NCBI RefSeq assembly: GCF_000813965.1
Contig: NZ_JWLI01000020.1
Coordinates: 1-64,000, forward strand
DNA from: Leisingera sp. ANG-M7
GTDB taxonomy: Bacteria > Pseudomonadota > Alphaproteobacteria > Rhodobacterales > Rhodobacteraceae
Reading direction: 5' to 3'
DNA: 64,000 bases
The notes below the pieces were generated by a model. It searched no databases. It was not told the origin of the DNA and was given only the letters and a program-made list of their open reading frames with translations. The position numbers were made by a program, and so were the translations under genes. This document shows positions 1 to 64,000 of this stretch, piece by piece; position 1 is the first letter of the stretch, and every line of letters starts with the position of its first letter.

Positions 1-114
1 TCCAAAAAGCTCAAGCTGATGACCTCCGGCGCATCAGCGTCCGGAACCATCCGAACCCCCGAAATAAGTGCCCGCAGTGACACCTTACGAAGGCGCTTAC
101 GCTTTGATGTCTAA
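1..114 (+). CDS. Possible 3' end of an unidentified gene (partial)
   Basis: Frame 1 is open from the window edge to a TAA at 112-114. It would give the last 37 residues of a protein ending in LRRRLRFDV. The piece contains ordinary-looking residues (repeated Ser/Thr/Arg) and no recognisable motif. It is only inferred to be coding, because an open frame of this length can occur by chance in GC-rich DNA. The following 115-262 stretch shows no gene. Confidence 0.3.
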   Translation, partial: SKKLKLMTSGASASGTIRTPEISARSDTLRRRLRFDV

Positions 115-262
115 AAGTTGCATCGCAACACTTAGCTTCAGCTTAAGCGGATGTTCTGGGCCGAAGAGACGAATGGCCCGTCGTCGCTTCTACGCTTTAT
201 TGTGACATTGGCGCGGCAGGCCGTATGCGTAGAAACAATAACTGTTAATAGGCATTTCAATC

Positions 263-766
263 TTACATCACTGCTGCACACCAGTGATGAATATCTTCCA
301 AATTGTCAGGCAGAGATTTGGCCATTCCGCCTGAAAAGTTCGAGAAGGCCGCTTCGCTGGCGCTACCGACCCCCACGAGAACCGGAATTCCACGTTCCAG
401 CGCGCTGGCGATAAGCGGGCAAAAACCGCGGCCCGCAGACTCTTCTGGTCCGAATTTGTTCAGGATGAAGAGGCTGGCGCCTTCCATAGGGTCAGCTTCA
501 ACACGGGAAATCGCTTCAGCGATTGCAGCAGGATCCAGACGGCAGGCGCCCGATCCCTCGCCGAGATCCTGGGTGATCTTGATTACGCTTCCTTCAGATA
601 ATACGCGGACCCGCATATCACAGCCGTTGGCATGACGGCTTGTATAGCTGAGGTCTTTCACGATGCCCGCCAGCCGCAGCCCGGCAGCTTGAAGGGTTTC
701 TGCAATCTCAGACAGCAACCGATCAGTTTCACCACGTCTCTGCGAAGTCACATAGGCAATTTTCAT
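263..766 (-). CDS. DUF2478 family protein (putative nucleoside-triphosphatase-like)
   Basis: The 167-residue product starts MKIAYVTSQRRGETDRLL, which resembles the degenerate P-loop start of DUF2478 proteins. It then has the LAGIV strand and the central LFILNKFGPEESAGRGF segment typical of that family. An AAGGAGAG Shine-Dalgarno sequence lies 4 bases before the ATG. It is the last gene of the leftward ubiT-ubiU-ubiV-nnrS operon, 27 bases after nnrS. DUF2478 proteins are often found near molybdenum transport or anaerobic respiration genes, but their reaction is unknown to me. No membrane segment or signal peptide is seen. A role in anaerobic metabolism is inferred from context only. Confidence 0.8.
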   Translation of the reverse strand: MKIAYVTSQRRGETDRLLSEIAETLQAAGLRLAGIVKDLSYTSRHANGCDMRVRVLSEGSVIKITQDLGEGSGACRLDPAAIAEAISRVEADPMEGASLFILNKFGPEESAGRGFCPLIASALERGIPVLVGVGSASEAAFSNFSGGMAKSLPDNLEDIHHWCAAVM

Positions 767-793
767 TCAGCTCTCCTTTCTACTGAAACTCTG

Positions 794-2002
794 TCACTGC
801 TGCCCGAAGCTCCGGCCGCTAAGGACAGGTCGGCGGGCCGGGCCTGAGAGGGCTGGCAGAAAACCGGTAATGAAGGTTAGCCAGCCAATGCACCAAAGCA
901 CGGCAGCGGCTGTGATCAGGCTCTCGGCATAGGCCGAAGAAAACGGAAGGGCCAAACGGGTCCAGGTCGCTAGCCAGATCAGCAAGCACCCAGCCGTGAA
1001 ACCGGCACCTGCGCGCATTATTCCTTCGGGCCGATGACAGCCCGCCCGGCCGGAAATGGCCATGATGAGTCCGGACATGCCGCCGATGGTAATGGCGTGA
1101 ACTGCCGAAGGCATTTGGTAGGCGATGAGGTCAAGCCCGATAACCCCGAAAGCCAGAGTGCCAAAGGGCAGCCAGAGAAATGCCATATGCTGCGCAGCCA
1201 GCAGAGGATTGAAGAACGCTGTGCCAGTTCTCCATCCCCGCATGGTCCACAGCATCATTGCACCTGCTGCGATCCAAGTGGCGTAGGCCGCCTCAGCAAA
1301 CCCAGCTGGTTTCAATGCCAGTCCCAAGAGCAGCAGACCCTGCAGCAGACAGCACAGCTGGGCTGCATCCCGGACTGGCGGGCCAGCATCACCCTGCTGG
1401 GCCAGCCAGTTGCGGGTAAAGGCGGGTATTACCCGCGCGCCTACACTGAACAACAGCAGGATCAGGCCCGCCAGGGCAGTGCGTGACAGGGCAAGGCAGC
1501 TCCAGACACTGCCGGCAGCCGCTTCAACCAGGAACGCGGCTTCGCAAATGCCAAGACCCAGAACTACAGCTGGATAGCACAGCTTGCGATAGGATCCGGC
1601 AGCGGCCAGTTGATGGCAAAGGACGCCCGCGAGCCCGGCAAAGAAGGCCGCATTTAGGAAAAGAGGAATGGCCACGGGGAGCGCATCGAATTTGGCGGTT
1701 GCGATCCGTGCAAAGATCCAAACGAGCACCAGTGCCTTCAAACCCGCACCTTGCAGGGGAGGATGCGCCGTCCAGCCTGGCAGGGCTGTCAGCAGATAGC
1801 CGCCAATCGCCGCAGCGGCAAAGCCAAAGAACAGCTCATGTATATGCCACAAAACAGCAGGTGTAAAACCCGGGGCGGGCAGGCCAAATTTTACTCCCAG
1901 CGGCCACCAGGCCACAGACAGTAGCGCGCAAAGGAAAGCTGCGGAAAACAAGGGGCGGTATGGAGCATCCCACAACGCGCTGAAATCACGCATTGGCATC
2001 AT
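794..2002 (-). CDS. nnrS: NnrS family membrane protein
   Basis: A 402-residue polytopic protein with about 12 hydrophobic segments. It has the NnrS hallmark LWHIHELFFGFAAAAIGGYL near residue 50 and the later HAITIGGMSGLIMAISGRAG stretch around residue 300, both rich in conserved His. NnrS is a haem- and copper-containing inner-membrane protein first found with denitrification genes. It is reported to protect against nitric oxide stress, although its exact chemistry is unsettled. The start overlaps the ubiV stop in an ATGA arrangement, so translation is probably coupled. Two adjacent Met codons (2002 and 1999) are both possible starts. It is co-transcribed with the oxygen-independent ubiquinone genes, linking it to anaerobic respiration. 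Confidence 0.92.
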   Translation of the reverse strand: MMPMRDFSALWDAPYRPLFSAAFLCALLSVAWWPLGVKFGLPAPGFTPAVLWHIHELFFGFAAAAIGGYLLTALPGWTAHPPLQGAGLKALVLVWIFARIATAKFDALPVAIPLFLNAAFFAGLAGVLCHQLAAAGSYRKLCYPAVVLGLGICEAAFLVEAAAGSVWSCLALSRTALAGLILLLFSVGARVIPAFTRNWLAQQGDAGPPVRDAAQLCCLLQGLLLLGLALKPAGFAEAAYATWIAAGAMMLWTMRGWRTGTAFFNPLLAAQHMAFLWLPFGTLAFGVIGLDLIAYQMPSAVHAITIGGMSGLIMAISGRAGCHRPEGIMRAGAGFTAGCLLIWLATWTRLALPFSSAYAESLITAAAVLWCIGWLTFITGFLPALSGPARRPVLSGRSFGQQ

Positions 2003-2904
2003 GGCAAAGCAGGCACCGCGGACCAGGATACGCCGCTGGGTCCTACCAGAAATCCGTCACTCAGGCGGGTTTCCGGTGAAGTTCGCCGGACCTCGTCAGC
2101 AATTGCGCCTGCGGGCAGCGTGCCGTCTAACCGCTCCCGGTAAAGCTGGTAAAGCCGGGCGAAACCATGTGATTGCGGTGACAGCCGCAGGGCAGAGACG
2201 CCTGCTGCGGCAAGGGCTTCGACCTGGTAGTCGGCGCAGGCATAGCTATCCGACAGTGTTTGCACCCCGTTCATCGCCATGAAGGGGCGGCCCTCCAGCG
2301 TCCGAACTTCCAGCCCGTCCGGATCTTCCTCGCAGGCAAACTGGCAATTGTCCTTGGTCCGCTTGTGCAGCCGCGCGTGATAGCAGCGCCCGGATATCGC
2401 TAGCGGCATCCGGCCATGTCCCCAGACCTCGATGGCCACGCCCAGGCCGGTACCGGCGCGGGCAAGTGATTCAACTGACGCAAGAGGCAATTCAGGCGGC
2501 AGGCAGATCCGTCTGGCGCCCAGCGACGCCAGCCAGGCAAGGGTGCCCTCGTTATAGACATTGACCAGCGGCCCAACGTGAAAGCCCACGCCCTTGGGCA
2601 AATGCGCCAGGGCGGTCATGTCGTTTATCTCAACTGTCACCCCTATTTCGGCCAATTCCGCTGTCAGTTTGCGTTCACGCTTGAGAGTGACAAGCGCCAG
2701 GCTGGTCAGAACCGCTTCCTTGCCGGCTTTGGCAAGAGCGGTGAGTGCTTCAGGAATGCGGTCCTGGTAGAATGGCAGGCGTTTGGAGCAGACAAGCTCA
2801 CCCAGGACGACGCGGTCAACGGGGGCATCAGCCAGGCCTTCGTAAAACGCGCTCCAGGTTTCGGCCGACCAGAAGAACTGGTTTGGCCCGACAGTCAGTT
2901 CCAT
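1999..2904 (-). CDS. ubiV: O2-independent ubiquinone biosynthesis protein UbiV (U32 family, FeS)
   Basis: The 301-residue protein matches UbiV (YhbV-type U32 family). It carries the four Cys expected to hold a [4Fe-4S] cluster: Cys39 in GELVCSKR, and Cys174, Cys187 and Cys191 in the CYHARLHKRTKDNCQFAC segment. Their 13- and 4-residue spacing equals that of the E. coli protein. UbiU and UbiV form a heterodimer needed for ring hydroxylation in ubiquinone synthesis without oxygen. The gene follows ubiU after 4 bases and overlaps nnrS. The length is normal and all cluster ligands are present, so it is probably functional. Confidence 0.95.
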   Translation of the reverse strand: MELTVGPNQFFWSAETWSAFYEGLADAPVDRVVLGELVCSKRLPFYQDRIPEALTALAKAGKEAVLTSLALVTLKRERKLTAELAEIGVTVEINDMTALAHLPKGVGFHVGPLVNVYNEGTLAWLASLGARRICLPPELPLASVESLARAGTGLGVAIEVWGHGRMPLAISGRCYHARLHKRTKDNCQFACEEDPDGLEVRTLEGRPFMAMNGVQTLSDSYACADYQVEALAAAGVSALRLSPQSHGFARLYQLYRERLDGTLPAGAIADEVRRTSPETRLSDGFLVGPSGVSWSAVPALP

Positions 2905-2908
2905 GCTG

Positions 2909-3892
2909 TTACCTCCAGGTTTTCTTGTAGGCGCCGGTGGTCATGGCCTGGCCTTCTGACAGCCGCGCGAGCATCCCCTCGGGCAAGGGCCTGCCTGCCT
3001 CGAGCGCATCAACCGCGGCGCGGAAATTGCGCACCACTTGCGCGACGTAGGATTTGGAGCGCTGGCGCCCTTCGATCTTCAAGGCCCTGACGCCGGCCTT
3101 TTGCAGCTGAGGGATCAGCTGTTCGGCATTGAGGCTGACAGGGTCTTCGAACAGATGCCCAGTCTGGCCGCCCGCCGAAAAGCAGCCTTTGCACAGGGTC
3201 GGATAGGGGGCGGGCTCATCCTTTGCGGCCCGGTGGATCGTGAACCCGCCCAGCTTGGCATCCAGCTCTCCGTTGTTGTCGTGGTATTTCACATGGCTTG
3301 CAGGCGAGCAGACACCATTCATATTGGGAGACAGACCAGTTGCATAGGAAGACAGCGAGCAGCGCCCCTCGGCCATGACGCACAAGCCGCCAAACACAAA
3401 GACTTCGGTTTCCACATCTGTTTCGGCATTGATGGCAGCGATTTCCGGCACCGACAGCACACGCGGCAGAACCACGCGTTTCACGCCAAAGGTACCGGCG
3501 TAGAAATTGATGATATCGGCATTGGCGGCGGCGGCCTGAACCGAGAGATGCAGACGCAAACCAGGATGAGTGCGTGCGGCGTAGTCCAGCAGTCCGGCAT
3601 CTGCAAGGATCACGGCATCCGCGCCCGAGAGTTTTGCGTCGTCAATGGCACGGTGCCAGATTGATTGATCGCCTGCACGGGGGAAGGTGTTGATCGCCAC
3701 CAGCACCCTGGCACCATGCGCATGGGCAAAATCCACCCCCTCGCGCATTTCGCTGCGGTCAAAGTTCAGGCCGGGAAAGTTGCGGGCGTTGGTCTCATCA
3801 TTGAAGCCGCAATAAACGGTATGCGCCCCGGCCCTGACTGCGGCACGCAGCGCGGCAGGGGTGCCGGCGGGGCAGACAATTTCCATCACCAT
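2909..3892 (-). CDS. ubiU: O2-independent ubiquinone biosynthesis protein UbiU (U32 family, FeS)
   Basis: A 327-residue U32-family protein beginning MVMEIVCPAGTPAALRAAV. The presumed cluster ligands Cys171, Cys178, Cys195 and Cys234 have spacings 7, 17 and 39, the same as in E. coli UbiU. This pattern separates it from RNA-modifying U32 relatives such as RlhA and TrhP. It is the partner of UbiV in anaerobic ubiquinone hydroxylation. The start overlaps the end of ubiT by 7 bases; Met3 (3886) is an alternative start. Confidence 0.95.
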   Translation of the reverse strand: MVMEIVCPAGTPAALRAAVRAGAHTVYCGFNDETNARNFPGLNFDRSEMREGVDFAHAHGARVLVAINTFPRAGDQSIWHRAIDDAKLSGADAVILADAGLLDYAARTHPGLRLHLSVQAAAANADIINFYAGTFGVKRVVLPRVLSVPEIAAINAETDVETEVFVFGGLCVMAEGRCSLSSYATGLSPNMNGVCSPASHVKYHDNNGELDAKLGGFTIHRAAKDEPAPYPTLCKGCFSAGGQTGHLFEDPVSLNAEQLIPQLQKAGVRALKIEGRQRSKSYVAQVVRNFRAAVDALEAGRPLPEGMLARLSEGQAMTTGAYKKTWR

Positions 3893-4422
3893 GCCAAATC
3901 CTCCTCCGGCCGGGCCATGCTGACGCCGGTACGCCGTTCGGCAAAGGCGGCGGTCTGAAGGATAATGCTGGAAAACGGCCCGGAAAGGGCGGCGATTTCC
4001 TGCGACAAGTCCAGCTCGGCATCATCCACCGCATTGCGCAGTGCCAGGACGGCGCCGGTGTCACCCTCAATCACCAAATCGCGGGAGAAAAACAGCGCAT
4101 CCCCGTCATAGGCCCCGTGGACCAGCCCCAGCAACGCAGCAAACGGGCCGGATATGCGCGCCTCTCCCTCACAATTTCCGCGCAGTGCGCGCACGGTAGG
4201 GGCACCGCCGTTGGGGGCCAGGCAGAGCATGATGGGTAAATCGACAGGGTTGAGGACGAAGCGCACGCGGCTGTGCTCGCCCAGGCGGCGGAACAATCCC
4301 GGGTGACGCTTGCCGATGTGGCGGCAGAAGGCGGTCAGCGCAAGGGATAACGGCACAAGCGGCGCCACCCGCAGAATGCGCGCCAGAGCAGCCGGGCAAT
4401 GGGGAACTTGGGGCTGTGGCAA
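3886..4422 (-). CDS. ubiT: O2-independent ubiquinone biosynthesis accessory protein UbiT (SCP2 domain)
   Basis: A 178-residue protein whose central part (about residues 55-150, from RVRFVLNPVDLPIMLCL) matches an SCP2 sterol-carrier domain as in E. coli UbiT (YhbT). UbiT is thought to bind the lipid-like ubiquinone intermediates and pair with UbiU-UbiV under anoxia. The N-terminal 50 residues are Pro/Arg/Leu-rich, as in the family. It is the first gene of the leftward operon. The promoter must lie in 4423-4558, shared with the divergent ubiD, where an FNR-type box occurs. Confidence 0.9.
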   Translation of the reverse strand: MPQPQVPHCPAALARILRVAPLVPLSLALTAFCRHIGKRHPGLFRRLGEHSRVRFVLNPVDLPIMLCLAPNGGAPTVRALRGNCEGEARISGPFAALLGLVHGAYDGDALFFSRDLVIEGDTGAVLALRNAVDDAELDLSQEIAALSGPFSSIILQTAAFAERRTGVSMARPEEDLAW

Positions 4423-4488
4423 ATATTTTTCCTTTCCCGCCGGTGGTTTCGATCACAGCGGTTCTATTCTGCAGCAGGCCTCCCGAGT

Positions 4489-4502
4489 TTGAGCGCGAAC
4501 AA
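4489..4502. promoter_or_regulatory. FNR/CRP-type box between ubiT and ubiD
   Basis: The sequence TTGAG-CGCG-AACAA matches the FNR/NNR consensus TTGAT-N4-ATCAA at 8 of 10 arm positions. It sits in the divergent promoter region of two anaerobic quinone synthesis units. Binding of an FNR or Dnr/NnrR protein is inferred, not shown. Confidence 0.45.
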
Positions 4503-4558
4503 ATTCAGGGCGTAAATCTCTGCTAGGGATCCCCGTAAGCCAGCAATGGAGCAGTACC

Positions 4559-6067
4559 ATTCGTACACTTCCGCCATACCCCAGCCTGCGCCACTTCCTT
4601 GATTGGTGCGCAGGAGCCGGACAGTTTCAGAAAATCGCGGATCCGGTGTCCGTGCAGCATCAGATGACGGCGGTGCATCGCGCTGTGCTGGAGGCCGGCG
4701 GTCCGGTCCTGCAGTTCAGCCGCCCGGTTCTGGACAGCGGGCTGGCTTCGGAAATTCCGGTTATTGTGAACCTGTTCGGCACGGCTGAGAGGGTTGCGGC
4801 CGGCCTTGGGGTTTCACTGGACCGGCTTGATGAACTGGGTGCCTTTCTCGCGGCGCTCAGGTCACCCGCTCCGCCAGAGGGATTACGGGATGCGCTTTCG
4901 CGCTGGCCCATGCTCAAGGCCGCATTGGCCACCCGGCCAAAGATGGTCAAGACGGCACCGGTGCAGGCCGTTGTGCGCGAAGGAGCGGTTGCAGATCTCT
5001 CCAAGCTTCCGGTGCAGACCCATTGGCCTCGCGATGCGGGGCCGCTGATCACCTGGCCGGTCGTGATCACCCGGCCGCATGGCAGCAGCCCGCAGGACCT
5101 AAGTTGCTGCAATGCCGGCGTCTACCGGGCGCAGGTGCTGGACCGCTCCCGGCTGATCATGCGCTGGCTGCCCCACCGGGGCGGTGCCGCGCACCATAGA
5201 AGCTGGGTTTCACGAGGCGCAAAAATGCCGGTGGCGGTGGTACTGGGTGCGGACCCGGCAACGCTGCTGTCGGCGGCGCTGCCGCTGCCGGAAACCGTGT
5301 CCGAGCTAACCTTTGCCGGGGCGCTTGGCGGAGCCCGGCCGCGCATGGTCCCGTGCAAGAGCGTGCCCCTGATGGTGCCCGCCGATGCCGAGATTGTTCT
5401 GGAGGGCTGGGTATCACCGGACGAAACCGCGCCCGAAGGCCCCTTTGGCGACCACACAGGCTATTACAATCCTGCCGAACCCTTTCCCGTTATGCAGATG
5501 AGTGCAGTGACGCATCGCGAAAATCCGCTGTACCTGTCCACCTATACCGGCCGACCGCCGGATGAACCCGCCATCATCGGCGAGGTGTTCAACCGGCTGG
5601 CCCTGCCAACGGTGCAGGCGCAAATCCCCGAAATCCGGGACCTGTGGCTGCCTCCGGCCGCCTGCTCCTACCGCGTTGCCGTTGTCAGCATAGAAAAACG
5701 CTACCCCGGCCAGGCCCGCCGGGTGATGATGGCGCTTTGGGGAATGCTGCCGCAATTCAGCTACACAAAGATGATTGTTGCCGTCGATGCCGATGCTGAC
5801 CCGCGGAACTGGGATGACATCGCCTGGGTGCTGGCGACACGCATGGACCCCTCCCGCGATGTGATGATTTTGGAGAACACGCCAATGGATTACCTCGACT
5901 TCGCGTCGCCCCAGCCAGGCCTGGCCGGCAAGATAGGCATTGACGCCACAACGAAGATTGGCAGTGAAACTACCCGGGAATGGGGGCGTGTCATGCGCGG
6001 CGTGGCAGAAGACCAGGCGTTTGCCGCTGACCTCGTTGCCCGCCTCATGCCGGAGCTGGGGGCATGA
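4559..6067 (+). CDS. ubiD: UbiD family prenylated-FMN decarboxylase, probable non-canonical start
   Basis: The body matches 3-octaprenyl-4-hydroxybenzoate carboxy-lyase UbiD: APEGPFGDHTGYYN, TYTGRPPDEPA and the ENTPMDYLDFASP tail are all present. UbiD decarboxylates the polyprenyl-hydroxybenzoate ring with prenylated FMN made by UbiX, encoded next door. The frame upstream of the first GTG (4646) still encodes UbiD N-terminal sequence, YPSLRHFLDWCAGAGQF. No ATG, GTG or TTG occurs in that frame between the TGA at 4490-4492 and 4646. An ATT at 4559, with GGAG 7 bases upstream, would give a full 502-residue protein. Alternatives are a frameshift joining the ATG at 4546, or a short protein from 4646. 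The gene is divergent from ubiT and overlaps ubiX. Confidence 0.85.
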   Translation: MRTLPPYPSLRHFLDWCAGAGQFQKIADPVSVQHQMTAVHRAVLEAGGPVLQFSRPVLDSGLASEIPVIVNLFGTAERVAAGLGVSLDRLDELGAFLAALRSPAPPEGLRDALSRWPMLKAALATRPKMVKTAPVQAVVREGAVADLSKLPVQTHWPRDAGPLITWPVVITRPHGSSPQDLSCCNAGVYRAQVLDRSRLIMRWLPHRGGAAHHRSWVSRGAKMPVAVVLGADPATLLSAALPLPETVSELTFAGALGGARPRMVPCKSVPLMVPADAEIVLEGWVSPDETAPEGPFGDHTGYYNPAEPFPVMQMSAVTHRENPLYLSTYTGRPPDEPAIIGEVFNRLALPTVQAQIPEIRDLWLPPAACSYRVAVVSIEKRYPGQARRVMMALWGMLPQFSYTKMIVAVDADADPRNWDDIAWVLATRMDPSRDVMILENTPMDYLDFASPQPGLAGKIGIDATTKIGSETTREWGRVMRGVAEDQAFAADLVARLMPELGA

Positions 6068-6642
6068 GCACCCGGCGGGTGGTGCTAGGGGTTTCCGGCG
6101 CTTCCGGCGCCATGCTCAGCTTGGAAGCTGCTCGGCATCTGGCCTCCCTTGGGATTGAGACCGACCTGGTTGCCAGCTCCGCCGCTAAGCGCACCCTCGC
6201 AGAGGAATGCGGCTCGGAAGCTTTGCAAACCCTCGAAGCATTGGTCACCCGCAGTCATGCAATCGATGACATCGGCGCCGCCATTGCGTCAGGCTCGGTT
6301 CCGGTTTCAGGAATGATCATTGCTCCCTGTTCGATGCGCTCCCTGGCCGCTATAGCGCATGGGCTCGACGATAATCTGCTGACACGGGCAGCGGGGGTAC
6401 AGCTCAAGGAGCGCAGGCGCCTGGTGCTGTTGGCGCGCGAAGCCCCGCTGACGCTGGCTCATCTTCGGAACATGACCGCGGCAGCTGAGATGGGCGCCAT
6501 CGTCATGCCACCGGTTCCTGCATTCTATCTCCCACACACCACGTTGACAGAAGTTGCCAGACAGATTGCGGCACGAGCAGTCGACCTCCTGGCTGTATCT
6601 CCCCCACGCGCGCAACCTTGGTCGCCCGAGGTTGAAGGTTAG
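6064..6642 (+). CDS. ubiX: UbiX-type flavin prenyltransferase
   Basis: The 192-residue protein starts STRRVVLGVSGASGAMLSLE, with the Gly/Ser-rich phosphate-binding start of UbiX. It also has IIAPCSMRSLAAIAHGLDDNLLTRAA and the later RRLVLLAREAPLT motif, both diagnostic for the family. It prenylates FMN with dimethylallyl phosphate to make the cofactor for UbiD. Its ATG overlaps the ubiD stop (ATGA), so the pair is translationally coupled. Length is normal. The C-terminal 12 residues (SPPRAQPWSPEVEG) are unremarkable. Confidence 0.95.
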   Translation: MSTRRVVLGVSGASGAMLSLEAARHLASLGIETDLVASSAAKRTLAEECGSEALQTLEALVTRSHAIDDIGAAIASGSVPVSGMIIAPCSMRSLAAIAHGLDDNLLTRAAGVQLKERRRLVLLAREAPLTLAHLRNMTAAAEMGAIVMPPVPAFYLPHTTLTEVARQIAARAVDLLAVSPPRAQPWSPEVEG

Positions 6643-6876
6643 CTGGCTAGAAATTGCTGACTTCGTCCCGGTGGCGATGGGCAGGTGCTGGAGCCTATAA
6701 TAAATGTCCGGTTTGGGCCGTTCCTATCGGCTGGAAACTGTGAATACTGTTGGCTTTCGGCACTAGGAAAGTTGGGGCTTTGGCCCTTGCACCTTGAGCA
6801 GCCCGTCCGGCAACTTTTCTTTAAACGCCATTTGCTAACCGCATGCCCCCGAATACTCTAGGGAACATGCGTCTAA

Positions 6877-6960
6877 GTTGACTTTAACCAGATACGGTAT
6901 TTCCTTGCACTCACAGAAATGCTGCACTTCAAGCAGGCGGCGGAGCAGTGTTTTGTTTCG
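6877..6960 (+). pseudogene. LysR-type regulator, N-terminal remnant
   Basis: Directly after an in-frame TAA (6874-6876) the frame reads VDFNQIRYFLALTEMLHF, then KQAAEQCFVS. This is the winged-helix start of LysR regulators (normally MDFNQIRYFLAL...NFTRAAEQCFVSQP). The initiator is now GTT. The match stops at the point where IS3-family transposase sequence begins. The rest of the gene is missing, so this is a dead fragment left by insertion and deletion. Confidence 0.6.
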
Positions 6961-7752
6961 GCTACCGCCGGATCGGCGTGTTGCTTGAGCGCAAGGGCAT
7001 GAGGATGAACCACAAGAAGCTGTATTGGCTCTAACGGGAGGAAGGCCTGTCGGTGAAGCGGCGGCGCGGCCGCAAGCGGGCCCGCGGATCTCGCACACCG
7101 ATGCCGGAGGCTGCTTATCCCAATGCGCGCGGGTCACTTGGCTTACTGGCTGACAGCTTCGGCCCATCCCGGAAATTCCGCATTCTGGAGGCGATAGACG
7201 ATTGCAGCCGCGAAAACCTGTGCCTGATTGCCGGCACCAGCATCTCCGGCGCACGTGTTGCGCGTGAGCTGGATACGCTGGTGCGGATCTACGGTAAACC
7301 CGGATGCAAAGTCAGCGATCGAGCCATTGTGGCGCCATTGGTTTGAGCCCAACGGCGAGGGGGACATAGTTCACGAGCCGGGCCATTCTGAGGTGGGCCG
7401 ATCAGAACGCAATTCCGCGGCACTATATCGACCCAGGGAAGCCGTAGCAGAACGCTTTTATCGAGTCATTCAACGGCAGCCTGCGCGACGAACTGCTGAA
7501 CGAGGAGATATTTGACCCCCTGGACGACGCCCGCCGGAAGCTGGTGCTCTGGTGTTACGATTACAACATCGTCAGGCCGCACTCATCGCTCGGGAACAAA
7601 ACACCGGCCGAAGCGCGCCGGACGCTTGAGCAATTTGAGGGCTCCGCGCCCGGCGCGCTTGCCCAGCCCGAAACCGACGACTACCAAAACCAAATGCCCT
7701 GCCCCTCAAAAACTCTCGTTGTGAACGAGGGGCCAGCTGGGGGCAGGTTACG
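6957..7752 (+). mobile_element. Decayed IS3-family element, orfB transposase remnant
   Basis: Three pieces of an IS3 OrfB integrase can be read. The first is FGYRRIGVLLERKGMRMNHK (from 6957), running through a TAA at 7032 into RRRGRKRARGSRTPMPEA and ...DSFGPSRKFRILEAIDDCSRE. The frame breaks near 7315-7365, where the conserved SDNGTE motif is destroyed. It resumes with SRAILRWADQNAIPRHYIDP, a TAG near 7445, then QNAFIESFNGSLRDELLN and YDYNIVRPHSSLGNKTPAEA. The DDE catalytic core is therefore broken by two stops and at least one indel. OrfA, the OrfB N-terminus and the left end are gone. The GGGGGCAGGTTA stretch near 7739-7750 may be the right end. It is non-functional. Confidence 0.85.
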
Positions 7753-7757
7753 TCATT

Positions 7758-7957
7758 TGCACCTACGCGCCTGCATTCCGGACTGGGGCAACGCAAAACG
7801 CCGGACAAATGCAATCAAGCACAGATGCAGGCGGCACAGCTGCTTCGAGAATATGCCCGGCAGGGCCAAGGATTGGAGGCGCATAGCGCCCCACTATGAT
7901 CGTTGGCCAAAGGTCTTCCTCTAAGCCATCGTCCTCGCGGAAACCGTTATTTGCTGA
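7758..7957 (+). mobile_element. IS5-family transposase C-terminal remnant
   Basis: The frame reads ACIPDWGNAKRRTNAIKH, then ENMPGRAKDWRRIAPHYDR and WPKVFL, a TAA, and AIVLAETVI. This is the C-terminal signature of IS5/IS427-type transposases (ENMFGRLKDWRRIATRYDRCPKVFLSAIALAATV). An in-frame stop interrupts it and the rest of the element is absent. It abuts the IS3 remnant, which suggests successive insertions at one site. It is non-functional. Confidence 0.65.
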
Positions 7958-8029
7958 ATATGAAAAATCGGGGAATTTGGAGTACTTTCTTAGGTGTTGA
8001 TCAGCCCCATCTGCGTTGCCCGGCTTTGT

Positions 8030-8092
8030 TGTCAGCCCACGTTCACGGCGCAAGCCTGCGATAAGCGAAGTCTTTCCTTCGAGCCGTTTCAT
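8030..8092 (-). pseudogene. Short-chain dehydrogenase, N-terminal stub
   Basis: The first codons read MKRLEGKTSLIAGLRRERG, matching the start of sorbitol-dehydrogenase-like SDR proteins (MKRLEGKTALITGAARGIG). The similarity ends after about 20 residues and the frame continues into unrelated sequence. Its ATG overlaps the stop of the kinase gene (ATGA). It was therefore probably the next gene of that operon before the insertion elements deleted it. Confidence 0.5.
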
Positions 8093-9042
8093 TCGTGAAT
8101 CTCTTTCCTTGCCAGATACTGTCGTGCCAGCACGCGGGTAGTTCCTATGAACCGTTGATTGCGGGCCTTGGATCCGGGCTCATCCATCCGGCTAATGATC
8201 CAACCCACATATGTCGCTGACCTCAGCACCAGGAAAAGGTCGAGTGAGGTCAAGTCGATCGCCCGCACTGACAGGTACCCGGCTATCAGCGCATCACGCA
8301 GCGCCGGGTAGTCGGTCTCCCGTATGTTTCTAAGCAAGGTGGTGGCTAGATCAAAGAGGCGGAAGCCAAATCCGCTGTCGTCGAAATCGATCAACTGCAG
8401 CTTGCCGCCGTCTTTCATTATGTTTTCGCGCACGAGGTCTGCGTGGATAAGCCCGTAGTCCAGGGCTGTTTCCAGCTGCTGCAGTTCAGCATCAGCTTCG
8501 CCGCGCAGGGCAATAAACAGCGCACGGTCCTCTTTGGTCAGGCTGGGGTTTTCCCAAAACCGGCCCCAAAGCGGATTGACACCAAGCAGGCCAGCCCGGT
8601 CCCAGGACCAGCGGCTGAAACCCCTTGGCGGGATCCAGCGGTCGGAGACCGTGTGCAACCGGGCCATTTCGCGGCCGATTCCATAAAAGAGGCTAGTGCG
8701 GTCTTCCGAGTTCAGGCCGCCACCAGTCCGGCCGATCGGGGCGCCGGAGAGCCAGGTCAGCATATCTGCCTGGAACCCGTCGGCCCTATGCAAGAACTCT
8801 CCTGAGGCGGCGGCGACCGGGGCAGGCACATGCAAGCCGCCCGCTGCCGTGGCGTTCATCCATTGCAGTTCCGACCACAGCTCTGCATCGGTCCGGTAGC
8901 CGGGGCGGTGCAGGCGCAGGGCATAGGCGCGCCCGGCGTGATCGACCCGGTAGACCTGGTTTTCGCGGGTGGCGATCAGGCTGGTCTCCGCACCCTCCAT
9001 CCCCCAAAGCGTCAGGGATTGCTCCACGGCTGCCGCTGTCAT
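8089..9042 (-). CDS. Phosphotransferase of the APH/hydroxylysine-kinase type
   Basis: The 317-residue product has the aminoglycoside phosphotransferase/choline kinase fold. It shows the VYRVDHAGRAYALRLHRPG nucleotide-binding lobe (about residues 28-46), the catalytic loop GLIHADLVRENI (about 198) and the metal-binding LIDFDDSGFG (about 216). The enzyme should phosphorylate a small hydroxylated amine with ATP. Its gene overlaps the preceding AGXT2L-type gene. In animals the same family pair is hydroxylysine kinase with phosphohydroxylysine phospho-lyase, so the substrate is inferred to be an amino alcohol or hydroxy-amino acid. Homoserine kinase or antibiotic resistance seems less likely from the neighbours. 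Confidence 0.85.
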   Translation of the reverse strand: MTAAAVEQSLTLWGMEGAETSLIATRENQVYRVDHAGRAYALRLHRPGYRTDAELWSELQWMNATAAGGLHVPAPVAAASGEFLHRADGFQADMLTWLSGAPIGRTGGGLNSEDRTSLFYGIGREMARLHTVSDRWIPPRGFSRWSWDRAGLLGVNPLWGRFWENPSLTKEDRALFIALRGEADAELQQLETALDYGLIHADLVRENIMKDGGKLQLIDFDDSGFGFRLFDLATTLLRNIRETDYPALRDALIAGYLSVRAIDLTSLDLFLVLRSATYVGWIISRMDEPGSKARNQRFIGTTRVLARQYLARKEIHE

Positions 9043-10334
9043 GGCTGCACCGGGGTTTCTGCCAGCACTTCATCCAGGGTGTCGAACAGCAGGTCCGTAT
9101 TTCCCCTGGAGAAAGGCATCGGCGGGCGGATCTTCAAGGTGTTCCTGTGGCGGCCCAGCTTGGAATGGATGATGCCGCGGTGGCGCATGGCGTTGATCAC
9201 CAGGTCGGTGAAGGCAACGGCCGGTTCCTTGCTGGCGCGGTCCAACACCATTTCCGCGCCAAACACCATGCCGGAACCGCGCGCATCGCCAATGACATCA
9301 TATTTCTCCTGCAATGCGCGCAGCCGGGCGCGGGCATGGGCGCCGACCGCCTCGGCATGGGTTAGCAGGTTCTTGTCCTCGATCTCCTCCAGAACGGCCA
9401 TTGCCGCAGCGCAGGACACAGGGTTGCCGCCGAAGGTGTTGAAATAGCGGTAACCCGAGCGGAATGTCTGGAGGATTTCGCTGCGGGTGACGATGCCGCC
9501 GACCGGGTGTCCATTGGCCATTGGCTTGCCCAGTGTCATCACATCCGGCACCACGCCCATCTTCTGATGCGCCCACATATGGGTGCCGGTGCGGCCGAAG
9601 CCGGACTGCACCTCGTCGCAGATCAGCAGGCCGCCAGCCTTGCGCACCACCTCGGCGGTGGGTTTCAGCCAGCCGTCCGGATGGCTCGGGAAGCCCTCGT
9701 TCAGGAAGAAGGGGCAGATCACCAGCGCGGCAAAACCGGTGCCGGCCTCCTCATGCGCAGCGATCTGTTCGGCCACGGTGGCAGCAAATTTGGTGCCGTC
9801 AGGATCCGGGTTGCGGTAGCTGTCGGGCGCTTCGGCGAAACGGAAATACTGCGCTAGCCCGAAGCCCACCGTTGGCGTGTTCGAGCAGCTGAGCTGGCTG
9901 ACCAGAGCAGTATTGCCATGATAGGTCGCGTCGGTGGCCACGATGCCGCGTTTGCCGGTCATCCCTTCGGCCATGCGCAAGGCGATATCGTTGGCCTCTG
10001 ACCCGGTGCAGGTCAGGATGGCAGTATCCAGCGAGGCGTCCATGGTGCCGGTCAATTTCTCGGTATAGTCGAGAATTCCATCGTGCAGATAGCGCGTGTG
10101 GGTGTTGAGCGTTGCGGCTTGGCGGCAGATCGCCTCCACCACCCGCGGGTTGCAATGGCCCACATGCGGCACGTTGTTGTAGCAGTCTAGGTATTTGCGC
10201 CCGTCCGCATCCCACAGCCAGACACCCTCGCCCTTCACGATATGCAGCGGTTCGTCATAGAAGGTGGAGAAGTTTGGCCCCAAGAGCCGGGCGCGCCGGT
10301 CGATGAGGTCCTGAGATCTGGCGGGCAGGGTCAT
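9039..10334 (-). CDS. Class-III PLP enzyme of the AGXT2L (phospho-lyase) group
   Basis: A 431-residue fold-type I PLP enzyme. It has TGSEANDIALR, DEVQSGFGRTG and TLGKPMANGHPVGG, with the Schiff-base Lys in GKPMANG. Several stretches match the ethanolamine-phosphate/phosphohydroxylysine phospho-lyase branch rather than ordinary omega-transaminases: YLDCYNNVPHVGHCNP, NTHTRYLHD, FNTFGGNPVSCA and HRNTLKIRPPM. Those enzymes eliminate phosphate and ammonia from a phospho-amino alcohol to give an aldehyde. The ATG at 10334 has AAGGAAG 4 bases upstream and is preferred to a TTG 18 bases earlier. The gene is coupled to the kinase downstream and the aldehyde dehydrogenase upstream. A plain transaminase remains possible. 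Confidence 0.88.
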   Translation of the reverse strand: MTLPARSQDLIDRRARLLGPNFSTFYDEPLHIVKGEGVWLWDADGRKYLDCYNNVPHVGHCNPRVVEAICRQAATLNTHTRYLHDGILDYTEKLTGTMDASLDTAILTCTGSEANDIALRMAEGMTGKRGIVATDATYHGNTALVSQLSCSNTPTVGFGLAQYFRFAEAPDSYRNPDPDGTKFAATVAEQIAAHEEAGTGFAALVICPFFLNEGFPSHPDGWLKPTAEVVRKAGGLLICDEVQSGFGRTGTHMWAHQKMGVVPDVMTLGKPMANGHPVGGIVTRSEILQTFRSGYRYFNTFGGNPVSCAAAMAVLEEIEDKNLLTHAEAVGAHARARLRALQEKYDVIGDARGSGMVFGAEMVLDRASKEPAVAFTDLVINAMRHRGIIHSKLGRHRNTLKIRPPMPFSRGNTDLLFDTLDEVLAETPVQP

Positions 10335-10348
10335 GGCGCTTCCTTGCG

Positions 10349-11836
10349 TCAAAGCTGAATCCAGGCGGATTTCAGGTCGGAATATTTCTCCAGTGCGTGC
10401 AGGGATTTGTCATGTCCGTTGCCAGACTGTTTGACGCCGCCCAAGGGCACGGTCAGGTCGGAGCCGCCATAGGTGTTCACATGCACGATGCCCGCGCGGA
10501 TACCAGCCACCATCCGGTGCGCGCGGCTGAGGTTCGCGGTCCAGACACCGGCAGAGAGGCCATAGGTGGTGGCATTGGCCAGCCGGACTGCTTCTTCGTC
10601 GTCCTTAAAGGTGGTGACGGCCAGCACCGGGCCGAAGACCTCGTTCCGGAACAGGCTGTCCTGCGGTTTCACGCCCGTCATTATGGTTGGTTGCATATAA
10701 AAACCGCCGGTTTCCTGCAGGATGCGTTTGCCGCCGCTGCGCAGCTCGGCACCCTCGGCCTCGGCGCGTGCAGCAAACTCCAGGTTGGCCTCCAGCTCAG
10801 CCAGCGAATGCACCGCTCCGATCTGGCTGGCGAGGTCGAGCGGGTCGCCGACCCGGAACGCCTCAGCGTGGCGGGCCATTTCGACGATGAAATCCTCGGC
10901 TATGTCTTCCTGCACCAGCAGGCGCGAACCGGCCACACAGACCTGGCCGGAGTTGCGGAAAATACCCGCGGCAGAGACTTTGGCCGCCTCGACCAGATCC
11001 GGGGCATCGTTGAAGATGATGTTGGGGGACTTGCCGCCCAACTCCAGATAGCAGCGCTTGAGGTTGGATCGGGCTGAATATTCCAGCAGCCGCCGCCCGG
11101 TAGTGCCGGAGCCGGTGAACACCATGATGTCCACATCCATGCTGAGCGCCAGGGTCTCGCCCACCACGCTGCCTTTGCCGGTGACCACATTGAAAACGCC
11201 CGGCGGCACACCAGCCTCGACCGCCAGCTCGGCGATCTTCAACAGGCTGAGCGAGGCGCTTTCAGCCGGTTTCAGAACAATCGAGTTGCCGGCCGCCAGC
11301 GCCGGGGCAATTTTCCAGGACCCGATCATCAGCGGAAAATTCCAGGGCACGATGGCCCCGACCACCCCGACCGGTGCGTGATGCACCAGCCCCAGCACAT
11401 TCTCCGCCGTGGGGGCGATCTGGCCATAGACCTTGTCGATCGCCTCGCCGTAGTAGCGGAAGGTGGCGGCAGCGGAGAGAGCCTCTGCCTTGATTGCCAT
11501 GGCGATTTCGGTGCCGTTGTCGCGCACGCCCAGCACCGCCAGTTCCAGCGCCCGCGCCTCGATCAGGTCACCCAGCCGCATCAGCACCTTCTTGCGGTCG
11601 GCAGGGGCCATACGGGACCAGTGCCCGGCCTCAAAGGAGGCCCGCGCAGAGGCAATGGCGCGCTCCATGTCGGCGGGGGCTCCTTCGGCCAGCCGGGTTA
11701 GAGTTTGGCCGTCGATAGGGGAGATCACCTTTAGCGTGCCGCCGGTCAGGGCGTCTTGCGCCTCGCCGTCGATGAAATGGCCCTGCGCCGGCACCTCCAG
11801 CTGTCGGAGGGTGTCGATTTCGCTTTGGTTCAGCAT
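10349..11836 (-). CDS. NAD(P)-dependent aldehyde dehydrogenase
   Basis: A 495-residue aldehyde dehydrogenase of normal length. It has PWNFPLMIGSWKIAPALAAGN, the glutamate motif LELGGKSPN, the catalytic Cys in GQVCVAGSR and the C-terminal PLGGVKQSGNG. It should oxidise a linear or amino aldehyde to the acid in the cytosol. Its gene lies between the TctA permease gene (5-base gap) and the phospho-lyase gene. It is well placed to take the aldehyde made by that enzyme. Confidence 0.95.
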   Translation of the reverse strand: MLNQSEIDTLRQLEVPAQGHFIDGEAQDALTGGTLKVISPIDGQTLTRLAEGAPADMERAIASARASFEAGHWSRMAPADRKKVLMRLGDLIEARALELAVLGVRDNGTEIAMAIKAEALSAAATFRYYGEAIDKVYGQIAPTAENVLGLVHHAPVGVVGAIVPWNFPLMIGSWKIAPALAAGNSIVLKPAESASLSLLKIAELAVEAGVPPGVFNVVTGKGSVVGETLALSMDVDIMVFTGSGTTGRRLLEYSARSNLKRCYLELGGKSPNIIFNDAPDLVEAAKVSAAGIFRNSGQVCVAGSRLLVQEDIAEDFIVEMARHAEAFRVGDPLDLASQIGAVHSLAELEANLEFAARAEAEGAELRSGGKRILQETGGFYMQPTIMTGVKPQDSLFRNEVFGPVLAVTTFKDDEEAVRLANATTYGLSAGVWTANLSRAHRMVAGIRAGIVHVNTYGGSDLTVPLGGVKQSGNGHDKSLHALEKYSDLKSAWIQL

Positions 11837-11840
11837 GTTG

Positions 11841-13367
11841 TTACCCCTGCTGGCTGGAATGTTCGTAGTCGGGCCCGACTGGTTCCGGCTTCTGCTTGGC
11901 CTTCTGCTCGCGGATCAGCGTGCGGATGTGCAGCACCAGAATTCCGATGATCATCACAAAGATGATTGCAGCGATGGGGCGGCTGATGAAGTCGATCGGG
12001 GTCTTCACCGCCGCCATCGCCGCGCGCAGCTTGACCTCCATGATACCGCCCAGGACCATGCCCAGGATGATCGGCACGATCGGCAGGTTCAGCCGCTTGA
12101 GGATCAGCCCCAGCACGCCGAAGCCTGCGGCGATGGCACAGTCGGTGATCGAATTGCGCAGGGAATAGACGCCGATGAAGGACAGGATCAGGATCATCAT
12201 GCCGAGGAACCGGGTCGGGATCTGGATGATTTTCAACAGCAGGTTGGTCGAGAACAGCAGGAACACCAGCACGATCACGTTGAGCAGGATCAGCGCCAGA
12301 TAGAGTGCCATAACGAAATCCAGCTGGGTTTCGAACAGCTGCGGCCCCGGGATCACGTTATGAACATAGAACACCGACAGCATCATCGCCGTCAGCGCCT
12401 CGCCCGGGATGCCCAGGGCCAGCAGCGGGATCATCGCCGCACCCGGGACAGCGTTGTTTGCGGCCTCAGATGCGACAAGGCCTTCGGGAGAGCCATTGCC
12501 GAAGGCGTCCGGAGTCTTCGAGCTTTTCTGCGCGTAGGTGTATGAGAGGAACTGCGCGGTGAATTCACCGACGCCGGGGATCATGCCCATAAGCACACCA
12601 AGGGAGGAGGAAACGGTGGCAATGCGCTTGATGCCCAGCAGCTCTTTCATGCCCGAGAGCATGTTGCCCTGCACATGGGCCTCGCCGGGGGCGTGGTCCT
12701 TTTCGATCAGCAGAAGGAACGCCTGGCTGAGGGCAAAAAGGCCAAGGACCACGACAATCAAGTCAAATCCCGAGGACAGCCATGTCTGGTCGAAGGTGAA
12801 GCGTTTGGTGTATTTGACCGGCTCCAGCCCGACGGTGTTGAGGAAGATGCCGAAGCAAGCCAGCATGCCAGCGGCAAAAGTCTGGCCGCGGTGCGCCACC
12901 ACAACCAGCAGGATTCCCATGAAGGCAGCCAGAAAGATCTCGCGGCTGCCGAAATGCGGGGCGACCAGCGCCAGAAGCGGCGCCAGCAAGATCAGGCAGA
13001 TGACTGAGAAGATGCCGCCGAAGAAGGACGCCGTATAAGCCAAAGACAGCGCCCGGTGGCCTTCCTTGCGCTTGGTCATCGGGTAGCCGTCATAAGTGGT
13101 CAGCGCGTTGGCTGGCGTGCCGGGGGTATTGATCAGGATTGCGGGTATCGCACCGCCGTACATTGAACTGCCGTAGATCCCCAGCAGCAGCGACAGCCCG
13201 ACGATCGGTTCAAAGGCAAAGGTCGCAGGCAGCAGGATTGCAATGGCGACCGCAGGCCCGACACCCGGCAGCGCGCCAATGACGACACCGCCAATGGAGC
13301 CGATTACCAGAGCGGCCAGAACCTGCCATTGGGCAAGAATTTGCAGGCCGGAAAGAAGCGTGTCCAT
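11841..13367 (-). CDS. Tripartite tricarboxylate transporter, large permease (TctA family)
   Basis: A 508-residue membrane protein with about 12 hydrophobic spans. It shows the two conserved TctA loops GALPGVGPAVAIAILLPATF (near residue 33) and GGAIPAILINTPGTPANALT (near 72). With TctB and the periplasmic TctC it imports a small anion or related solute using an ion gradient. The gene starts 7 bases after tctB. The substrate cannot be read from the sequence; the neighbouring enzymes suggest the compound degraded by this operon. Confidence 0.95.
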   Translation of the reverse strand: MDTLLSGLQILAQWQVLAALVIGSIGGVVIGALPGVGPAVAIAILLPATFAFEPIVGLSLLLGIYGSSMYGGAIPAILINTPGTPANALTTYDGYPMTKRKEGHRALSLAYTASFFGGIFSVICLILLAPLLALVAPHFGSREIFLAAFMGILLVVVAHRGQTFAAGMLACFGIFLNTVGLEPVKYTKRFTFDQTWLSSGFDLIVVVLGLFALSQAFLLLIEKDHAPGEAHVQGNMLSGMKELLGIKRIATVSSSLGVLMGMIPGVGEFTAQFLSYTYAQKSSKTPDAFGNGSPEGLVASEAANNAVPGAAMIPLLALGIPGEALTAMMLSVFYVHNVIPGPQLFETQLDFVMALYLALILLNVIVLVFLLFSTNLLLKIIQIPTRFLGMMILILSFIGVYSLRNSITDCAIAAGFGVLGLILKRLNLPIVPIILGMVLGGIMEVKLRAAMAAVKTPIDFISRPIAAIIFVMIIGILVLHIRTLIREQKAKQKPEPVGPDYEHSSQQG

Positions 13368-13374
13368 GGGAGCC

Positions 13375-13914
13375 TCACAGATAGGTCAGCGCGAAGGCGC
13401 GCAGCGCATCGGGCAGATGCTGATAGATCTCGCCTGCAGGGATCTTCACCTGTAGGAAACCGCGGAAGATCAGCGGGACGCAGACTGCAAACAAAAGAGA
13501 AAAAGCCAGATGCTGCGGGCGGTGGAAGCCTGCGCGCAAGGTCAGGAACAAGGCAAACAGGATTGTTGACGGCAGGTAGCCGGCGAGCGGGACAATGGCG
13601 ACATAAGCCAGGAAGTAGACGACGTATTCAAGCGATCGCAGCCAGAACATGATCTCTTTCAACCGGCCGTAAATGCGCGGTGACACCATCGAGCCCAGCA
13701 GGTGAAAGGCCCCGAAGATCACCATTCCCCAGACCGCAATGCTGGGCCACAGCGACGGCTGGCCGAACCATTTGGTGCGCTTCACCCATTTGGTCTGTTC
13801 TCCAAGCTGGCTTAGCAGGAACAGTGCGAATACCAGGAAAACCACGGCAAAAACCAGATCGCCGGGCCGCCGGTAGCGCTGAAACAGTTCCTGAAAATAC
13901 TTGATGTGTGTCAT
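13375..13914 (-). CDS. Tripartite tricarboxylate transporter, small permease (TctB family)
   Basis: A 179-residue protein with four or five hydrophobic spans (FAVVFLVFALFLLSQL, VWGMVIFGAFHLLG, VVYFLAYVAIVPLAGYL, LLFAVCVPLIF), as in TctB. The ATG at 13914 is chosen because GAGGAGGA lies just upstream; an in-frame start 39 bases earlier has no such signal. It is the partner of the TctA and TctC proteins encoded on either side. Confidence 0.9.
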   Translation of the reverse strand: MTHIKYFQELFQRYRRPGDLVFAVVFLVFALFLLSQLGEQTKWVKRTKWFGQPSLWPSIAVWGMVIFGAFHLLGSMVSPRIYGRLKEIMFWLRSLEYVVYFLAYVAIVPLAGYLPSTILFALFLTLRAGFHRPQHLAFSLLFAVCVPLIFRGFLQVKIPAGEIYQHLPDALRAFALTYL

Positions 13915-13942
13915 CGCAGCGTCCTCCTCCTGCCGCGGAAGA

Positions 13943-13969
13943 AACCGGGGCACAACAGGCGCCCCGGTT
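13943..13969 (-). terminator. Stem-loop after the tctC-like gene
   Basis: A perfect 9-bp stem (AACCGGGGC/GCCCCGGTT) with a 9-base loop lies between the binding-protein gene and the membrane genes. There is no T-run. It is more likely an mRNA-stabilising or partial-termination hairpin that favours the binding protein than a full terminator. Confidence 0.55.
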
Positions 13970-13973
13970 CAGG

Positions 13974-14903
13974 TTATTCGCCGACCAAAGCGTTGACCTC
14001 GGCCAGACCGGCGATGTCGTTCTCGATCTGCTGGGCAGAGGCCTCAGCGTCCGTCCAGTAGAGCAGAACACCGGTTTCCTTTGTCAGGTTCTGTGCGGCC
14101 TCGGATTCCAGCGCGGCCTGGGCAGCAGCGGCAATCTTCTCGCGGGCATCCGCTGGGGTGTCCTTATGCACGAACAGCCCGTTCCACAGGGACAGTTTCA
14201 GGTCCGGAACCAATTCCGACATGGTCGGAACATCAGGGGTCAATGCGGTGCGTTCAGAGCCTATGGTCGCCAGCACTTTGATGTTGTCGATGCAGGGCAG
14301 AAGGGTTTGCAGGGTGCCGTTCACCACGTCCACGTCGCCTGACGCCAGCACGTTGCAGTCAAGCTGGTCGTAGGCCGCTTCGCTGGCGAAATCGAAGCCG
14401 GACTTGATGGCCGCTGCAAAGGTCACCTTGGTCGGCGCCAGGAACGTGCCGAAATGGCCCAGCGATACGTCATTCTCCGCGCCATAGGCTGCCAGTTCTT
14501 CCCAGCTGTCGTAGGGTTTGTCCGCAAGGGTCGCGACCACAAACGGATAGGTCAGGAAGATACCAATCGGATCAAAGGGATTGGGGTTCAGCTCCGGGAT
14601 ACCGATTTCGGGGCCGACCACCGGAACACCGATCACGAAGGAGCCAACAGTGTATCCGTCAGCTGGCGCATTAGCGACTTCTACGGCGCCCGGGAACGGA
14701 CCGCCGCCGCCGCCCGGCTTGTTCACCACAGCGGCGGGCACGCCGTACATTTCCTGGAACTTGTCTGCGATCATCCGTGTCAGCACGTCTTCCAGGTCGC
14801 CCGGAGGCCAGGGTACCACGAAGGATACCGGCTTCTCCGGATATTCTGCCATCGCGGCAGTGGCGCTGAGCACGGCGGCGGCAGCTGCAAGTTTGAGTTT
14901 CAT
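13974..14903 (-). CDS. Tripartite tricarboxylate transporter, periplasmic binding protein (TctC/Bug family)
   Basis: A 309-residue protein with a clear Sec signal peptide (MKLKLAAAAAVLSATAAMA, cut before EYPEKP). It is followed by the Bug-type start EYPEKPVSFVVPWPPGDLED and the VVNKPGGGGG loop that contacts the ligand carboxylate in this family. It captures the substrate in the periplasm for TctA-TctB. It is expressed with the Tm-1-like gene upstream (36-base gap). Confidence 0.95.
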   Translation of the reverse strand: MKLKLAAAAAVLSATAAMAEYPEKPVSFVVPWPPGDLEDVLTRMIADKFQEMYGVPAAVVNKPGGGGGPFPGAVEVANAPADGYTVGSFVIGVPVVGPEIGIPELNPNPFDPIGIFLTYPFVVATLADKPYDSWEELAAYGAENDVSLGHFGTFLAPTKVTFAAAIKSGFDFASEAAYDQLDCNVLASGDVDVVNGTLQTLLPCIDNIKVLATIGSERTALTPDVPTMSELVPDLKLSLWNGLFVHKDTPADAREKIAAAAQAALESEAAQNLTKETGVLLYWTDAEASAQQIENDIAGLAEVNALVGE

Positions 14904-14939
14904 AGTTTCCTCCCTTTTGAATTCTGTTTGTTCTGTTGA

Positions 14940-16181
14940 TCACGCCTTGCCGGACGGGACAGTTCCTACCGCCACCCAGCGGTCCAGGATCTCCAGCGCC
15001 GTTTGGGTGAAGGCAGGGTCGTTGATATGCGCTTCCAGCTCCGTCGCCTGGACGGCAGGGGCAACTGTTGCGCTCAGTTCGGTGATGAAGGCGTCCAGCC
15101 CCTCCGGATCGTGGCAGTCGCCGCCGGGGCGGTCCCATTCCTCAATCCCGCCTTTTGGAATGATCAGATGCGTGGGAGCCTTGCTTTCGCCAATCCGCTG
15201 GTTCAGTTCGCGCGCGATGCCGCGGCGTTCTTCGGCGGTGTAAAAGGTGTTCTTGACCAGTTTGTTATGGGTGTGGATCGGGCGTCCCTCGAACTGCGCC
15301 GGGATGTCCTGCCAGCCGGCAAAGTCGATCAGATCCATACAGCCCGGCGCAACGATTTGCGGGATGCCGGCCCGGCCTGCCGACAGGTGCCGGTCACGGC
15401 CGGCGTTGACCACCGAACCGGCCATCAGGTTGCCCAGCTCGCAGCCGGCGAAATCCATCACGCAGACAAAGCCGTTCTGCGCCGCGATCTGCTCAAAGGC
15501 CATGCCGCCCATGCCCATGGCGTGGAATACAGCCACCTCGTAGCCGCGCTGCTCCAGCTCCGGTTTCAAGGTTTTGATGTATTTCAGGCAGGAGGTGCCA
15601 AGCGACGTGACCCCGATCACCGGCCGCCCGCTGACTGCAGGCTCAGCAGCCCGCGCCGCTCCCAGAACGGCGCCTGCCGCCTGGGCAAGGGAGGACCGGC
15701 AAATGCTATTCAATCCGTAAAGCCCCCCGGCCCAGAGGATCATCTGGATATCCGGCGACAGCCGTTCCGCCGGGATCAGCGCCGAAAAGGAGACGGTGGA
15801 TACCACGTATTTCGGCAGCCCCACCGGCAGCGCCTGGCAGACGTCCAGTGCCAGATCAGTGCCCATAGTGCCACCCAGGATGATCACCCCGTCGATGCCG
15901 CCGTTACCGTGCAGCTCTTGCGCCAGTGCACACGCTCCGGCCGACATGATGTTCATCGCCACATGTTCACTGCCGCTGTCGACCGCCGCCTGGATAGAGC
16001 TGCCGCCGGCACTTGCCACCTTGTGCTTAGAGAAATCGGTGGGCTGCTCCGGGTCGCCCAGCACGCTGACATCCAGGGTCAAAACCCCGCCGCCCAAGCC
16101 ACGGATCTTCTGCGCCAGAAATTCCAGCTCTGCGTTCTTGGTGTCGTATGTGCCAATGACCAGAATAGTCTTATCAGTCAT
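14940..16181 (-). CDS. Tm-1-like ATP-binding domain protein (UPF0261)
   Basis: The 413-residue product starts MTDKTILVIGTYDTKNAELEF, the signature of the UPF0261/Tm-1-like family. It is named after the tomato virus-resistance protein Tm-1, whose N-terminal domain is an ATP-binding fold. Gly-rich stretches (IILGGTMGTDLA, GVTSLGTSCLKY, AMGMGGMAFEQI) and PKGGIEEWDRPGGD near the C-terminus agree. Bacterial members often accompany transporters and a TIM-barrel enzyme, but their reaction is unknown. No TIM-barrel partner is present here. The ATG at 16181 has GGGAGGGAGGA upstream; a longer reading would overlap the next gene. Confidence 0.9.
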   Translation of the reverse strand: MTDKTILVIGTYDTKNAELEFLAQKIRGLGGGVLTLDVSVLGDPEQPTDFSKHKVASAGGSSIQAAVDSGSEHVAMNIMSAGACALAQELHGNGGIDGVIILGGTMGTDLALDVCQALPVGLPKYVVSTVSFSALIPAERLSPDIQMILWAGGLYGLNSICRSSLAQAAGAVLGAARAAEPAVSGRPVIGVTSLGTSCLKYIKTLKPELEQRGYEVAVFHAMGMGGMAFEQIAAQNGFVCVMDFAGCELGNLMAGSVVNAGRDRHLSAGRAGIPQIVAPGCMDLIDFAGWQDIPAQFEGRPIHTHNKLVKNTFYTAEERRGIARELNQRIGESKAPTHLIIPKGGIEEWDRPGGDCHDPEGLDAFITELSATVAPAVQATELEAHINDPAFTQTALEILDRWVAVGTVPSGKA

Positions 16182-16206
16182 GAATTCCTCCCTCCCGCTG
16201 AAGGTT

Positions 16207-18669
16207 TCAGCCCCGCATGATTGCGCCCTTAGGATCATAGAAGGGGGTCAGCTGCACCTTCAGAGGGTACATTTTGCCCGCAATCTGCACCTCAAAACCG
16301 CCCTCATCGATCCAAGCCTTGCTGACGCCGCCCTCGCGGTGGAGGCTGGCGAGTCCGACCATTGCATGCAGCCGGAACCCCCAATCGCCGGAGGTTACAT
16401 GGCCAACTATCCCGCCATCTTTCCATATTGGCTCATTGTGGATGAGATAGGGCCCATCCTTGGCGCCGACACCTTCTGCGATGCAGGAGACGGTCCTGTA
16501 TTGCGTTGCCGGGTCGGCTTTTTTTTGCTCGGCCAGCTTGGCCTTGCCGAGGAAGTTGTCCGCTTTGTCAAGCGCCACTGCGAAACCGAGACCGGTTTCA
16601 AAGGGCGTGTCGTCCTCACCGATGTCGTGGCCGAAATGGCGGAAGCCTTTCTCCAGGCGGCAGGCATTCATCGCAAACATGCCCATGTGGCGCAGGCCCA
16701 GGGGTTCCCCGGCGTCCATCAGCGCCTCGTAGACGCAGATGGTGAATTCGGTTGGCATCATCAGCTCATAACCCAGCTCGCCCAGGAACGAGCGGCGGAT
16801 AGCCCAGCCGCGGGCATAGCCGATGTCGATCTCCTGAGCCGAACCAAAAGGGAAGGCTTCGTTCGATAGGTCATCACCCGAGATTGCAGATAGGATCTCG
16901 CGCGACTTCGGTCCGTGGATGGAGATCAGGCCATAGGCTGAGGTGGCGTCGAAGATCTCGAACCGCCACTCCGGGTCAGCGTGATCGCGGATCCAGGCCT
17001 GGTCGCGGATCTGGCCGGGGTGTCCGGTGATCACCATGAAACACTCGGCCGCAGTGCGGGTGATGGTGACATCCGCCTCGATGCCGCCGCGGGAGTTCAG
17101 GAACTGGGTGTAGACCGAGGTGCCGGTTGCCACGTCCATTTCCGCGCCGCAGACCCGGTTCAGCGCGCGCACCGCATCGGGGCCCTGCACCTGGATCTTG
17201 GCGTACATCGACTGTTCGATCAGCACGGCAGCGTCGCGCGCCGCCAAGCACTCTGCCTCAACATGCGGCGACCAGTCCTTCCACCACAGGTTCGGCTCCT
17301 CGTTCCAGCCATTCTGCTCAGGATCATAGTACATAGGTATTTCCCAACCGATACGTTCGGCAAAGGTCGCACCGGCGGCCTTCAGTCGATCATGCAGCGG
17401 CACCCGCCGCACGCCGCGGGCGCTTTGGATCTGGCGGCCGGCCCAGGAGACACCATAGTGGAAGCCCACCGATTCCGCGCTGCGGTCGTGGTTGTACTTG
17501 GTGTTGCGCTGGAACGGGTGCGCGCGGCGGGCCAGCATCGGCCCCATCCCGCGCGACGGCGCGCCATCGATCAGCCATTCCGCCATCGTCAGCCCGACGC
17601 CGCCTGAATTGAGGATGCCGTTGGAGTTCATGCCGGTTGCCACAAACAGGCCCTTGATCTCGCTTGTCGGCCCCAGGTAGGGGCGGCCGTCCGGGGTGAA
17701 GCTCTCCGGCCCGTTGAAGAAGGTTTGGATGCCCATCTCGCCCAGGGGCGGCATCCGCTCGAACATCTTTTCCAGGTTCGGCTCCACATGCTCCATGTCA
17801 AAGGGCAGTTCGTCGAACTCGAAATCCTCCGGGATACCATCGGCGCCATAGGGCTTGCCCAGCTTTTCGAAGGAGCCGATCAGCAGCTTGCCAGTGTCTT
17901 CCTTCCAGTAGGTGCGCTCCTCGGCGATGTTGAGGATCGGCTGGTCCTTGGGCAGCCCGTCGACCGGCTCGGTCACGATGTAGAAATGCTCGGTCGCGTG
18001 CAGCGGCACAGTGACACCATGCGCCTTGGCGAACAGATGGCTCCACATGCCGCCGGCCAGCAGCACCTTGTCCGTGGCGATCATGCCCTTGTCGGTTTCC
18101 ACGCCGACAATCCTGCTGCCGCGGACAACCAGCTGATTGACCTTGGTCCCCTCGAACAGCTTTGCGCCCTGCGCCTTGGCACCTTTGACCATGGCGACGG
18201 TCACATCCAGCGGGTTCACCTGGCCGTTGGAGGGCACGAAGAAGGCGGATTTCACATCGTCTGTTTCGATCCAGGGCCATTTCTCCTGCAGCTCCGAACG
18301 GGACAGCAGGAAGCTCTCGATCCCCATGCGGGCCGCGTGATCATGGCCGCGCAGCAGCTGCTCGTGCCGCACGTCGCCAATCGCCAGGTTGATGGTGCCG
18401 TTGGGCTTGTAGCCGGTGGCCTGGCCGGTCTCTTCCTCCAACTCGCGGAACAGACGGGCGGTGTATTTGCCCAGCTCGGTCTGGGCGGTGCTGTCGCGCA
18501 GCTGGCCAACAATCCCAGCCGCGTGCCAAGTGGTGCCGCTCGCGACCTTGCGCCGTTCGATCAGGACAGCAGACACCCCCCGTTTCGCCAGGTGGTACAG
18601 CGTAGAGACACCTATAATGCCGCCGCCGATGATCACCACATGGGCTTGTTCCGGGAGATTGTAAGCCAT
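16207..18669 (-). CDS. Dimethylglycine/sarcosine dehydrogenase-like flavoprotein with GcvT domain
   Basis: An 820-residue two-part enzyme. The N-terminal half is a DAO-type FAD domain with VVIIGGGIIGVSTLYHLA and SGTTWHAAG, whose His normally holds FAD covalently in this family. The C-terminal half (from about residue 420) is a folate-binding GcvT-like domain. Such enzymes demethylate N-methylated amines and pass the methylene group to tetrahydrofolate. It is first in the catabolic operon after iclR, 148 bases from the IclR-type operator region. The ATG at 18669 has AAGGA 8 bases upstream. A paralogue lies at 50774-53209. The substrate is unknown. Confidence 0.92.
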   Translation of the reverse strand: MAYNLPEQAHVVIIGGGIIGVSTLYHLAKRGVSAVLIERRKVASGTTWHAAGIVGQLRDSTAQTELGKYTARLFRELEEETGQATGYKPNGTINLAIGDVRHEQLLRGHDHAARMGIESFLLSRSELQEKWPWIETDDVKSAFFVPSNGQVNPLDVTVAMVKGAKAQGAKLFEGTKVNQLVVRGSRIVGVETDKGMIATDKVLLAGGMWSHLFAKAHGVTVPLHATEHFYIVTEPVDGLPKDQPILNIAEERTYWKEDTGKLLIGSFEKLGKPYGADGIPEDFEFDELPFDMEHVEPNLEKMFERMPPLGEMGIQTFFNGPESFTPDGRPYLGPTSEIKGLFVATGMNSNGILNSGGVGLTMAEWLIDGAPSRGMGPMLARRAHPFQRNTKYNHDRSAESVGFHYGVSWAGRQIQSARGVRRVPLHDRLKAAGATFAERIGWEIPMYYDPEQNGWNEEPNLWWKDWSPHVEAECLAARDAAVLIEQSMYAKIQVQGPDAVRALNRVCGAEMDVATGTSVYTQFLNSRGGIEADVTITRTAAECFMVITGHPGQIRDQAWIRDHADPEWRFEIFDATSAYGLISIHGPKSREILSAISGDDLSNEAFPFGSAQEIDIGYARGWAIRRSFLGELGYELMMPTEFTICVYEALMDAGEPLGLRHMGMFAMNACRLEKGFRHFGHDIGEDDTPFETGLGFAVALDKADNFLGKAKLAEQKKADPATQYRTVSCIAEGVGAKDGPYLIHNEPIWKDGGIVGHVTSGDWGFRLHAMVGLASLHREGGVSKAWIDEGGFEVQIAGKMYPLKVQLTPFYDPKGAIMRG

Positions 18670-18805
18670 CAAATCGTCCTTCAGCCCGCTGTTGCAGGCG
18701 ATCCGCAGGTTTCAGACCGGGAGCGGAGAGGCGCTGGAGAGCGCAGGCTTTAGCCGCTCAGATGCAGAACTTGTGGCAGAAAGATTCGATTCACAGAAAT
18801 GTTTC

Positions 18806-18829
18806 GCACCAAAGGTGCGATTATTGCAC
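18806..18829 (-). promoter_or_regulatory. Probable IclR operator upstream of the catabolic operon
   Basis: The 24-bp element has the form GCAC-N5-GTGCGATTA-N2-GCAC and matches a second copy at 19698-19721 in every fixed position. It lies just before the demethylase gene and overlaps the last codons of iclR. Binding by the adjacent IclR protein is inferred. Confidence 0.7.
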
Positions 18830-19600
18830 TATCTGCGTGGCCGGACTGTGCGGCGATGGTGCACCGTTCAAAGCGGTCTCCAGCTGCCGGATTGCGGCTC
18901 CCAGCAACGCGGCCAGTTCTGCTTGGCGGGCGGCATCCAGGTTTAGATCGGGAACCGCAATCGCTATGGTGCCTGCTGGGTCCTTGCCTTCCGTGAAAAA
19001 CGGCATCGCTACGCTGGCGACCCCGATCTCAACTGTGTTGCGGGCGCACGAATAGCCGCGGCTTCGGGTTTCACGGAGAACATCTCTTAGTTCAGCCTCA
19101 TCTGTCACAGTGAAGCGTGTCAGTTTCTCCCGTTTTAGGCTTAGCAGCCGCTCCCGGGTGTCCTCAGAACAGAATGCCAGAAACGCCAGTCCGGAAGAGG
19201 AAGAGTGGTAGGGGTAGGTTTCCGCAGGCTGCAGATTGATCACATTGCCCCGTGCTGGCAGAGTGAACGAAGCAGTTCCCAAGCCCACGGCGCCAGGAAT
19301 ACCGACATGAACGGTTTCATTTGCCTGCGCGGACAGCCACTGTGTCACTACTTGGGTTGCCTTTACCATCGGTACAGTGGCTTCGCGCAGGCGCGCCAGA
19401 GACAGAAAGGCGTGGCCCAACCGGTACTTTCGGGTTTCCGGGTTCTGCTCGATGAAACCGTGATTGATGAGAGACAGAAGCAATCTGCGAGTCACGGCTT
19501 TGTCTTGATCCGTGGCGCGGGCCAAGTCGTTCAAGCCGATTTCAAGGTTCTCCAGCGAAAACTGGCGCAGCAGAAACATCGCTTTGTCCACGGTTTTCAT
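18821..19600 (-). CDS. IclR family transcriptional regulator
   Basis: A 259-residue regulator. The N-terminal winged helix covers about residues 5-65 (FLLRQFSLENLEIGLNDLAR, ...VTRRLLLSLINHGFI). The IclR effector domain follows, with SSSGLAFLAFCSEDTRERL and the RGYSCARNTVEIGVASVAMPFF stretch. The ATG at 19600 follows AGGGAAGCCC; a longer reading adds 29 residues without a family match. It is transcribed in the same direction as the catabolic operon, and matching operators stand before both units. It probably controls itself and the operon in response to the substrate. Confidence 0.92.
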   Translation of the reverse strand: MKTVDKAMFLLRQFSLENLEIGLNDLARATDQDKAVTRRLLLSLINHGFIEQNPETRKYRLGHAFLSLARLREATVPMVKATQVVTQWLSAQANETVHVGIPGAVGLGTASFTLPARGNVINLQPAETYPYHSSSSGLAFLAFCSEDTRERLLSLKREKLTRFTVTDEAELRDVLRETRSRGYSCARNTVEIGVASVAMPFFTEGKDPAGTIAIAVPDLNLDAARQAELAALLGAAIRQLETALNGAPSPHSPATQIVQ

Positions 19601-19697
19601 TGGGCTTCCCTCACGCAATTCGGTTCCGCATGTTCTACCGGAGCCAGGTTTTTGATCGCTAACGTACCATATGGTTCGGGCGGGCATTTAAATTTCT

Positions 19698-19721
19698 GCA
19701 CTTTGGGTGCGATTAAAGCAC
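19698..19721 (-). promoter_or_regulatory. Probable IclR operator in front of iclR
   Basis: GCAC-N5-GTGCGATTA-N2-GCAC, the same architecture as at 18806-18829, placed about 100 bases before the iclR start. The shared 17 fixed positions across two separated promoters are strong evidence for a real binding site. Autoregulation is inferred. Confidence 0.7.
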
Positions 19722-19834
19722 CTTCTTAAGTGCATTGATAGTAACGGTTCGAACTGGGGCACTTTGCAACCGGATCTCTGCTGATCAAAGAGGCTCGGCA
19801 TCAAAGCAAGAACTTTCAAAAAATTCCTGCGCGG

Positions 19835-19863
19835 TGATCCGGCTTCACCAACAGCACGTAATC
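19835..19863 (+). promoter_or_regulatory. SigmaE-type promoter of rpoE
   Basis: TGATCC, a 17-base spacer and GTAATC. The same TGATCCGG...GTA form occurs at 22669-22697 and 22727-22755. R. sphaeroides sigmaE promoters have TGATCC at -35. The end of the -10 is only 5 bases from the ATG at 19869. Confidence 0.75.
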
Positions 19864-19868
19864 AGACT

Positions 19869-20498
19869 ATGGTGACACTGAACTTGGATAGGCCGCCGGG
19901 AGAAACAATTGTGCTTCGGGCAACCCCTGAGGACAATGCCGCCGTGCCGAAAGACCAGTCGTTTTCGCAACTTACCCTTTGGCTTCTTGCTGTACGCGAT
20001 CAGCGTGACAGAGAGGCATTTGCGGACATGTTTGACTTTCTGGCGCCGCGCCTGAAGGGTTTTGTAATCCGGTGCGGTGCAAGGCCTGCGCTGGCGGAAG
20101 AAATTGTCCAAGATGTAATGCTCACCATTTGGCGCAAAGCGGCGCTGTTTGATCCGCACAAGGCGCAGGCCTCGGCTTGGATTTATCAGATCGCCCGCAA
20201 CCGTCATATCGACATTGTCCGCAAGGAAAGCCGACCCGTGCCGGACGAATTGGGTGAAGATCCTGGCACCGAGCCCGACGCCAGTCAAATTATCGGCCTG
20301 GAGCAAGAAGCAGAACAATTGAAGCACGCCATAGCGCAACTGCACCCCGATCAGAAAGAGATGATCGTAAAGGCCTACATGGGTGACCTGACCCATCAGG
20401 AAATCAGCAGTCAGACCGGCCTGCCCCTGGGAACTGTAAAATCGCGCATCCGCCTGGGACTCGGGCGGCTGCGCAAGGAACTAAAAGGATTGCGTTAA
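19869..20498 (+). CDS. rpoE: ECF sigma factor RpoE (ECF11, singlet-oxygen response type)
   Basis: A 209-residue ECF sigma factor. Region 2 includes MFDFLAPRLKGFVIRCGARP and EEIVQDVMLTIWRK; region 4 has the helix-turn-helix THQEISSQTGLPLGTVKSRI. It matches RpoE of R. sphaeroides, which turns on singlet-oxygen defence when ChrR lets it go. chrR follows directly (TAA then ATG). The upstream sigmaE promoter implies autoregulation and would place transcription start at about the ATG of 19869, giving a leaderless message. A GTG at 19911 with GGGAGA upstream would give a 195-residue protein with a normal leader and is an alternative start. Confidence 0.93.
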   Translation: MVTLNLDRPPGETIVLRATPEDNAAVPKDQSFSQLTLWLLAVRDQRDREAFADMFDFLAPRLKGFVIRCGARPALAEEIVQDVMLTIWRKAALFDPHKAQASAWIYQIARNRHIDIVRKESRPVPDELGEDPGTEPDASQIIGLEQEAEQLKHAIAQLHPDQKEMIVKAYMGDLTHQEISSQTGLPLGTVKSRIRLGLGRLRKELKGLR

Positions 20499-21134
20499 AT
20501 GCCTGCAATCACCCACCACATCCCCGATGAAATGATTGTTGCCTATGTATCGGGTAGCTTGCCGCATGCCTTTTCCATGGTTGTTGCGTCCCACTTGTCC
20601 TATTGCCGCGATTGCCAGGCCTCGCTTGGCGCGCACCGGGCCGCTGGCGGAGCGCTGCTCGAGACAGGGGAGGGCGTGGCAGTTGATGCAGGCCTGAAAT
20701 CGAAGGTGTTGGCCGCACTTGATGCGCCTGCTGTCCCAGAACCGGTCTACGAGGCAAAGGGGATCTACCCGGGCCCTGTCATACATAGCCTGAAGGGGAG
20801 GCCGCCGCGCTGGAAGACCCTCGGAATGGGCGTGAAGCAGGACATTCTGTTTGAAGACAGCGAAGGGTCTGCCCGCCTGCTGTTCATCCCGGCCGGGCAG
20901 GCGGTGCCTGATCACAGCCACAATGGCCTGGAGCTGACACTGGTTCTGCAGGGCAGCTTCAGCGACGAAACCGGGCAGTTTGGTGTCGGCGATGTTGAGA
21001 TAGGTGACGAGAATCTGGAACATACTCCGGTTGCAGACGCCGGCGATCCGTGCATCTGCTTGGCAGCCACCGACGCGCCACTTCGATTCAGGGCTTTCAT
21101 GCCGCGCCTGCTGCAGCCGCTGTTCCGGATTTGA
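20499..21134 (+). CDS. chrR: ChrR zinc-binding anti-sigma factor (ASD plus cupin)
   Basis: A 211-residue ChrR homologue. The N-terminal anti-sigma domain has His6/His7, His32, Cys36 and Cys39 (HLSYCRDC), which should bind one zinc. The C-terminal cupin domain (about residues 90-195) has PDHSHNGLELTLVLQG and later ENLEHTP, matching the second metal site needed for the response to singlet oxygen. It holds RpoE inactive until singlet oxygen triggers its breakdown. It is translated directly after rpoE. Confidence 0.95.
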   Translation: MPAITHHIPDEMIVAYVSGSLPHAFSMVVASHLSYCRDCQASLGAHRAAGGALLETGEGVAVDAGLKSKVLAALDAPAVPEPVYEAKGIYPGPVIHSLKGRPPRWKTLGMGVKQDILFEDSEGSARLLFIPAGQAVPDHSHNGLELTLVLQGSFSDETGQFGVGDVEIGDENLEHTPVADAGDPCICLAATDAPLRFRAFMPRLLQPLFRI

Positions 21135-21144
21135 GATGTAATTC

Positions 21145-21170
21145 AAGGAGGCGCACAGGGTGCGTGCCTC
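21145..21170. terminator. Possible hairpin between convergent chrR and SDR genes
   Basis: GAGGC and GCAC on the left pair with GTGC and GCCTC on the right, with a two-base bulge and a three-base loop. It sits in the 36-base gap between convergent genes. No T-run is present, so function is uncertain. Confidence 0.3.
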
Positions 21171-21896
21171 TCATTTCCCGCGGTACACGATCAAGTCGGG
21201 AAGCAGATGAAGCGCCTTGATTGCGAAGGAGAATGGGCGCGGGAAGTCCGTGCGAAAGCGGCGTGTCCGCATCGCTGCAACCACATGGCGGGCGGCATCC
21301 TCGGGCTCAAGCAGCTGTGGCATCCGGAAGCTGTTTTTGACCGTCAGCCGGGTTTTGATGAAGCCGGGATTGACCAGGCGGACGGTAACGCCGCTTCCCT
21401 TCAGGTCGTAGCGCATGGTTTCTGCCAAGCTTATCAAAGCCGCCTTGCTGGCGCCGTAGCCGATTGATGCCGGCAAGCCCCGGTAACCTGCCAGAGAGCC
21501 GACGAGGGTGATCTCCCCGCGCCTTTGCCTGACAAAGCCGGGCACGACCTCACCTAACACGCGCAGTGCGCCTGTGAAATTCACATCGCTCATCTGGAGC
21601 ACGGAGCCGCTGTCCCAATCCTGTGTCCGCATCGGTTCGTAGGCGCCTGCGTTGTAAATTACACCATCCAGCGGTCCAGCGTCACGCGCGGCCTCTGCAA
21701 CCGCGTTTGTATCTGTCACATCCATAGGCAGAGCTGTCGCATGGCGCAGTTCTTGGGTCAGCTCTTGCAGAGCATCTTCTGAACGTGCCGACAAGATCAG
21801 CCGGGCCTCTTCTCGGTCCAGCTGGCGTGCGACCTCGCGGCCCAGTCCGTGGCTCGCTCCGACCAACCAATAGGTCTTGCCAGCAAAAGGCGTCAC
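21171..21896 (-). CDS. Short-chain dehydrogenase/reductase in the sigmaE regulon
   Basis: A 241-residue classical SDR with the cofactor motif GASHGLG (residues 13-19), YNAGAYEP in place of NNAG, a Ser near SLAGYRG and the active-site YGASK. It is the second gene of the leftward DUF1365-SDR unit and overlaps it by 4 bases. Related genes flank rpoE-chrR in R. sphaeroides. The substrate is unknown; a lipid or aldehyde product of oxidative damage is a guess from context. Confidence 0.88.
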   Translation of the reverse strand: MTPFAGKTYWLVGASHGLGREVARQLDREEARLILSARSEDALQELTQELRHATALPMDVTDTNAVAEAARDAGPLDGVIYNAGAYEPMRTQDWDSGSVLQMSDVNFTGALRVLGEVVPGFVRQRRGEITLVGSLAGYRGLPASIGYGASKAALISLAETMRYDLKGSGVTVRLVNPGFIKTRLTVKNSFRMPQLLEPEDAARHVVAAMRTRRFRTDFPRPFSFAIKALHLLPDLIVYRGK

Positions 21897-22663
21897 GCCT
21901 CTTCACCCGTAAAGGTTACGCTATCAGAGATCAGAGGTTCCGGTGGCTTTGGTTTCTTCAGGAACGGTGCGCGTTTGACCCAGAGCCTCAGTGCCTGCCA
22001 GTAGATCAGAGCGACCACGCGCGCAGCCCCTAGCGGCCGACGCAAGGCAGCGCGCAGCAGTCCGCCGGAAGTGAGGGGGCGGCGCAGGCCGTTCAGCGTC
22101 GCCAGCACGCCTTCGTCACCATTGGTGTAGGATATCCGGATGTTGAAAGCCTGATCCGTCATACCGAAATTGAAGCTATAACGGCCAGCTACCTGCTGAA
22201 ACGGCGAGACATGCATCAGTTTCTCGGCCTTGATCATTTCGCTGCGCCGGATCAGCCGGAAATCCGGGTGAGCGGCAAAGTAACAGTGCCGCTGGCCGAA
22301 GGTGTTGTTCACCTCGGCGATGAAGGCGCGCGGGCTGCCGTCCTTCTCCGCAATCCAGAAGCTGACCGGGTTGAAGTGGAACCACAGGAAACTGGGTTGG
22401 GTCAGCAGCAGCAGCCGTGCCCCCTCCAGGGGAAAGCCGCGCCGCTCCAGCTCCGCGCGGAACCAGGCAACACCGCGCCCGTTGCCGCGCGGTCCGCCGT
22501 GGCGGCGGTCATGGATCGAGAACAGGTTGAAGTGGTTGCGCGACAAAAGCGGCGGCGCGCCATGGCTGAGGTCGGTCAGGATGTAGTCGACACCATAGCG
22601 GAAGGCGTTTTTCAAACGTCCCTTGCGCGCGTGAAAGGTCTGGGCTGCCACATGTTCGATCAT
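21893..22663 (-). CDS. DUF1365 family protein
   Basis: A 256-residue DUF1365 protein with the family start AAQTFHARKGRLKNAFRYGVDYI. It also has NHFNLFSIHDRRHG, LTQPSFLWFHFNPVSFWIAEK and the FAEVNNTF-like AFIAEVNNTFGQRHCYF. DUF1365 genes usually neighbour a flavin amine-oxidase-like gene and a cyclopropane-fatty-acid-synthase-like gene, as here, and are implicated in fatty acid modification. The ATG lies only 5 bases after the -10 element of its sigmaE promoter, so the message is probably leaderless. The family match requires this start. Confidence 0.9.
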   Translation of the reverse strand: MIEHVAAQTFHARKGRLKNAFRYGVDYILTDLSHGAPPLLSRNHFNLFSIHDRRHGGPRGNGRGVAWFRAELERRGFPLEGARLLLLTQPSFLWFHFNPVSFWIAEKDGSPRAFIAEVNNTFGQRHCYFAAHPDFRLIRRSEMIKAEKLMHVSPFQQVAGRYSFNFGMTDQAFNIRISYTNGDEGVLATLNGLRRPLTSGGLLRAALRRPLGAARVVALIYWQALRLWVKRAPFLKKPKPPEPLISDSVTFTGEEA

Positions 22664-22668
22664 AAAAC

Positions 22669-22697
22669 GGATACGCCTGCTTTGCCGTTCCGGATCA
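22669..22697 (-). promoter_or_regulatory. SigmaE-type promoter of DUF1365-SDR
   Basis: Read on the minus strand: TGATCC, 17-base spacer, GTATCC. The -35 and the two Gs after it (TGATCCGG) are identical to the rpoE promoter and to the divergent promoter at 22727-22755. Confidence 0.75.
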
Positions 22698-22726
22698 CCC
22701 GCCCTGCAGTTTTTTCGCGAACGGAG

Positions 22727-22755
22727 TGATCCGGTTTCTTGCCTGCGGCGTATCC
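22727..22755 (+). promoter_or_regulatory. SigmaE-type promoter of the flavin oxidase-photolyase operon
   Basis: TGATCC, 17-base spacer, GTATCC, back to back with the minus-strand promoter at 22669-22697. It predicts a start near 22762 and a leader of about 24 bases with AAGGAAAA before the ATG at 22786. Confidence 0.75.
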
Positions 22756-22785
22756 GGTCAGAACAACAGCAAGGAAAACAGACAG

Positions 22786-24135
22786 ATGCTGGATCAGACG
22801 CAGGGACGCCGCCGCAGGATTGCCATCGCGGGCGGCGGCATTTCAGGGCTTTCCGCGGCGTATTACCTGTCTGCCTTTCACGACGTCACCCTGTTTGAAT
22901 CCGCGCCGCGGCTCGGCGGCCACGCCCGCACCGTTCTGGCGGGTCGCAACGGCGACCAGCCGGTCGACACCGGCTTTATCGTTTTCAATTATGCCACTTA
23001 TCCCTATCTAACCCGGCTGTTCCGCGAACTGGACGTGCCTGTCATCAAAAGCGATATGAGCTTTTGCGCCAGCATCGACGACGGGCGCCTGGAATACGGG
23101 CTGAACAGCCTGCGTTCGCTCACTGCCCAGAAACGCAACCTGCTGCGCCCGCAATTCCACGGCATGATTGCGGACATCCTGCGGTTCGGCAAACAGGCCG
23201 AGGCCGCCGCCACCGATGATAGCAAGACCATCGGCGAACTTGTGGAGGAACTGGGCCTCGGCAGCTGGTTCCGCAACCACTACCTGATGCCGATGTGCGG
23301 CGCGATCTGGTCCACCCCGGCTGCCGAAGTGGACGCATTCCCGGCGAAATCGCTGGTCCGCTTCTTCCGCAACCACGCGCTGCTGGCAGGCACCGGCAAG
23401 CACCAGTGGTGGACGGTCAAGGGCGGCAGCATCGAATATGTCCGTCGGCTGGAGGTAGCGCTGCTGGCCCGCGGCTGCACCATCCGCACCGGCGCGCCGG
23501 TGCAGCAGGCCGTCCGCCACCCGGGCGGTGTCTCGGTGCAGGCGCAGGGCCAGGTGCCGCAGGATTTTGACGACCTGATCCTAGCCTGCCATTCCGATCA
23601 GGCGCTGGCCATCCTTGGCGTCGACGCCCGCCCTGCCGAAACCGCGGCGCTGTCGGCCATCCGCTACCAGCCCAACACCGCTGTGCTGCACTGCGACACC
23701 GGCCAGATGCCCCGGCGGCGCAGCTGCTGGTCCAGCTGGGCCTACCGCAGCCAGGAGGGCCGGGTCGGCGTCACCTACTGGATGAACCGGCTGCAGAACA
23801 TCCCGGACAGCGACCCGCTGTTTGTGACCCTGAACCCCGCCCGGCCCATTCCCGCGGACAAGATTTATGACCAGGTGGAATTCTCCCATCCCGTCTTTGA
23901 CACGGCGGCGCTGCGCGCCCAGCAGCAGATCCGCGCCATGCAGGGTCTGAACAGCACCTGGTTCGCCGGCGCTTACAACCGCCACGGCTTCCACGAAGAC
24001 GGCATCGCCAGCGCCATGCGGATCGTCCGCATGATGACAACCCTCACCCCCTCCCCCGCCAAAGGAGAAGATCATGGCTTTCACGGACAAAGCGCTTCAG
24101 ACGGAATTCCTGAACACCTGCGCGCGCCTGCGTGA
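22786..24135 (+). CDS. FAD-dependent amine-oxidase-like protein (fatty acid modification)
   Basis: A 449-residue flavoprotein with the dinucleotide motif IAIAGGGISGLSAAYYLS (residues 12-29) and the FAD contact LGGHARTV. It ends with NRHGFHEDGIASAMRIVR typical of this NAD(P)/FAD group. These proteins are regularly paired with DUF1365 and CFA-type methyltransferases. Clusters of this kind in R. sphaeroides are linked to methylated furan fatty acids and singlet-oxygen stress (remembered literature). The ATG at 22786 lies after the sigmaE promoter, which rules out a 20-codon longer reading. Its last 62 bases overlap the next gene in another frame. Confidence 0.9.
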   Translation: MLDQTQGRRRRIAIAGGGISGLSAAYYLSAFHDVTLFESAPRLGGHARTVLAGRNGDQPVDTGFIVFNYATYPYLTRLFRELDVPVIKSDMSFCASIDDGRLEYGLNSLRSLTAQKRNLLRPQFHGMIADILRFGKQAEAAATDDSKTIGELVEELGLGSWFRNHYLMPMCGAIWSTPAAEVDAFPAKSLVRFFRNHALLAGTGKHQWWTVKGGSIEYVRRLEVALLARGCTIRTGAPVQQAVRHPGGVSVQAQGQVPQDFDDLILACHSDQALAILGVDARPAETAALSAIRYQPNTAVLHCDTGQMPRRRSCWSSWAYRSQEGRVGVTYWMNRLQNIPDSDPLFVTLNPARPIPADKIYDQVEFSHPVFDTAALRAQQQIRAMQGLNSTWFAGAYNRHGFHEDGIASAMRIVRMMTTLTPSPAKGEDHGFHGQSASDGIPEHLRAPA

Positions 24136-25231
24136 GGGTCGCCTGACCCTGCGCACCCCTGACGGCGCGCGCTACAGCTTCGGCGAAACCGGCCCAGAGG
24201 CCGAAATGCAGATCAACGACTGGGCGGCTGTTTCGGCGATGGCGGCGCACGGCCAGACCGGGCTGGGCGAGGCCTATGTGCAGGGCCTGTGGGATACGCC
24301 GAGCGTCGAGGGGCTGATGCAGCTGGCGATGCGCAACCGGGATCACCTGGGCAGCTACGATCAGGCCAGTCCGCTGAACCGCGCCAAGTTCCGCATCGTC
24401 GACACCCTTTTGCGGGCCAATTCCAAGCGCGGCGCCCGCAAGAACATCCGCGCCCATTACGATGTCGGCAACGAGTTCTACCAGCTGTGGCTGGACGACG
24501 GCATGACCTATTCCTCCGGCCTGTTCGGGGCAGAGGGCGACGATCTGGCCCAGGCCCAGACCCGCAAGAACGACCGCATCCTGTCGCGGCTGGGGGACGG
24601 CGAACGGGTGCTGGAGATTGGCTGCGGCTGGGGCGGCTTTGCCGAACAGGCCAGCGCCGGCGGCCGCGACGTGACCGGCGTCACCATCTCGCGCAACCAG
24701 CACAGCTATGCCGAAAGCCGCCTGGACGGGCGCGCCGACATCCAGCTGCGCGACTACCGCGATATCAACGGCAAATTCGAAAACATCGTCTCCATCGAGA
24801 TGATCGAGGCGGTCGGCGAGCGCTACTGGCCAGGCTACTTCGCCAAGCTCAAGAACAGCCTCGCCGAAGGGGGCAAGGTGCTGCTGCAGGCGATCACCGT
24901 GCGCGACGCGTATTTCCCGACCTACCGGACCTCTTCCGACTACATCCGCCAGTATGTCTTCCCCGGCGGCATGCTGCTGTCCGACAAGGTGATCGCGCAG
25001 CAGGCCAAGTCCGCAGGGCTGCAGGTGGCGGACAGTTTCGCTTTCGGCCAGGATTACGCCCGCACCTGCCGGATCTGGGCACAGCGTCTGGCCGCGCAGA
25101 AACGCCGGATCAACGACCTCGGCTATGGCGAGGCGTTCTTCCGCAACTGGCAGTACTACCTGGAAATCTGTGCCGCCTCCTTTGCCATTGGCCACACCAA
25201 CGTGGTGCAGGTGGAGCTGGCCCATGCGTAA
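24074..25231 (+). CDS. Cyclopropane-fatty-acyl-phospholipid synthase-like methyltransferase
   Basis: A 385-residue class I SAM methyltransferase of the CFA synthase family. It has YDVGNEFYQLWLDDGMTYSS and the SAM-binding VLEIGCGWGGFAEQA (about residue 178), then VSIEMIEAVGERYWPGYF. The N-terminal lipid-facing domain is present and length is normal. It would add a methyl or methylene group to unsaturated acyl chains of membrane lipids. AAAGGAGA precedes the ATG. The gene belongs to the sigmaE-driven operon. Confidence 0.93.
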   Translation: MAFTDKALQTEFLNTCARLREGRLTLRTPDGARYSFGETGPEAEMQINDWAAVSAMAAHGQTGLGEAYVQGLWDTPSVEGLMQLAMRNRDHLGSYDQASPLNRAKFRIVDTLLRANSKRGARKNIRAHYDVGNEFYQLWLDDGMTYSSGLFGAEGDDLAQAQTRKNDRILSRLGDGERVLEIGCGWGGFAEQASAGGRDVTGVTISRNQHSYAESRLDGRADIQLRDYRDINGKFENIVSIEMIEAVGERYWPGYFAKLKNSLAEGGKVLLQAITVRDAYFPTYRTSSDYIRQYVFPGGMLLSDKVIAQQAKSAGLQVADSFAFGQDYARTCRIWAQRLAAQKRRINDLGYGEAFFRNWQYYLEICAASFAIGHTNVVQVELAHA

Positions 25232-25715
25232 GCTGCTGCTGACCCTGTGCCTGCTGGCACTGCCTGCCGCGGGTTCGGCCTCTCCGGTGCAGTCGCTGCT
25301 GCCGGGGGCCGAACAGCGCGGGGCGGCCACCTTCCGCCTGCTTGGCCTGCCGGTTTATCAGGCCCGCCTGTTCACCCGCGGCGGCGCGGCGCTGGACTGG
25401 GCGCAGGACTTCGGCATCGAGCTCACCTATCAGCGCCGCCTGAGCCAGGATGATCTGGCCGAGGCAACGCTGCGCGAAATGCGGCGGCTTGGATACGCCG
25501 CACCGGGCCGCGCCCAGTTCGAGACCTGTTTCAAAGGCGTCTCTCCCGGCGACCGGTATCTCGCGGTCAGCCAGGGCCCGGACCGGGTAAAGTTTCTGCG
25601 CAACGGCCGCACCGCCTGCACCCTCAGACAGCCGGGCATCAAGCGCAGCTTCATGTCGATCTTTGTCGGCGCAAACACCCGCTCTGCCCGGTTCACCCGC
25701 GCGCTTCTGGGCTGA
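25224..25715 (+). CDS. Chalcone-isomerase-like exported protein
   Basis: The 163-residue product begins with a Sec signal peptide (MRKLLLTLCLLALPAAGSA). The mature part has RLLGLPVYQARLF, ELTYQRRLSQDDLAEATL and a C-terminal SFMSIFVG, resembling bacterial chalcone-isomerase-like proteins (fatty-acid-binding fold). It overlaps the methyltransferase gene by 8 bases, and the ATG at 25224 is the one that gives the signal peptide. A role in binding or handling modified fatty acids is inferred from the operon. Catalytic isomerase residues cannot be confirmed by eye. Confidence 0.75.
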   Translation: MRKLLLTLCLLALPAAGSASPVQSLLPGAEQRGAATFRLLGLPVYQARLFTRGGAALDWAQDFGIELTYQRRLSQDDLAEATLREMRRLGYAAPGRAQFETCFKGVSPGDRYLAVSQGPDRVKFLRNGRTACTLRQPGIKRSFMSIFVGANTRSARFTRALLG

Positions 25716-25717
25716 GC

Positions 25718-26944
25718 ATGCTGTACCCCCGTGTCAGCCTCTATGCGATGATGCTCGCCTCGGCGGGGATACCGCTCTATATCCACCTGCCGCAGTTCGC
25801 ATCGGTCAATCTGGGGATCGGTCTGGCCGCACTTGGCGGCATCCTGCTGGCAATCCGGCTGTTTGACCTGGTGCAGGATCCGCTGATCGGCTGGGCCATC
25901 GACCGCTGGCCGCAGATGCAGCTTTGGTTCGCGCTGGCAGCTGCGGGCGGACTGGCGGTGGGATTTCCGCTGCTGTTCAGCCTCTCCGCTGGCCCCCTCG
26001 CGCTGCCCAAGCTGGTGCTGGTCCTGCTGCTGCTGTTCTCGGCCTACAGCCTGGGCATGATCCTGCTCTATGGCCGCAGCGCCACGCTGGCCAGGCAATC
26101 CACCCCGCGCGCGCTGCTGACACTGGCCGCCTTCCGAGAGGCCGGAATGCTGAGCGGTGTGATCCTCGCCGCCATCGCACCGGCGGTTCTGGCGGCGCTC
26201 GGGGCTGCAGGCCAGGGCTATGGCGCCTTCGGACTGGTCCTGGGGGGCCTTGCCCTGTTCACCGCCGCGGCCACACTGCGGCTGTGGCGGCGCCCGGCCG
26301 TCACCGGCCAGCCGCTGTCGGTCACGGCCCTGACCCGGGCCGGCGCGCTGCGGCTGCTGGCGCTGGCGGTGCTCAACAGCCTGCCGGTGGCGCTCACCTC
26401 CACCCTCTTTCTGTTCTTTGTGGAGGACCGCCTGCAGCTCCCCGGCCATGCCGGCCCGCTGCTGGTGCTGTTTTTCCTCAGCGCCGGGCTCAGCGTGCCG
26501 CTGTGGACGCGGCTCAGCCAGCGCATCGGCGCGAAGCAGACGCTGCTGATCGCCATGCCGCTGGCCATCGCCAGCTTTGCGGGCGCTGCCTTTCTCACCC
26601 CCGGCAGCCTCATCGGCTTTGCCGTCATTTGCGCCGCCTCGGGCGCCGCGCTTGGCGCCGACATGGTGCTGCTGCCCGCCATGTTCAGCATCGCGCTGAC
26701 CCGCGCGGGCCTCAACGCGTCTGCCGCCTTCGGCATCTGGTCCTTTGCCGGCAAGCTGGCGCTGGCGCTCGCAGCCGCCCTGGCGCTGCCGCTGCTGGAG
26801 CAGCAGGGCTTCCAGCCCGGAGCGGCGAACAGCCAGCAAGCGCTGCGCGCCCTCAGCCTGTCCTACGCGGTTCTGCCCTGCGTTTTGAAGACCGTCGCCT
26901 TCGCCTTTGCCCTGACCCTGCCATCAGAAAGAGCAACACAATGA
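25718..26944 (+). CDS. MFS transporter (GPH/MelB-like)
   Basis: A 408-residue membrane protein with about 12 hydrophobic spans. It has the loop RLFDLVQDPLIGWAIDRW (near residue 47), which matches the GPH cation-symporter signature (DxxxDPxxG). The ATG comes two bases after the preceding stop. A transporter of this type also occurs near rpoE-chrR in R. sphaeroides. The solute is unknown; neighbours suggest a lipid-derived compound. Confidence 0.87.
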   Translation: MLYPRVSLYAMMLASAGIPLYIHLPQFASVNLGIGLAALGGILLAIRLFDLVQDPLIGWAIDRWPQMQLWFALAAAGGLAVGFPLLFSLSAGPLALPKLVLVLLLLFSAYSLGMILLYGRSATLARQSTPRALLTLAAFREAGMLSGVILAAIAPAVLAALGAAGQGYGAFGLVLGGLALFTAAATLRLWRRPAVTGQPLSVTALTRAGALRLLALAVLNSLPVALTSTLFLFFVEDRLQLPGHAGPLLVLFFLSAGLSVPLWTRLSQRIGAKQTLLIAMPLAIASFAGAAFLTPGSLIGFAVICAASGAALGADMVLLPAMFSIALTRAGLNASAAFGIWSFAGKLALALAAALALPLLEQQGFQPGAANSQQALRALSLSYAVLPCVLKTVAFAFALTLPSERATQ

Positions 26945-27489
26945 AACTCCTTACCATCTGCCTCGTGATCGCTCTCCTTGTAATGATTGCGAAAACATAT
27001 GTGTTCAGCTTCCGCTTTCAGTCGCCGCAGGACTATGCGGGCAGCGGCCCGCAGTTTGTTCTGACTGAGCACTTGTCCGGCGAGATCTTGTCCGAGGGGG
27101 TGGTTTTTGGCCCAACAGGCAAGATGACAAGCAGCTTTACCGCCCGGATGGTTGGTAAATGGGAGGGGGACACGGGCACACTCAGTGAAGAGTTCACTTT
27201 TTCCAACGGTGCCACCCAAAGCCGCAAATGGCATTTAGAGCTTGGTTCTGGAAACACCTTCACAGCAACCGCGGACGATCTGGATGGCGTTGCACAGGGT
27301 GTTGTGTCCGGTTCAACTGTGCGGCTGACCTATAACATTATCCTGCCCGCGAACTCTGGCGGCCATACGTTGCAGGCTACCGATTGGCTTTACCTCACCG
27401 CCAATGGGGTGATCATTAACAAGTCGGAGATGCGCAAGTTTGGCCTCAAGGCGGCTGAGCTGGTCGCGACTATGCGGCCTGCGGATTGA
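26941..27489 (+). CDS. DUF3833 family protein, membrane anchored
   Basis: A 182-residue protein with one N-terminal hydrophobic segment (residues 3-19, LLTICLVIALLVMIAKT). It is followed by a beta-rich domain with GKMTSSFTARMVGKWEGD and DWLYLTANGVIINKSEMRKFGL, matching DUF3833. The ATG overlaps the MFS stop by 4 bases. DUF3833 genes commonly sit in this sigmaE-type cluster. No reaction is known. Confidence 0.85.
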   Translation: MKLLTICLVIALLVMIAKTYVFSFRFQSPQDYAGSGPQFVLTEHLSGEILSEGVVFGPTGKMTSSFTARMVGKWEGDTGTLSEEFTFSNGATQSRKWHLELGSGNTFTATADDLDGVAQGVVSGSTVRLTYNIILPANSGGHTLQATDWLYLTANGVIINKSEMRKFGLKAAELVATMRPAD

Positions 27490-27506
27490 ACTGGCGGGTA
27501 CATGTG

Positions 27507-29057
27507 ATGGCATCCCAAGAGAACGCTCAGGAGTTACGCAACCTGATCCTTGTCCTGGGCGACCAGCTCTGCAGGAAAGTCTCTTCGCTTGACGGGGCTG
27601 ACCGTGATCAGGACATCATCCTGATGGCCGAAGTGTCAGAAGAGGCGGGCTACGTCCGGCATCACAAGAAGAAAATAGCGTTTCTGTTTTCGGCGATGCG
27701 CCATTTCGCGCGGGAGCTTGAGGAGGATGGCTGGAAGGTTCGCTATACCAAGCTGGATGACCCTGAAAACTCTGGTAGTTTGGCCGGTGAGATAGAGGGT
27801 GTGCTTGACGGTCAAAGGTTTTCCCGTGTGGTGATCACCGAACCTGGCGAATACAGGGTGAAATCTGCACTTGATGCCTGGGCTGAAGCATCCGGTGCCG
27901 TCCTGGAGATGCGGCAGGACAGCCGGTTTCTGTGCTCCCATGAGCGGTTCCAAAGCTGGGCGGAAGGCCGCAAGCAGTTGCGCATGGAGTACTTCTACCG
28001 GGAGATGCGCCGTGAAACGGGACTGCTAATGCAGGGGGATCAGCCGGAGGGCGGCAAGTGGAATTTCGACCAGGAAAACCGTAAACCCGCCAAGGGAGAT
28101 CTATGCCTGCCGCACCCGTTGGAAACCCGCCCTGATGCAATTACTGAGGAAGTCCTGGACTTGGTGGAGGCAAGGTTTGGCGGCCATTTCGGCACGTTGC
28201 GCCCGTTCTGGTTTGCGGTGACGCGAGAGGGCGCGTTGCAAGCCTTGGAATATTTTGCAGAAAAGGCCCTTTCCTGCTTCGGCGACTATCAGGATGCGAT
28301 GCTGGAAGGGGAGCGGTTTCTCTATCACTCTGTTATATCGCAATACATCAATTCAGGCCTGCTGGAGCCGATGGAGGTCTGCCGCCGGGTCGAGCGGGCG
28401 TATTACGAAGGTAATGCCCCACTGAACGCAGCCGAAGGTTTCATTCGCCAGATCATCGGCTGGCGCGAATACGTGCGCGGGATCTATTGGCTCAACATGC
28501 CGGGATACACAGAGCAGAACTACTTTGGCGCTTCCCGTCCGCTGCCGGATTTTTATTGGACTGGAGAGACCGGAATGGCCTGCCTTGCGGCTGCCATCAC
28601 CCAGACCCGGGAAGAGGCCTACGCACACCATATCCAGCGTCTGATGGTTACGGGAAATTTTGCCATGCTTGCTGGTGTCGACCCTCGCGAGGTGCATGAA
28701 TGGTATCTGGCGGTCTATGCTGACGCTTATGAGTGGGTCGAGGCGCCGAATGTGATTGGCATGAGTCAGTTTGCCGATGGCGGTCTGCTGGGGTCGAAGC
28801 CCTATGCCGCCAGCGGTAACTATATAAACAAGATGTCCGATCATTGCGCAGGCTGCAGCTACGATGTGAAGCGAAAGACCGGCGAAGGGGCTTGCCCTTT
28901 CAACCCGTTGTACTGGGATTTCCTGGTGCGCAACACTGACAAGCTGCGTGGAAACCCTCGCCTGCGCCAGGTGTACCGGACTTGGGACAGGATGAGCTCT
29001 GAACGGCAAGACGCCTATTTGGAAACGGCCCGGCGGGTGCTGGAACGTTATTTCTAA
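27507..29057 (+). CDS. FeS-type cryptochrome/photolyase (PhrB/CryB group)
   Basis: A 516-residue protein of the iron-sulfur bacterial cryptochrome/(6-4) photolyase group. It starts ELRNLILVLGDQLCRKVSSL, and the FAD-binding part includes NAAEGFIRQIIGWREYVRG and HHIQRLMVTGNFAMLAG. Four Cys for the [4Fe-4S] cluster can be seen; three are in HCAGCSYDVKRKTGEGACPF. It repairs UV lesions or senses light. A photolyase gene belongs to the sigmaE regulon in R. sphaeroides. The ATG at 27507 is preferred to a TTG at 27486. It is the last gene of the rightward operon. Confidence 0.92.
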   Translation: MASQENAQELRNLILVLGDQLCRKVSSLDGADRDQDIILMAEVSEEAGYVRHHKKKIAFLFSAMRHFARELEEDGWKVRYTKLDDPENSGSLAGEIEGVLDGQRFSRVVITEPGEYRVKSALDAWAEASGAVLEMRQDSRFLCSHERFQSWAEGRKQLRMEYFYREMRRETGLLMQGDQPEGGKWNFDQENRKPAKGDLCLPHPLETRPDAITEEVLDLVEARFGGHFGTLRPFWFAVTREGALQALEYFAEKALSCFGDYQDAMLEGERFLYHSVISQYINSGLLEPMEVCRRVERAYYEGNAPLNAAEGFIRQIIGWREYVRGIYWLNMPGYTEQNYFGASRPLPDFYWTGETGMACLAAAITQTREEAYAHHIQRLMVTGNFAMLAGVDPREVHEWYLAVYADAYEWVEAPNVIGMSQFADGGLLGSKPYAASGNYINKMSDHCAGCSYDVKRKTGEGACPFNPLYWDFLVRNTDKLRGNPRLRQVYRTWDRMSSERQDAYLETARRVLERYF

Positions 29058-29287
29058 GATTCCTTCTTAATCCGCTCGGCTTCCGAAGGTGACCGTACGC
29101 ACCTCGCGGCAATCGCAAGATCAGCGCCTAGGTGCCGTGCGGCTCCCAGGTCTCTACGACATGGGAACCGGCACATGAGGAGTGCCAAGGCTGCGAGTCA
29201 AACTGCGCAGTTTGCCGGATGGCGAAGAGGCCCTTGCCTTTAATAGTTGGCATCGTGAGGTAAGGGGTGAGACTGCGAGGCTAGTGA

Positions 29288-30070
29288 TCAAAACCGCAGC
29301 GACAGGCAGGACATACCGCCGTCCAGCTTGGCGCAGTCGGTGTTGTCGATCTCGACGATCTCATATCCTGCCTTGTCCAGCACTTCTGCCGTGCGCGGGA
29401 AGCCAGCGGCCATCAGCACCAGGTTGTTGAAACGGATGGCGTTGGCGGCTGCCTCCTCGCCCTCGGCCACATGCAGCACCCTGTAGCCTTCGAAACAACC
29501 GGAGGCGTCCAGGCGCCTGGTCGACAGGATCGTTTCAGCATCCATCAGGGAGCAGTCGGTCTTGAAGTGCAGGACGCCTTCGGGGGTAAACACTTCGCGC
29601 AAGGCATGGCCCCATTCTGCAGCGATCTCTGCCAGTTCAGTAACACCTGCAGCATCGGTGCGGTCGGAGCGGCCAACCAGGATTTCCTTGCCGGTCACCA
29701 GGATGTCGCCGCCTTCGATATGGCCAGGGCCGGTGATTTCGCGAAGGACATCGTAACAGGCGCGCAGGGTGGGGGCCATTTCGGCGACTTCGCCGAGGCG
29801 GGATGGCGCGCCTGGGCGCATCAGGATGGCCCCTTGCGGCAGGCAGAGGGCGGTGTCTTCGACAAACTGGGCGTCGGGGAAGGCCTCCAGCGGGTCCAGT
29901 TCGATCACTTCGGCGCCGGTGCTGCGCAGGGCGGTGACATAGGCCGCGTGGGCGGCCAGCATTCCGTCGAGGCTGGGATTGCCAATGTCTTCGGCGCGCA
30001 GGCCGGAGGCAATAGTAGAAGACGGGCGGCGGGTGATGGCGCGGGTGAACTCAAAGGTCGGGTTTCGCAT
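29288..30070 (-). CDS. Dimethylarginine dimethylaminohydrolase-like amidinotransferase-fold enzyme
   Basis: A 260-residue protein with FEFTRAITRRPSSTIASGL at the N-terminus, FVEDTALCLP (near residue 70), GHIEGGDILVTG (near 115), the catalytic His in HFKTDCSLMD (near 170) and the catalytic Cys in MSCLSLRF at the C-terminus. This is the Cys-His layout of DDAH, which hydrolyses methylated arginine to citrulline plus methylamines. It is the last gene of the TetR-aruH-aruI operon. A related guanidine substrate (arginine or 4-guanidinobutyrate) cannot be excluded. Confidence 0.88.
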   Translation of the reverse strand: MRNPTFEFTRAITRRPSSTIASGLRAEDIGNPSLDGMLAAHAAYVTALRSTGAEVIELDPLEAFPDAQFVEDTALCLPQGAILMRPGAPSRLGEVAEMAPTLRACYDVLREITGPGHIEGGDILVTGKEILVGRSDRTDAAGVTELAEIAAEWGHALREVFTPEGVLHFKTDCSLMDAETILSTRRLDASGCFEGYRVLHVAEGEEAAANAIRFNNLVLMAAGFPRTAEVLDKAGYEIVEIDNTDCAKLDGGMSCLSLRF

Positions 30071-30073
30071 GGG

Positions 30074-31678
30074 TTACTCCTGGCCCGGAACAGGTCCGGC
30101 TATGTCGATTTCGAGGATGGAGGGGGTGCCGCGTGCAGCGCATTCCAGGAGCGCAGCGGCAACCGTCTGCGGCTCCATGGGTGCGCGGGTGTACGGGATG
30201 CCGAAGGAGTGCGCGGCGGCGGCAAAATCCGGCGGGGTGGGATCGCAGCCGACCACAGGGACGTCCACGGCTTCCATCGATGTGGCGATCTCGCCATAGC
30301 CGCGGTTGTTCCAGATCACGAAGGTGATGGGCAGCTGCTCGTCCACAGCTGCCATGACCTCCGGCAGGGTAAACTGGGCGCCGCCATCACCCGTGATGCA
30401 GATCACCTGCACGGAGGGATCGGCTATCGCCGCGCCGATGGCGGCGGGGATGCCATAGCCAAGCGCGCCGTAACCGGTGGCGGCGTTGAACCAGCCGCCC
30501 GGGCGGTCGTGGTCGTAATAGAGGTTGCCGGCATAGATGGGCTGGGTGGAATCTCCCACCATCAGGGCGTTTGGCACCACCGCGCGCATGGCGTTCAGGG
30601 CCTCAACCTGCTGGCGGTAGTCCGGGCCGATCTCCTCAAATGCGGCGGTGCGGGCCTGTTCCGCGCGTTCTGCGCCCCGGCTTTGTTTGGGCGTTGCGGG
30701 CAGAGCGGCGAACAGCTCTGCTGCAGCGTCAGCAGCGCGGGCTCGTATTGCAAGCGCTGTCCTGTGCCGGGCGAGCTGCTTAGAGCAGATATCGACCCGG
30801 ATCAGACCGGCCATGGCTGCCATGCTGCCGGTGGCATACATGTCATAGTCGGTTGGCCCGAGTTCCGTTCCCAGCGCCAGAACGCAGTCGGCGTCTTCAA
30901 TCAGGCTGCGTACCGATTGCAGGCTGGGGCTTGCGGGGACGGTCAGCGGATGGCCGTGCATCAGCCCGCGGGCGTTGACGGTTTGAACCACCGGGGCGTC
31001 AAGCTGTTCGGCCAGGGCCTGCAGGTCCGTGCCTGCGCCCTTGGCGCCGCCGCCGGCGAGGATCACAACTTTGCTTGCTTTGGACAGGCGGGATGCAGCC
31101 TCGGTGATTTGCGCGCTGTCGAACGGCCGCCGCGTGGGAGCTGGTGCGGGGGTGCCGTCCTGCGACGGGGTGCCGGCCACGTCCAGCGGGATCTGGATGT
31201 GGGTGGGGCCGGGCCGGCCGGCAGCGAAGGGGGCAAAGGCGCGGTCCAGTGCGGCCTCCAGCTGGTCAGGCCGGGCAACATGTTCGGAGGCCAGCGCCAC
31301 GGTCTTGGCCAGTGCATGCTGGTCCGGCAGTTCGTGCAGGTGACCGTAGCCTCTGCCCAGGGTTGCACTGGAGTTGACGCCGGACACCACCAGCATCGGC
31401 ACCGAGTCCGCGCGGGCCTGCGCAATCGGTGTGAGCGTGTTGGTGAGGCCGGGGCCTGTGATCACGAATGCTACGCCCGGCTGGCCGGAGGCGCGGGCGT
31501 AGCCATCAGCCATGAAGCCTGCGCCCTGTTCGTGGCGGGGGGTGACATGGCGGATGCCAGAGGCGGCCAGGCCGCGGTAAAGTTCCACCGTGTGGACGCC
31601 GGGGATGCCGAACACGCAGGTCACCCCGCGCGCCTTCAGCCCTTCAACCAGTGCTTCGCCAACTGTTTTTGTAGTCAT
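30074..31678 (-). CDS. aruI: Thiamine-diphosphate 2-ketoarginine (5-guanidino-2-oxopentanoate) decarboxylase
   Basis: A 534-residue acetolactate-synthase-like enzyme. The catalytic Glu is in TPRHEQGAGFMADGYAR (near residue 50), and the ThDP motif ITGDGGAQFTLPEVMA ends in NNRGYGEI. The length and the adjacent aminotransferase fit AruI of the arginine transaminase pathway, which converts 2-ketoarginine to 4-guanidinobutyraldehyde. It overlaps the aminotransferase gene by 4 bases. The assignment to 2-ketoarginine rests mainly on context; another 2-oxo acid is possible. Confidence 0.85.
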   Translation of the reverse strand: MTTKTVGEALVEGLKARGVTCVFGIPGVHTVELYRGLAASGIRHVTPRHEQGAGFMADGYARASGQPGVAFVITGPGLTNTLTPIAQARADSVPMLVVSGVNSSATLGRGYGHLHELPDQHALAKTVALASEHVARPDQLEAALDRAFAPFAAGRPGPTHIQIPLDVAGTPSQDGTPAPAPTRRPFDSAQITEAASRLSKASKVVILAGGGAKGAGTDLQALAEQLDAPVVQTVNARGLMHGHPLTVPASPSLQSVRSLIEDADCVLALGTELGPTDYDMYATGSMAAMAGLIRVDICSKQLARHRTALAIRARAADAAAELFAALPATPKQSRGAERAEQARTAAFEEIGPDYRQQVEALNAMRAVVPNALMVGDSTQPIYAGNLYYDHDRPGGWFNAATGYGALGYGIPAAIGAAIADPSVQVICITGDGGAQFTLPEVMAAVDEQLPITFVIWNNRGYGEIATSMEAVDVPVVGCDPTPPDFAAAAHSFGIPYTRAPMEPQTVAAALLECAARGTPSILEIDIAGPVPGQE

Positions 31679-32859
31679 GCGGCGCCTCTTGCGGTGCGGT
31701 TTGCGTGGGCAGTGATCCGGTCGAGCGCAGTGGCAAAGCTGCTGTCATCAATGGTGAGCGCGACCCGCACCCAATTGCGCAGACCATCGCCGAAGGCGGA
31801 GCCGGGCATCACCGCAACGCCGCTGTCCAGAAGGTCCCAGGCGTAGGCATCGCCGTCCATGCCGGTGGCGGAAACGTCAATCAGGGCAAACATGCCGGCC
31901 TCGGGCCGGTGCACGTGCAGCCCGGTCTCAGCATGCAGGCGCTGTTCCAGCAGGGCAGCCCGGGCAGCGAAGCGGGCAGTCATGCCTGCGGCCACCGAGG
32001 ATCCCTCGCGCACCGCCTTTTCGGTCATGTCGGCGATGAAGGGCTGGTTTCCGAACAGCATGGTTTCCGAGACCGGCAGCAGGGCGGCGCAGAACGCGGA
32101 AGGTCCAACACACCAGCCGCTGCGGAAACCCGGTGCGGCATGGGACTTGGAGATCGAGGAGACCGCGATCACCCGGTCCGCGAGGGCAGGGTCGGAAAGG
32201 GGGGAGGTGAACTCTGCGCCCTCGAACACCAGATGCTCATAGACCTCGTCGGAGATGATCCAGAGGTTATGCTGGACGGCCAACTCACCGATGTCGCGCA
32301 GGTCTTGAGGCGTCAGAATGGCGCCGGTCGGGTTGTGCGGGGTAGTGAGCAGGATGGCGCGGCTGCGCGGGGTGATGCGAGCGGCGATGTCGCTGGCTTG
32401 CATCCGGAATCCGGCCTCAGGCCGCAGCGGAACCGGAACCATATCCGCACCAGAGGCGCGGACCACACCCTCATAGGTGGCATACATTGGGTCGCCAACC
32501 AGCACCTCAGTGCCGGGTTCGGCCACACCTTGCAGCACCGCATAGAGCGCGGTTTGGGTGCCGGGGAAGCAGAGAAAGTTTTCCGGCCCGAACTCCCGCC
32601 CGCGGCTGCTGGAATAGGCTTCTGCCAGGGTTGCGCGCAGATGCGCCTCGCCGCGGCCGTCGGAATAGCCGGTGCGGCCGGCGTGCATCGACTGCGCGGC
32701 AGCCTCGACCAGCTCCGGCGGAGTTGGCACGTCAGGCTCGCCGATGGTCATCTCAACCAGATCGCTCCCCCCCGTGGCCATTTCCCGCGCCTTCGCGTGC
32801 ACTTCCCATTTGCCGCCGCCAAGTCCGGCCAGCCGCTTGGTGATTGCTGTCAGCCTCAT
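31675..32859 (-). CDS. aruH: Class I aminotransferase, probable arginine:pyruvate transaminase
   Basis: A 394-residue PLP enzyme with MTIGEPDVPTPPELVEAA, HNPTGAILT and ISDEVYEHLVFEG. The Schiff-base Lys is in SSISKSHAAPGFRSGW, followed by the Arg that binds substrate carboxylate. It lies directly before the decarboxylase gene and after the TetR gene (each overlapping), as expected for AruH. It would convert arginine to 2-ketoarginine. Confidence 0.87.
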   Translation of the reverse strand: MRLTAITKRLAGLGGGKWEVHAKAREMATGGSDLVEMTIGEPDVPTPPELVEAAAQSMHAGRTGYSDGRGEAHLRATLAEAYSSSRGREFGPENFLCFPGTQTALYAVLQGVAEPGTEVLVGDPMYATYEGVVRASGADMVPVPLRPEAGFRMQASDIAARITPRSRAILLTTPHNPTGAILTPQDLRDIGELAVQHNLWIISDEVYEHLVFEGAEFTSPLSDPALADRVIAVSSISKSHAAPGFRSGWCVGPSAFCAALLPVSETMLFGNQPFIADMTEKAVREGSSVAAGMTARFAARAALLEQRLHAETGLHVHRPEAGMFALIDVSATGMDGDAYAWDLLDSGVAVMPGSAFGDGLRNWVRVALTIDDSSFATALDRITAHANRTARGAA

Positions 32860-33500
32860 CAGGTTCCAGCCTCCTGCATTAGATCCAATCCCGTGATGGC
32901 GGCAACGGAATGCCGCCCGATTTCAACCAGTTCGCCGGGGGCAAAAGCATCCGGCAGGGCGCCGCCCTCCAGCCACAGCCCGTCGATCACCGCGTTGCAG
33001 GCAATCGCCAGCTGGCGCAGCCGAGCCGCCGGAGCGGGGCGGCCGGCCTCTTCCAGTGCGGCGGCGATCAGCACCTCGAGCCGGTCACGGAAATAGGCGT
33101 AGGTGCGCTCGTGGGTTTCCTTCATCTGCGGGTCGTTCTGCACCTTGTTCAGGAAGCTGGCCCACAGCGCCAGCGCGCGCGGATCGACCACCGGCGGCGT
33201 CAGCGAGCCATCGACAAAGGCCCTGAGCCGCGCCCGGGCGCTGCCTGCCGCCGCGCCGGGTGCAAAGGTCAGGTCCGTCATCTGGTTCATATGGTGTTCA
33301 TAGGCTGCGATGATCAGCTCTTCCTTGGAGCTGAAGTAGTGCCGGATCAGCCCCTGAGTGACATCAGCGCGCTGGGCGATGCCCCGCACCGTGGCGCCGC
33401 GCACGCCGTTCTCAGCCACCAGTTCCAGCGTGGCGAGAATCAGTGCTTCCTTCCGGGCCTCGGCGGGTTCGCGTTTGAATTTGCGGCGCTCGTCGGTCAC
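32859..33500 (-). CDS. TetR family regulator (BetI-like)
   Basis: A 213-residue regulator with the helix-turn-helix VRGIAQRADVTQGLIRHYFS (about residues 34-53) and a TetR C-terminal domain rich in DPRALALWASFLNKVQ. A GTG at 33500 with AGGAG 6 bases upstream is preferred. A longer ATG start at 33545 would lie inside the palindromic operator. It heads the aruH-aruI-DDAH operon, so it probably autoregulates and also controls the divergent ABC transporter. Confidence 0.87.
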   Translation of the reverse strand: MTDERRKFKREPAEARKEALILATLELVAENGVRGATVRGIAQRADVTQGLIRHYFSSKEELIIAAYEHHMNQMTDLTFAPGAAAGSARARLRAFVDGSLTPPVVDPRALALWASFLNKVQNDPQMKETHERTYAYFRDRLEVLIAAALEEAGRPAPAARLRQLAIACNAVIDGLWLEGGALPDAFAPGELVEIGRHSVAAITGLDLMQEAGT

Positions 33501-33529
33501 CTCAGCTCCTGTTTTTGTGCTGGTGGAGA

Positions 33530-33549
33530 AATTATACACTTGCATAATT
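33530..33549. promoter_or_regulatory. Palindromic operator between TetR operon and ABC transporter
   Basis: Perfect inverted repeat AATTAT-N8-ATAATT in the divergent promoter region, AT-rich against a GC-rich background. It is well placed for the adjacent TetR protein to control both directions. Binding is inferred. Confidence 0.55.
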
Positions 33550-33597
33550 ACGCGAGTCGCGGCTTACTGCAATCGGAAAATTCGGGAAGACGCAAAG

Positions 33598-34395
33598 ATG
33601 GACTCAGCCTCAGCAGCCGCATCAGCTTTGGAGACAGATACGCGCCGGGAGGCGATCCGGGTCGAGGATCTGCACAAGTCGTTCGGCAATCTGGAAGTGC
33701 TGAAGGGTGTTGATCTGACCGCGCAACAGGGCGATGTGGTGGCCATCATTGGTGGCTCCGGGTCCGGCAAGTCCACCATGCTGCGCTGCATCAATTTCCT
33801 GGAGACGCCGAGCTCCGGCAAGATCGTGATCGGCGGCGAGGAAGTGGCGATGCGCGGCGACGGCAGCCCGGCCAATCAGAAACAGATTGAACGCATCCGG
33901 ACCAAGCTGGCGATGGTGTTCCAGCAGTTCAACCTGTGGACCCACCGGACTCTGATAGAGAATGTGATCGAGGTGCCGGTGCATGTGCTGAAGGTGCCCA
34001 AGGCGCAAGCAATTGAACGTGCGCGCGAATTGCTGGACCGGGTGGGATTGGGCGGCAAGGAGGACACCTATCCTGCCTATCTGTCCGGCGGCCAGCAGCA
34101 GCGGGCAGCGATCGCCCGGGCACTGGCGGTGGATCCGTCGGCGATGCTGTTTGACGAGCCAACATCGGCGCTGGACCCGGAACTGGTGGGCGAGGTGCTG
34201 ACGGTAATCCGCGACCTGGCAGCCGAAGGGCGCACCATGCTTCTGGTCACCCACGAGATGAAATTCGCGCGCGAAGTCGCAAACCACGTTGTCTATCTGT
34301 ACCAGGGCCGCATCGAAGAGCAGGGGCCGCCTGCCGAGGTCTTTGGCAATCCGCAATCAGAGCGGCTGAAGCAATTTCTAAGCTCGGTCGCCTGA
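33598..34395 (+). CDS. Polar amino acid ABC transporter ATP-binding protein (HisP-like)
   Basis: A 265-residue ATPase with Walker A GGSGSGKST, the signature LSGGQQQRAAIARAL, Walker B AMLFDEPTSALDPE and the HisP/GlnQ-type VTHEMKFAREVANHVVYL. The ATG at 33598 is chosen; longer readings run into the operator and the TetR gene. It energises import by the two permeases downstream. Context suggests arginine or methylated arginine. Confidence 0.95.
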   Translation: MDSASAAASALETDTRREAIRVEDLHKSFGNLEVLKGVDLTAQQGDVVAIIGGSGSGKSTMLRCINFLETPSSGKIVIGGEEVAMRGDGSPANQKQIERIRTKLAMVFQQFNLWTHRTLIENVIEVPVHVLKVPKAQAIERARELLDRVGLGGKEDTYPAYLSGGQQQRAAIARALAVDPSAMLFDEPTSALDPELVGEVLTVIRDLAAEGRTMLLVTHEMKFAREVANHVVYLYQGRIEEQGPPAEVFGNPQSERLKQFLSSVA

Positions 34396-34434
34396 TCCTC
34401 TACCATCAAGATAATAACCAACTGGGAGACTAAG

Positions 34435-35199
34435 ATGAAACTGAAAGCATTGCTTGCCGCGGCCACTGCGGCTGCCGCTCTGACTGCTGGTGCCGCGGCT
34501 GCGGAACAGGTGAAAATCGGCATCGCCGCCGAGCCTTATCCGCCGTTTGCTTCGCTCGACAACTCCGGCAACTGGGTCGGATGGGAGGTCGAGGTGATTG
34601 GCGCGGTCTGCGCCGCGGCTGAGCTGGACTGCGTGATCACGCCGGTGGCCTGGGACGGCATCATTCCGTCGCTGACCGGGCAGCAGATCGACGCCATCAT
34701 GGCCTCGATGTCGATCACCGAAGAGCGGATGAAGACCATTGATTTCTCCGACCCCTATTACAACACCCCCGCGGTGATCGTGGCGGACAAGTCGATGGAC
34801 ATCGATGCAACCCCGGAATCGCTGGCAGGCAAGATCGTCGGCATCCAGGCCTCGACCATCCACCAGGCCTATGCGCAGGAATACTTCAAGGATGCCGAGC
34901 TGAAGGTCTATCAGACCCAGGATGAAGCCAACCAGGACCTGTTCGCGGGACGCATCGACGCGACCCAGGCGGACAGCATCGCGATGGCGGATTTCGTCGG
35001 CTCCGACACCGGCAGCTGCTGCGAAATCAAGGGTGCGGTGGCAGATGATCCGGCAATCCTGGGCCGTGGTGTAGGCGCAGGCGTGCGCAAGGGTGACGAC
35101 GCGCTGCGCGAGGCGCTGAACAAGGGTATCGCGGCGATCCTGGCCGACGGCACCCACGAGAAAATCACCGCCAAATACTTCACCACCAGCATCTACTAA
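34435..35199 (+). CDS. Basic amino acid ABC transporter substrate-binding protein
   Basis: A 254-residue periplasmic protein with signal peptide MKLKALLAAATAAAALTAGAAA. The SBP family 3 pattern follows: VKIGIAAEPYPPFASLDNSG, VITPVAWDGIIPSLTGQQID and EERMKTIDFSDPYYNTPAVI. A Cys pair (SCCEIKG) occurs near residue 198. The pattern resembles lysine/arginine/ornithine-binding proteins. GGGAG precedes the ATG. Confidence 0.95.
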   Translation: MKLKALLAAATAAAALTAGAAAAEQVKIGIAAEPYPPFASLDNSGNWVGWEVEVIGAVCAAAELDCVITPVAWDGIIPSLTGQQIDAIMASMSITEERMKTIDFSDPYYNTPAVIVADKSMDIDATPESLAGKIVGIQASTIHQAYAQEYFKDAELKVYQTQDEANQDLFAGRIDATQADSIAMADFVGSDTGSCCEIKGAVADDPAILGRGVGAGVRKGDDALREALNKGIAAILADGTHEKITAKYFTTSIY

Positions 35200-35208
35200 G
35201 GTGCTGCC

Positions 35209-35955
35209 GTGACCGGACTGTTCGAACTACTGGGCCTCGGCGCCAGCGCAGAGCTGTTGTCGCTGTCAGGCTGGGGCGGCAACCTCCTGCGCGGGCTTGC
35301 CAACTCCCTCCAGATCGCATTTGGCGCTTTTGGCTTGGGGCTGGTGATCGGGCTGTTCGGGGCCTACGGAAAACTCTACGGCGGGAAGGTCACGCGTGAT
35401 CTTCTCGCCATTTACACCACGGTGATCCGGGCAGTGCCGGAATTGGTGCTGATCCTGATCCTCTATTACGTGGGCAGCGATATCATTAACAAAATCTCTG
35501 AAGGTCTGGGCGGCGGCCGGGTCGAGATCAACGGCGTTGCGGCCGGCATCTGGGTCTTGGGCGTGGTACAGGGGGCCTATGCCACCGAAGTGCTGCGCGG
35601 CGCCATCAAGGCGGTGCCTGTGGGCCAGATCGAGGCGGCGAAGTCCTATGGGATGCCGGCCTTCATGATCATGCGGCGGGTGACGATCCCGGCGATGATG
35701 AGCTTTGCGGTTCCGGGGCTGGCAAACCTTTGGCTGATCGCCACCAAGGACACCGCGCTGCTGGCAGTTGTTGGCTTCAATGAGCTGACGCTGGAAACCC
35801 GTCAGGCAGCGAGCAGCACGCGGGCCTATTTCACCTTCTTTCTGGCGGCCGGGTTCCTGTACCTGATGGTGACGCTGTGCTCCGGCGCGGTCTTTGCCCG
35901 GATCGAGAAATGGGCGCGGCGCGGCCAGCCTTCGCTGAAGGGGGGCACACGATGA
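35209..35955 (+). CDS. Amino acid ABC transporter permease (HisQ-like)
   Basis: A 248-residue inner-membrane permease with about five spans and the coupling loop EVLRGAIKAVPVGQIEAAKSYG typical of HisQ/ArtQ proteins. The GTG at 35209 begins 9 bases after the binding-protein stop. It forms the channel with the next gene product, which overlaps it by 4 bases. Confidence 0.92.
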   Translation: MTGLFELLGLGASAELLSLSGWGGNLLRGLANSLQIAFGAFGLGLVIGLFGAYGKLYGGKVTRDLLAIYTTVIRAVPELVLILILYYVGSDIINKISEGLGGGRVEINGVAAGIWVLGVVQGAYATEVLRGAIKAVPVGQIEAAKSYGMPAFMIMRRVTIPAMMSFAVPGLANLWLIATKDTALLAVVGFNELTLETRQAASSTRAYFTFFLAAGFLYLMVTLCSGAVFARIEKWARRGQPSLKGGTR

Positions 35956-36713
35956 CCGGTTTGAAGGATCTGATGCAGCCGCACCGTATTGTAATGATGC
36001 TGGTATTTGCGGCCCTGGTGATCTGGTGCGCCTTTGCGCTGCGCTGGGACTGGATCCCGAAATACGCGCCGCTGGCGCTGGAGGGGCTTTGGACCACGAT
36101 CTGGATCCTGGCGGTCTCGACGGTTTTGGGCTTCCTGCTGGCGGTGCCGTTGGGATTGGCGCAGGCGGTGGGACCCTGGTACCTGTCCATTCCGGCACGC
36201 ACCTTCTGCACCATCATCCGCGGCACGCCGCTGCTACTGCAGATATGGCTGCTCTATTACGGGCTGGGGTCGCTGTTTCCGCAGTTTCCCTGGATCCGCT
36301 CCTCTGAACTGTGGCCCTATTTGCGGCAGGCCTGGCCCTATGCGGTTCTGGCGCTGACCCTGTCCTATGCAGGATATGAAGGGGAGGTTATGCGGGGCGC
36401 GTTTTCGGGCGTTGCCAAGGGGCAGTTGGAAGCTGCGAAATCCTTTGGCATGCCGCGTTTCACCATGTTCCGGCGGATCTGGCTGCCGCAGGCGGTGCGC
36501 AATGTGCTGCCGACCTTGGGCGGCGAAACCATCCTGCAACTGAAGGCTACGCCGCTGGTGGCGACGATCACAGTGATGGAAATCTATGCCGTATCCTCGC
36601 GCGTGCGGGCCGATACATTCATCGTCTACGAGCCGCTTTTGCTGCTGGCACTGGTTTACATGGCCATCGCCGGGATGATTGCCTTCGCCTTCCGCCGGTT
36701 TGAGAAAGGCTGA
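35952..36713 (+). CDS. Amino acid ABC transporter permease (HisM-like)
   Basis: A 253-residue permease. IIRGTPLLLQIWLLYYGLGS in the first half and EVMRGAFSGVAKGQLEAAKSFG in the coupling loop are diagnostic for HisM/ArtM. The ATG overlaps the stop of the preceding permease (ATGA). It is the last gene of the transporter operon, followed by a strong hairpin. Confidence 0.93.
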   Translation: MTGLKDLMQPHRIVMMLVFAALVIWCAFALRWDWIPKYAPLALEGLWTTIWILAVSTVLGFLLAVPLGLAQAVGPWYLSIPARTFCTIIRGTPLLLQIWLLYYGLGSLFPQFPWIRSSELWPYLRQAWPYAVLALTLSYAGYEGEVMRGAFSGVAKGQLEAAKSFGMPRFTMFRRIWLPQAVRNVLPTLGGETILQLKATPLVATITVMEIYAVSSRVRADTFIVYEPLLLLALVYMAIAGMIAFAFRRFEKG

Positions 36714-36733
36714 AAACACGGGCATTTAGCGTG

Positions 36734-36765
36734 TTTTCCGGACCGGATGATTTTGGTCCGGAAAA
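36734..36765 (+). terminator. Terminator of the ABC transporter operon
   Basis: A perfect 11-bp stem (TTTTCCGGACC/GGTCCGGAAAA) with a 10-base loop, 20 bases after the last stop. The A/T ends allow termination in either direction. Confidence 0.8.
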
Positions 36766-36775
36766 TCTGATTTAT

Positions 36776-36789
36776 CTGACATACATCAA
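36776..36789 (+). promoter_or_regulatory. FNR/NNR-type box upstream of the nos cluster
   Basis: CTGAC-ATAC-ATCAA matches the TTGAC/T-N4-ATCAA consensus with one mismatch in the left arm. It lies about 65 bases before the first nos gene, a usual activating distance. Control by an FNR, Dnr or NnrR protein in response to low oxygen or NO is inferred. Confidence 0.65.
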
Positions 36790-36851
36790 ATAACGGCACT
36801 AAAGTTCCCTCTAGTGTCAGCGGCGAATGCAGCAAGAGATTCTTGTAACAG

Positions 36852-37316
36852 ATGCCGCGCACCTTTCTCATACCTTCCGCTTTCGGCGCTGGACTGTTCC
36901 GGCGGCTGGCGGGTGTGTGCGCCATTCTCATGCTGGTTCTTCAAGTTGCCTTTCCCGGTGCGGCACAAGCCGCTGCTGGCGGCGAGTGGATCGAAATCTG
37001 CGGCGAGTTCGGCGTGGTGGTGATCCAGGTTGCAGGTGAAGACAGCAATGGGCAGCAAGATTGCCCTAAGTGCAGCACCTGTGCATTGTGCGCGGCCGAA
37101 ACTGGGGCCGGGCCGGCAGCCCTGTTGCTTCCTGCTGTCAGCCGGGTGGCAGATTGCGCTGTGCTGTTGCCAGAGGGCGCCGCTGTGCAGCCCAATCCGG
37201 CGCAGTACTGGAATGACGGCCGCGGGCCTCCGCTGGTGACAAAGATAGAATCCGAACGCGCTTTCCGCGCGTCCGTGGCAGCCACTCAAAACAAAGGAGA
37301 GGCGCCATGGTCCTGA
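36852..37316 (+). CDS. NosC-like Cys-rich exported protein
   Basis: A 154-residue protein with an N-terminal signal or anchor segment (about residues 18-39, LAGVCAILMLVLQVAFPGAAQA) and a Cys cluster CPKCSTCALC (CxxCxxCxxC, about residue 74). Its position directly before nosR, which it overlaps by 10 bases, and the Cys motif resemble nosC of Paracoccus-type nosCRZDFYLX clusters. DUF2946-like copper proteins are an alternative relation. Metal binding is suggested by the Cys run but not shown. Confidence 0.7.
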   Translation: MPRTFLIPSAFGAGLFRRLAGVCAILMLVLQVAFPGAAQAAAGGEWIEICGEFGVVVIQVAGEDSNGQQDCPKCSTCALCAAETGAGPAALLLPAVSRVADCAVLLPEGAAVQPNPAQYWNDGRGPPLVTKIESERAFRASVAATQNKGEAPWS

Positions 37317-39496
37317 CACGCGCCTTCCGGGGCTGGCTGACAGCCCTTGTGATGACATTCGCCGCGTTTTTCGCTGCGGCGGCAGAGGCTGACAGCCTCG
37401 ACAGTTTCCTGACAGAAATAACACCTGCAGACCTGGTGCCCGGCGCCGAGGCGTTTGGCCCGGTGCGCAGCGATGTGCCGGTGGCACCGGTGCTGAAGGC
37501 GGGTGAGACGGTTGCCTATGCCTTCCTGACCTCTGATTTTGTCGGCACCACTGGCTATAGCGGCAAGCCGATTCATGTTGTGGCGGCAATTGATACCGAT
37601 GCGGTTCTGACTGGTGTGAAACTGGTCAAGCACTCCGAGCCGATCGTGCTGATTGGCATTCCGAATTCCAAGATGGTCAAGCTGACCGAAAGCTATGCCG
37701 GCCTGGACCTGAAGGCCGAGGCGGCGGCGGGCGGCGATGCCCACGACCTCGACATCATTTCGGGCGCGACGGTCACGATCATGGTGATCGACGACAGCCT
37801 GGTGCGGGCTGGTATTAAAGTGGCCCGCGCGCTGGGTCTGGGCGGCCTTTCACCGGTGCAGGCCGACGGGCCGAAGCGCGAGGTTGATATGGCCCGCGAA
37901 GAAGTTTCGGACTGGACCACACTGGCAGGCGACGGCTCTGTTCGGCGGATGACGCTGGACGTGGGGCAGATCAACGCGGCCTTTGAGGCCACTGGCGATC
38001 AGCGCGCGATCAAGCGGCCGGAGCCGGGCGCGCCAGACGACACCTTTATAGACATGCACATGGCGCTGGTTTCCGTTCCCTCCGTCGGCAAGTCGCTGCT
38101 GGGCGAGGCGGAGTACCGGAACCTGCAATCCTGGCTGAAGGAAGGCGAACACGCCATTTTGGTGCTGGGGCGCGGCAGCTACAGCTTCAAGGGCTCGGGC
38201 TATGTGCGGGGCGGAATCTTCGACCGGATCCAGCTGATTCAGGGCGATGCCTCAGTGCGGTTCTTTGACAAACAGCACAAACGGCTTGGGGCGCTGACAA
38301 CGGCTGACAGCCCGAGTTTCACTGAGCTGGACCTGTTCAAGATCCCGGCAGATGCGGAGTTCGACCCGACTGAGCCGTTCCGCCTGCAATTGCTGGTGCA
38401 GCGGTCCGTTGGTGCGCTGGAGCGGACGTTCCTGACCTTTGATCTGGGTTACAAACTGCCCGAGCAGTACCTGCTGCCCGCCGCGCCTGCGCCCAAGGTG
38501 GTGGAGGATGAGACCGGGGAAGCAGCCGCGAAAGCCGAGCTGTGGCAGCGGATCTGGAAGGACCGTACGCTGGAGATTGGTGTGCTGGGGGGGATGCTCT
38601 TGGTGCTTACGGGAGTGTTCTTCTTCCAGTTCCAGGCGACTGCGAATGCGCGCACCTTCTACTGGTTCCGGATCGGATATCTGACTATCACTCTGGTGTT
38701 CCTGGGCTGGTATGCCAATGCGCAGCTGAGCGTGGTGAACCTGATGGCGCTGGCGGGGTCTTTGCGCAGCGGGTTTTCCTGGGATGCGTTTCTGCTGGAT
38801 CCGCTGGTTTTCATTCAGTGGTTTGCCGTTGCCGCCGCACTTCTGTTCTGGGGCCGGGGCGCCTATTGCGGCTGGCTGTGCCCGTTCGGCGCGCTGCAGG
38901 AGCTGACCAACAAGATCGCGCGTGCCTTCAAGGTGCCGCAGATCACCCTGCCGTGGGGCCTGCATGAGCGCCTGTGGCCTGCGAAATACATGATCTTCCT
39001 CGGTCTGTTCGGCCTTTCGATGGTATCGATCCCGCTGGCCGAAACCTATGCCGAGGTGGAGCCGTTCAAGACCGCGATCATCCTGAAATTCGTGCGCGAC
39101 TGGCCGTTTGTGGTCTTTGCCGTGCTGCTGCTGCTGGCCGGGCTGTTCATCGAACGCTTCTATTGCCGCTACCTGTGCCCGCTGGGCGCGGCGCTGGCGA
39201 TCCCGGCGCGGGTGCGGATGTTTGACTGGCTGCGCCGCTACAAGGAATGCGGCAGCCCCTGCCAGACCTGTGCCAACGAGTGCCCCGTTCAGGCCATCCA
39301 CCCGACCGGTGAGATCAACCCGAACGAATGTGTGAACTGCCTGCATTGCCAGGTTCTGTACCAATCCGAAGCCAAATGCCCGGTTGTGATCAAACAGCTG
39401 AAACGCCGGGCCAAGACCGGCAGCCCGGCCCCGGACGTCACTCTGGGCCGCCCGCCTGCCAATCACCCCAACGCGAACAGGACAAAAGTTTCCTGA
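37307..39496 (+). CDS. nosR: NosR, membrane flavo-iron-sulfur protein for N2O reduction
   Basis: A 729-residue protein of normal NosR length. It has a signal-like N-terminus, a periplasmic FMN-binding domain with the attachment motif ISGATVT (about residue 149) and several membrane spans between residues 400 and 650. The C-terminal part is polyferredoxin-like, with [29 protein letters not shown] and CVNCLHC cysteines. It supports expression and electron supply to N2O reductase. It precedes nosZ by 11 bases. Confidence 0.97.
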
Positions 39497-39507
39497 AGGA
39501 GGACATC

Positions 39508-41415
39508 ATGTCTGAAGACCTGAAAAACAAACTGCCCGTCACCCGCCGCGGCCTTCTGGGGGCCACTGCTTCCGGTGCCGTTCTGGCGGCCACCGGCGCC
39601 GGCTCTGCTCTGCTGGGCGCAAAGCCTGCGCAGGCGGCGGGTTTCGGCCTGGAGCCGGGCGAGCTGGATGAATACTACGGCTTCTGGTCCTCGGGCCAGA
39701 CCGGCGAGCTGCGGATCATGGGTGTGCCGTCCATGCGCGAGCTGATGCGGGTGCCGGTGTTCAACCGCTGCTCGGCCACCGGCTGGGGCCAGACCAATGA
39801 GTCCCTGAAAATCCTGACTGAGGGCCTGCTGCCGGAAACCAAGGAGTTCCTGGCTGCCAATGGTAAGGTCACCTATGACAACGGCGACCTGCACCACCCG
39901 CACATGTCGTTCACCGACGGCACTTATGACGGCCGCTACCTGTTCATGAACGACAAGGCCAACACGCGCGTCGCCCGCGTGCGCTGCGACGTGATGAAGT
40001 GCGACAAGATCATTGAGATCCCGAACGCCAAGGATATCCATGGCCTGCGTCCGCAGAAATTCCCGCGCACCGGCTATGTCTTTGCCAACGGCGAGCACGA
40101 AGCGCCGCTGATCAACGATGGCCAGATCCTGGATGATCCATCGCAATACGTGAACATCTTCTCTGCCATCGACGGCGACACCATGGAAGTCGCCTGGCAG
40201 GTGATCGTCTCGGGCAACCTGGACAACACCGACTGCGATTATCAGGGCAAATACGCCTTTTCGACCTCCTACAACTCGGAAATGGGTATGAACCTGGCCG
40301 AGATGACCGAGAGCGAGCTGGATCACGTTGTTGTCTTCAACATTAAGGCGATTGAAGAGGCGATTGCGGCGGGCGACTATCAGGAGCTGAACGGTGCCAA
40401 AGTCGTGGACGGGCGCAAGGAGTCAGGCAAGAACTTCACCCGCTACATTCCGATCCCGAACTCGCCGCACGGTGTGAACGCTGCACCCGACAAAAAGCAC
40501 ATCATGATCAACGGCAAGCTGTCGCCGACGGTTTCGGTCATTGATGTTGAGAAGGTCGATGCGCTGTTCAGCGACAACGCCGATCCGCGCTCTGCCATTG
40601 TGGCGGAACCGCAGCTGGGCCTTGGCCCGCTTCACACCGCCTTCGACAACCGCGGCTATGCTTACACCACCCTGTTCCTGGACAGCCAGGTGGTGAAATG
40701 GGACATCGCCAAGGCGATCGAGGCCTATGCGGGTGCCGATGTGGACCCGATCATGGACAAAGTCGATGTGCAATATCAGCCGGGCCACAACTCCACCTCC
40801 ATGGGTGAAACCGCCGAAGCTGACGGCAAGTGGCTGATCTCGATGAACAAGTTCTCCAAGGACCGGTTCCTGAACGTGGGCCCGCTGAAGCCCGAGAACG
40901 AGCAGTTGATCGACATCTCCGGCGACAAGATGAAAGTGGTGCACGACGGCCCGACCTTTGCCGAGCCGCATGACTCGATCCTTGTTCATCGCTCCAAGGT
41001 AAACCCGGCCAGCACCTGGCAGCGCAACGACCCGATGTGGGAAGACGCGCGCAAGCAGGCCGAGGCGGATGGCGTCGATCTGGACGACTACCAGGACACC
41101 ATCATCCGCGATGGCGACAAAGTGCGCGTCTACATGTCGAGCCAGGCGCCGAACTTCAGCCTTGAGAAGTTCACCGTCAAGCAGGGCGACGAGGTCACCG
41201 TCTATGTCACCAACCTGGATGACATCGACGACCTGACCCACGGTTTCTGCCTGTCGAACTTCGGCGTCGCGATGGAGGTCGGGCCGCTGGCCACTGCCTC
41301 TGTCACCTTCAAGGCGGAGCGTCCCGGCGTGCACTGGTACTATTGCCAGTGGTTCTGCCACGCGCTGCACATGGAAATGCGCGGCCGGATGCTGGTTGAG
41401 CCGCGGAGCGCGTAA
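39508..41415 (+). CDS. nosZ: Nitrous oxide reductase NosZ (clade I, Tat-exported)
   Basis: A 635-residue enzyme with a Tat signal ([17 protein letters not shown]), which marks clade I. The beta-propeller holds the CuZ His ligands, for example in [12 protein letters not shown] and [11 protein letters not shown]. The C-terminal cupredoxin has the CuA motif [12 protein letters not shown] preceded by [13 protein letters not shown]. It reduces N2O to N2 in the periplasm. The ATG at 39508 has AAGGAGG upstream; longer readings run into nosR. All expected ligands seem present. Confidence 0.97.
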
Positions 41416-41418
41416 CCC

Positions 41419-42687
41419 ATGAAACGGCTCCTGCCCATATTCCTGGTTGCGGCCCTTGCCGGCCTGGCGCCCGCGTGGGCGGCGGATTGGGATGTGCCCA
41501 ACCGGGCAGGGGCCATCGCTGAAACACTGGCGCAGGCGGCGGATGGCGATACCCTCCGCCTGGCCCCCGGCGAATATGCCGAAACCCTGGTGCTGGACCG
41601 GCCTGTCATTCTGGACGGGCAGGGCCAAGCCACATTAGACGGGCAGGGCAAGGGATCGGTAATCACCGTGACTGGGCCGGGCGTGACCGTTCAGAACCTG
41701 ATCGTTGTTGGCTCCGGCTCCTCGCATCAGGAGATCGACAGCGGCATTAAGCTGACCAAGACCGCAAAGGCGCCGCGGATCCTGAACAATGTGCTGCTGG
41801 GCAACCTTTATGGTGTGGATATTCACGGCGCCCGGGACAGCCTGGTGCAGGGCAACAGGATTGAGGGGCGCCTGGACCGGCACATGAATGCCCGCGGCAA
41901 CGGGGTCTATGTCTGGAACGCGCCGGGTGCGGTGGTGGACGGCAATGACATCCGATTTGGCCGCGACGGTATCTTTGTGAACAGTTCCAAGAAGAACGCC
42001 TTCACCAACAACTCTTTCCGCGACCTGCGCTTTGCCGTGCACTACATGTATGCCGACAATTCAGAGGTGTCGGGCAATGTCTCGATCGGCAATCACCTGG
42101 GCTATGCGGTGATGTTCTCCAAACGGGTCAAGGTGACCGGGAATGTGTCGCTGAACGACCGCGATCACGGGGTGATGCTGAACTATGCCAACCAGGGCGA
42201 AGTGCGGGGCAACTATGTGAAGGGGGCCAAGGACAAATGCACCTTCCTCTATAATGCGCACAAGAACGATTTTTCCGGCAACTGGTTTGAGGGCTGCGGC
42301 ATCGGCATTCACTTCACCGCAGGCAGCGACGGCAACCGGATGGTTGGGAACGCCTTTGTCGGCAACCGGCATCAGGTGAAATTTGTCTCCACCAAATGGG
42401 TGGAGTGGAGCGAGGGCGGCCAGGGCAACTACTGGTCCGACTTCGCGGGTTTTGATGTGGACGGAGACGGCATCGCCGATACGCCCTACCGTCCGAACGA
42501 CAGCATGGACCATGTGTTGTGGACGCAGCCGGCGGCGAAGCTCTTGATGGGATCGCCCGCGGTGCAGCTGGTGCGATGGTCGCAGTCGGCGTTCCCGGCG
42601 CTGCTGCCCGGCGGGGTGATCGACAGCCACCCGCTGATGCGCCCAGAGCGGCCCGGCGCCGCCAGAAAGGTTGAACAAGATGGATAA
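41419..42687 (+). CDS. nosD: NosD, periplasmic beta-helix copper-site assembly protein
   Basis: A 422-residue protein with a Sec signal (MKRLLPIFLVAALAGLAPAWA) and repeated beta-helix turns of the NosD/CASH type (RILNNVLLGNLYGVDIHGAR, VDGNDIRFGRDGIFV, VSGNVSIGNHLGYAVMFS). With NosF and NosY it helps build the CuZ centre of NosZ. It begins 3 bases after nosZ. Confidence 0.96.
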   Translation: MKRLLPIFLVAALAGLAPAWAADWDVPNRAGAIAETLAQAADGDTLRLAPGEYAETLVLDRPVILDGQGQATLDGQGKGSVITVTGPGVTVQNLIVVGSGSSHQEIDSGIKLTKTAKAPRILNNVLLGNLYGVDIHGARDSLVQGNRIEGRLDRHMNARGNGVYVWNAPGAVVDGNDIRFGRDGIFVNSSKKNAFTNNSFRDLRFAVHYMYADNSEVSGNVSIGNHLGYAVMFSKRVKVTGNVSLNDRDHGVMLNYANQGEVRGNYVKGAKDKCTFLYNAHKNDFSGNWFEGCGIGIHFTAGSDGNRMVGNAFVGNRHQVKFVSTKWVEWSEGGQGNYWSDFAGFDVDGDGIADTPYRPNDSMDHVLWTQPAAKLLMGSPAVQLVRWSQSAFPALLPGGVIDSHPLMRPERPGAARKVEQDG

Positions 42688-43576
42688 CACTCCGCTGCAA
42701 ATCCGCGCACTGGACAAGTTCCGCGGCAAGACACAGGTGCTGCATGGTATCGACCTGGACATCGCGCCCGGCGAGCGGCTGGCGCTGCTGGGCCACAACG
42801 GCGCGGGCAAGTCGACGCTGATCAAGGCAGTGCTGGGCCTGATCCGGCATGAGGGCGGCAGCATCCGCATTTGCGGTGCGGCGCCCGGCAGTGCAGCGGC
42901 GCGGGCTGCCACCGCCTTTCTACCCGAAGCAGTCAGCTTCCACCCGGCACTGACCGGGCATGAACAGCTGGCGCTGTTCGCCCGTCTTGCCGGGGAACGC
43001 GCGGACATTAATGGCCTTTTGGAGCGGGTTGGTCTGGGAGAGGCGATGCATCGCCGCATCGGCGCCTATTCCAAGGGGATGCGGCAGCGGCTGGGGCTGG
43101 CGCAGGTGCTGCTGGGCCGCCCGAAACTGGCGCTGCTGGACGAACCCACCAGCGGGTTGGACCCGATCTCGCGCCAGGACCTCTATGCCATCATCAACGA
43201 GCTGGCCGAACAGGGCGCGGCGGTGCTGATCGCCTCACACGCGCTGACGGAGGTGGAGGCGCGCACCGATCGCATCGCCATCCTGCGCAAGGGCGTGAAA
43301 GTGGCGGACAACACGCTCGCAGGCCTGTCGGCGCAGGCCGGGCTGCCGGTCAAGCTGCGGGTGCAGGCCAGCGGCACGCACGCTGACCGGATCGCAACGG
43401 AAACCGGCGGGCGGCGGATCAACGGCGCCTCGGTCGAGATCCTGTGCCGCCCGCAAGACAAGATGACCGAGCTGCGCAAGATCGCCGCTATGGGCGATGC
43501 GGTGGCCGATATCGACATGGTGCCGCCGCGGCTGGAAGACCTCTATCGCCATTACTCCGGGGAGGACCGCAAATGA
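42680..43576 (+). CDS. nosF: NosF, ABC ATPase for NosZ maturation
   Basis: A 298-residue ATPase with Walker A LLGHNGAGKSTLIKA, signature SKGMRQRLGLAQ and Walker B LALLDEPTSGLDP. It is the cytoplasmic energy unit of the NosDFY complex. The ATG at 42680 overlaps nosD by 8 bases; an upstream TTG at 42671 is less likely. Confidence 0.96.
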   Translation: MDNTPLQIRALDKFRGKTQVLHGIDLDIAPGERLALLGHNGAGKSTLIKAVLGLIRHEGGSIRICGAAPGSAAARAATAFLPEAVSFHPALTGHEQLALFARLAGERADINGLLERVGLGEAMHRRIGAYSKGMRQRLGLAQVLLGRPKLALLDEPTSGLDPISRQDLYAIINELAEQGAAVLIASHALTEVEARTDRIAILRKGVKVADNTLAGLSAQAGLPVKLRVQASGTHADRIATETGGRRINGASVEILCRPQDKMTELRKIAAMGDAVADIDMVPPRLEDLYRHYSGEDRK

Positions 43577-44394
43577 GACGTGCCTTTGCCATTGCCCGCG
43601 CTGAGATGCTGATCCTGCGCCGCAATCGCTGGCTGTTCATGGCGACGCTGATCATGCTGGCCTTTGCGCTGGCGCTGTCCTTTGCCGGATCGGCGCCGAC
43701 CGGGACGCTGGGAGTAGACATGCTGACGGTCTCCGTGGCCTCGATGACAACCTTGTCGGTCTACCTCGCTCCGCTCCTGGCGCTGATGATGGGATTTGAT
43801 GCGGTAGCAGGCGACCGTGACCGCGGCAGCCTTGCCCTGCTTCTGGCCTATCCTGCGGGGCGTGCTGAGATTCTGCTGGGCAAGCTGATGGCGCATCTGG
43901 CGGCCTTGGCGGTTGCCATGTGCATCGGATTTGGCGCGGCGGGGGCCGTTGCCGCATGGTTCGGCGGCGCGGGGGCGGAGAGCCTAATGGCCTTGGGGCG
44001 GCTGGTGCTGACCTCGATCCTGCTGGGGGCTGTATTCCTGGTGCTGGGTTACGCACTATCGGCTCTCAGCAGCGGTGCCACGGCTGCGGCCGGCCTGTCG
44101 GCGGGCGTGTGGCTGGTGTTTGTGGTTCTCTATGATCTGGGCCTTCTGGGAGCCGTTGTGATGGACAGCGGCGGGGTCTTTACCCAGAAAATCTTTCCCT
44201 GGGTGATGGTCGCAAACCCGGCAGATGCGTTCCGGCTGTGGAATGTAGCGGCCTCGGAAAGCGTGGCGCTGTCCAGCGGTATGGCTGGGGCTGCCAGCGC
44301 GCTGCCCGGCTGGGCTGCCCCGCTGTCGCTGCTGCTGTGGCCCGCGCTTGGCTTCCTGCTGGCCTGTGCCGCGTTCCGGAGGGTGGAACCATGA
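43573..44394 (+). CDS. nosY: NosY, membrane subunit of the NosDFY complex
   Basis: A 273-residue protein with six hydrophobic spans. It has LLALMMGFDAVAGDRDRGSLALL, the ABC-2/NosY loop, near residue 75. Translation is coupled to nosF on the left and nosL on the right by 4-base overlaps. Length matches the family. Confidence 0.95.
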   Translation: MRRAFAIARAEMLILRRNRWLFMATLIMLAFALALSFAGSAPTGTLGVDMLTVSVASMTTLSVYLAPLLALMMGFDAVAGDRDRGSLALLLAYPAGRAEILLGKLMAHLAALAVAMCIGFGAAGAVAAWFGGAGAESLMALGRLVLTSILLGAVFLVLGYALSALSSGATAAAGLSAGVWLVFVVLYDLGLLGAVVMDSGGVFTQKIFPWVMVANPADAFRLWNVAASESVALSSGMAGAASALPGWAAPLSLLLWPALGFLLACAAFRRVEP

Positions 44395-44909
44395 ATCGCC
44401 TGATTCTTGTCGCCGCTTTGGCTTTGTCCGCCTGTCAGGAAGAGGAAGCCAAGGCACCGCCAGCTCCGGTGGAGCTGACCGAAGCAGCGCTCAGCTATTT
44501 CTGCCAGATGAATGTTGCTGAACACGGCGGCCCGAAGGGGCAGATCCACTTGGACGGCTTTCCGGCTCCGCTGTTCTTTGCCCAGGTGCGCGACCTGGCG
44601 GCCTATGTGAAAAGCCCGGAGCGGGATGCGGAGATCACTGCGATCTATGTCAGCGACATGGGCGCGGCGGCAAGCTGGGAGCATCCGGGCACCAACAACT
44701 GGATTGATGCCAAGGACGCGCATTTCGTGGTCGGCTCCAATGTCGCGGGCGGCATGGGGGCGCCGGAGGTTGTGCCCTTTGCCTCGCCGGAAGACGCCGG
44801 GCGGTTTGCCAAGCGTTATGGCGGTTCGGTCGCCGGGTTGGAGAGCATCCCCGATGATGCTGTTCTGGGGCCGGTTGATCTGGACCGGAAGCTGGAGACG
44901 CCGTCCTGA
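44391..44909 (+). CDS. nosL: NosL, copper chaperone lipoprotein
   Basis: A 172-residue lipoprotein with signal MNRLILVAALALSAC (lipobox LSAC, Cys15). The NosL domain has CQMNVAEHGGPKGQIHL, where the Cys-x-Met-type motif binds Cu(I), and YVSDMGAAASWEHP. It delivers copper to NosZ. It ends the nos operon here; no nosX follows. Confidence 0.96.
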   Translation: MNRLILVAALALSACQEEEAKAPPAPVELTEAALSYFCQMNVAEHGGPKGQIHLDGFPAPLFFAQVRDLAAYVKSPERDAEITAIYVSDMGAAASWEHPGTNNWIDAKDAHFVVGSNVAGGMGAPEVVPFASPEDAGRFAKRYGGSVAGLESIPDDAVLGPVDLDRKLETPS

Positions 44910-44930
44910 GGGCAGCGTCTATCCAAGGTT

Positions 44931-46208
44931 TCAAACGGCCTCGGGCAACAGCCGCATTTCGGCAGCGATGGCATGTCCTTCCATCCCTTCCATCCGGCTG
45001 ATCCGTGCAGTGCGCTGCGCCAGTTCATGCGAGGCGGCGGCGTTGCAGCGCTGCCAGGTGACAGTTTTGGTGAACTTGTGCACGGACAGCCCACCAGTAT
45101 AGCGCGCCGCGCCGCTGGTTGGCAGCACGTGGTTTGGGCCTGAGGTCTTGTCGCCAAAAGAAACCGTCGTTTCTTTGCCCAGGAACAGCGAGCCATAGGC
45201 AGTGAGGCGGTCCAACCACCAATCGAGGTCTTCTGCCTGTACCTGAAGATGTTCCGGTGCATAGCGGTCGGCCACTTGTGCGGCTTCTTCGCGTGTATCG
45301 CACAGGACCACCTCGGCGCGCTCTTGCCAGGCGCGATGGGCTGCCGACAGGTTGGGTTCGGGCAGCTGATCAATCATCGCTTGGGCGCGGTCCATCACAC
45401 CCTTTGCCAAGGTTTCACAGGTGGTGACCAGCCAGACCGGACTGTCAGCACCGTGTTCGGCTTGGCTGACCAGATCCCAGGCGACGGTTTCGACATCCGC
45501 GGTGTGGTCAGCAATCACGAGGGAATCGGTCGGGCCTGCAAACATGTCGATGCCAACTTCGCCGAACAGCATCCGCTTCGCCTCTGCCACATAGGCGTTG
45601 CCCGGACCGACCAGAATGTCAGCGGGCTGAGCGCTGAACAGGCCCTGTGCCATAGCTGCGATGCCCTGCACGCCGCCGAGGTTCAGGATCAGGTCCGCTC
45701 CGCTGAGGTCCATCGCGTAAATTATGGCATCGGGGATGCCGCTGCCGGGGCGCGGCGGCGACACTGCGGTGATGTGCGAAACCCCAGCCACTTTCGCGGT
45801 GGTGATGGTCATCAGCGCGCTGGCGATATGGCTGTAGCGGCCGCCGGGAACGTAGCAGCCGGCGCTTGAGACCGGGATCTGCTTCTGACCCGCGATCAGG
45901 CCCGGGATCACCTCCACCTGGCATTCACCCATGGTGGCCTTCTGCGCCTCTGCAAAGCGGCGAATGTTGGCGTGGGCGAACTGGATGTCGTCCTTGGTTT
46001 GCTGCGAAACCCGGTTGCAGGCGGCGCGGCGCTGGGCCTCTGTCACCACGGTCGGGCCGGTCCAGCGGTCCAGTTTCTCTGCATAGCGGCGCACCGCCTC
46101 CTCACCTTCGCGCTGGATATTGGCCAGCATCACCGCGACGGTGTCGCGGATATCGCTGCTTTCAGTGGCGGGGCGCGCCTGGGCCTGTTTCAGATAGGTG
46201 ATTGCCAT
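44931..46208 (-). CDS. hpsN: Histidinol dehydrogenase-like sulfopropanediol 3-dehydrogenase (HpsN-like)
   Basis: A 425-residue HisD-fold enzyme with PVSSAGCYVPGGRYSHIASA, LVGPGNAYVAEAKR, the metal site SQAEHGADSP and GPNHVLPTSGAARYTGGLSV. It resembles roseobacter HpsN, which oxidises (R)-2,3-dihydroxypropane-1-sulfonate, more than histidine-pathway HisD; there are no his genes nearby. A LysR gene and a sulfonate-type ABC transporter next to it support a sulfonate or related substrate. The exact substrate is inferred. Confidence 0.82.
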   Translation of the reverse strand: MAITYLKQAQARPATESSDIRDTVAVMLANIQREGEEAVRRYAEKLDRWTGPTVVTEAQRRAACNRVSQQTKDDIQFAHANIRRFAEAQKATMGECQVEVIPGLIAGQKQIPVSSAGCYVPGGRYSHIASALMTITTAKVAGVSHITAVSPPRPGSGIPDAIIYAMDLSGADLILNLGGVQGIAAMAQGLFSAQPADILVGPGNAYVAEAKRMLFGEVGIDMFAGPTDSLVIADHTADVETVAWDLVSQAEHGADSPVWLVTTCETLAKGVMDRAQAMIDQLPEPNLSAAHRAWQERAEVVLCDTREEAAQVADRYAPEHLQVQAEDLDWWLDRLTAYGSLFLGKETTVSFGDKTSGPNHVLPTSGAARYTGGLSVHKFTKTVTWQRCNAAASHELAQRTARISRMEGMEGHAIAAEMRLLPEAV

Positions 46209-46322
46209 TTGGGTCAGCTCATTTTCCGTTTGCTTGCCGCTGGATGTGCTGCGGTGGCACGGCGCGGGGTGCGCCTAAAACAGCGCCCAGGCGGACAAAC
46301 CGTCAAGCTGCGACCGGCAGTT

Positions 46323-46350
46323 TTCGAAAAACACGGATGTTTGTTTCGAA
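46323..46350. promoter_or_regulatory. Inverted repeat between LysR gene and hpsN-like gene
   Basis: TTCGAAA-N14-TTTCGAA is a perfect 7-bp dyad about 115 bases before the hpsN-like start. It could be an operator for hpsN or a hairpin after the LysR gene. Function is uncertain. Confidence 0.4.
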
Positions 46351-46362
46351 TTGGCTCAGCAC

Positions 46363-47334
46363 CTAAGAGGCTTTAGCGGGCAGCGTCCGGAACTCCTCGG
46401 CCAGCCAGGGGAAGCGGGAGCTGATCGGGTCGGTGAAGTGGTGGCGCAGGGACTTTTGCAGGGCCTCGTGAATCAGCTGCGAGGTGGCCGCAGGGTAGAC
46501 GCTGGAAGTGAACAATGAGACCGTGCGGGCAAAGCTTTTACCTGGGAAACGCACCACCTTGACCTTTTCATGGAAACGCTGCGCGCGGTGGTAGCTGGCA
46601 GCGGTGGTGACGGTCCAGCCGCTGCCTTCTGACACCAAGCCAATGATGGACTGATTGCATTCCAGCTCAAACCGGTTGGGCAGCGCGATTTTGAGGCGGC
46701 TCAGCTGGGTTTCGATCTGTTTGCCGATGGTGTGGTCGCGGGAATAGCGCAGGAAAGGCAGCAGCGCATCGGCCTTGGTCAGATCATCTATGCTGCCCTC
46801 GTAGCCCATCGGCACCACCAGGATGAATGGATCGCGCATCAAGGGATATTCGATCAGATCTGGCAACAGTCCGGATGGGCGGGTCGCAACGCCAGCGTCC
46901 AGCTTCTGCGCCTGCAGCTTTTCGATGATCTCGTGGCTTGGGCGGGTGTAGTGGCGGAAACTGCACCGGGGCAGGGCGGTAGAGAGAAACTGGAAAAGTT
47001 CCGGGCCGACTTCATTGTCGAAATCATCCAGAAGTGCCATCCGCAGATCGGTTGCGTGCTGCCAGCTGCCGGAACGTATTTCCGCCTCTCCGCGCCGGAG
47101 AGTCATCAACCCATCGTAGACATAGCGGGCAAAGACCACACCTGCGGGTGTCAGGCCCATAGGGCGGCGTGTGTGATCCACCAGATCAACGCCGAGCGCG
47201 CTTTCCAGGCTGCGCAGATGGTTGGAAACGGTGCTGATCGACAGCCCTGTTTCAGCCGCGACCTTCTGAATCGATCCAGACTTGGAGATCAGCTGGAATA
47301 CTTCCAGCCATCGCAGACTCAGCCCCTTTTGCAT
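46363..47334 (-). CDS. LysR family transcriptional regulator
   Basis: A 323-residue regulator. The winged helix is at residues 1-65 (LSLRWLEVFQLISKSGSIQK, SISTVSNHLRSLESALGVDL). The effector-binding domain follows, with the IGLVSEGSGWTVTTA loop. It is divergent from the taurine-type ABC operon and lies upstream of the hpsN-like gene in the same direction. It probably controls one or both. Confidence 0.93.
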   Translation of the reverse strand: MQKGLSLRWLEVFQLISKSGSIQKVAAETGLSISTVSNHLRSLESALGVDLVDHTRRPMGLTPAGVVFARYVYDGLMTLRRGEAEIRSGSWQHATDLRMALLDDFDNEVGPELFQFLSTALPRCSFRHYTRPSHEIIEKLQAQKLDAGVATRPSGLLPDLIEYPLMRDPFILVVPMGYEGSIDDLTKADALLPFLRYSRDHTIGKQIETQLSRLKIALPNRFELECNQSIIGLVSEGSGWTVTTAASYHRAQRFHEKVKVVRFPGKSFARTVSLFTSSVYPAATSQLIHEALQKSLRHHFTDPISSRFPWLAEEFRTLPAKAS

Positions 47335-47384
47335 CAGCAGTCCTCCCTAGCTGCTTGCTTAAGCTATCCACAAAAATCCGCCAA

Positions 47385-47466
47385 CATATCCGGCAAAATC
47401 GAAACTGAGTTTTACTATCACTGCAAGAGTAATTTTCTTCTACTGCGAAATGTCTTCCCGGATATG
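47385..47466. promoter_or_regulatory. Distant dyad in the LysR/ABC divergent promoter
   Basis: CATATCCGG at 47385-47393 and its exact complement CCGGATATG at 47458-47466 face each other about 64 bases apart in the intergenic region. LysR proteins often bind paired sites. This could be a looping or two-site operator. Confidence 0.4.
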
Positions 47467-47541
47467 GTTTGCCGTGCAAAAATCAAACCCTTAGGGCCCG
47501 CACAGAAAGGGCCGGGTGTGACAACTGGGAGAACGATTAAT

Positions 47542-48537
47542 ATGATCAAAAAGTATCTGCTTTCAACAGCCTGTGCTGCCGCTGCTGCGATCTCCGCGAC
47601 ACAGGCTTCAGCCCTGGACGAAATCACCGTGGCCTATTTCCTGGAGTGGCCGATGCCGTTCCAGTTCGCTAAGGCCAATGGCACCTATGAAGAAGAGATG
47701 GGTGTCAAGATCAACTGGGTTTCCTTCGACACAGGCACCGCGATGTCGGCAGCGATGGCCTCGGGTGATGTGCAGATTGCCGTCAGCCAGGGCGTGCCGC
47801 CGTTTGTGGTCGCGACCTCTGCGGGCCAGGACATCCAGACTGTCGATGTGGCAGTCAGCTATTCAGACAATGACAACTGCGTGGTGGCAGAAGCACTTGA
47901 GATCGACAAGGAAAATGCCGGCGAACTGAATGGCAAGAAGGTTGGCGTGCCGATCGGAACCGCAGCGCACTATGGCTTCCTGTCGCAGATGGCTCATTTC
48001 GGCGTTGATATCGGTTCGATGGAAATTGTCGACATGGCCCCCGCAGATGGCGCAGCGGCCTTTGCACAGGGCAACCTGGACATGGTCTGCGGCTGGGGCG
48101 GCGCGCTGCGGCGGATGGTGGAGCACGGCAATGTGCTGCTGACCGGTGCCGAAAAGGAAGAGCTGGGCATTCTGGTATTTGACGTGACCAGCGCGCCTGC
48201 AGGCTTCATCGCGGATGAGAGTGCACTGCTGAGCAAGTTCCTGAAAGTGACTGCAGACGCAAATGCGATGTGGAACTCCGGCGATCACAAGGATGATATG
48301 CTGCCGGTGATTGCCAAGGACGCGGGCATGGATCTGGCTGATGCAGAGGCCACTATCGCAACCTTCAGCTTTCCCTCGGCTGAGGAACAGCTGTCCGAAA
48401 AATGGCTGGGCGGCGGCGCGCAGAGCTTCATGAAGGGCGTAGCGGATGTGTTCGTAAATGCCGGAAGCATTGAGGCGGCGCTGGATTCCTATGACGGTGC
48501 CGTCAACAGTGATCCGCTGGAAGCGGCGCTGAACTGA
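47542..48537 (+). CDS. Taurine/nitrate-type ABC transporter substrate-binding protein
   Basis: A 331-residue periplasmic protein with signal MIKKYLLSTACAAAAAISATQASA. The mature part reads LDEITVAYFLEWPMPFQFAK, then SAAMASGDVQIAVSQGVPPF and GKKVGVPIGTAAHYGF, matching the TauA/SsuA/NMT1-like family. The ATG at 47542 is used; longer readings run through the LysR gene. The ligand is unknown; the neighbouring hpsN-like gene suggests a C3 sulfonate or similar polar compound. Confidence 0.9.
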   Translation: MIKKYLLSTACAAAAAISATQASALDEITVAYFLEWPMPFQFAKANGTYEEEMGVKINWVSFDTGTAMSAAMASGDVQIAVSQGVPPFVVATSAGQDIQTVDVAVSYSDNDNCVVAEALEIDKENAGELNGKKVGVPIGTAAHYGFLSQMAHFGVDIGSMEIVDMAPADGAAAFAQGNLDMVCGWGGALRRMVEHGNVLLTGAEKEELGILVFDVTSAPAGFIADESALLSKFLKVTADANAMWNSGDHKDDMLPVIAKDAGMDLADAEATIATFSFPSAEEQLSEKWLGGGAQSFMKGVADVFVNAGSIEAALDSYDGAVNSDPLEAALN

Positions 48538-48563
48538 GCTGGTACAACTTGGCCAAAGCGGAC

Positions 48564-48612
48564 GGCCCGGATCCCGGGCCGCCCGCATCCGCATTTGCAG
48601 GCCGGCTGCAAA
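48564..48612 (+). terminator. Two hairpins after the substrate-binding gene
   Basis: GGCCCGG-ATC-CCGGGCC (48564-48580) and TTTGCAG-N5-CTGCAAA (48594-48612) stand in the 100-base gap before the ATPase gene. No T-run follows. They probably protect the binding-protein message or reduce read-through. Confidence 0.5.
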
Positions 48613-48637
48613 CTGGCGCTAACAGGAAGGGGAAGCG

Positions 48638-49444
48638 ATGTCGGGACTGGACATCAAAAGTGTCTCCATGCGTTTTGACCTGCCCAATGGCAGTTCTGTT
48701 CAGGCGCTGAAAGACGTTTCATTGAACTTGCAGGCGGGGGAGTTGCTGTCGGTACTCGGGCCGTCGGGCTGTGGCAAGACCACGCTGCTGAACATTCTGG
48801 CTGGCTTTTTGGCCCCTACCGAAGGCGAAGTGGAGCTGAATGGCCATGTGGTGACCGGCCCTGACGCTGAACGCGGCATGGTGTTTCAGAAAGGCGCACT
48901 GTTCGAATGGATGAACGTGCGCGACAACGTGGAATTTGGCCCCCGGATGAAGGGGATGGGCAAGGCGGAGCGGGAGAAGATCTCCGACCACCTTCTGGAA
49001 ATCGTCGGCCTGCAGGATTTCAAGGAAAAGGCGGTTTACGAGCTGTCGGGCGGCATGCAGCAGCGTGTGGCACTGGCACGCTGCCTAGCCAATGAGCCGG
49101 ATGTGATCCTGATGGATGAACCGCTTGGCGCCTTGGACGCGCTGACGCGGGAGAAGATGCAGGGTCTGGTGCTGAAGCTGTGGAAGGAGACCGGAAAGAC
49201 CATCATCCTGATCACCCACTCTGTGGAGGAGGCGCTGCTGCTGGGCGAGCGGCTGATCGTGATGGCGCCGCGGCCCGGCCGCATCCATCGTGAATACAAC
49301 CTGCCCTTTGCTGAGCGCGGCGTGAATGCCGACCTGCGCGACGTCAAGAAATCCGAAGGGTTTGCCGAGACCCGGGATGAGATCCTCTCGATGATCTGGG
49401 AGATGGAAGAAGAAATCATGGGCCGTACGGAGCAGGTGGCATGA
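48638..49444 (+). CDS. Taurine/nitrate-type ABC transporter ATP-binding protein
   Basis: A 268-residue ATPase with Walker A GPSGCGKTTLLNILAGF, signature LSGGMQQRVALARCL and Walker B VILMDEPLGALDALT, plus the ITHSVEEALLLGERLIVM stretch typical of TauB/SsuB. AGGAAGGGGAAG precedes the ATG. It overlaps the permease gene by 4 bases. Confidence 0.94.
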   Translation: MSGLDIKSVSMRFDLPNGSSVQALKDVSLNLQAGELLSVLGPSGCGKTTLLNILAGFLAPTEGEVELNGHVVTGPDAERGMVFQKGALFEWMNVRDNVEFGPRMKGMGKAEREKISDHLLEIVGLQDFKEKAVYELSGGMQQRVALARCLANEPDVILMDEPLGALDALTREKMQGLVLKLWKETGKTIILITHSVEEALLLGERLIVMAPRPGRIHREYNLPFAERGVNADLRDVKKSEGFAETRDEILSMIWEMEEEIMGRTEQVA

Positions 49445-50706
49445 GTGTACTTCTGTTCTACATCGCGCTGTTTGCCGGCGCCTTTTTCCTAGTGCAGGTT
49501 GTCCGCAAAGGGATGCAATCGCGGCAGGATTTTACCAGTCTTAAGACCGTGACCTTCGGCGACGAAAGCGCGGTTACTCCGGACCGGGCGGCGTCGATTA
49601 TCTCAGTTCTGGTGATCTTTGTGATTTGGGCGGCATTTACTGGCTCCAAATTGTTCCCGATCCACGTCCCAGGGCCATTCACCGGCGAGACCACCTTCAC
49701 CTACACGCTGGAAAACGCCGATGGCGCCACGGACGATGCGGACGTCACCGTGCGGGTCTTTGGATTTGGCGAGGACGTCGAGAAGTTCGAAGTCGAGGGA
49801 GGCGGTGGCTTTGCAGTAAATGACGCGCTGGCGGCACAGGCAGGGCGGTCTACTACGTTGTTGTTTGACAAGAACGATGAGGCCAAGCGCAGGGACGGTG
49901 CAAAAATCGTCGCCATTAACGGCGAGCCGATTGCGGCTGACAGTGCAGTGGATACCGGTGATGGAACCGTCACGCTGACTGGCAAGGGCGCGATAAGCTT
50001 TACTCCGCACGGCGGTATGCAAATGAATCCTATCTGGTTGCCAGCCCCGGAAACGGTGGTGGCGCGGTTCTTTGAGATCGCATCCGAGGGCTATCAGAAT
50101 TTTTCGCTTTGGCAGCACTTGGGATGGTCGCTTCTGCGGGTTGTGGCAGGCTTTGTGACTGGCGCCATTGTGGGCATCCCGCTGGGATATGCCATGGGCC
50201 TGTCCGGCTGGTTCCGCGGCTGGTTCGATCCGATTGTCGAATTCATGAGGCCGGTGCCTCCGCTGGCACTGATTCCTCTAGTAATCATCTGGTTCGGCAT
50301 TTGGGAAACCGGCAAGATCGTTCTGCTGTTCCTTGCGGCGCTGTGGATCATGACCATTGCGGCACGGGCCGGAGTGTCAGGCGTGAATATCTCAAAGATC
50401 CATGCAGCCTATTCATTGGGCGCCTCGAAATGGCAGATCATGCGTCATGTGATCGTCCCGAACTCTCTTCCCGAGATTTTCACCGGCGCGAGGGTGGCGA
50501 TGGGGGTTTGCTGGGGCACGGTTGTGGCCGCAGAACTGGTTGCGGCGCAAAAGGGCGCCGGCATGATGATCATCGCGGCCTCTAAGTTCCAGCTGACTGA
50601 CATCGTGATCATGGGCATCGTGCTGATTGGCATCATCGGCTACGGCATCGATATTCTGATGCGCAAGGCAGAGAATTGGCTGGTGCCCTGGAAAGGCCGC
50701 AGCTGA
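49441..50706 (+). CDS. Taurine-type ABC permease with an extra extracytoplasmic domain
   Basis: A 421-residue permease, whereas TauC/SsuC are about 260-280 residues. Residues 1-20 and about 44-62 are hydrophobic. About residues 65-195 form a polar, beta-rich stretch with FTYTLENADGATDDADVTVR, which looks like an immunoglobulin/cadherin-like domain between two membrane spans. From about residue 200 the normal permease follows, with PIVEFMRPVPPLALIPLVII and the coupling loop AAYSLGASKWQIMRHVIVP. The added domain may contact the binding protein or substrate (inference). Confidence 0.9.
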   Translation: MSVLLFYIALFAGAFFLVQVVRKGMQSRQDFTSLKTVTFGDESAVTPDRAASIISVLVIFVIWAAFTGSKLFPIHVPGPFTGETTFTYTLENADGATDDADVTVRVFGFGEDVEKFEVEGGGGFAVNDALAAQAGRSTTLLFDKNDEAKRRDGAKIVAINGEPIAADSAVDTGDGTVTLTGKGAISFTPHGGMQMNPIWLPAPETVVARFFEIASEGYQNFSLWQHLGWSLLRVVAGFVTGAIVGIPLGYAMGLSGWFRGWFDPIVEFMRPVPPLALIPLVIIWFGIWETGKIVLLFLAALWIMTIAARAGVSGVNISKIHAAYSLGASKWQIMRHVIVPNSLPEIFTGARVAMGVCWGTVVAAELVAAQKGAGMMIIAASKFQLTDIVIMGIVLIGIIGYGIDILMRKAENWLVPWKGRS

Positions 50707-50727
50707 TCTGAGAGCAGCCACGAAAAC

Positions 50728-50757
50728 AAAACGCCCGGGGAGTTCCCCGGGCGTTTT
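50728..50757. terminator. Bidirectional terminator between the ABC operon and the flavoprotein gene
   Basis: A perfect 13-bp stem (AAAACGCCCGGGG/CCCCGGGCGTTTT) with loop AGTT. The T-run on each side serves both convergent units. Confidence 0.92.
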
Positions 50758-50773
50758 GCTGTTCAGGAAAGGA

Positions 50774-53209
50774 TCAGCCGCGGATGCGGTCAAAACCCGG
50801 ATCGTAAGGCGACGGGGCGATCACCTTGGCCGGGACCAGATCTCCGCAAAGGTCTAGCTGCATGGTGCTGCCGATTTCGGCCAGTTCCGGGTCCATAAAC
50901 GCATAGGCAAGGTTCATACCCACCCGGTGCCCCCAGCCGCCGGAGGTGACGGTGCCCACAACCTTGTTCCCCTGCATCAGCGAGGCGCCGCCATGGGCCG
51001 GGGCATGGGTGGTGTCCACATTCAGGGTGACCATCTTCTTGCGCGCGCCTTCGGATTGGCGTTTCAGCAGAGCCTCCCTGCCGGTAAAATCACCCTTCTC
51101 CAGCTTTACGAACCGGTCCAGACCGGTTTCGAACGGGTCGAATTCGGTGATCAGATCGGCCTTCCAGTGCAGAAAGCCTTTCTCCATCCGCATAGATTCG
51201 ACCGCGCGGGCGCCAAAAAGCTTGAGGCCGTGTTCTTTGCCAGCTTTCCGCAGTGCCAGGTAGGCGGCGTAGAGCGACTCATTGGGGATATGAATTTCAT
51301 AGGCCAGTTCGCCGGAGAAGCTGACGCCCATCACCGTGGCTGGAGCAAAACCGATGAAGCATTCGCGTACTGACAGCCAGGGAAAGGCGTCACGGGACCA
51401 GTTTCCCCGGGCGCAGGCGGAGAGAACGTCCCGCGCCCGGGGGCCGGCAAGGACCAGGATGGTCTGGTCATTGGTCAGGGAGCGGAGCTGGACGTCTTCT
51501 CCAGGCTGGATATGCTGGGCAAGCCAATCCATGTCGTGGAATTCGCTGGCCGCGGCAGAGCCGTACCAGACCCGTTTGGGCCCACGGTCCGAGGCGGGGA
51601 GGTTGGCGACGGTGGCCTCACCCTTGATCATGCCTTGGTGGTTCAAGAGGTATCCCAGCCCGACACGGCCCGCGCGTCTGGTGACGGCGCCGCAGAACAT
51701 GCGGTCGAGGAAGCTGTGGCGGTCGGTGCCGGTAATCTCGAAGCGGTTGAAGCCGTTGACCTCGGCGAGGCCGACGTTTTCCTGCACGTTCTTCACCTCT
51801 GCGGCGACCACATCGAAGGCTTCGTCGAAGTTGAAGCTGAGCGAGGGATGGAAGTCCGGCGAAGGCTTGATGTACTCAACCCGCTCCCAGCCGTTCACCA
51901 CGGTGAATTCGGCACCCTCGGCGGCCATGATGGGGGTAAGCGGTGTGGTCTTCGCTGGACGGCCTGCCGGACGGTGCTCAAGCGGAAAGTGGAAGCGGAA
52001 TTCGTTCTGGTAATCCTCAATGGCTTTGAGAGCAGTCAGCTCAACGTTGGCGTGGCCGGTGAAACGGCGCGGGTCGAGGCACCAGGTGTCATAGCAGGAC
52101 TCGCCATGCACGATCATCTGCGCCAAGAGCCAGCCGTGGCCACCGCCTTCTCCAAGGCCCGCACGCAGGCCGATGGCGCAGAAGGCGTTGCGCTTGCCCG
52201 GGATCGGGCCGATCAGAGGTGCGCCGTCGATAGTGTAGGTTATGGGGCCATTCACAATCGAGCGGATGCCGGTCTCACGCAGGGCAGGCATGCGGGCAAA
52301 GGCGCCCTCCAACACATCCATGACACGCTCCAGATCGTCAGGGCAGAGGGCATTTACAAAGTTCGGGTCGATCCCGTCCATGCCCCAGGTCTTACAGTCC
52401 TGCTCGTAGAAGCCGATCAGCAATCCGTTCTTTTCTTGGCGGCAGTAATAGTCTGAAATCGGGCAGCGGATCAGTGGCATTCTGTGACCTGCCTCGACGA
52501 TACCGGGAATGTCCTCTGTCAGGAAATACTGGTGTTCCATCGAGGCGACGGGGTGGTGGACACCCATCATCGCACCCACCTCATTAGCCCGGTAGCCGCA
52601 GGCGTTCACCACGATATCACAGTCGATATCGCCGTGTTCCGTGTGAACGGTCCAGGTGTCGTCCTTGTGCTGGGTGAGGGCGGTGACCGGCGTGTTGCGG
52701 TAAACCTCGGCTCCGGCCTTGCGCGCGTGAAAGGCCAGCGCTTGGCACAGCTGCGCCGGGTCGATGTCGCCATCCAGCGGATCCCACAATCCGCCGGTCA
52801 GGTTATCTGTTGAAATCAGCGGATGGCGGCGGGCGCATTCGGAGGCATCGATTATCTCGAAATGCACATCCATGCCGCGCGCCATGGAGGTGAAGTGGCG
52901 GTAGCCCTGCATCTGCTCTGGTGTGTTTGCCAGACGGATGCCTCCGTCACCGTGGTGGTAGTTGATTGGGTATTCCGGGTTTTCTGCCAGTTTCTTGTAG
53001 AGCGCGATAGAATGGCTTTTCAGTCCCACCATGGTCTGGTTTGTGCCGAAATTTGTGACCTGCGCCGCCGAGTGCCAGGTGGTGCCGCTGGTAAGTTCAT
53101 TGCGTTCAATCAGAACAACGTCGCTCCAGCCTTCCTGGGTGAGGTGGTAGAGGGTTGAGCAGCCGGCAATGCCGCCGCCGATAACCACAACCTTAGTGCG
53201 CGACTTCAT
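50774..53209 (-). CDS. Dimethylglycine/sarcosine dehydrogenase-like flavoprotein with GcvT domain (second copy)
   Basis: An 811-residue protein with the same layout as the product of 16207-18669. It has the FAD motif VVVIGGGIAGCSTLYHLT, TSGTTWHSAAQVTNFG with the likely covalent-FAD His, and a C-terminal folate-binding GcvT part from about residue 430 that includes GELAYEIHIP and VTSGGWGHRVGMNLAYAFMD. It should demethylate an N-methylated amine and load tetrahydrofolate. It stands alone, divergent from a polyamine-type ABC operon, with glycine cleavage genes further along. The substrate is unknown. Confidence 0.92.
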   Translation of the reverse strand: MKSRTKVVVIGGGIAGCSTLYHLTQEGWSDVVLIERNELTSGTTWHSAAQVTNFGTNQTMVGLKSHSIALYKKLAENPEYPINYHHGDGGIRLANTPEQMQGYRHFTSMARGMDVHFEIIDASECARRHPLISTDNLTGGLWDPLDGDIDPAQLCQALAFHARKAGAEVYRNTPVTALTQHKDDTWTVHTEHGDIDCDIVVNACGYRANEVGAMMGVHHPVASMEHQYFLTEDIPGIVEAGHRMPLIRCPISDYYCRQEKNGLLIGFYEQDCKTWGMDGIDPNFVNALCPDDLERVMDVLEGAFARMPALRETGIRSIVNGPITYTIDGAPLIGPIPGKRNAFCAIGLRAGLGEGGGHGWLLAQMIVHGESCYDTWCLDPRRFTGHANVELTALKAIEDYQNEFRFHFPLEHRPAGRPAKTTPLTPIMAAEGAEFTVVNGWERVEYIKPSPDFHPSLSFNFDEAFDVVAAEVKNVQENVGLAEVNGFNRFEITGTDRHSFLDRMFCGAVTRRAGRVGLGYLLNHQGMIKGEATVANLPASDRGPKRVWYGSAAASEFHDMDWLAQHIQPGEDVQLRSLTNDQTILVLAGPRARDVLSACARGNWSRDAFPWLSVRECFIGFAPATVMGVSFSGELAYEIHIPNESLYAAYLALRKAGKEHGLKLFGARAVESMRMEKGFLHWKADLITEFDPFETGLDRFVKLEKGDFTGREALLKRQSEGARKKMVTLNVDTTHAPAHGGASLMQGNKVVGTVTSGGWGHRVGMNLAYAFMDPELAEIGSTMQLDLCGDLVPAKVIAPSPYDPGFDRIRG

Positions 53210-53713
53210 TGAATAGACCTCCGGGCTGTTATTTCTAAGTTAGGCCGCGGCTGGGCTGCTGCGGCAAGATAGCTCGGCGCACTTAGCAAAAAATCGAAAA
53301 CGGAATTGAGCGGTTTTAGAAGTTACTGCAGGAATGTGCGGCGGATGGAACAGTCAGGAAACAGCCGCTCTTTGGTGAGCCGATGGCGCGGGGCCGGGTG
53401 CTATGCCCCCGCCGTGTCACGATGTTTTTACCTGCCCGCGCAATAAAGCTTTCTGCTGGCTGAAGACGCAGGAGCGTTGACGGCCCGGCCCGCGGCGCGC
53501 AGAGTGCTACTACAGAGATAGTTTCTCATCGCGCTTATGTCGTGGATGTTCTCAAGCTGTGCTGAAACTGGCACCATGTTGCGCAAGTTGATGGGTTATC
53601 TGGTCTTATCGTTTTTGAAAACTGTCACTGTTGGCGGCGGGCAAGCCTTCGCAAGGTTTCACCGTTGAAACAACAAGAACAACAATTAGCAGTCCAAAGG
53701 GAGAATTGGATAA
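53210..53713. other. Divergent intergenic region, 504 bases, no gene seen
   Basis: No convincing open frame or known RNA is seen between the flavoprotein gene (leftward) and the binding-protein gene (rightward). It is more AT-rich near both ends. Small dyads occur, for instance CCTT-CGC-AAGG near 53645 and GTTTCA-CCG-TTGAAAC near 53655-53671. It must hold promoters for both sides and AGGGAGA before the ATG at 53714. Its length would also allow a small RNA or leader. Confidence 0.5.
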
Positions 53714-54838
53714 ATGACAAACACTGGTAAGCTGACGCGGCGAAGCGTTTTAAAGAGCGCTGGCGCTGCAGCCCTTGCGGCACCGCTTTATTCAAAAAGC
53801 GCACTGGCATCTTCCGGCGAGATCAACATCCTGATGTGGTCGGACTACCTTCCGCCGGAGTTTATTTCGGGCTTTGAAGCCAAGACCGGCATCAAGGTGA
53901 ATTACACCGGCATCGGGTCGAACGAAGAAATCATCAACAAGATGAAGGCAACCAAGGGCCAGGGCTTCGACATTGTTTCGCCGACCAACAACCGCTCGCT
54001 GCAGTGGGGACCGCTGGAACTGCTGAAGCCGTTTGACATGAGCAAGGTCAACATTGACGCTGTGAACCCGGCGATGGCCAAGATCGGCACCGACGCCTGG
54101 AACTTTGGCGGCGGCGGCGTGCACTGGCTGCCGCATATTTGGGGCACCGAGGGTATTGCTTACCGTACGGACCTTTGGCTGCCCGAAGGCGATGCGCCTT
54201 CCTACGGCGACGTCTGGTCGGAAGAAAACGCAGGCAAAACCATGGGCCGGGCACATTCGATGATGCTGGGTGCGGGTCTCTATATGGAAGCCTCGGGCGA
54301 GATGGAGCCCGGATCGATCTGGGCGGCCTATGACGACGAAGAAACTATGCGGAAGGTTTGGGGGCAGGTCACCGACTGGTGCGTGGCGCGCAAGAACCGC
54401 ATCAAGCTGATCTGGAACGATGCGGATACCCAGAAAAACGGCCTGCTGAACGAAGGTGTTGTGGTTGGCCAGACTTGGGACGGCCCGCCGCTGGCGCTGA
54501 AATCTGCTGGCGAGCCAGTACACTACCAGGCACCGGTCGAAGGCGCGATGGCTTGGGTCGACGGCATCTCGATGCCAGTGGGGGCGCAGAACGAAGAGCA
54601 GGTCTATGCCTTCATCTCCTACGCTTATGAGCAGGAGCCTGCGGGCAAGGCGATCGACAGCCACGGCTACAACTCGCCGGTGCTGGGTGCAGACGGTTTC
54701 TCCGGTGATGTGTACAAGAAGAACTTTGCCGAGGCTTATCCGGGCAACTCGCTGGCCAACCTGAACCCCTGGCCGGCAGAGGCGCCTTGGTACGCCGATG
54801 TGCGCACTGAGTTCGTCAACAAGTTCAAGAGCGCGTAA
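53714..54838 (+). CDS. Polyamine-type ABC transporter substrate-binding protein (PotD-like, Tat signal)
   Basis: A 374-residue protein with a Tat signal (LTRRSVLKSAGAAALAAPLY). The mature part resembles PotD: INILMWSDYLPPEFISGFEA, EEIINKMKATKGQGFDIVSP and WNFGGGGVHWLPHIWGTEGI. It binds a cationic or N-methylated solute in the periplasm. It is first in the four-gene transporter operon. The spermidine/putrescine label is only a family name; betaine-like ligands are possible given the neighbouring demethylase. Confidence 0.92.
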   Translation: MTNTGKLTRRSVLKSAGAAALAAPLYSKSALASSGEINILMWSDYLPPEFISGFEAKTGIKVNYTGIGSNEEIINKMKATKGQGFDIVSPTNNRSLQWGPLELLKPFDMSKVNIDAVNPAMAKIGTDAWNFGGGGVHWLPHIWGTEGIAYRTDLWLPEGDAPSYGDVWSEENAGKTMGRAHSMMLGAGLYMEASGEMEPGSIWAAYDDEETMRKVWGQVTDWCVARKNRIKLIWNDADTQKNGLLNEGVVVGQTWDGPPLALKSAGEPVHYQAPVEGAMAWVDGISMPVGAQNEEQVYAFISYAYEQEPAGKAIDSHGYNSPVLGADGFSGDVYKKNFAEAYPGNSLANLNPWPAEAPWYADVRTEFVNKFKSA

Positions 54839-54857
54839 CATCTGCGCCTGAAACACT

Positions 54858-54884
54858 TGACCCCCGGAGCTCCTCCGGGGGTCA
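54858..54884 (+). terminator. Stem-loop after the PotD-like gene
   Basis: An 11-bp perfect stem (TGACCCCCGGA/TCCGGGGGTCA) with a 5-base loop, 20 bases after the stop. It has no T-run, so it fits partial termination or message protection before the ATPase gene. Confidence 0.6.
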
Positions 54885-54943
54885 GCCACGTGCCGCGCGG
54901 CGCAATCACAAAAGAATAGAAACAGGAAGCAGGCCTAGCGGGG

Positions 54944-54961
54944 CCGGTGGCGTGCCACCGG
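54944..54961 (+). promoter_or_regulatory. Hairpin in front of the PotA-like gene
   Basis: CCGGTGGC-GT-GCCACCGG, an 8-bp stem with a 2-base loop, 20 bases before the ribosome-binding GGGGAGAAG. Outer AGGCC (from 54931) and GGCCT (to 54972) could extend it. It might tune translation of the ATPase gene (inference). Confidence 0.4.
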
Positions 54962-54992
54962 ATTGGGGGCCTGCACCCTGGGGAGAAGCCAA

Positions 54993-56105
54993 ATGAGTGC
55001 TGGGGTCGGCGTTGATCTCGAGAATCTCTGGATCCGTTTCGGTGACTTTGTCGCCGTGCGCGATGCCAATGTGAACATCAATGGAGGGGACTTCTTTTCC
55101 TTTCTGGGGCCTTCGGGCTGCGGCAAGACAACGATCCTGCGCGCGGTTTCGGGCTTTCTGGAGCCAAGCGACGGGCGTGTGCTGATCGGCGGCAACGACA
55201 TGAAGGGGATCGGGCCGAACAAGCGCCCGACCGCGCTGATCTTCCAGAACCTGGCGCTGTTCCCGCTGATGAAAATCTGGGAAAACATCACCTTCTCAAT
55301 GGAGATCAAGGGCGCCTCTGCCAAGGAGCGCCGCAAGCGCGCGGATGAACTCTTGGACATGATTGCGCTGCCAGGGCAGGGCGACAAGCTGCCGTCGGAA
55401 CTGTCAGGCGGGCAGCGCCAGCGGGTGGCAATCGCGCGTGCGCTTTGCGCAGAGCCGGATGTGCTGCTGCTGGACGAGCCGCTGTCGGCGCTGGACCTGA
55501 AATTGCGCCAGCACATGCGCACAGAACTGCGCGAGATCCAGCAACGGGTCGGCATCACCTTCATCTATATCACCCACGACCAGGGCGAGGCGCTGACCAT
55601 GTCCGACAACATCGCGGTGATGAAGGCGGGCGTGATTGACCAAATCGCCGATGGCAAGACCATCTATAATGACCCGTCGACCGCTTTTGCCGCGTCATTC
55701 GTCGGCGAAAACAACGTCTTCCGCGGCAAGGTCAAGCGCATCATGGGCAATGAGGCATTGATTTCCACCAACCGTTCAGGCGATCTGGTGGCGCGGATTT
55801 CCTCCGCTAACCAGGGCAAGATGAAGGAAGGCGACGCCGCCATGATGTTCATCCGCCCAGAAGCCTTTGCGTTGGCGCCGCAGGGCGCGACCGGCGACCA
55901 TTTCGTGACGGCCAAGGTCAACCACGAGGAATTCGAAGGAAATGTTTTCAACATCTTCATGGAAGGCGATGGCGGCAAGGAGCTGAAGGTCTCCATCCCC
56001 AACCTCGGCCAGTCGTTTGACGATCACACTGGCCAGAACATCACCCTGGAATACGAGACGAAGAACGCCGTCTGTGTTCCGGCTGGTGAGCTGGCCGCTG
56101 AATAA
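54993..56105 (+). CDS. Polyamine-type ABC transporter ATP-binding protein (PotA-like)
   Basis: A 370-residue ATPase with Walker A LGPSGCGKTTILRAVSGF, signature LSGGQRQRVAIARAL, Walker B VLLLDEPLSALDLKLR and a C-terminal TOBE-like domain (from about residue 270). GGGGAGAAG precedes the ATG at 54993; a GTG- or TTG-type start 30 bases earlier is less likely. Confidence 0.95.
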   Translation: MSAGVGVDLENLWIRFGDFVAVRDANVNINGGDFFSFLGPSGCGKTTILRAVSGFLEPSDGRVLIGGNDMKGIGPNKRPTALIFQNLALFPLMKIWENITFSMEIKGASAKERRKRADELLDMIALPGQGDKLPSELSGGQRQRVAIARALCAEPDVLLLDEPLSALDLKLRQHMRTELREIQQRVGITFIYITHDQGEALTMSDNIAVMKAGVIDQIADGKTIYNDPSTAFAASFVGENNVFRGKVKRIMGNEALISTNRSGDLVARISSANQGKMKEGDAAMMFIRPEAFALAPQGATGDHFVTAKVNHEEFEGNVFNIFMEGDGGKELKVSIPNLGQSFDDHTGQNITLEYETKNAVCVPAGELAAE

Positions 56106-56118
56106 GGAGGCCCAAGCC

Positions 56119-57039
56119 ATGCCAAGCTTCCTGAGGGAGTTCTTCAAACGCAACGGCACCGGCATGGGCAGCCTGATGCTGGGCCTGGTCCTGTTTTGGA
56201 CCATCGGCCTCATCATCCTGCCGCAGCTGTCGATGCTCGACTTCTCGTTCCGTCCAAACCTGCCGCCGCCAGAGATTGGCGGCCCCAAGGACGTCTATAC
56301 GCTGGAGAACTACAAATACCTGATCTACGGCCCCGAGGGCGGCAGCCAGGATTACAACGCGGTGGACCTCAAGGTGTTCTTCCGCACCCTGGTGGCGGCG
56401 GTCTGCGTCACTATCTTCAACCTGATCCTGTGCTACCCGATCGCCTATTACCTGGCCCAGTCCAAGGGCAATCACATCCGCATTTTTGCGCTGATGCTGA
56501 TCATCCCCTACTGGATCAACGAGATTCTGCGGGCCTTTGCGCTGCGGATCATCTTCGGTGAGACCGGGGTGCTGAACAACATGCTGGTAGGATTGGGTAT
56601 TTTCGACACGCCCTTCGACTTCATCCGCAATGATATCGCGCTCTATGCAGGCCTGGGCTACGCCTACATCCTGCTGATGATCTTCCCGATCTACAACGTG
56701 ATCGAGAGCCTCGACCGCAACCAGATCGAGGCCGCGCGCGACATGGGCGCCAGCTGGCCGATGATCCACCGCCGAGTGGTCATTCCCTATGCCAAGCCGG
56801 GGATTTCTTCGGGTTGCACCATGGTGTTCATGCTGTCGGCGGGTGCCCTGGCTGCGCCGCAAATCCTGGGCGGGCCGTCCTCCCTGTGGTTCACACAGCT
56901 GATCTACCAGCAGTTCAATGACAACTCAGACTGGCCGCAGGGCGCAGCCTATGCGGTGGTTCTGCTGGTCACCTGTATCCTGCTTGTTCTGGCCGTCATG
57001 CGCCTGTTCAAGGTGAACATGGGGGATATCGGCAAATGA
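56119..57039 (+). CDS. Polyamine-type ABC transporter permease (PotB-like)
   Basis: A 306-residue permease with six spans. The coupling loop is ESLDRNQIEAARDMGASWPM, followed by VIPYAKPGISSGCTMVFMLS. AAGGAGG stands before the ATG at 56119. It overlaps the next permease gene by 4 bases. Confidence 0.94.
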   Translation: MPSFLREFFKRNGTGMGSLMLGLVLFWTIGLIILPQLSMLDFSFRPNLPPPEIGGPKDVYTLENYKYLIYGPEGGSQDYNAVDLKVFFRTLVAAVCVTIFNLILCYPIAYYLAQSKGNHIRIFALMLIIPYWINEILRAFALRIIFGETGVLNNMLVGLGIFDTPFDFIRNDIALYAGLGYAYILLMIFPIYNVIESLDRNQIEAARDMGASWPMIHRRVVIPYAKPGISSGCTMVFMLSAGALAAPQILGGPSSLWFTQLIYQQFNDNSDWPQGAAYAVVLLVTCILLVLAVMRLFKVNMGDIGK

Positions 57040-58331
57040 AGAATTTCACCTTTATGCGCCTGAGCCTTTGGGTTTATCTGGCGATCTTCTTTGCCTATCT
57101 GCTGGGCCCTTTGGTGATCATGTCGGCAACCGCCTTCAACTCGCCTTCGTTCCCGCGGATGACCCCCTGGGAGTGCCTGACGTTTGAATGGTTCTCGGCC
57201 TTGTTTCAGGACGAGCGGATTTTGAACGGCATCTGGAACTCGATCCTTGTGGGGGCAGGAACGGTTGTGCTGTCTGTTGCGATGGGTCTGGCGGGTGCGC
57301 TGATGCTCACCCAGATCTGGCCCAAGCTGCGGGCGACCTACTACACCGTCATCATTGCGCCGATCCTTATCCCGGGTGTGGTGCTTGGCATCTCGACACT
57401 GGTGTTCTGGGACCGTATCAACCGGATGCTGGGGCTTGGCGCCGACAGCTTTCTGTCGAACGGCTTGTTCCTGACCATTATCGGCCAGTCCACCTTTATC
57501 GCCAGCTACTGCATGCTGGTGCTGGTGGCGCGTCTGCAGCGCTATGACATCGCGCTGACAGAGGCAGCACTGGATCTGGGGGCCACCCATGCCCAGGCCT
57601 TCCGCAAGGTGCTGTTGCCGTTCATGCGGCCGGCCATTGCTTCGGCAGCCGTACTGGCGTTTCTGGCGAGCTTCGAGAACTACAACACCACCACCTTCAC
57701 CTTCGGTGAATACCCGACGCTGACCATCGAGCTGGCGCAGAAGGTGCGTTACGGTATCACGCCCGCGATCTCGGCCCTGGCCTTTATCATCGTGGTGCTT
57801 ACGGTGTTTGCGGCTCTCTTCAACGAGGCCAGCATCCGCCGCAAGCAGCTGGTGGCCGAAGCGCGCAAGAAGGCAACCGTGGAAGAGCTGGAAAGCGGCA
57901 AGCTGCGGCTGCCAGGCTTCCTCAGCTCCAATGTTGCTGCGGTGGCGCTGGTAGTTGTGGCCTGTGCAACAATGGCAGTGGTCGGCACTGCGACGGTCTA
58001 CAGCCCGCAGCAGTGTATTGCCAACGTGCAGGAGCAGAAGCGCCTTGAGACGGAAGAACGCATCCAGGAACTGCGCCGCCAGCGCGAACTGCGCCGCCAG
58101 CAGCAACTGGAGGAACAGGGTGAGGCCGCACCGGCCGAAACCGCGCCGTCCACCGGCTCCGGCAACAACTCCGGCTTCGGCGGGGTGTTTGCGCCGGGCA
58201 GCCTGTCGGGTGAGGGCGAGGCGGATTCGGAAGCAGAGCAGGAGCCGCAGGGCAACAGCTCAGGGTTTGGTAATGTGTTTGAGCCAGACGCTCTGTCAGG
58301 TGACGGCGGGGACAGCGGCTCCGGCAACTGA
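57036..58331 (+). CDS. Polyamine-type ABC transporter permease (PotC-like) with long C-terminal extension
   Basis: A 431-residue protein; PotC homologues are about 260-280. Residues 1-270 are the permease, with the loop IALTEAALDLGATHAQAFRK. Then comes a charged stretch, an extra hydrophobic span (about residues 300-322) and a Glu/Arg/Gln-rich helix (EERIQELRRQRELRRQQQ) likely to be a coiled coil. A low-complexity tail follows with a 19-residue motif repeated at 376-394 and 406-424 (SGFGxVFxPxxLSGxG core). The extension is in frame with the permease and ends before a good terminator. Confidence 0.92.
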   Translation: MKNFTFMRLSLWVYLAIFFAYLLGPLVIMSATAFNSPSFPRMTPWECLTFEWFSALFQDERILNGIWNSILVGAGTVVLSVAMGLAGALMLTQIWPKLRATYYTVIIAPILIPGVVLGISTLVFWDRINRMLGLGADSFLSNGLFLTIIGQSTFIASYCMLVLVARLQRYDIALTEAALDLGATHAQAFRKVLLPFMRPAIASAAVLAFLASFENYNTTTFTFGEYPTLTIELAQKVRYGITPAISALAFIIVVLTVFAALFNEASIRRKQLVAEARKKATVEELESGKLRLPGFLSSNVAAVALVVVACATMAVVGTATVYSPQQCIANVQEQKRLETEERIQELRRQRELRRQQQLEEQGEAAPAETAPSTGSGNNSGFGGVFAPGSLSGEGEADSEAEQEPQGNSSGFGNVFEPDALSGDGGDSGSGN

Positions 58332-58352
58332 AACGCACCGCTTAGAAACTAG

Positions 58353-58378
58353 AAAGGCGGCCCTTGCGGGCCGCCTTT
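58353..58378. terminator. Terminator after the polyamine-type transporter operon
   Basis: An 11-bp stem (AAAGGCGGCCC/GGGCCGCCTTT) with loop TTGC, lying between convergent genes. It can serve both directions. Confidence 0.88.
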
Positions 58379-58401
58379 GTCATTGTTGCAGCTAGCGAGG
58401 T

Positions 58402-59409
58402 TCAAGCCAGGGAACCAGCCGTATGCCGGTCGGCATAATATTGTTTGCGGAACGCTTGTGGGCTGGTCTTATACTCGCGCTTGAACCATTCGGTCAGGCT
58501 GCTGCGGGAGCCGAAGCCGGTGGCGGCGACAATCTCTGCCAGCGGTAGGGTGGTGTGCAGCAGCAGCTGGCGGGCCTTCTCGATGCGCAGCTTGCGGTAG
58601 GCCGTCAGCGGGCTGGTCTGTGCCTTCTGTTGGAACCGTCGCTCCAGCTTGCGCGGAGAAACCCCGGCCTGCTGGGCTATGTCGCGGATCAGCAGCGGTT
58701 CTTCCAGGTTCTGCTGCATCAGATCAAGGATCTTGACCACCAGCGCATCTCCGCCGGCGGTCTGGCGCAGCTGCAAGGAGACCTTGGATTGTTCCGAGGC
58801 CGGGCCGAAGGCGAGGCCCAGGTAATCGCAGACCGCATCCGCGATGAAGGCACCGCGGTCGGCGCGCAGGAAGGCGACCAGCAGGCGCAGCGCGGCAAAG
58901 CTGCTGACAGCGGTGCTGATACGGCCTGAGGTCGTGGTCAGGGTGCCAGCGGGGGCGCAGATCATCTGCTCCTCCTCCGCCGCGGCAGCAAAGTTTGCAT
59001 GGACCGCGGTCTCGACTGCGGTGTTCAGGCCGGTTTCCGGCAGGAGGAAAATGGCGCTGCCGGCAAACAGGCAGCGCTGTGCCTGGCGGCAGATCCGCTG
59101 CAGGCTGGCTCTTTCGCCGGAATTCAGTGGCCAGCGGCTGGAGATCCCGCCGAGGAATATGACGGTCTGCGGCTTCCAGCCTTCCGGCACGCTGCGCATT
59201 TGTGACGCCAGATTGCGCACGGCGGTACGGTAGCCGCTGTCGGGAAACAGATCATTGGCGGCGCGGAAGACTTCGCAGATCATCTGGGCTGCGGCGGGAG
59301 AATCCGGCTGCGGCAGAATGATTTCGACATCGTGAAAACGGGCCAGGGCCGCGCTGTCAGCGAATTGCCGGGGCGCTGGCACGGTCAGCGGTTCGAGACG
59401 GGACATCAT
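58402..59409 (-). CDS. GlxA family AraC-type regulator with DJ-1/PfpI-like domain
   Basis: A 335-residue regulator. The N-terminal part (about residues 15-190) is a class I glutamine amidotransferase-like domain (FHDVEIILPQPDSPAAAQMI, TVIFLGGISSRWPL). The C-terminal part is an AraC/XylS double HTH with IRDIAQQAGVSPRKLERRFQ and LAEIVAATGFGSRSSLTEWF. This layout is that of GbdR/GlxA/CdhR regulators of betaine, carnitine and glycine-related catabolism. AGGAG precedes tandem ATGs at 59409 and 59406. Control of the transporter, the flavoprotein or the glycine cleavage genes is inferred. Confidence 0.9.
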   Translation of the reverse strand: MMSRLEPLTVPAPRQFADSAALARFHDVEIILPQPDSPAAAQMICEVFRAANDLFPDSGYRTAVRNLASQMRSVPEGWKPQTVIFLGGISSRWPLNSGERASLQRICRQAQRCLFAGSAIFLLPETGLNTAVETAVHANFAAAAEEEQMICAPAGTLTTTSGRISTAVSSFAALRLLVAFLRADRGAFIADAVCDYLGLAFGPASEQSKVSLQLRQTAGGDALVVKILDLMQQNLEEPLLIRDIAQQAGVSPRKLERRFQQKAQTSPLTAYRKLRIEKARQLLLHTTLPLAEIVAATGFGSRSSLTEWFKREYKTSPQAFRKQYYADRHTAGSLA

Positions 59410-59463
59410 TCTCTCCTCTGAGCGGGTCATGCGGGATGCAGCCGGCTTGTCCGGGCTGCTGAG

Positions 59464-59490
59464 TGCCCCGCCGGACAAGCCGGCGGGGCA
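59464..59490 (-). terminator. GC-rich hairpin after gcvP
   Basis: TGCCCCGCCGG-N5-CCGGCGGGGCA, an 11-bp stem 21 bases beyond the gcvP stop. It has no T-run. A nearly identical stem lies between gcvH and gcvP. Confidence 0.6.
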
Positions 59491-59511
59491 GTAAGCCTGG
59501 AAAACCCGGGC

Positions 59512-62364
59512 TTACTCTTCTTCGTAGTCCGACATTGGCGGGCAAGTGCAGATCAGGTGACGGTCGCCATAGGCGTTGTCGACCCGGTTAACTGCTGGCC
59601 AGTACTTGTCGACGCCGAGGTTGCCCGGCGGGAAGCAGGCCTGCTCGCGGCTGTAAGGACGGTCCCACTCGCCGACCAGGTCGCGTACCGTGTGCGGCGC
59701 GTGCTTGAGCGGGTTGTTCTGGGGATCGATCTTACCGTCGATGATGTCCTGCGCTTCCTTGCGGATCGACAGCATAGCATCACAAAAGCGGTCCAGCTCG
59801 TCCTTGGGTTCGGACTCGGTCGGCTCCACCATCAGCGTGCCGGCTACCGGCCAGGACATGGTCGGGGCGTGGAAGCCGGAGTCGACCAGGCGCTTGGCGA
59901 TATCGTCCACGGTGACGTGGCCTTCCTCATCCAGAGGGCGGGTGTCCAGGATGCACTCATGCGCCACGCGGCCCGTTTCCGAGGTGTAGAGGATCTTGTA
60001 GGCATCCTTGAGACGGGCTGCGATGTAGTTCGCGTTCAGGATCGCAACCTTAGTCGCCTGGGTCAGGCCAGCGCCGCCCATCAGCAGACAGTAGGCCCAG
60101 CTGACCGGCAGGATCGAGGGCGAGCCGAACGGAGCCGCCGAAACCGGACCCACGGCAGTACCGTATTCCGGGTGGCCCGGGAGGTGCTCTTCCAGATGCG
60201 CCTTGACGCCGATCGGACCCATGCCGGGGCCGCCGCCGCCATGCGGAATGCAGAAGGTCTTGTGCAGGTTCAAGTGCGAAACGTCGCCGCCAATCTTGCC
60301 CGGCTGGGCCAGGCCCACCATGGCGTTCATGTTTGCGCCGTCAATATAGACCTGACCGCCGTGATCATGGGTGATCTGGCAGACTTCCTGCACGGTTTCC
60401 TCAAACACGCCGTGGGTCGACGGGTAGGTGATCATACAGGCCGCGAGGTTCGCGGAATGCTCTTCGGCTTTGGCGCGGAAGTCGGCGACGTCAATGTTGC
60501 CGCTGTCATCCGATTTCACCGGAACCACCTTGTAGCCCACCATCTGTGCCGACGCTGGGTTGGTGCCGTGCGCGGATGTGGGGATCAGGCAGATTTTACG
60601 GTGCGCTTCGCCGCGTGACGCGTGGTAGTTGCGGATTGTCAGCAAGCCCGCGTATTCGCCCTGCGCACCGGAGTTCGGCTGCTGGGAGATCGCGTCATAG
60701 CCGGTGATCTGGCACAGCTTATCGTTCAGATCGGCGATCATCTGGTGGTAGCCCTGCGCCTGGTCTTCCGGGCAGAAGGGGTGCAGGTTGCCGAATTCCG
60801 GCCAGGTGACCGGGATCATCTCGATGGTTGCGTTCAGCTTCATGGTGCAGGACCCCAGCGGGATCATTGCACGGTCCAGCGCCAGGTCGCGGTCGGCCAG
60901 ACGGCGCATGTAGCGGGTGATCTCTGCCTCGGCCCGGTTCTTGTGGAAGATCGGGTGGGTCAGATACTCGCTTTCACGCAGCGCATAGTCGGGCAGACGG
61001 TAGGCGCGGTTGGCAACGCTGTCGTCTTTCTTGTCGATGCCAAAGGCACCCCAGACAGCCTCGATGGTTTCCGGGCGGGTCTGCTCGTCCAGCGAGATGC
61101 CGATGTGGCTGTCGCCGATCTTGCGCAGGTTCACGCCGCGGGCAACCGCCGCTTCCATGACGGTTTTCTGCAACGGGCCGACCTCGACGGTGATGGTGTC
61201 GAAGAAGACTTCCGGCTGCACCTTGTATCCGTGCTCCTCAAGCCCTGCGGCCAGGCGCGAAGTTTTGCGGTGCACCGACTGGGCGATGGCCTTGATGCCG
61301 TCGGGGCCGTGGTAGACCGCATACATCGACGCGATGACAGCCAGCAGCGCCTGAGCGGTACAAACGTTGGAGTTGGCTTTTTCGCGGCGGATGTGCTGTT
61401 CGCGGGTCTGCAGCGCCAGCCGGTAGGCTTTGTTGCCACGCGCGTCGACGGACACACCGATGATGCGGCCGGGCATGGCGCGCTTCAGCTTGTCGGTGGT
61501 TGCCATGTAGGCTGCGTGCGGGCCGCCATAGCCCATCGGAACGCCAAAGCGCTGGGTGGAGCCGATGGCGATGTCCGCGCCCATTTCACCGGGCGACTTC
61601 AGCAGCGCCAGCGCTAGGATGTCGGCGGCGACAACGGCGATGCCCTTGTGCTCGTGGATGGCTTCGATTTCCGATGTGAAATCGCGCACATGGCCGTAGG
61701 TGCCGGGGTACTGGAAGATCGCGCCAAAGACCGCGCCGGGATCCAGCTCGTCGGGATCGGCAACCACGACGTCGATGCCCAGGGGCTCGGCGCGGGTCTG
61801 GATCACAGCGACGGTCTGCGGGTGGCAGTTCTTGTCGACAAAGAAGGCGGCGTTGTTCGCCTTGGAGCGCGAACCGCGGTGCGCCATTGCCATGGCTTCG
61901 GCTGCAGCGGTGGCTTCGTCCAGCAGCGAGGCGTTGGCGATGTCCAGGCCGGTCAGGTCGCTGACCATGGTCTGGAAGTTCAGCAGAGCTTCGAGACGGC
62001 CCTGGGAGATTTCCGGCTGGTAGGGGGTGTAGGCGGTGTACCAGGCCGGGTTTTCCAGGATGTTGCGCAGGATCGGCGCCGGGGTGGTGGTGCCATAGTA
62101 GCCCTGGCCGATCAGCGAGGTCAGCACCTTGTTCTTGGATGCCACCTGCTTCATGTGGAAAAGGGCGTCGCGCTCGGTCATTGCCGGGCCCCAGTCCAGC
62201 GCCTCTTTCTGGCGGATGGCGGGCGGCACGGTAGCGTCGATCAGCTCGTCCAGGGTTTTGAAGCCGATCACCTGCAGCATATCCCGCATCTCGGTCGGAG
62301 ACGGGCCGATATGGCGCCGGTTGGCGAAGTCATAGGCTTCGTAATCGGTAAGTTTGAAGGCCAT
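59512..62364 (-). CDS. gcvP: Glycine dehydrogenase (decarboxylating), P protein
   Basis: A 950-residue full-length P protein that joins both halves of the two-subunit type. It has [14 protein letters not shown] at the start, the Gly-rich [20 protein letters not shown] with the PLP Lys (HKT), [17 protein letters not shown] and [11 protein letters not shown]. It decarboxylates glycine and passes aminomethyl to GcvH. The ATG at 62364 (AAGGA 8 bases upstream) is preferred to one 24 bases earlier. Transcribed after gcvH. Confidence 0.97.
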
Positions 62365-62391
62365 TACAGAGGTCCTTGTCTGGGGCAATGG

Positions 62392-62417
62392 ACCCCGCCG
62401 GACGGTTCCGGCGGGGT
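62392..62417 (-). terminator. GC-rich hairpin between gcvH and gcvP
   Basis: ACCCCGCCGGA-CGGT-TCCGGCGGGGT, an 11-bp stem with a 4-base loop, between two genes of the same operon. It may attenuate gcvP relative to gcvT-gcvH or mark a processing site. Confidence 0.6.
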
Positions 62418-62425
62418 GGGGGTGC

Positions 62426-62791
62426 TTAGCCGATCAGGGCTTTGTAGCCGTCCAGATCCATCAGATCATCCAGCTGGGATGCGTCCGACAGCTTGATCTT
62501 GTAGATCCAGGCATCGCCTTCCGGGCTCTCGTTCAGGGCACCGGGATTGTCGGCCAGGGTTTCGTTCACTTCGACCACTTCGCCGTCCAGCGGCGCATAA
62601 ATTTCGGAAGCGGCCTTCACAGACTCGATGACGCCGATCTCGCCGCCCTTTTCGAACTCCTCACCCGCTTCGCGCTGCTCGACGAAGACAACTTCGCCCA
62701 GCTGGTCGGCGGCATGCTGGGTGATGCCCAGGGTTGCCACGTCACCTTCGACGGTGATCCATTCATGCTCTTCAGAGTAATAGGTGGCCAT
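62426..62791 (-). CDS. gcvH: Glycine cleavage system H protein
   Basis: A 121-residue lipoyl carrier starting [20 protein letters not shown]. The lipoylated Lys is in [20 protein letters not shown] (about residue 62), and the [13 protein letters not shown]-terminal strand is present. It shuttles the aminomethyl group between P and T proteins. Lies 21 bases after gcvT. Confidence 0.97.
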
Positions 62792-62812
62792 GTTGACTCT
62801 CCTGATGATGTC

Positions 62813-63910
62813 TTAGCGTTTGTAGTTCTGAGTAACGAAGGGCAGGGCAACGATTTCAGCCGGCTGCGCCTTGCCGCGGATGATGAGGTTCACCTTGGTG
62901 CCTGCGGCGCTGTGGTCCGCCGCAACATAGCCCATGGCAACCGGGCCACCGACGGTGGGGCCGAAGCTGCCAGAGGTGATGGCGCCTAAAGTATCGCCGC
63001 TTTCGCTTTGGATTTCCACGCCCTGGCGGGCAGGGGCACGGCCTTCGGGCTTGATGCCGACCAGCTTCTTGGCGGTGCCTTCGGCCAGCTCCTTCTGGAT
63101 GCGGGCAGCCCCGGGGAAGCCGCCTTCTTCCTTGCGGCGCTTCTGGATCGCCCAGGACAGCGACGCCTCAATCGGCGAGGTCGACTGGTCGATGTCGTTG
63201 CCATAGAGGCAAAGACCGGCCTCCAGGCGCAGGCTGTCGCGGGCGCCCAGGCCTGCGGGCTCGCAGTCGTCATGGGCCAGGAACAGTTTCGACACGCGGA
63301 TCGCGTCGGCTTCCGGGATCGAGATCTCGTAGCCGTCCTCACCGGTGTAGCCCAGGCGTGAGATGCGGCATTCGACACCGCCGATCTCGGCAAGGGTGGT
63401 TTCCATGAACTTCAGCTCACGGGCGGCGGGGCAAAGCTCACCCACCACGTCCTCGGCTTTGGGGCCTTGAACGGCAACCAGTGCGCGGTCGAAGATCTCA
63501 GTCACTTCTACACCGTTCAGGTTGGCCCGCATGTGCGGAATGTCCTGGTGGCGCAGGGCGGCGTTCACCACGACAAAGTAGTGGTCGCCGCCGTTGGAGA
63601 CGATCAGGTCGTCCATGATGCCGCCGTCCTCGTTGGTGAAGAAGCCGTAGCGCGCCTTGCCTTCTTTGAGACCGGCATAGGCCTGCGGGCAGAGCGTTTC
63701 CAGCTTCTCGCCCACGTTTTCACCGCGCAGGATCACCTGGCCCATGTGAGAGACATCGAACAGCGCGGCCTTTTCGCGGCACTGCTTGTGCTCGCCCATG
63801 ATGCCCATAGGGTATTGGACCGGCATTTCCCAGCCGGCGAAGTCGACCATCTTGCCGCCAAGTTCGACGTGCAGGTCATAAAGCGGGGTGCGTTTGGGTG
63901 CGTCGGTCAT
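62813..63910 (-). CDS. gcvT: Glycine cleavage system T protein (aminomethyltransferase)
   Basis: A 365-residue protein with TPLYDLHVELGGKMVDFAGW at the N-terminus, FDVSHMGQVILRG, the folate-site RLGYTGEDGYEI (about residue 190) and a C-terminal GAITSGSFGPTVGGPVAMGY. It transfers methylene to tetrahydrofolate. Unlike the GcvT-like domains of the two flavoproteins in this window it is a free-standing enzyme. First gene of gcvT-gcvH-gcvP. No glycine riboswitch is visible in the 90 bases upstream. Confidence 0.97.
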   Translation of the reverse strand: MTDAPKRTPLYDLHVELGGKMVDFAGWEMPVQYPMGIMGEHKQCREKAALFDVSHMGQVILRGENVGEKLETLCPQAYAGLKEGKARYGFFTNEDGGIMDDLIVSNGGDHYFVVVNAALRHQDIPHMRANLNGVEVTEIFDRALVAVQGPKAEDVVGELCPAARELKFMETTLAEIGGVECRISRLGYTGEDGYEISIPEADAIRVSKLFLAHDDCEPAGLGARDSLRLEAGLCLYGNDIDQSTSPIEASLSWAIQKRRKEEGGFPGAARIQKELAEGTAKKLVGIKPEGRAPARQGVEIQSESGDTLGAITSGSFGPTVGGPVAMGYVAADHSAAGTKVNLIIRGKAQPAEIVALPFVTQNYKR

Positions 63911-63946
63911 CCTGTGCAGCCTTTGAATAATAGGGTTTCGGGGTGA

Positions 63947-63971
63947 GGGAGGGCGCAGGGCGCGCCCTCCC
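63947..63971 (-). terminator. Hairpin upstream of gcvT
   Basis: GGGAGGGCGC/GCGCCCTCCC, a 10-bp stem with a 5-base loop, between gcvT and the apparent end of the gene before it. It probably terminates or separates that upstream gene. Confidence 0.55.
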
Positions 63972-63978
63972 GGAGAGC

Positions 63979-64000
63979 TTACTCAGCAGCGTGGCCGGCT
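63979..64000 (-). CDS. Possible 3' end of the gene upstream of gcvT (partial)
   Basis: On the minus strand the last bases read AGHAAE followed by TAA at 63981-63979, just before the hairpin at 63947-63971. The piece is too short to identify. Confidence 0.3.

What the first reader, a model, noticed from the sequence alone, without database searches (positions are those of the whole stretch)
8030..18669. Putative new catabolic pathway: kinase, phospho-lyase, aldehyde dehydrogenase plus demethylase and TTT importer
The class-III PLP enzyme has AGXT2L-branch signatures and overlaps an APH-type kinase gene, as in the hydroxylysine and phosphoethanolamine pathways. An aldehyde dehydrogenase follows logically. 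The operon also carries an importer, a Tm-1-like protein, a dimethylglycine-dehydrogenase-like flavoprotein and (formerly) an SDR. A coherent reading is import of an N-methylated amino alcohol or hydroxy-amino acid, demethylation, phosphorylation, loss of phosphate and ammonia, and oxidation of the aldehyde. I know of no described pathway with this gene set.
Basis: partly seen in the sequence, partly recalled or inferred. Interest (0 to 1): 0.8.

Follow-up and report, generated by a model that had tools for sequence, protein, structure and literature searches.

The report
Predicted octopamine and adrenaline breakdown operon
A marine-type bacterium carries an operon that very likely breaks down adrenaline- or octopamine-like amines by tagging them with phosphate and then splitting off phosphate and ammonia, a route that would explain a bacterial activity whose genes have not been assigned as far as I know.

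Summary
The gene set is real: on the minus strand IclR, dimethylglycine-dehydrogenase-like (DMG), Tm-1-like, TctC/B/A, aldehyde dehydrogenase, class III PLP enzyme, APH kinase, then an SDR cut off after about 13 codons beside an IS remnant. The PLP enzyme's two best solved relatives are phospho-lyases. Neighbours of relatives point to the substrate: 11 of 34 same-family loci of the window's type have homoprotocatechuate (hpa) genes within about 10 kb, against 0 of 83 other PLP loci; 32 of 34 such genomes have the ring-cleaving enzyme HpaD, against 71 of 261 others. The gene pair recurs beside hpa or phenylacetate (paa) genes in rhizobia, Gammaproteobacteria and Actinobacteria. The window's genome has an hpa cluster. 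Best reading: beta-hydroxyphenethylamines (octopamine, noradrenaline; synephrine and adrenaline after N-demethylation) are phosphorylated, lose phosphate and ammonia to give an arylacetaldehyde, and are oxidised into the hpa or paa pathway. No biochemistry was done; Tm-1 and the importer's ligand are unexplained. New variant of a known kind.

The parts
18821..19687 (-). IclR-family regulator (HTH_IclR + IclR_C)
   Evidence: an IclR gene is near many related loci
16207..18672 (-). dimethylglycine dehydrogenase-like flavoprotein (DAO, FAO_M, GCV_T, GCV_T_C), predicted N-demethylase handing the methyl carbon to folate
   Evidence: PDB best 5l46, 4p9s, 4pab, then 1pj5; His of TWHAAG, H229 and D534 aligned with a His, H225 and D552 of dimethylglycine oxidase
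14940..16238 (-). Tm-1-like / UPF0261 protein, function unknown
   Evidence: near in 26 of 33 clade loci
13974..14903 (-). TctC periplasmic binding protein with an acidic loop PPGDLED in place of GGxTD
13375..13953 (-). TctB small membrane subunit
11841..13367 (-). TctA large membrane subunit
10349..11836 (-). aldehyde dehydrogenase, predicted arylacetaldehyde dehydrogenase
9039..10352 (-). class III PLP enzyme, predicted phospho-lyase
8089..9042 (-). APH-type kinase, predicted beta-hydroxyphenethylamine kinase
7763..8092 (-). reading frame with the first about 13 codons of an SDR gene, then unrelated sequence
6900..7720 (+). degenerate IS transposase remnant at the broken end of the operon (limits approximate; recognised by eye from the sequence and ORF 7544-7924, no family search)

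Best explanation
A catabolic operon for beta-hydroxyphenethylamines. A cation-adapted TTT importer brings in octopamine- or noradrenaline-type amines. The DMG-like flavoprotein removes N-methyl groups (synephrine to octopamine, adrenaline to noradrenaline), passing the carbon to tetrahydrofolate. The APH kinase phosphorylates the benzylic hydroxyl. The class III PLP enzyme expels phosphate and ammonia, giving the arylacetaldehyde. The aldehyde dehydrogenase oxidises it to 4-hydroxyphenylacetate or 3,4-dihydroxyphenylacetate, which the hpa cluster on contig C5 of the same genome cleaves. Shown here: gene content, families, conserved motifs, linkage and co-occurrence with hpa/paa genes, own hpa cluster. 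Inferred: every substrate and every reaction. Weakest steps: the importer's ligand, the demethylase's substrate, Tm-1.
For: Phospho-lyase branch: PDB best hits 5g4i (381.8 bits) and 6tor (324.4), next 185.8. Linkage: hpa genes near 11 of 34 same-family group-A loci vs no hpa, paa or hmgA gene near 83 other PLP loci, Fisher 3.3e-7. Co-occurrence: HpaD in 32 of 34 group-A genomes vs 71 of 261 others (1.9e-14); 21 of 78 in genomes with only other PLP types and 50 of 183 without PLP. Other lineages: R. leguminosarum with hpaB-I; P. aurescens TC1, source of the solved 5g4i enzyme, with kinase, permease, hpaE, hpaI and hydratase; Mesorhizobium AR07 and Pseudomonas insulae beside paa; Marinobacterium rhizophilum and Aliamphritea beside hpa. 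In 80 genome-contig loci, aromatic neighbours in 13 of 53 with kinase types other than KINe vs 0 of 19 with KINe (Fisher 0.012). Own genome: hpaI,H,G, a decarboxylase, two HpaD types, E,F,R on C5; a second class III enzyme beside paaABCE on C45. DMG gene with the pair in one stretch in G104 (L061), S. fredii (about 15 kb apart) and a Granulosicoccaceae MAG (L233). TctC loop GD-x-[ED]-D in 38 of 40 distinct TctC rows found with the window's TctC; the other 2, at 29% and 25% identity, have GGxTD, as do the 3 PDB alignments shown.
Against: No activity was measured. A1RDF1 is reported to act on phosphoethanolamine (recalled), so the branch does not prove an aryl substrate. The Fisher values ignore phylogeny. 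Clade B, the other large clade in the 112-leaf group around the window, has no aromatic neighbour in 67 leaves, so the PLP branch need not share one substrate. 23 of 34 group-A loci show no hpa gene in the stretch fetched, some of them cut by contig ends. Two of the 11 rest on HpaF alone (L041, L043), though HpaD is about 12 kb away in both genomes. G047 and G181 show no HpaD. None of 10 genome-contig loci with the Arthrobacter-type kinase and none of 6 with the window-type kinase met the hpa/paa thresholds; L185, L192 and, in part, L197 have a phenol-hydroxylase homologue. No relative of the rhizobial HpaB or of the Arthrobacter phenol hydroxylase was found in the window's genome, so 4-hydroxyphenyl substrates would need another hydroxylase there. 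TTT importers are known for carboxylates (recalled). The DMG gene is near only 1 of 33 clade loci.
Confidence: 0.68

Rival explanations
1. Ethanolamine-type route: the kinase and lyase act on small aliphatic amino alcohols (ethanolamine, N-methylethanolamines, aminopropanol, hydroxylysine) and the dehydrogenase on the aliphatic aldehyde.
For: Best solved relatives are phospho-lyases, one named ethanolamine-phosphate phospho-lyase; a related pair on an E. coli plasmid lies near a GABA transaminase and a succinate-semialdehyde dehydrogenase gene, with no aromatic genes in the stretch viewed.
Against: Linkage and co-occurrence with hpa/paa genes. The KINe-type pairs and clade B, which lack such neighbours, are other parts of the tree.
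Confidence: 0.12
2. The substrate is a beta-hydroxy aromatic amino acid (beta-hydroxytyrosine type) imported as a carboxylate; lysis of its phosphate gives an arylpyruvate that goes through homogentisate.
For: TTT importers usually carry carboxylates (recalled); hmgA lies in the same stretch as the pair in S. fredii NXT3 and L054.
Against: Most linked ring genes are homoprotocatechuate, not homogentisate, genes. An arylpyruvate would need no aldehyde dehydrogenase. Solved relatives act on terminal amines (recalled). The TctC loop has added acids.
Confidence: 0.07
3. The operon is a patchwork: kinase-lyase serve aromatic amino alcohols, but DMG-like, Tm-1 and TctABC serve a separate N-methylated substrate. 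(Not exclusive of the kinase-lyase part of the best explanation.)
For: The DMG, Tm-1, TctABC set occurs without an adjacent kinase-lyase pair in Yoonia and on G201 contig C28.
Against: The set and the pair share one stretch in the window, G104, S. fredii and a Granulosicoccaceae MAG; G201 has the pair on another contig. Tm-1 and TctA are near most clade loci, nearly all of which lack DMG.
Confidence: 0.22

Closest known systems
A1RDF1 phospholyase of Paenarthrobacter aurescens TC1 (PDB 5g4i/5g4j) and human ethanolamine-phosphate phospho-lyase (6tor)
   Same: Class III PLP phospho-lyase branch, shared NNVxHVGH-type and R[YF]L motifs; A1RDF1 lies near an APH kinase, permease, SDR and hpa genes
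   Different: Reported assay substrate is phosphoethanolamine (recalled); here an O-phosphorylated beta-hydroxyphenethylamine is predicted
Hydroxylysine, ethanolamine and aminopropanol kinase/phospho-lyase routes (recalled)
   Same: Order of reactions: kinase, phospho-lyase, aldehyde dehydrogenase
   Different: Aromatic substrate, N-demethylase, TTT importer, hpa/paa downstream
Homoprotocatechuate (hpa) and phenylacetate (paa) pathways
   Same: Predicted downstream ring degradation; linked or present in the genome
   Different: Entries for tyramine, dopamine and other aromatic amines are in print (two reference titles seen); this adds a gene set for beta-hydroxylated amines
Dimethylglycine dehydrogenase / dimethylglycine oxidase
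   Same: Domain order and aligned flavin and folate-site residues
   Different: Linked to aromatic-amine genes; substrate untested
Octopamine dehydratase EC 4.2.1.87 and synephrine dehydratase EC 4.2.1.88 (recalled)
   Same: Same net product, 4-hydroxyphenylacetaldehyde
   Different: Described without ATP and, as far as I recall, without genes

Membership tests
AGXT2L-type class III phospho-lyases | closer to solved phospho-lyases than to transaminases | tested here: met
   5g4i 381.8 and 6tor 324.4 bits, next best 185.8
AGXT2L-type class III phospho-lyases | NNVxHVGH motif near the N-terminus (noted here, not a published criterion) | tested here: met
   In the window; in 152 of 208 PLP relatives by strict pattern, so not in 56; in own-genome paralogue L002 and not in L003, L006, L008; L004, L005, L007 could not be read
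AGXT2L-type class III phospho-lyases | phosphate and ammonia elimination, no transaminase activity | not testable with these tools
   needs purified enzyme
APH-type small-molecule kinases | APH domain with catalytic HxDxxxxN and DFD | tested here: met
   PF01636 8.9e-30; motifs
Dimethylglycine dehydrogenase family | DAO, FAO_M, GCV_T, GCV_T_C domains with flavin His and folate-site Asp | tested here: met
   (roles of the residues recalled)
Dimethylglycine dehydrogenase family | oxidation of dimethylglycine | not testable with these tools
   genome context argues for another substrate
Tripartite tricarboxylate transporters | TctA, TctB and TctC together | tested here: met
   PF01970, PF07331, PF03401
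Tripartite tricarboxylate transporters | GGxTD loop of solved TctC relatives | tested here: not met
   GDLED here; GD-x-[ED]-D in 38 of 40 distinct rows, GGxTD in the other 2 and in BugD, 25hk, 4x9t. The loop is not a formal family criterion; filed as TTT by components, as a subfamily by loop
Beta-hydroxyphenethylamine catabolic cluster (proposed here) | linked or co-occurring aromatic ring degradation | tested here: met
   in the window's genome on another contig, not linked
Ethanolamine or hydroxylysine catabolic operon | activity on the aliphatic amino alcohol | not testable with these tools
   context does not favour it

The most novel reading that the evidence does not exclude
A dedicated bacterial route for adrenergic amines: an amine-adapted TTT importer takes up adrenaline, noradrenaline, synephrine or octopamine; a folate-linked flavoprotein demethylates; a kinase and a phospho-lyase together perform what was described as octopamine or synephrine dehydratase; the ring goes through homoprotocatechuate. 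The same kinase-lyase core, linked to hpa or paa, occurs in Alphaproteobacteria, Gammaproteobacteria and Actinobacteria and gives the crystallised enzyme A1RDF1 its natural substrate.
Probability: 0.42. Interest if true: 0.8.

Novelty: new variant of a known kind. Interest (0 to 1): 0.66.

Why it matters
If true, it assigns genes to the bacterial removal of the beta-hydroxyl and amine from octopamine, synephrine, noradrenaline and adrenaline, an activity known for decades and, as far as I recall, without sequences. It gives a natural substrate class to a solved phospho-lyase, predicts a TTT subfamily that binds amines instead of carboxylates, and lets genomes of soil and marine bacteria be scored for adrenergic-amine use. 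It can be tested with a few purified proteins.

Tried and rejected
Considered first and dropped: N-demethylated carnitine (4-amino-3-hydroxybutyrate) to succinate semialdehyde; the hpa and paa neighbours gave a better answer. Ethanolamine/hydroxylysine kept as a rival only. The idea that all PLP relatives share one role failed: clade B (67 leaves, 0 aromatic neighbours) and the KINe group (0 of 19 genome-contig loci) do not show the link.

Errors made and corrected. The trees were rooted on a paralogue translated in the wrong strand, so their root is arbitrary; redid the tree with proper outgroups, and clade statements come. Group A (34 loci, 34 genomes) was first read off the earlier trees; one search confirms 33 of its loci plus the window as one clade and puts L085 (G247) outside it. 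The paralogue motif check had the same strand fault and was redone, where L004, L005 and L007 could not be read and were dropped. A pattern search for the loop of the two other own-genome TctC proteins found none, so they are no control. Searches of the own genome for 4-hydroxyphenylacetate hydroxylases were empty, and the tool warns that an empty answer without a positive control shows nothing. A class-wide search found R. leguminosarum-type PLP genes in 12 of 385 genomes at E <= 1e-140; their surroundings were not examined, save for G000, G075 and G210, whose loci were already in hand.

Literature: ten searches (one search was on Tm-1). Searches returned nothing; the others were read as listings, of at most 20 rows each out of up to 616 papers. 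No listed title or abstract start described a kinase/phospho-lyase route for octopamine or related amines. Passages only were seen of PMC12718150, PMC3390384 and PMC10816480. The papers on A1RDF1, AGXT2L and Cuskey and Olsen 1988 are not held; what I say of the activities of A1RDF1 and AGXT2L enzymes is recalled. The library lacks most subscription papers, so absence there is weak.
Full report
What is there. On the minus strand the window holds an operon-like run: DMG-like 16207-18672, Tm-1-like 14940-16238, TctC 13974-14903, TctB 13375-13953, TctA 11841-13367, aldehyde dehydrogenase 10349-11836, class III PLP enzyme 9039-10352, APH kinase 8089-9042, with an IclR gene just upstream on the same strand at 18821-19687. 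After the kinase comes the start of an SDR gene, about 13 codons, then unrelated sequence and a transposase remnant. The window is C13:1-64000 of a 4.58 Mb genome in 58 contigs.

Enzyme branch. The PLP protein matches the phospho-lyase A1RDF1 (5g4i, 381.8 bits) and human ethanolamine-phosphate phospho-lyase (6tor, 324.4) far better than other solved relatives (next 185.8). The NCBIfam best match, PRK06148, is a subfamily model and below its cut-off. The kinase is APH-type (8.9e-30) with catalytic motifs.

Conservation. Of 295 same-family genomes (own included), 112 have a PLP relative at E <= 1e-100, 122 matches in all by my count; I fetched wide stretches around 117 of the 121 outside the window (60; not those of G139, G215, G219 and one of G155). 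A tree with proper outgroups puts the window in a clade of 41 leaves (support 0.958). In the 33 same-family loci of that clade other than the window, a kinase is adjacent in 33, Tm-1 is near in 26, TctA in 24, the aldehyde dehydrogenase in 23, a second class III enzyme (PLP2) in 23, an SDR in 4, the DMG-like gene in 1. In clade B (60 same-family loci), the other large clade of the 112-leaf group around the window, the figures are Tm-1 0, TctA 0, dehydrogenase 1, PLP2 1, SDR 0.

Substrate class from neighbours. Annotated relatives gave the lead: Ruegeria THAF33 and AD91A, Pseudosulfitobacter DSM 107133, Shinella PSBB067 and R. leguminosarum ATCC 14479 carry the pair near hpa genes, the last with genes annotated as hpaD, E, I, H, R, an isomerase, a fumarylacetoacetate-hydrolase-family gene, a flavin reductase and a 4-hydroxyphenylacetate 3-hydroxylase. 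I viewed 11 annotated plasmid records chosen by hand: hpa or paa in 7 (THAF33, DSM 107133, ATCC 14479, P. aurescens, Mesorhizobium AR07, AD91A, PSBB067), hmgA alone in S. fredii NXT3, none in the stretches of Yoonia SS1-5, R. pomeroyi DSS-3 and the E. coli plasmid. Counted without choice: 11 of 34 group-A loci (the 33 plus L085, just outside the clade) have an hpa gene over fixed identity thresholds, two of them HpaF alone; 0 of 83 other same-family PLP loci have any hpa, paa or hmgA gene (Fisher 3.3e-7). Among 80 named genome-contig loci (the best 80 of at least 590), by type of adjacent kinase: rhizobial type 10 of 15, KINm 3 of 22, window type 0 of 6, Arthrobacter type 0 of 10, none adjacent 2 of 8, KINe 0 of 19; the four non-KINe types together 13 of 53 against 0 of 19 (Fisher 0.012). 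Most hpa queries came from R. leguminosarum, which favours rhizobia; hpaE, hpaI and hydratase queries from P. aurescens were included.

Co-occurrence. HpaD of either type (TIGR02298 over cut-off in 37; the R. leguminosarum type at E <= 1e-90 in 92) is in 103 of 295 genomes: 32 of 34 group-A genomes, 71 of 261 others (1.9e-14); in genomes with only other PLP types 21 of 78, without PLP 50 of 183. The 34 include G247 (L085) and G139, placed by 72% identity because its contig is short; both have HpaD, so without them it is 30 of 32. In 14 of the 34 the two genes start within 20 kb of each other; in the window's own genome they are on different contigs. These tests do not correct for phylogeny.

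Other lineages. In P. aurescens TC1 the solved enzyme A1RDF1 lies near an APH kinase, permease, SDR, aldehyde dehydrogenases, hpaE, hpaI and an hpaH-like hydratase. Mesorhizobium AR07 and Pseudomonas insulae have the pair beside paaABCE and paaZ; Streptomyces torulosus has the PLP gene near paaAB with a kinase about 5 kb away; Marinobacterium rhizophilum, Aliamphritea spongicola and Sphingobium vermicomposti have the pair near hpa genes. A 4-hydroxy- or dihydroxyphenyl ring fits hpa; an unsubstituted ring fits paa. The compounds that a vicinal amino-alcohol kinase and phospho-lyase would turn into the arylacetaldehydes feeding both pathways are octopamine, noradrenaline and 2-phenylethanolamine; this step is chemical inference.

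Own genome. G000 has hpaI, H, G, a PLP decarboxylase, two kinds of HpaD, E, F and R on contig C5, and a PLP2 relative (75%) on C45 near paaABCE and a thiolase. No relative of the rhizobial HpaB or of the Arthrobacter phenol hydroxylase was found. If real, this favours catechol substrates (noradrenaline, adrenaline), which need no hydroxylase, but remote hydroxylases may have been missed.

Demethylase. Close relatives of the DMG-like protein (E <= 1e-250) are in 3 of 295 genomes, G000, G104 and G201, all with a group-A PLP gene. In the six DMG loci looked at (window, L061, L098, L099, L109, L233) Tm-1 and TctA/TctC are near in 6, an OYE-type flavoprotein in 5 (not the window, whose genome has only 46-52% relatives elsewhere), the kinase-lyase pair in 4, in L099 about 15 kb away. 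S. fredii adds folD, purU and electron-transfer genes, as expected for folate-linked demethylation. In the alignment with dimethylglycine oxidase the His of TWHAAG, H229 and D534 face a His, H225 and D552 (roles recalled). The window's substrate would then be an N-methyl form such as synephrine or adrenaline; this is inference.

Importer. Searching all loci in hand with the window's TctC gave 41 rows, 40 after dropping one copy of the window itself: 38 carry GD-x-[ED]-D, among them copies only 37-51% identical; the other two, a second TctC in L045 (29%) and one in L207 (25%), have GGxTD, as do BugD and two more solved relatives. Extra acids in that loop would suit a cation; that the loop binds the ligand is recalled. 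Several rhizobia carry an APC-type permease gene instead or as well. A 4-hydroxyphenylacetate hydroxylase was made to accept tyramine and octopamine by changes to acidic residues (passage in PMC10816480), an analogy only.

Limits. No enzyme was assayed; Tm-1 stays unexplained (one literature search, listing only); clade B shows that the PLP branch is not uniform. Verdict: a kinase/phospho-lyase route, a known kind of chemistry, very probably serving aromatic beta-hydroxyamines, with a plausible N-demethylating front end.

Noticed in passing
window 4646-6642 +: UbiD-like decarboxylase and a Flavoprotein-domain gene (flavin prenyltransferase-like) side by side near the operon's broken end.
   Followed up: no
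window 19869-21134 +: Two adjoining ORFs that look by eye like an ECF sigma factor and a ChrR-type cupin anti-sigma factor (no family search).
   Followed up: no
L179 (G000 contig C45) 2277-12247: Second class III enzyme and an IclR gene near paaABCE, a thiolase and a sulfatase in the window's own genome; may serve phenethylamine.
   Followed up: partly
L108 (G000 contig C5) 13302-17924: A DAO-family oxidoreductase and a sarcosine-oxidase-alpha-like folate protein directly after the hpa cluster; could be another N-demethylase.
   Followed up: no
clade B loci, e.g. L075, L076, L079: A widespread same-family kinase-PLP pair with no aromatic and almost no operon neighbours; nearby gene families include nicotinate phosphoribosyltransferase-like and nicotinamidase-like ones, named by eye. 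Substrate unknown.
   Followed up: partly
L174 (E. coli plasmid NZ_CP107722) 5682-8749: SDR, kinase and PLP genes near a GABA transaminase, succinate-semialdehyde dehydrogenase and IS26; kinase and PLP of this type with such an SDR recur in Pseudomonas. Probably another amino alcohol.
   Followed up: no
L061 and L056 (G104): One genome with two group-A pairs: one with DMG, Tm-1 and the OYE-type flavoprotein, one beside an hpa cluster.
   Followed up: partly
window, about 52160-53215 and 62837-63895 -: Two further distant DMG-like stretches (32% and 24% identity) in the same window, within ORFs 50774-53209 and 62813-63910.
   Followed up: no
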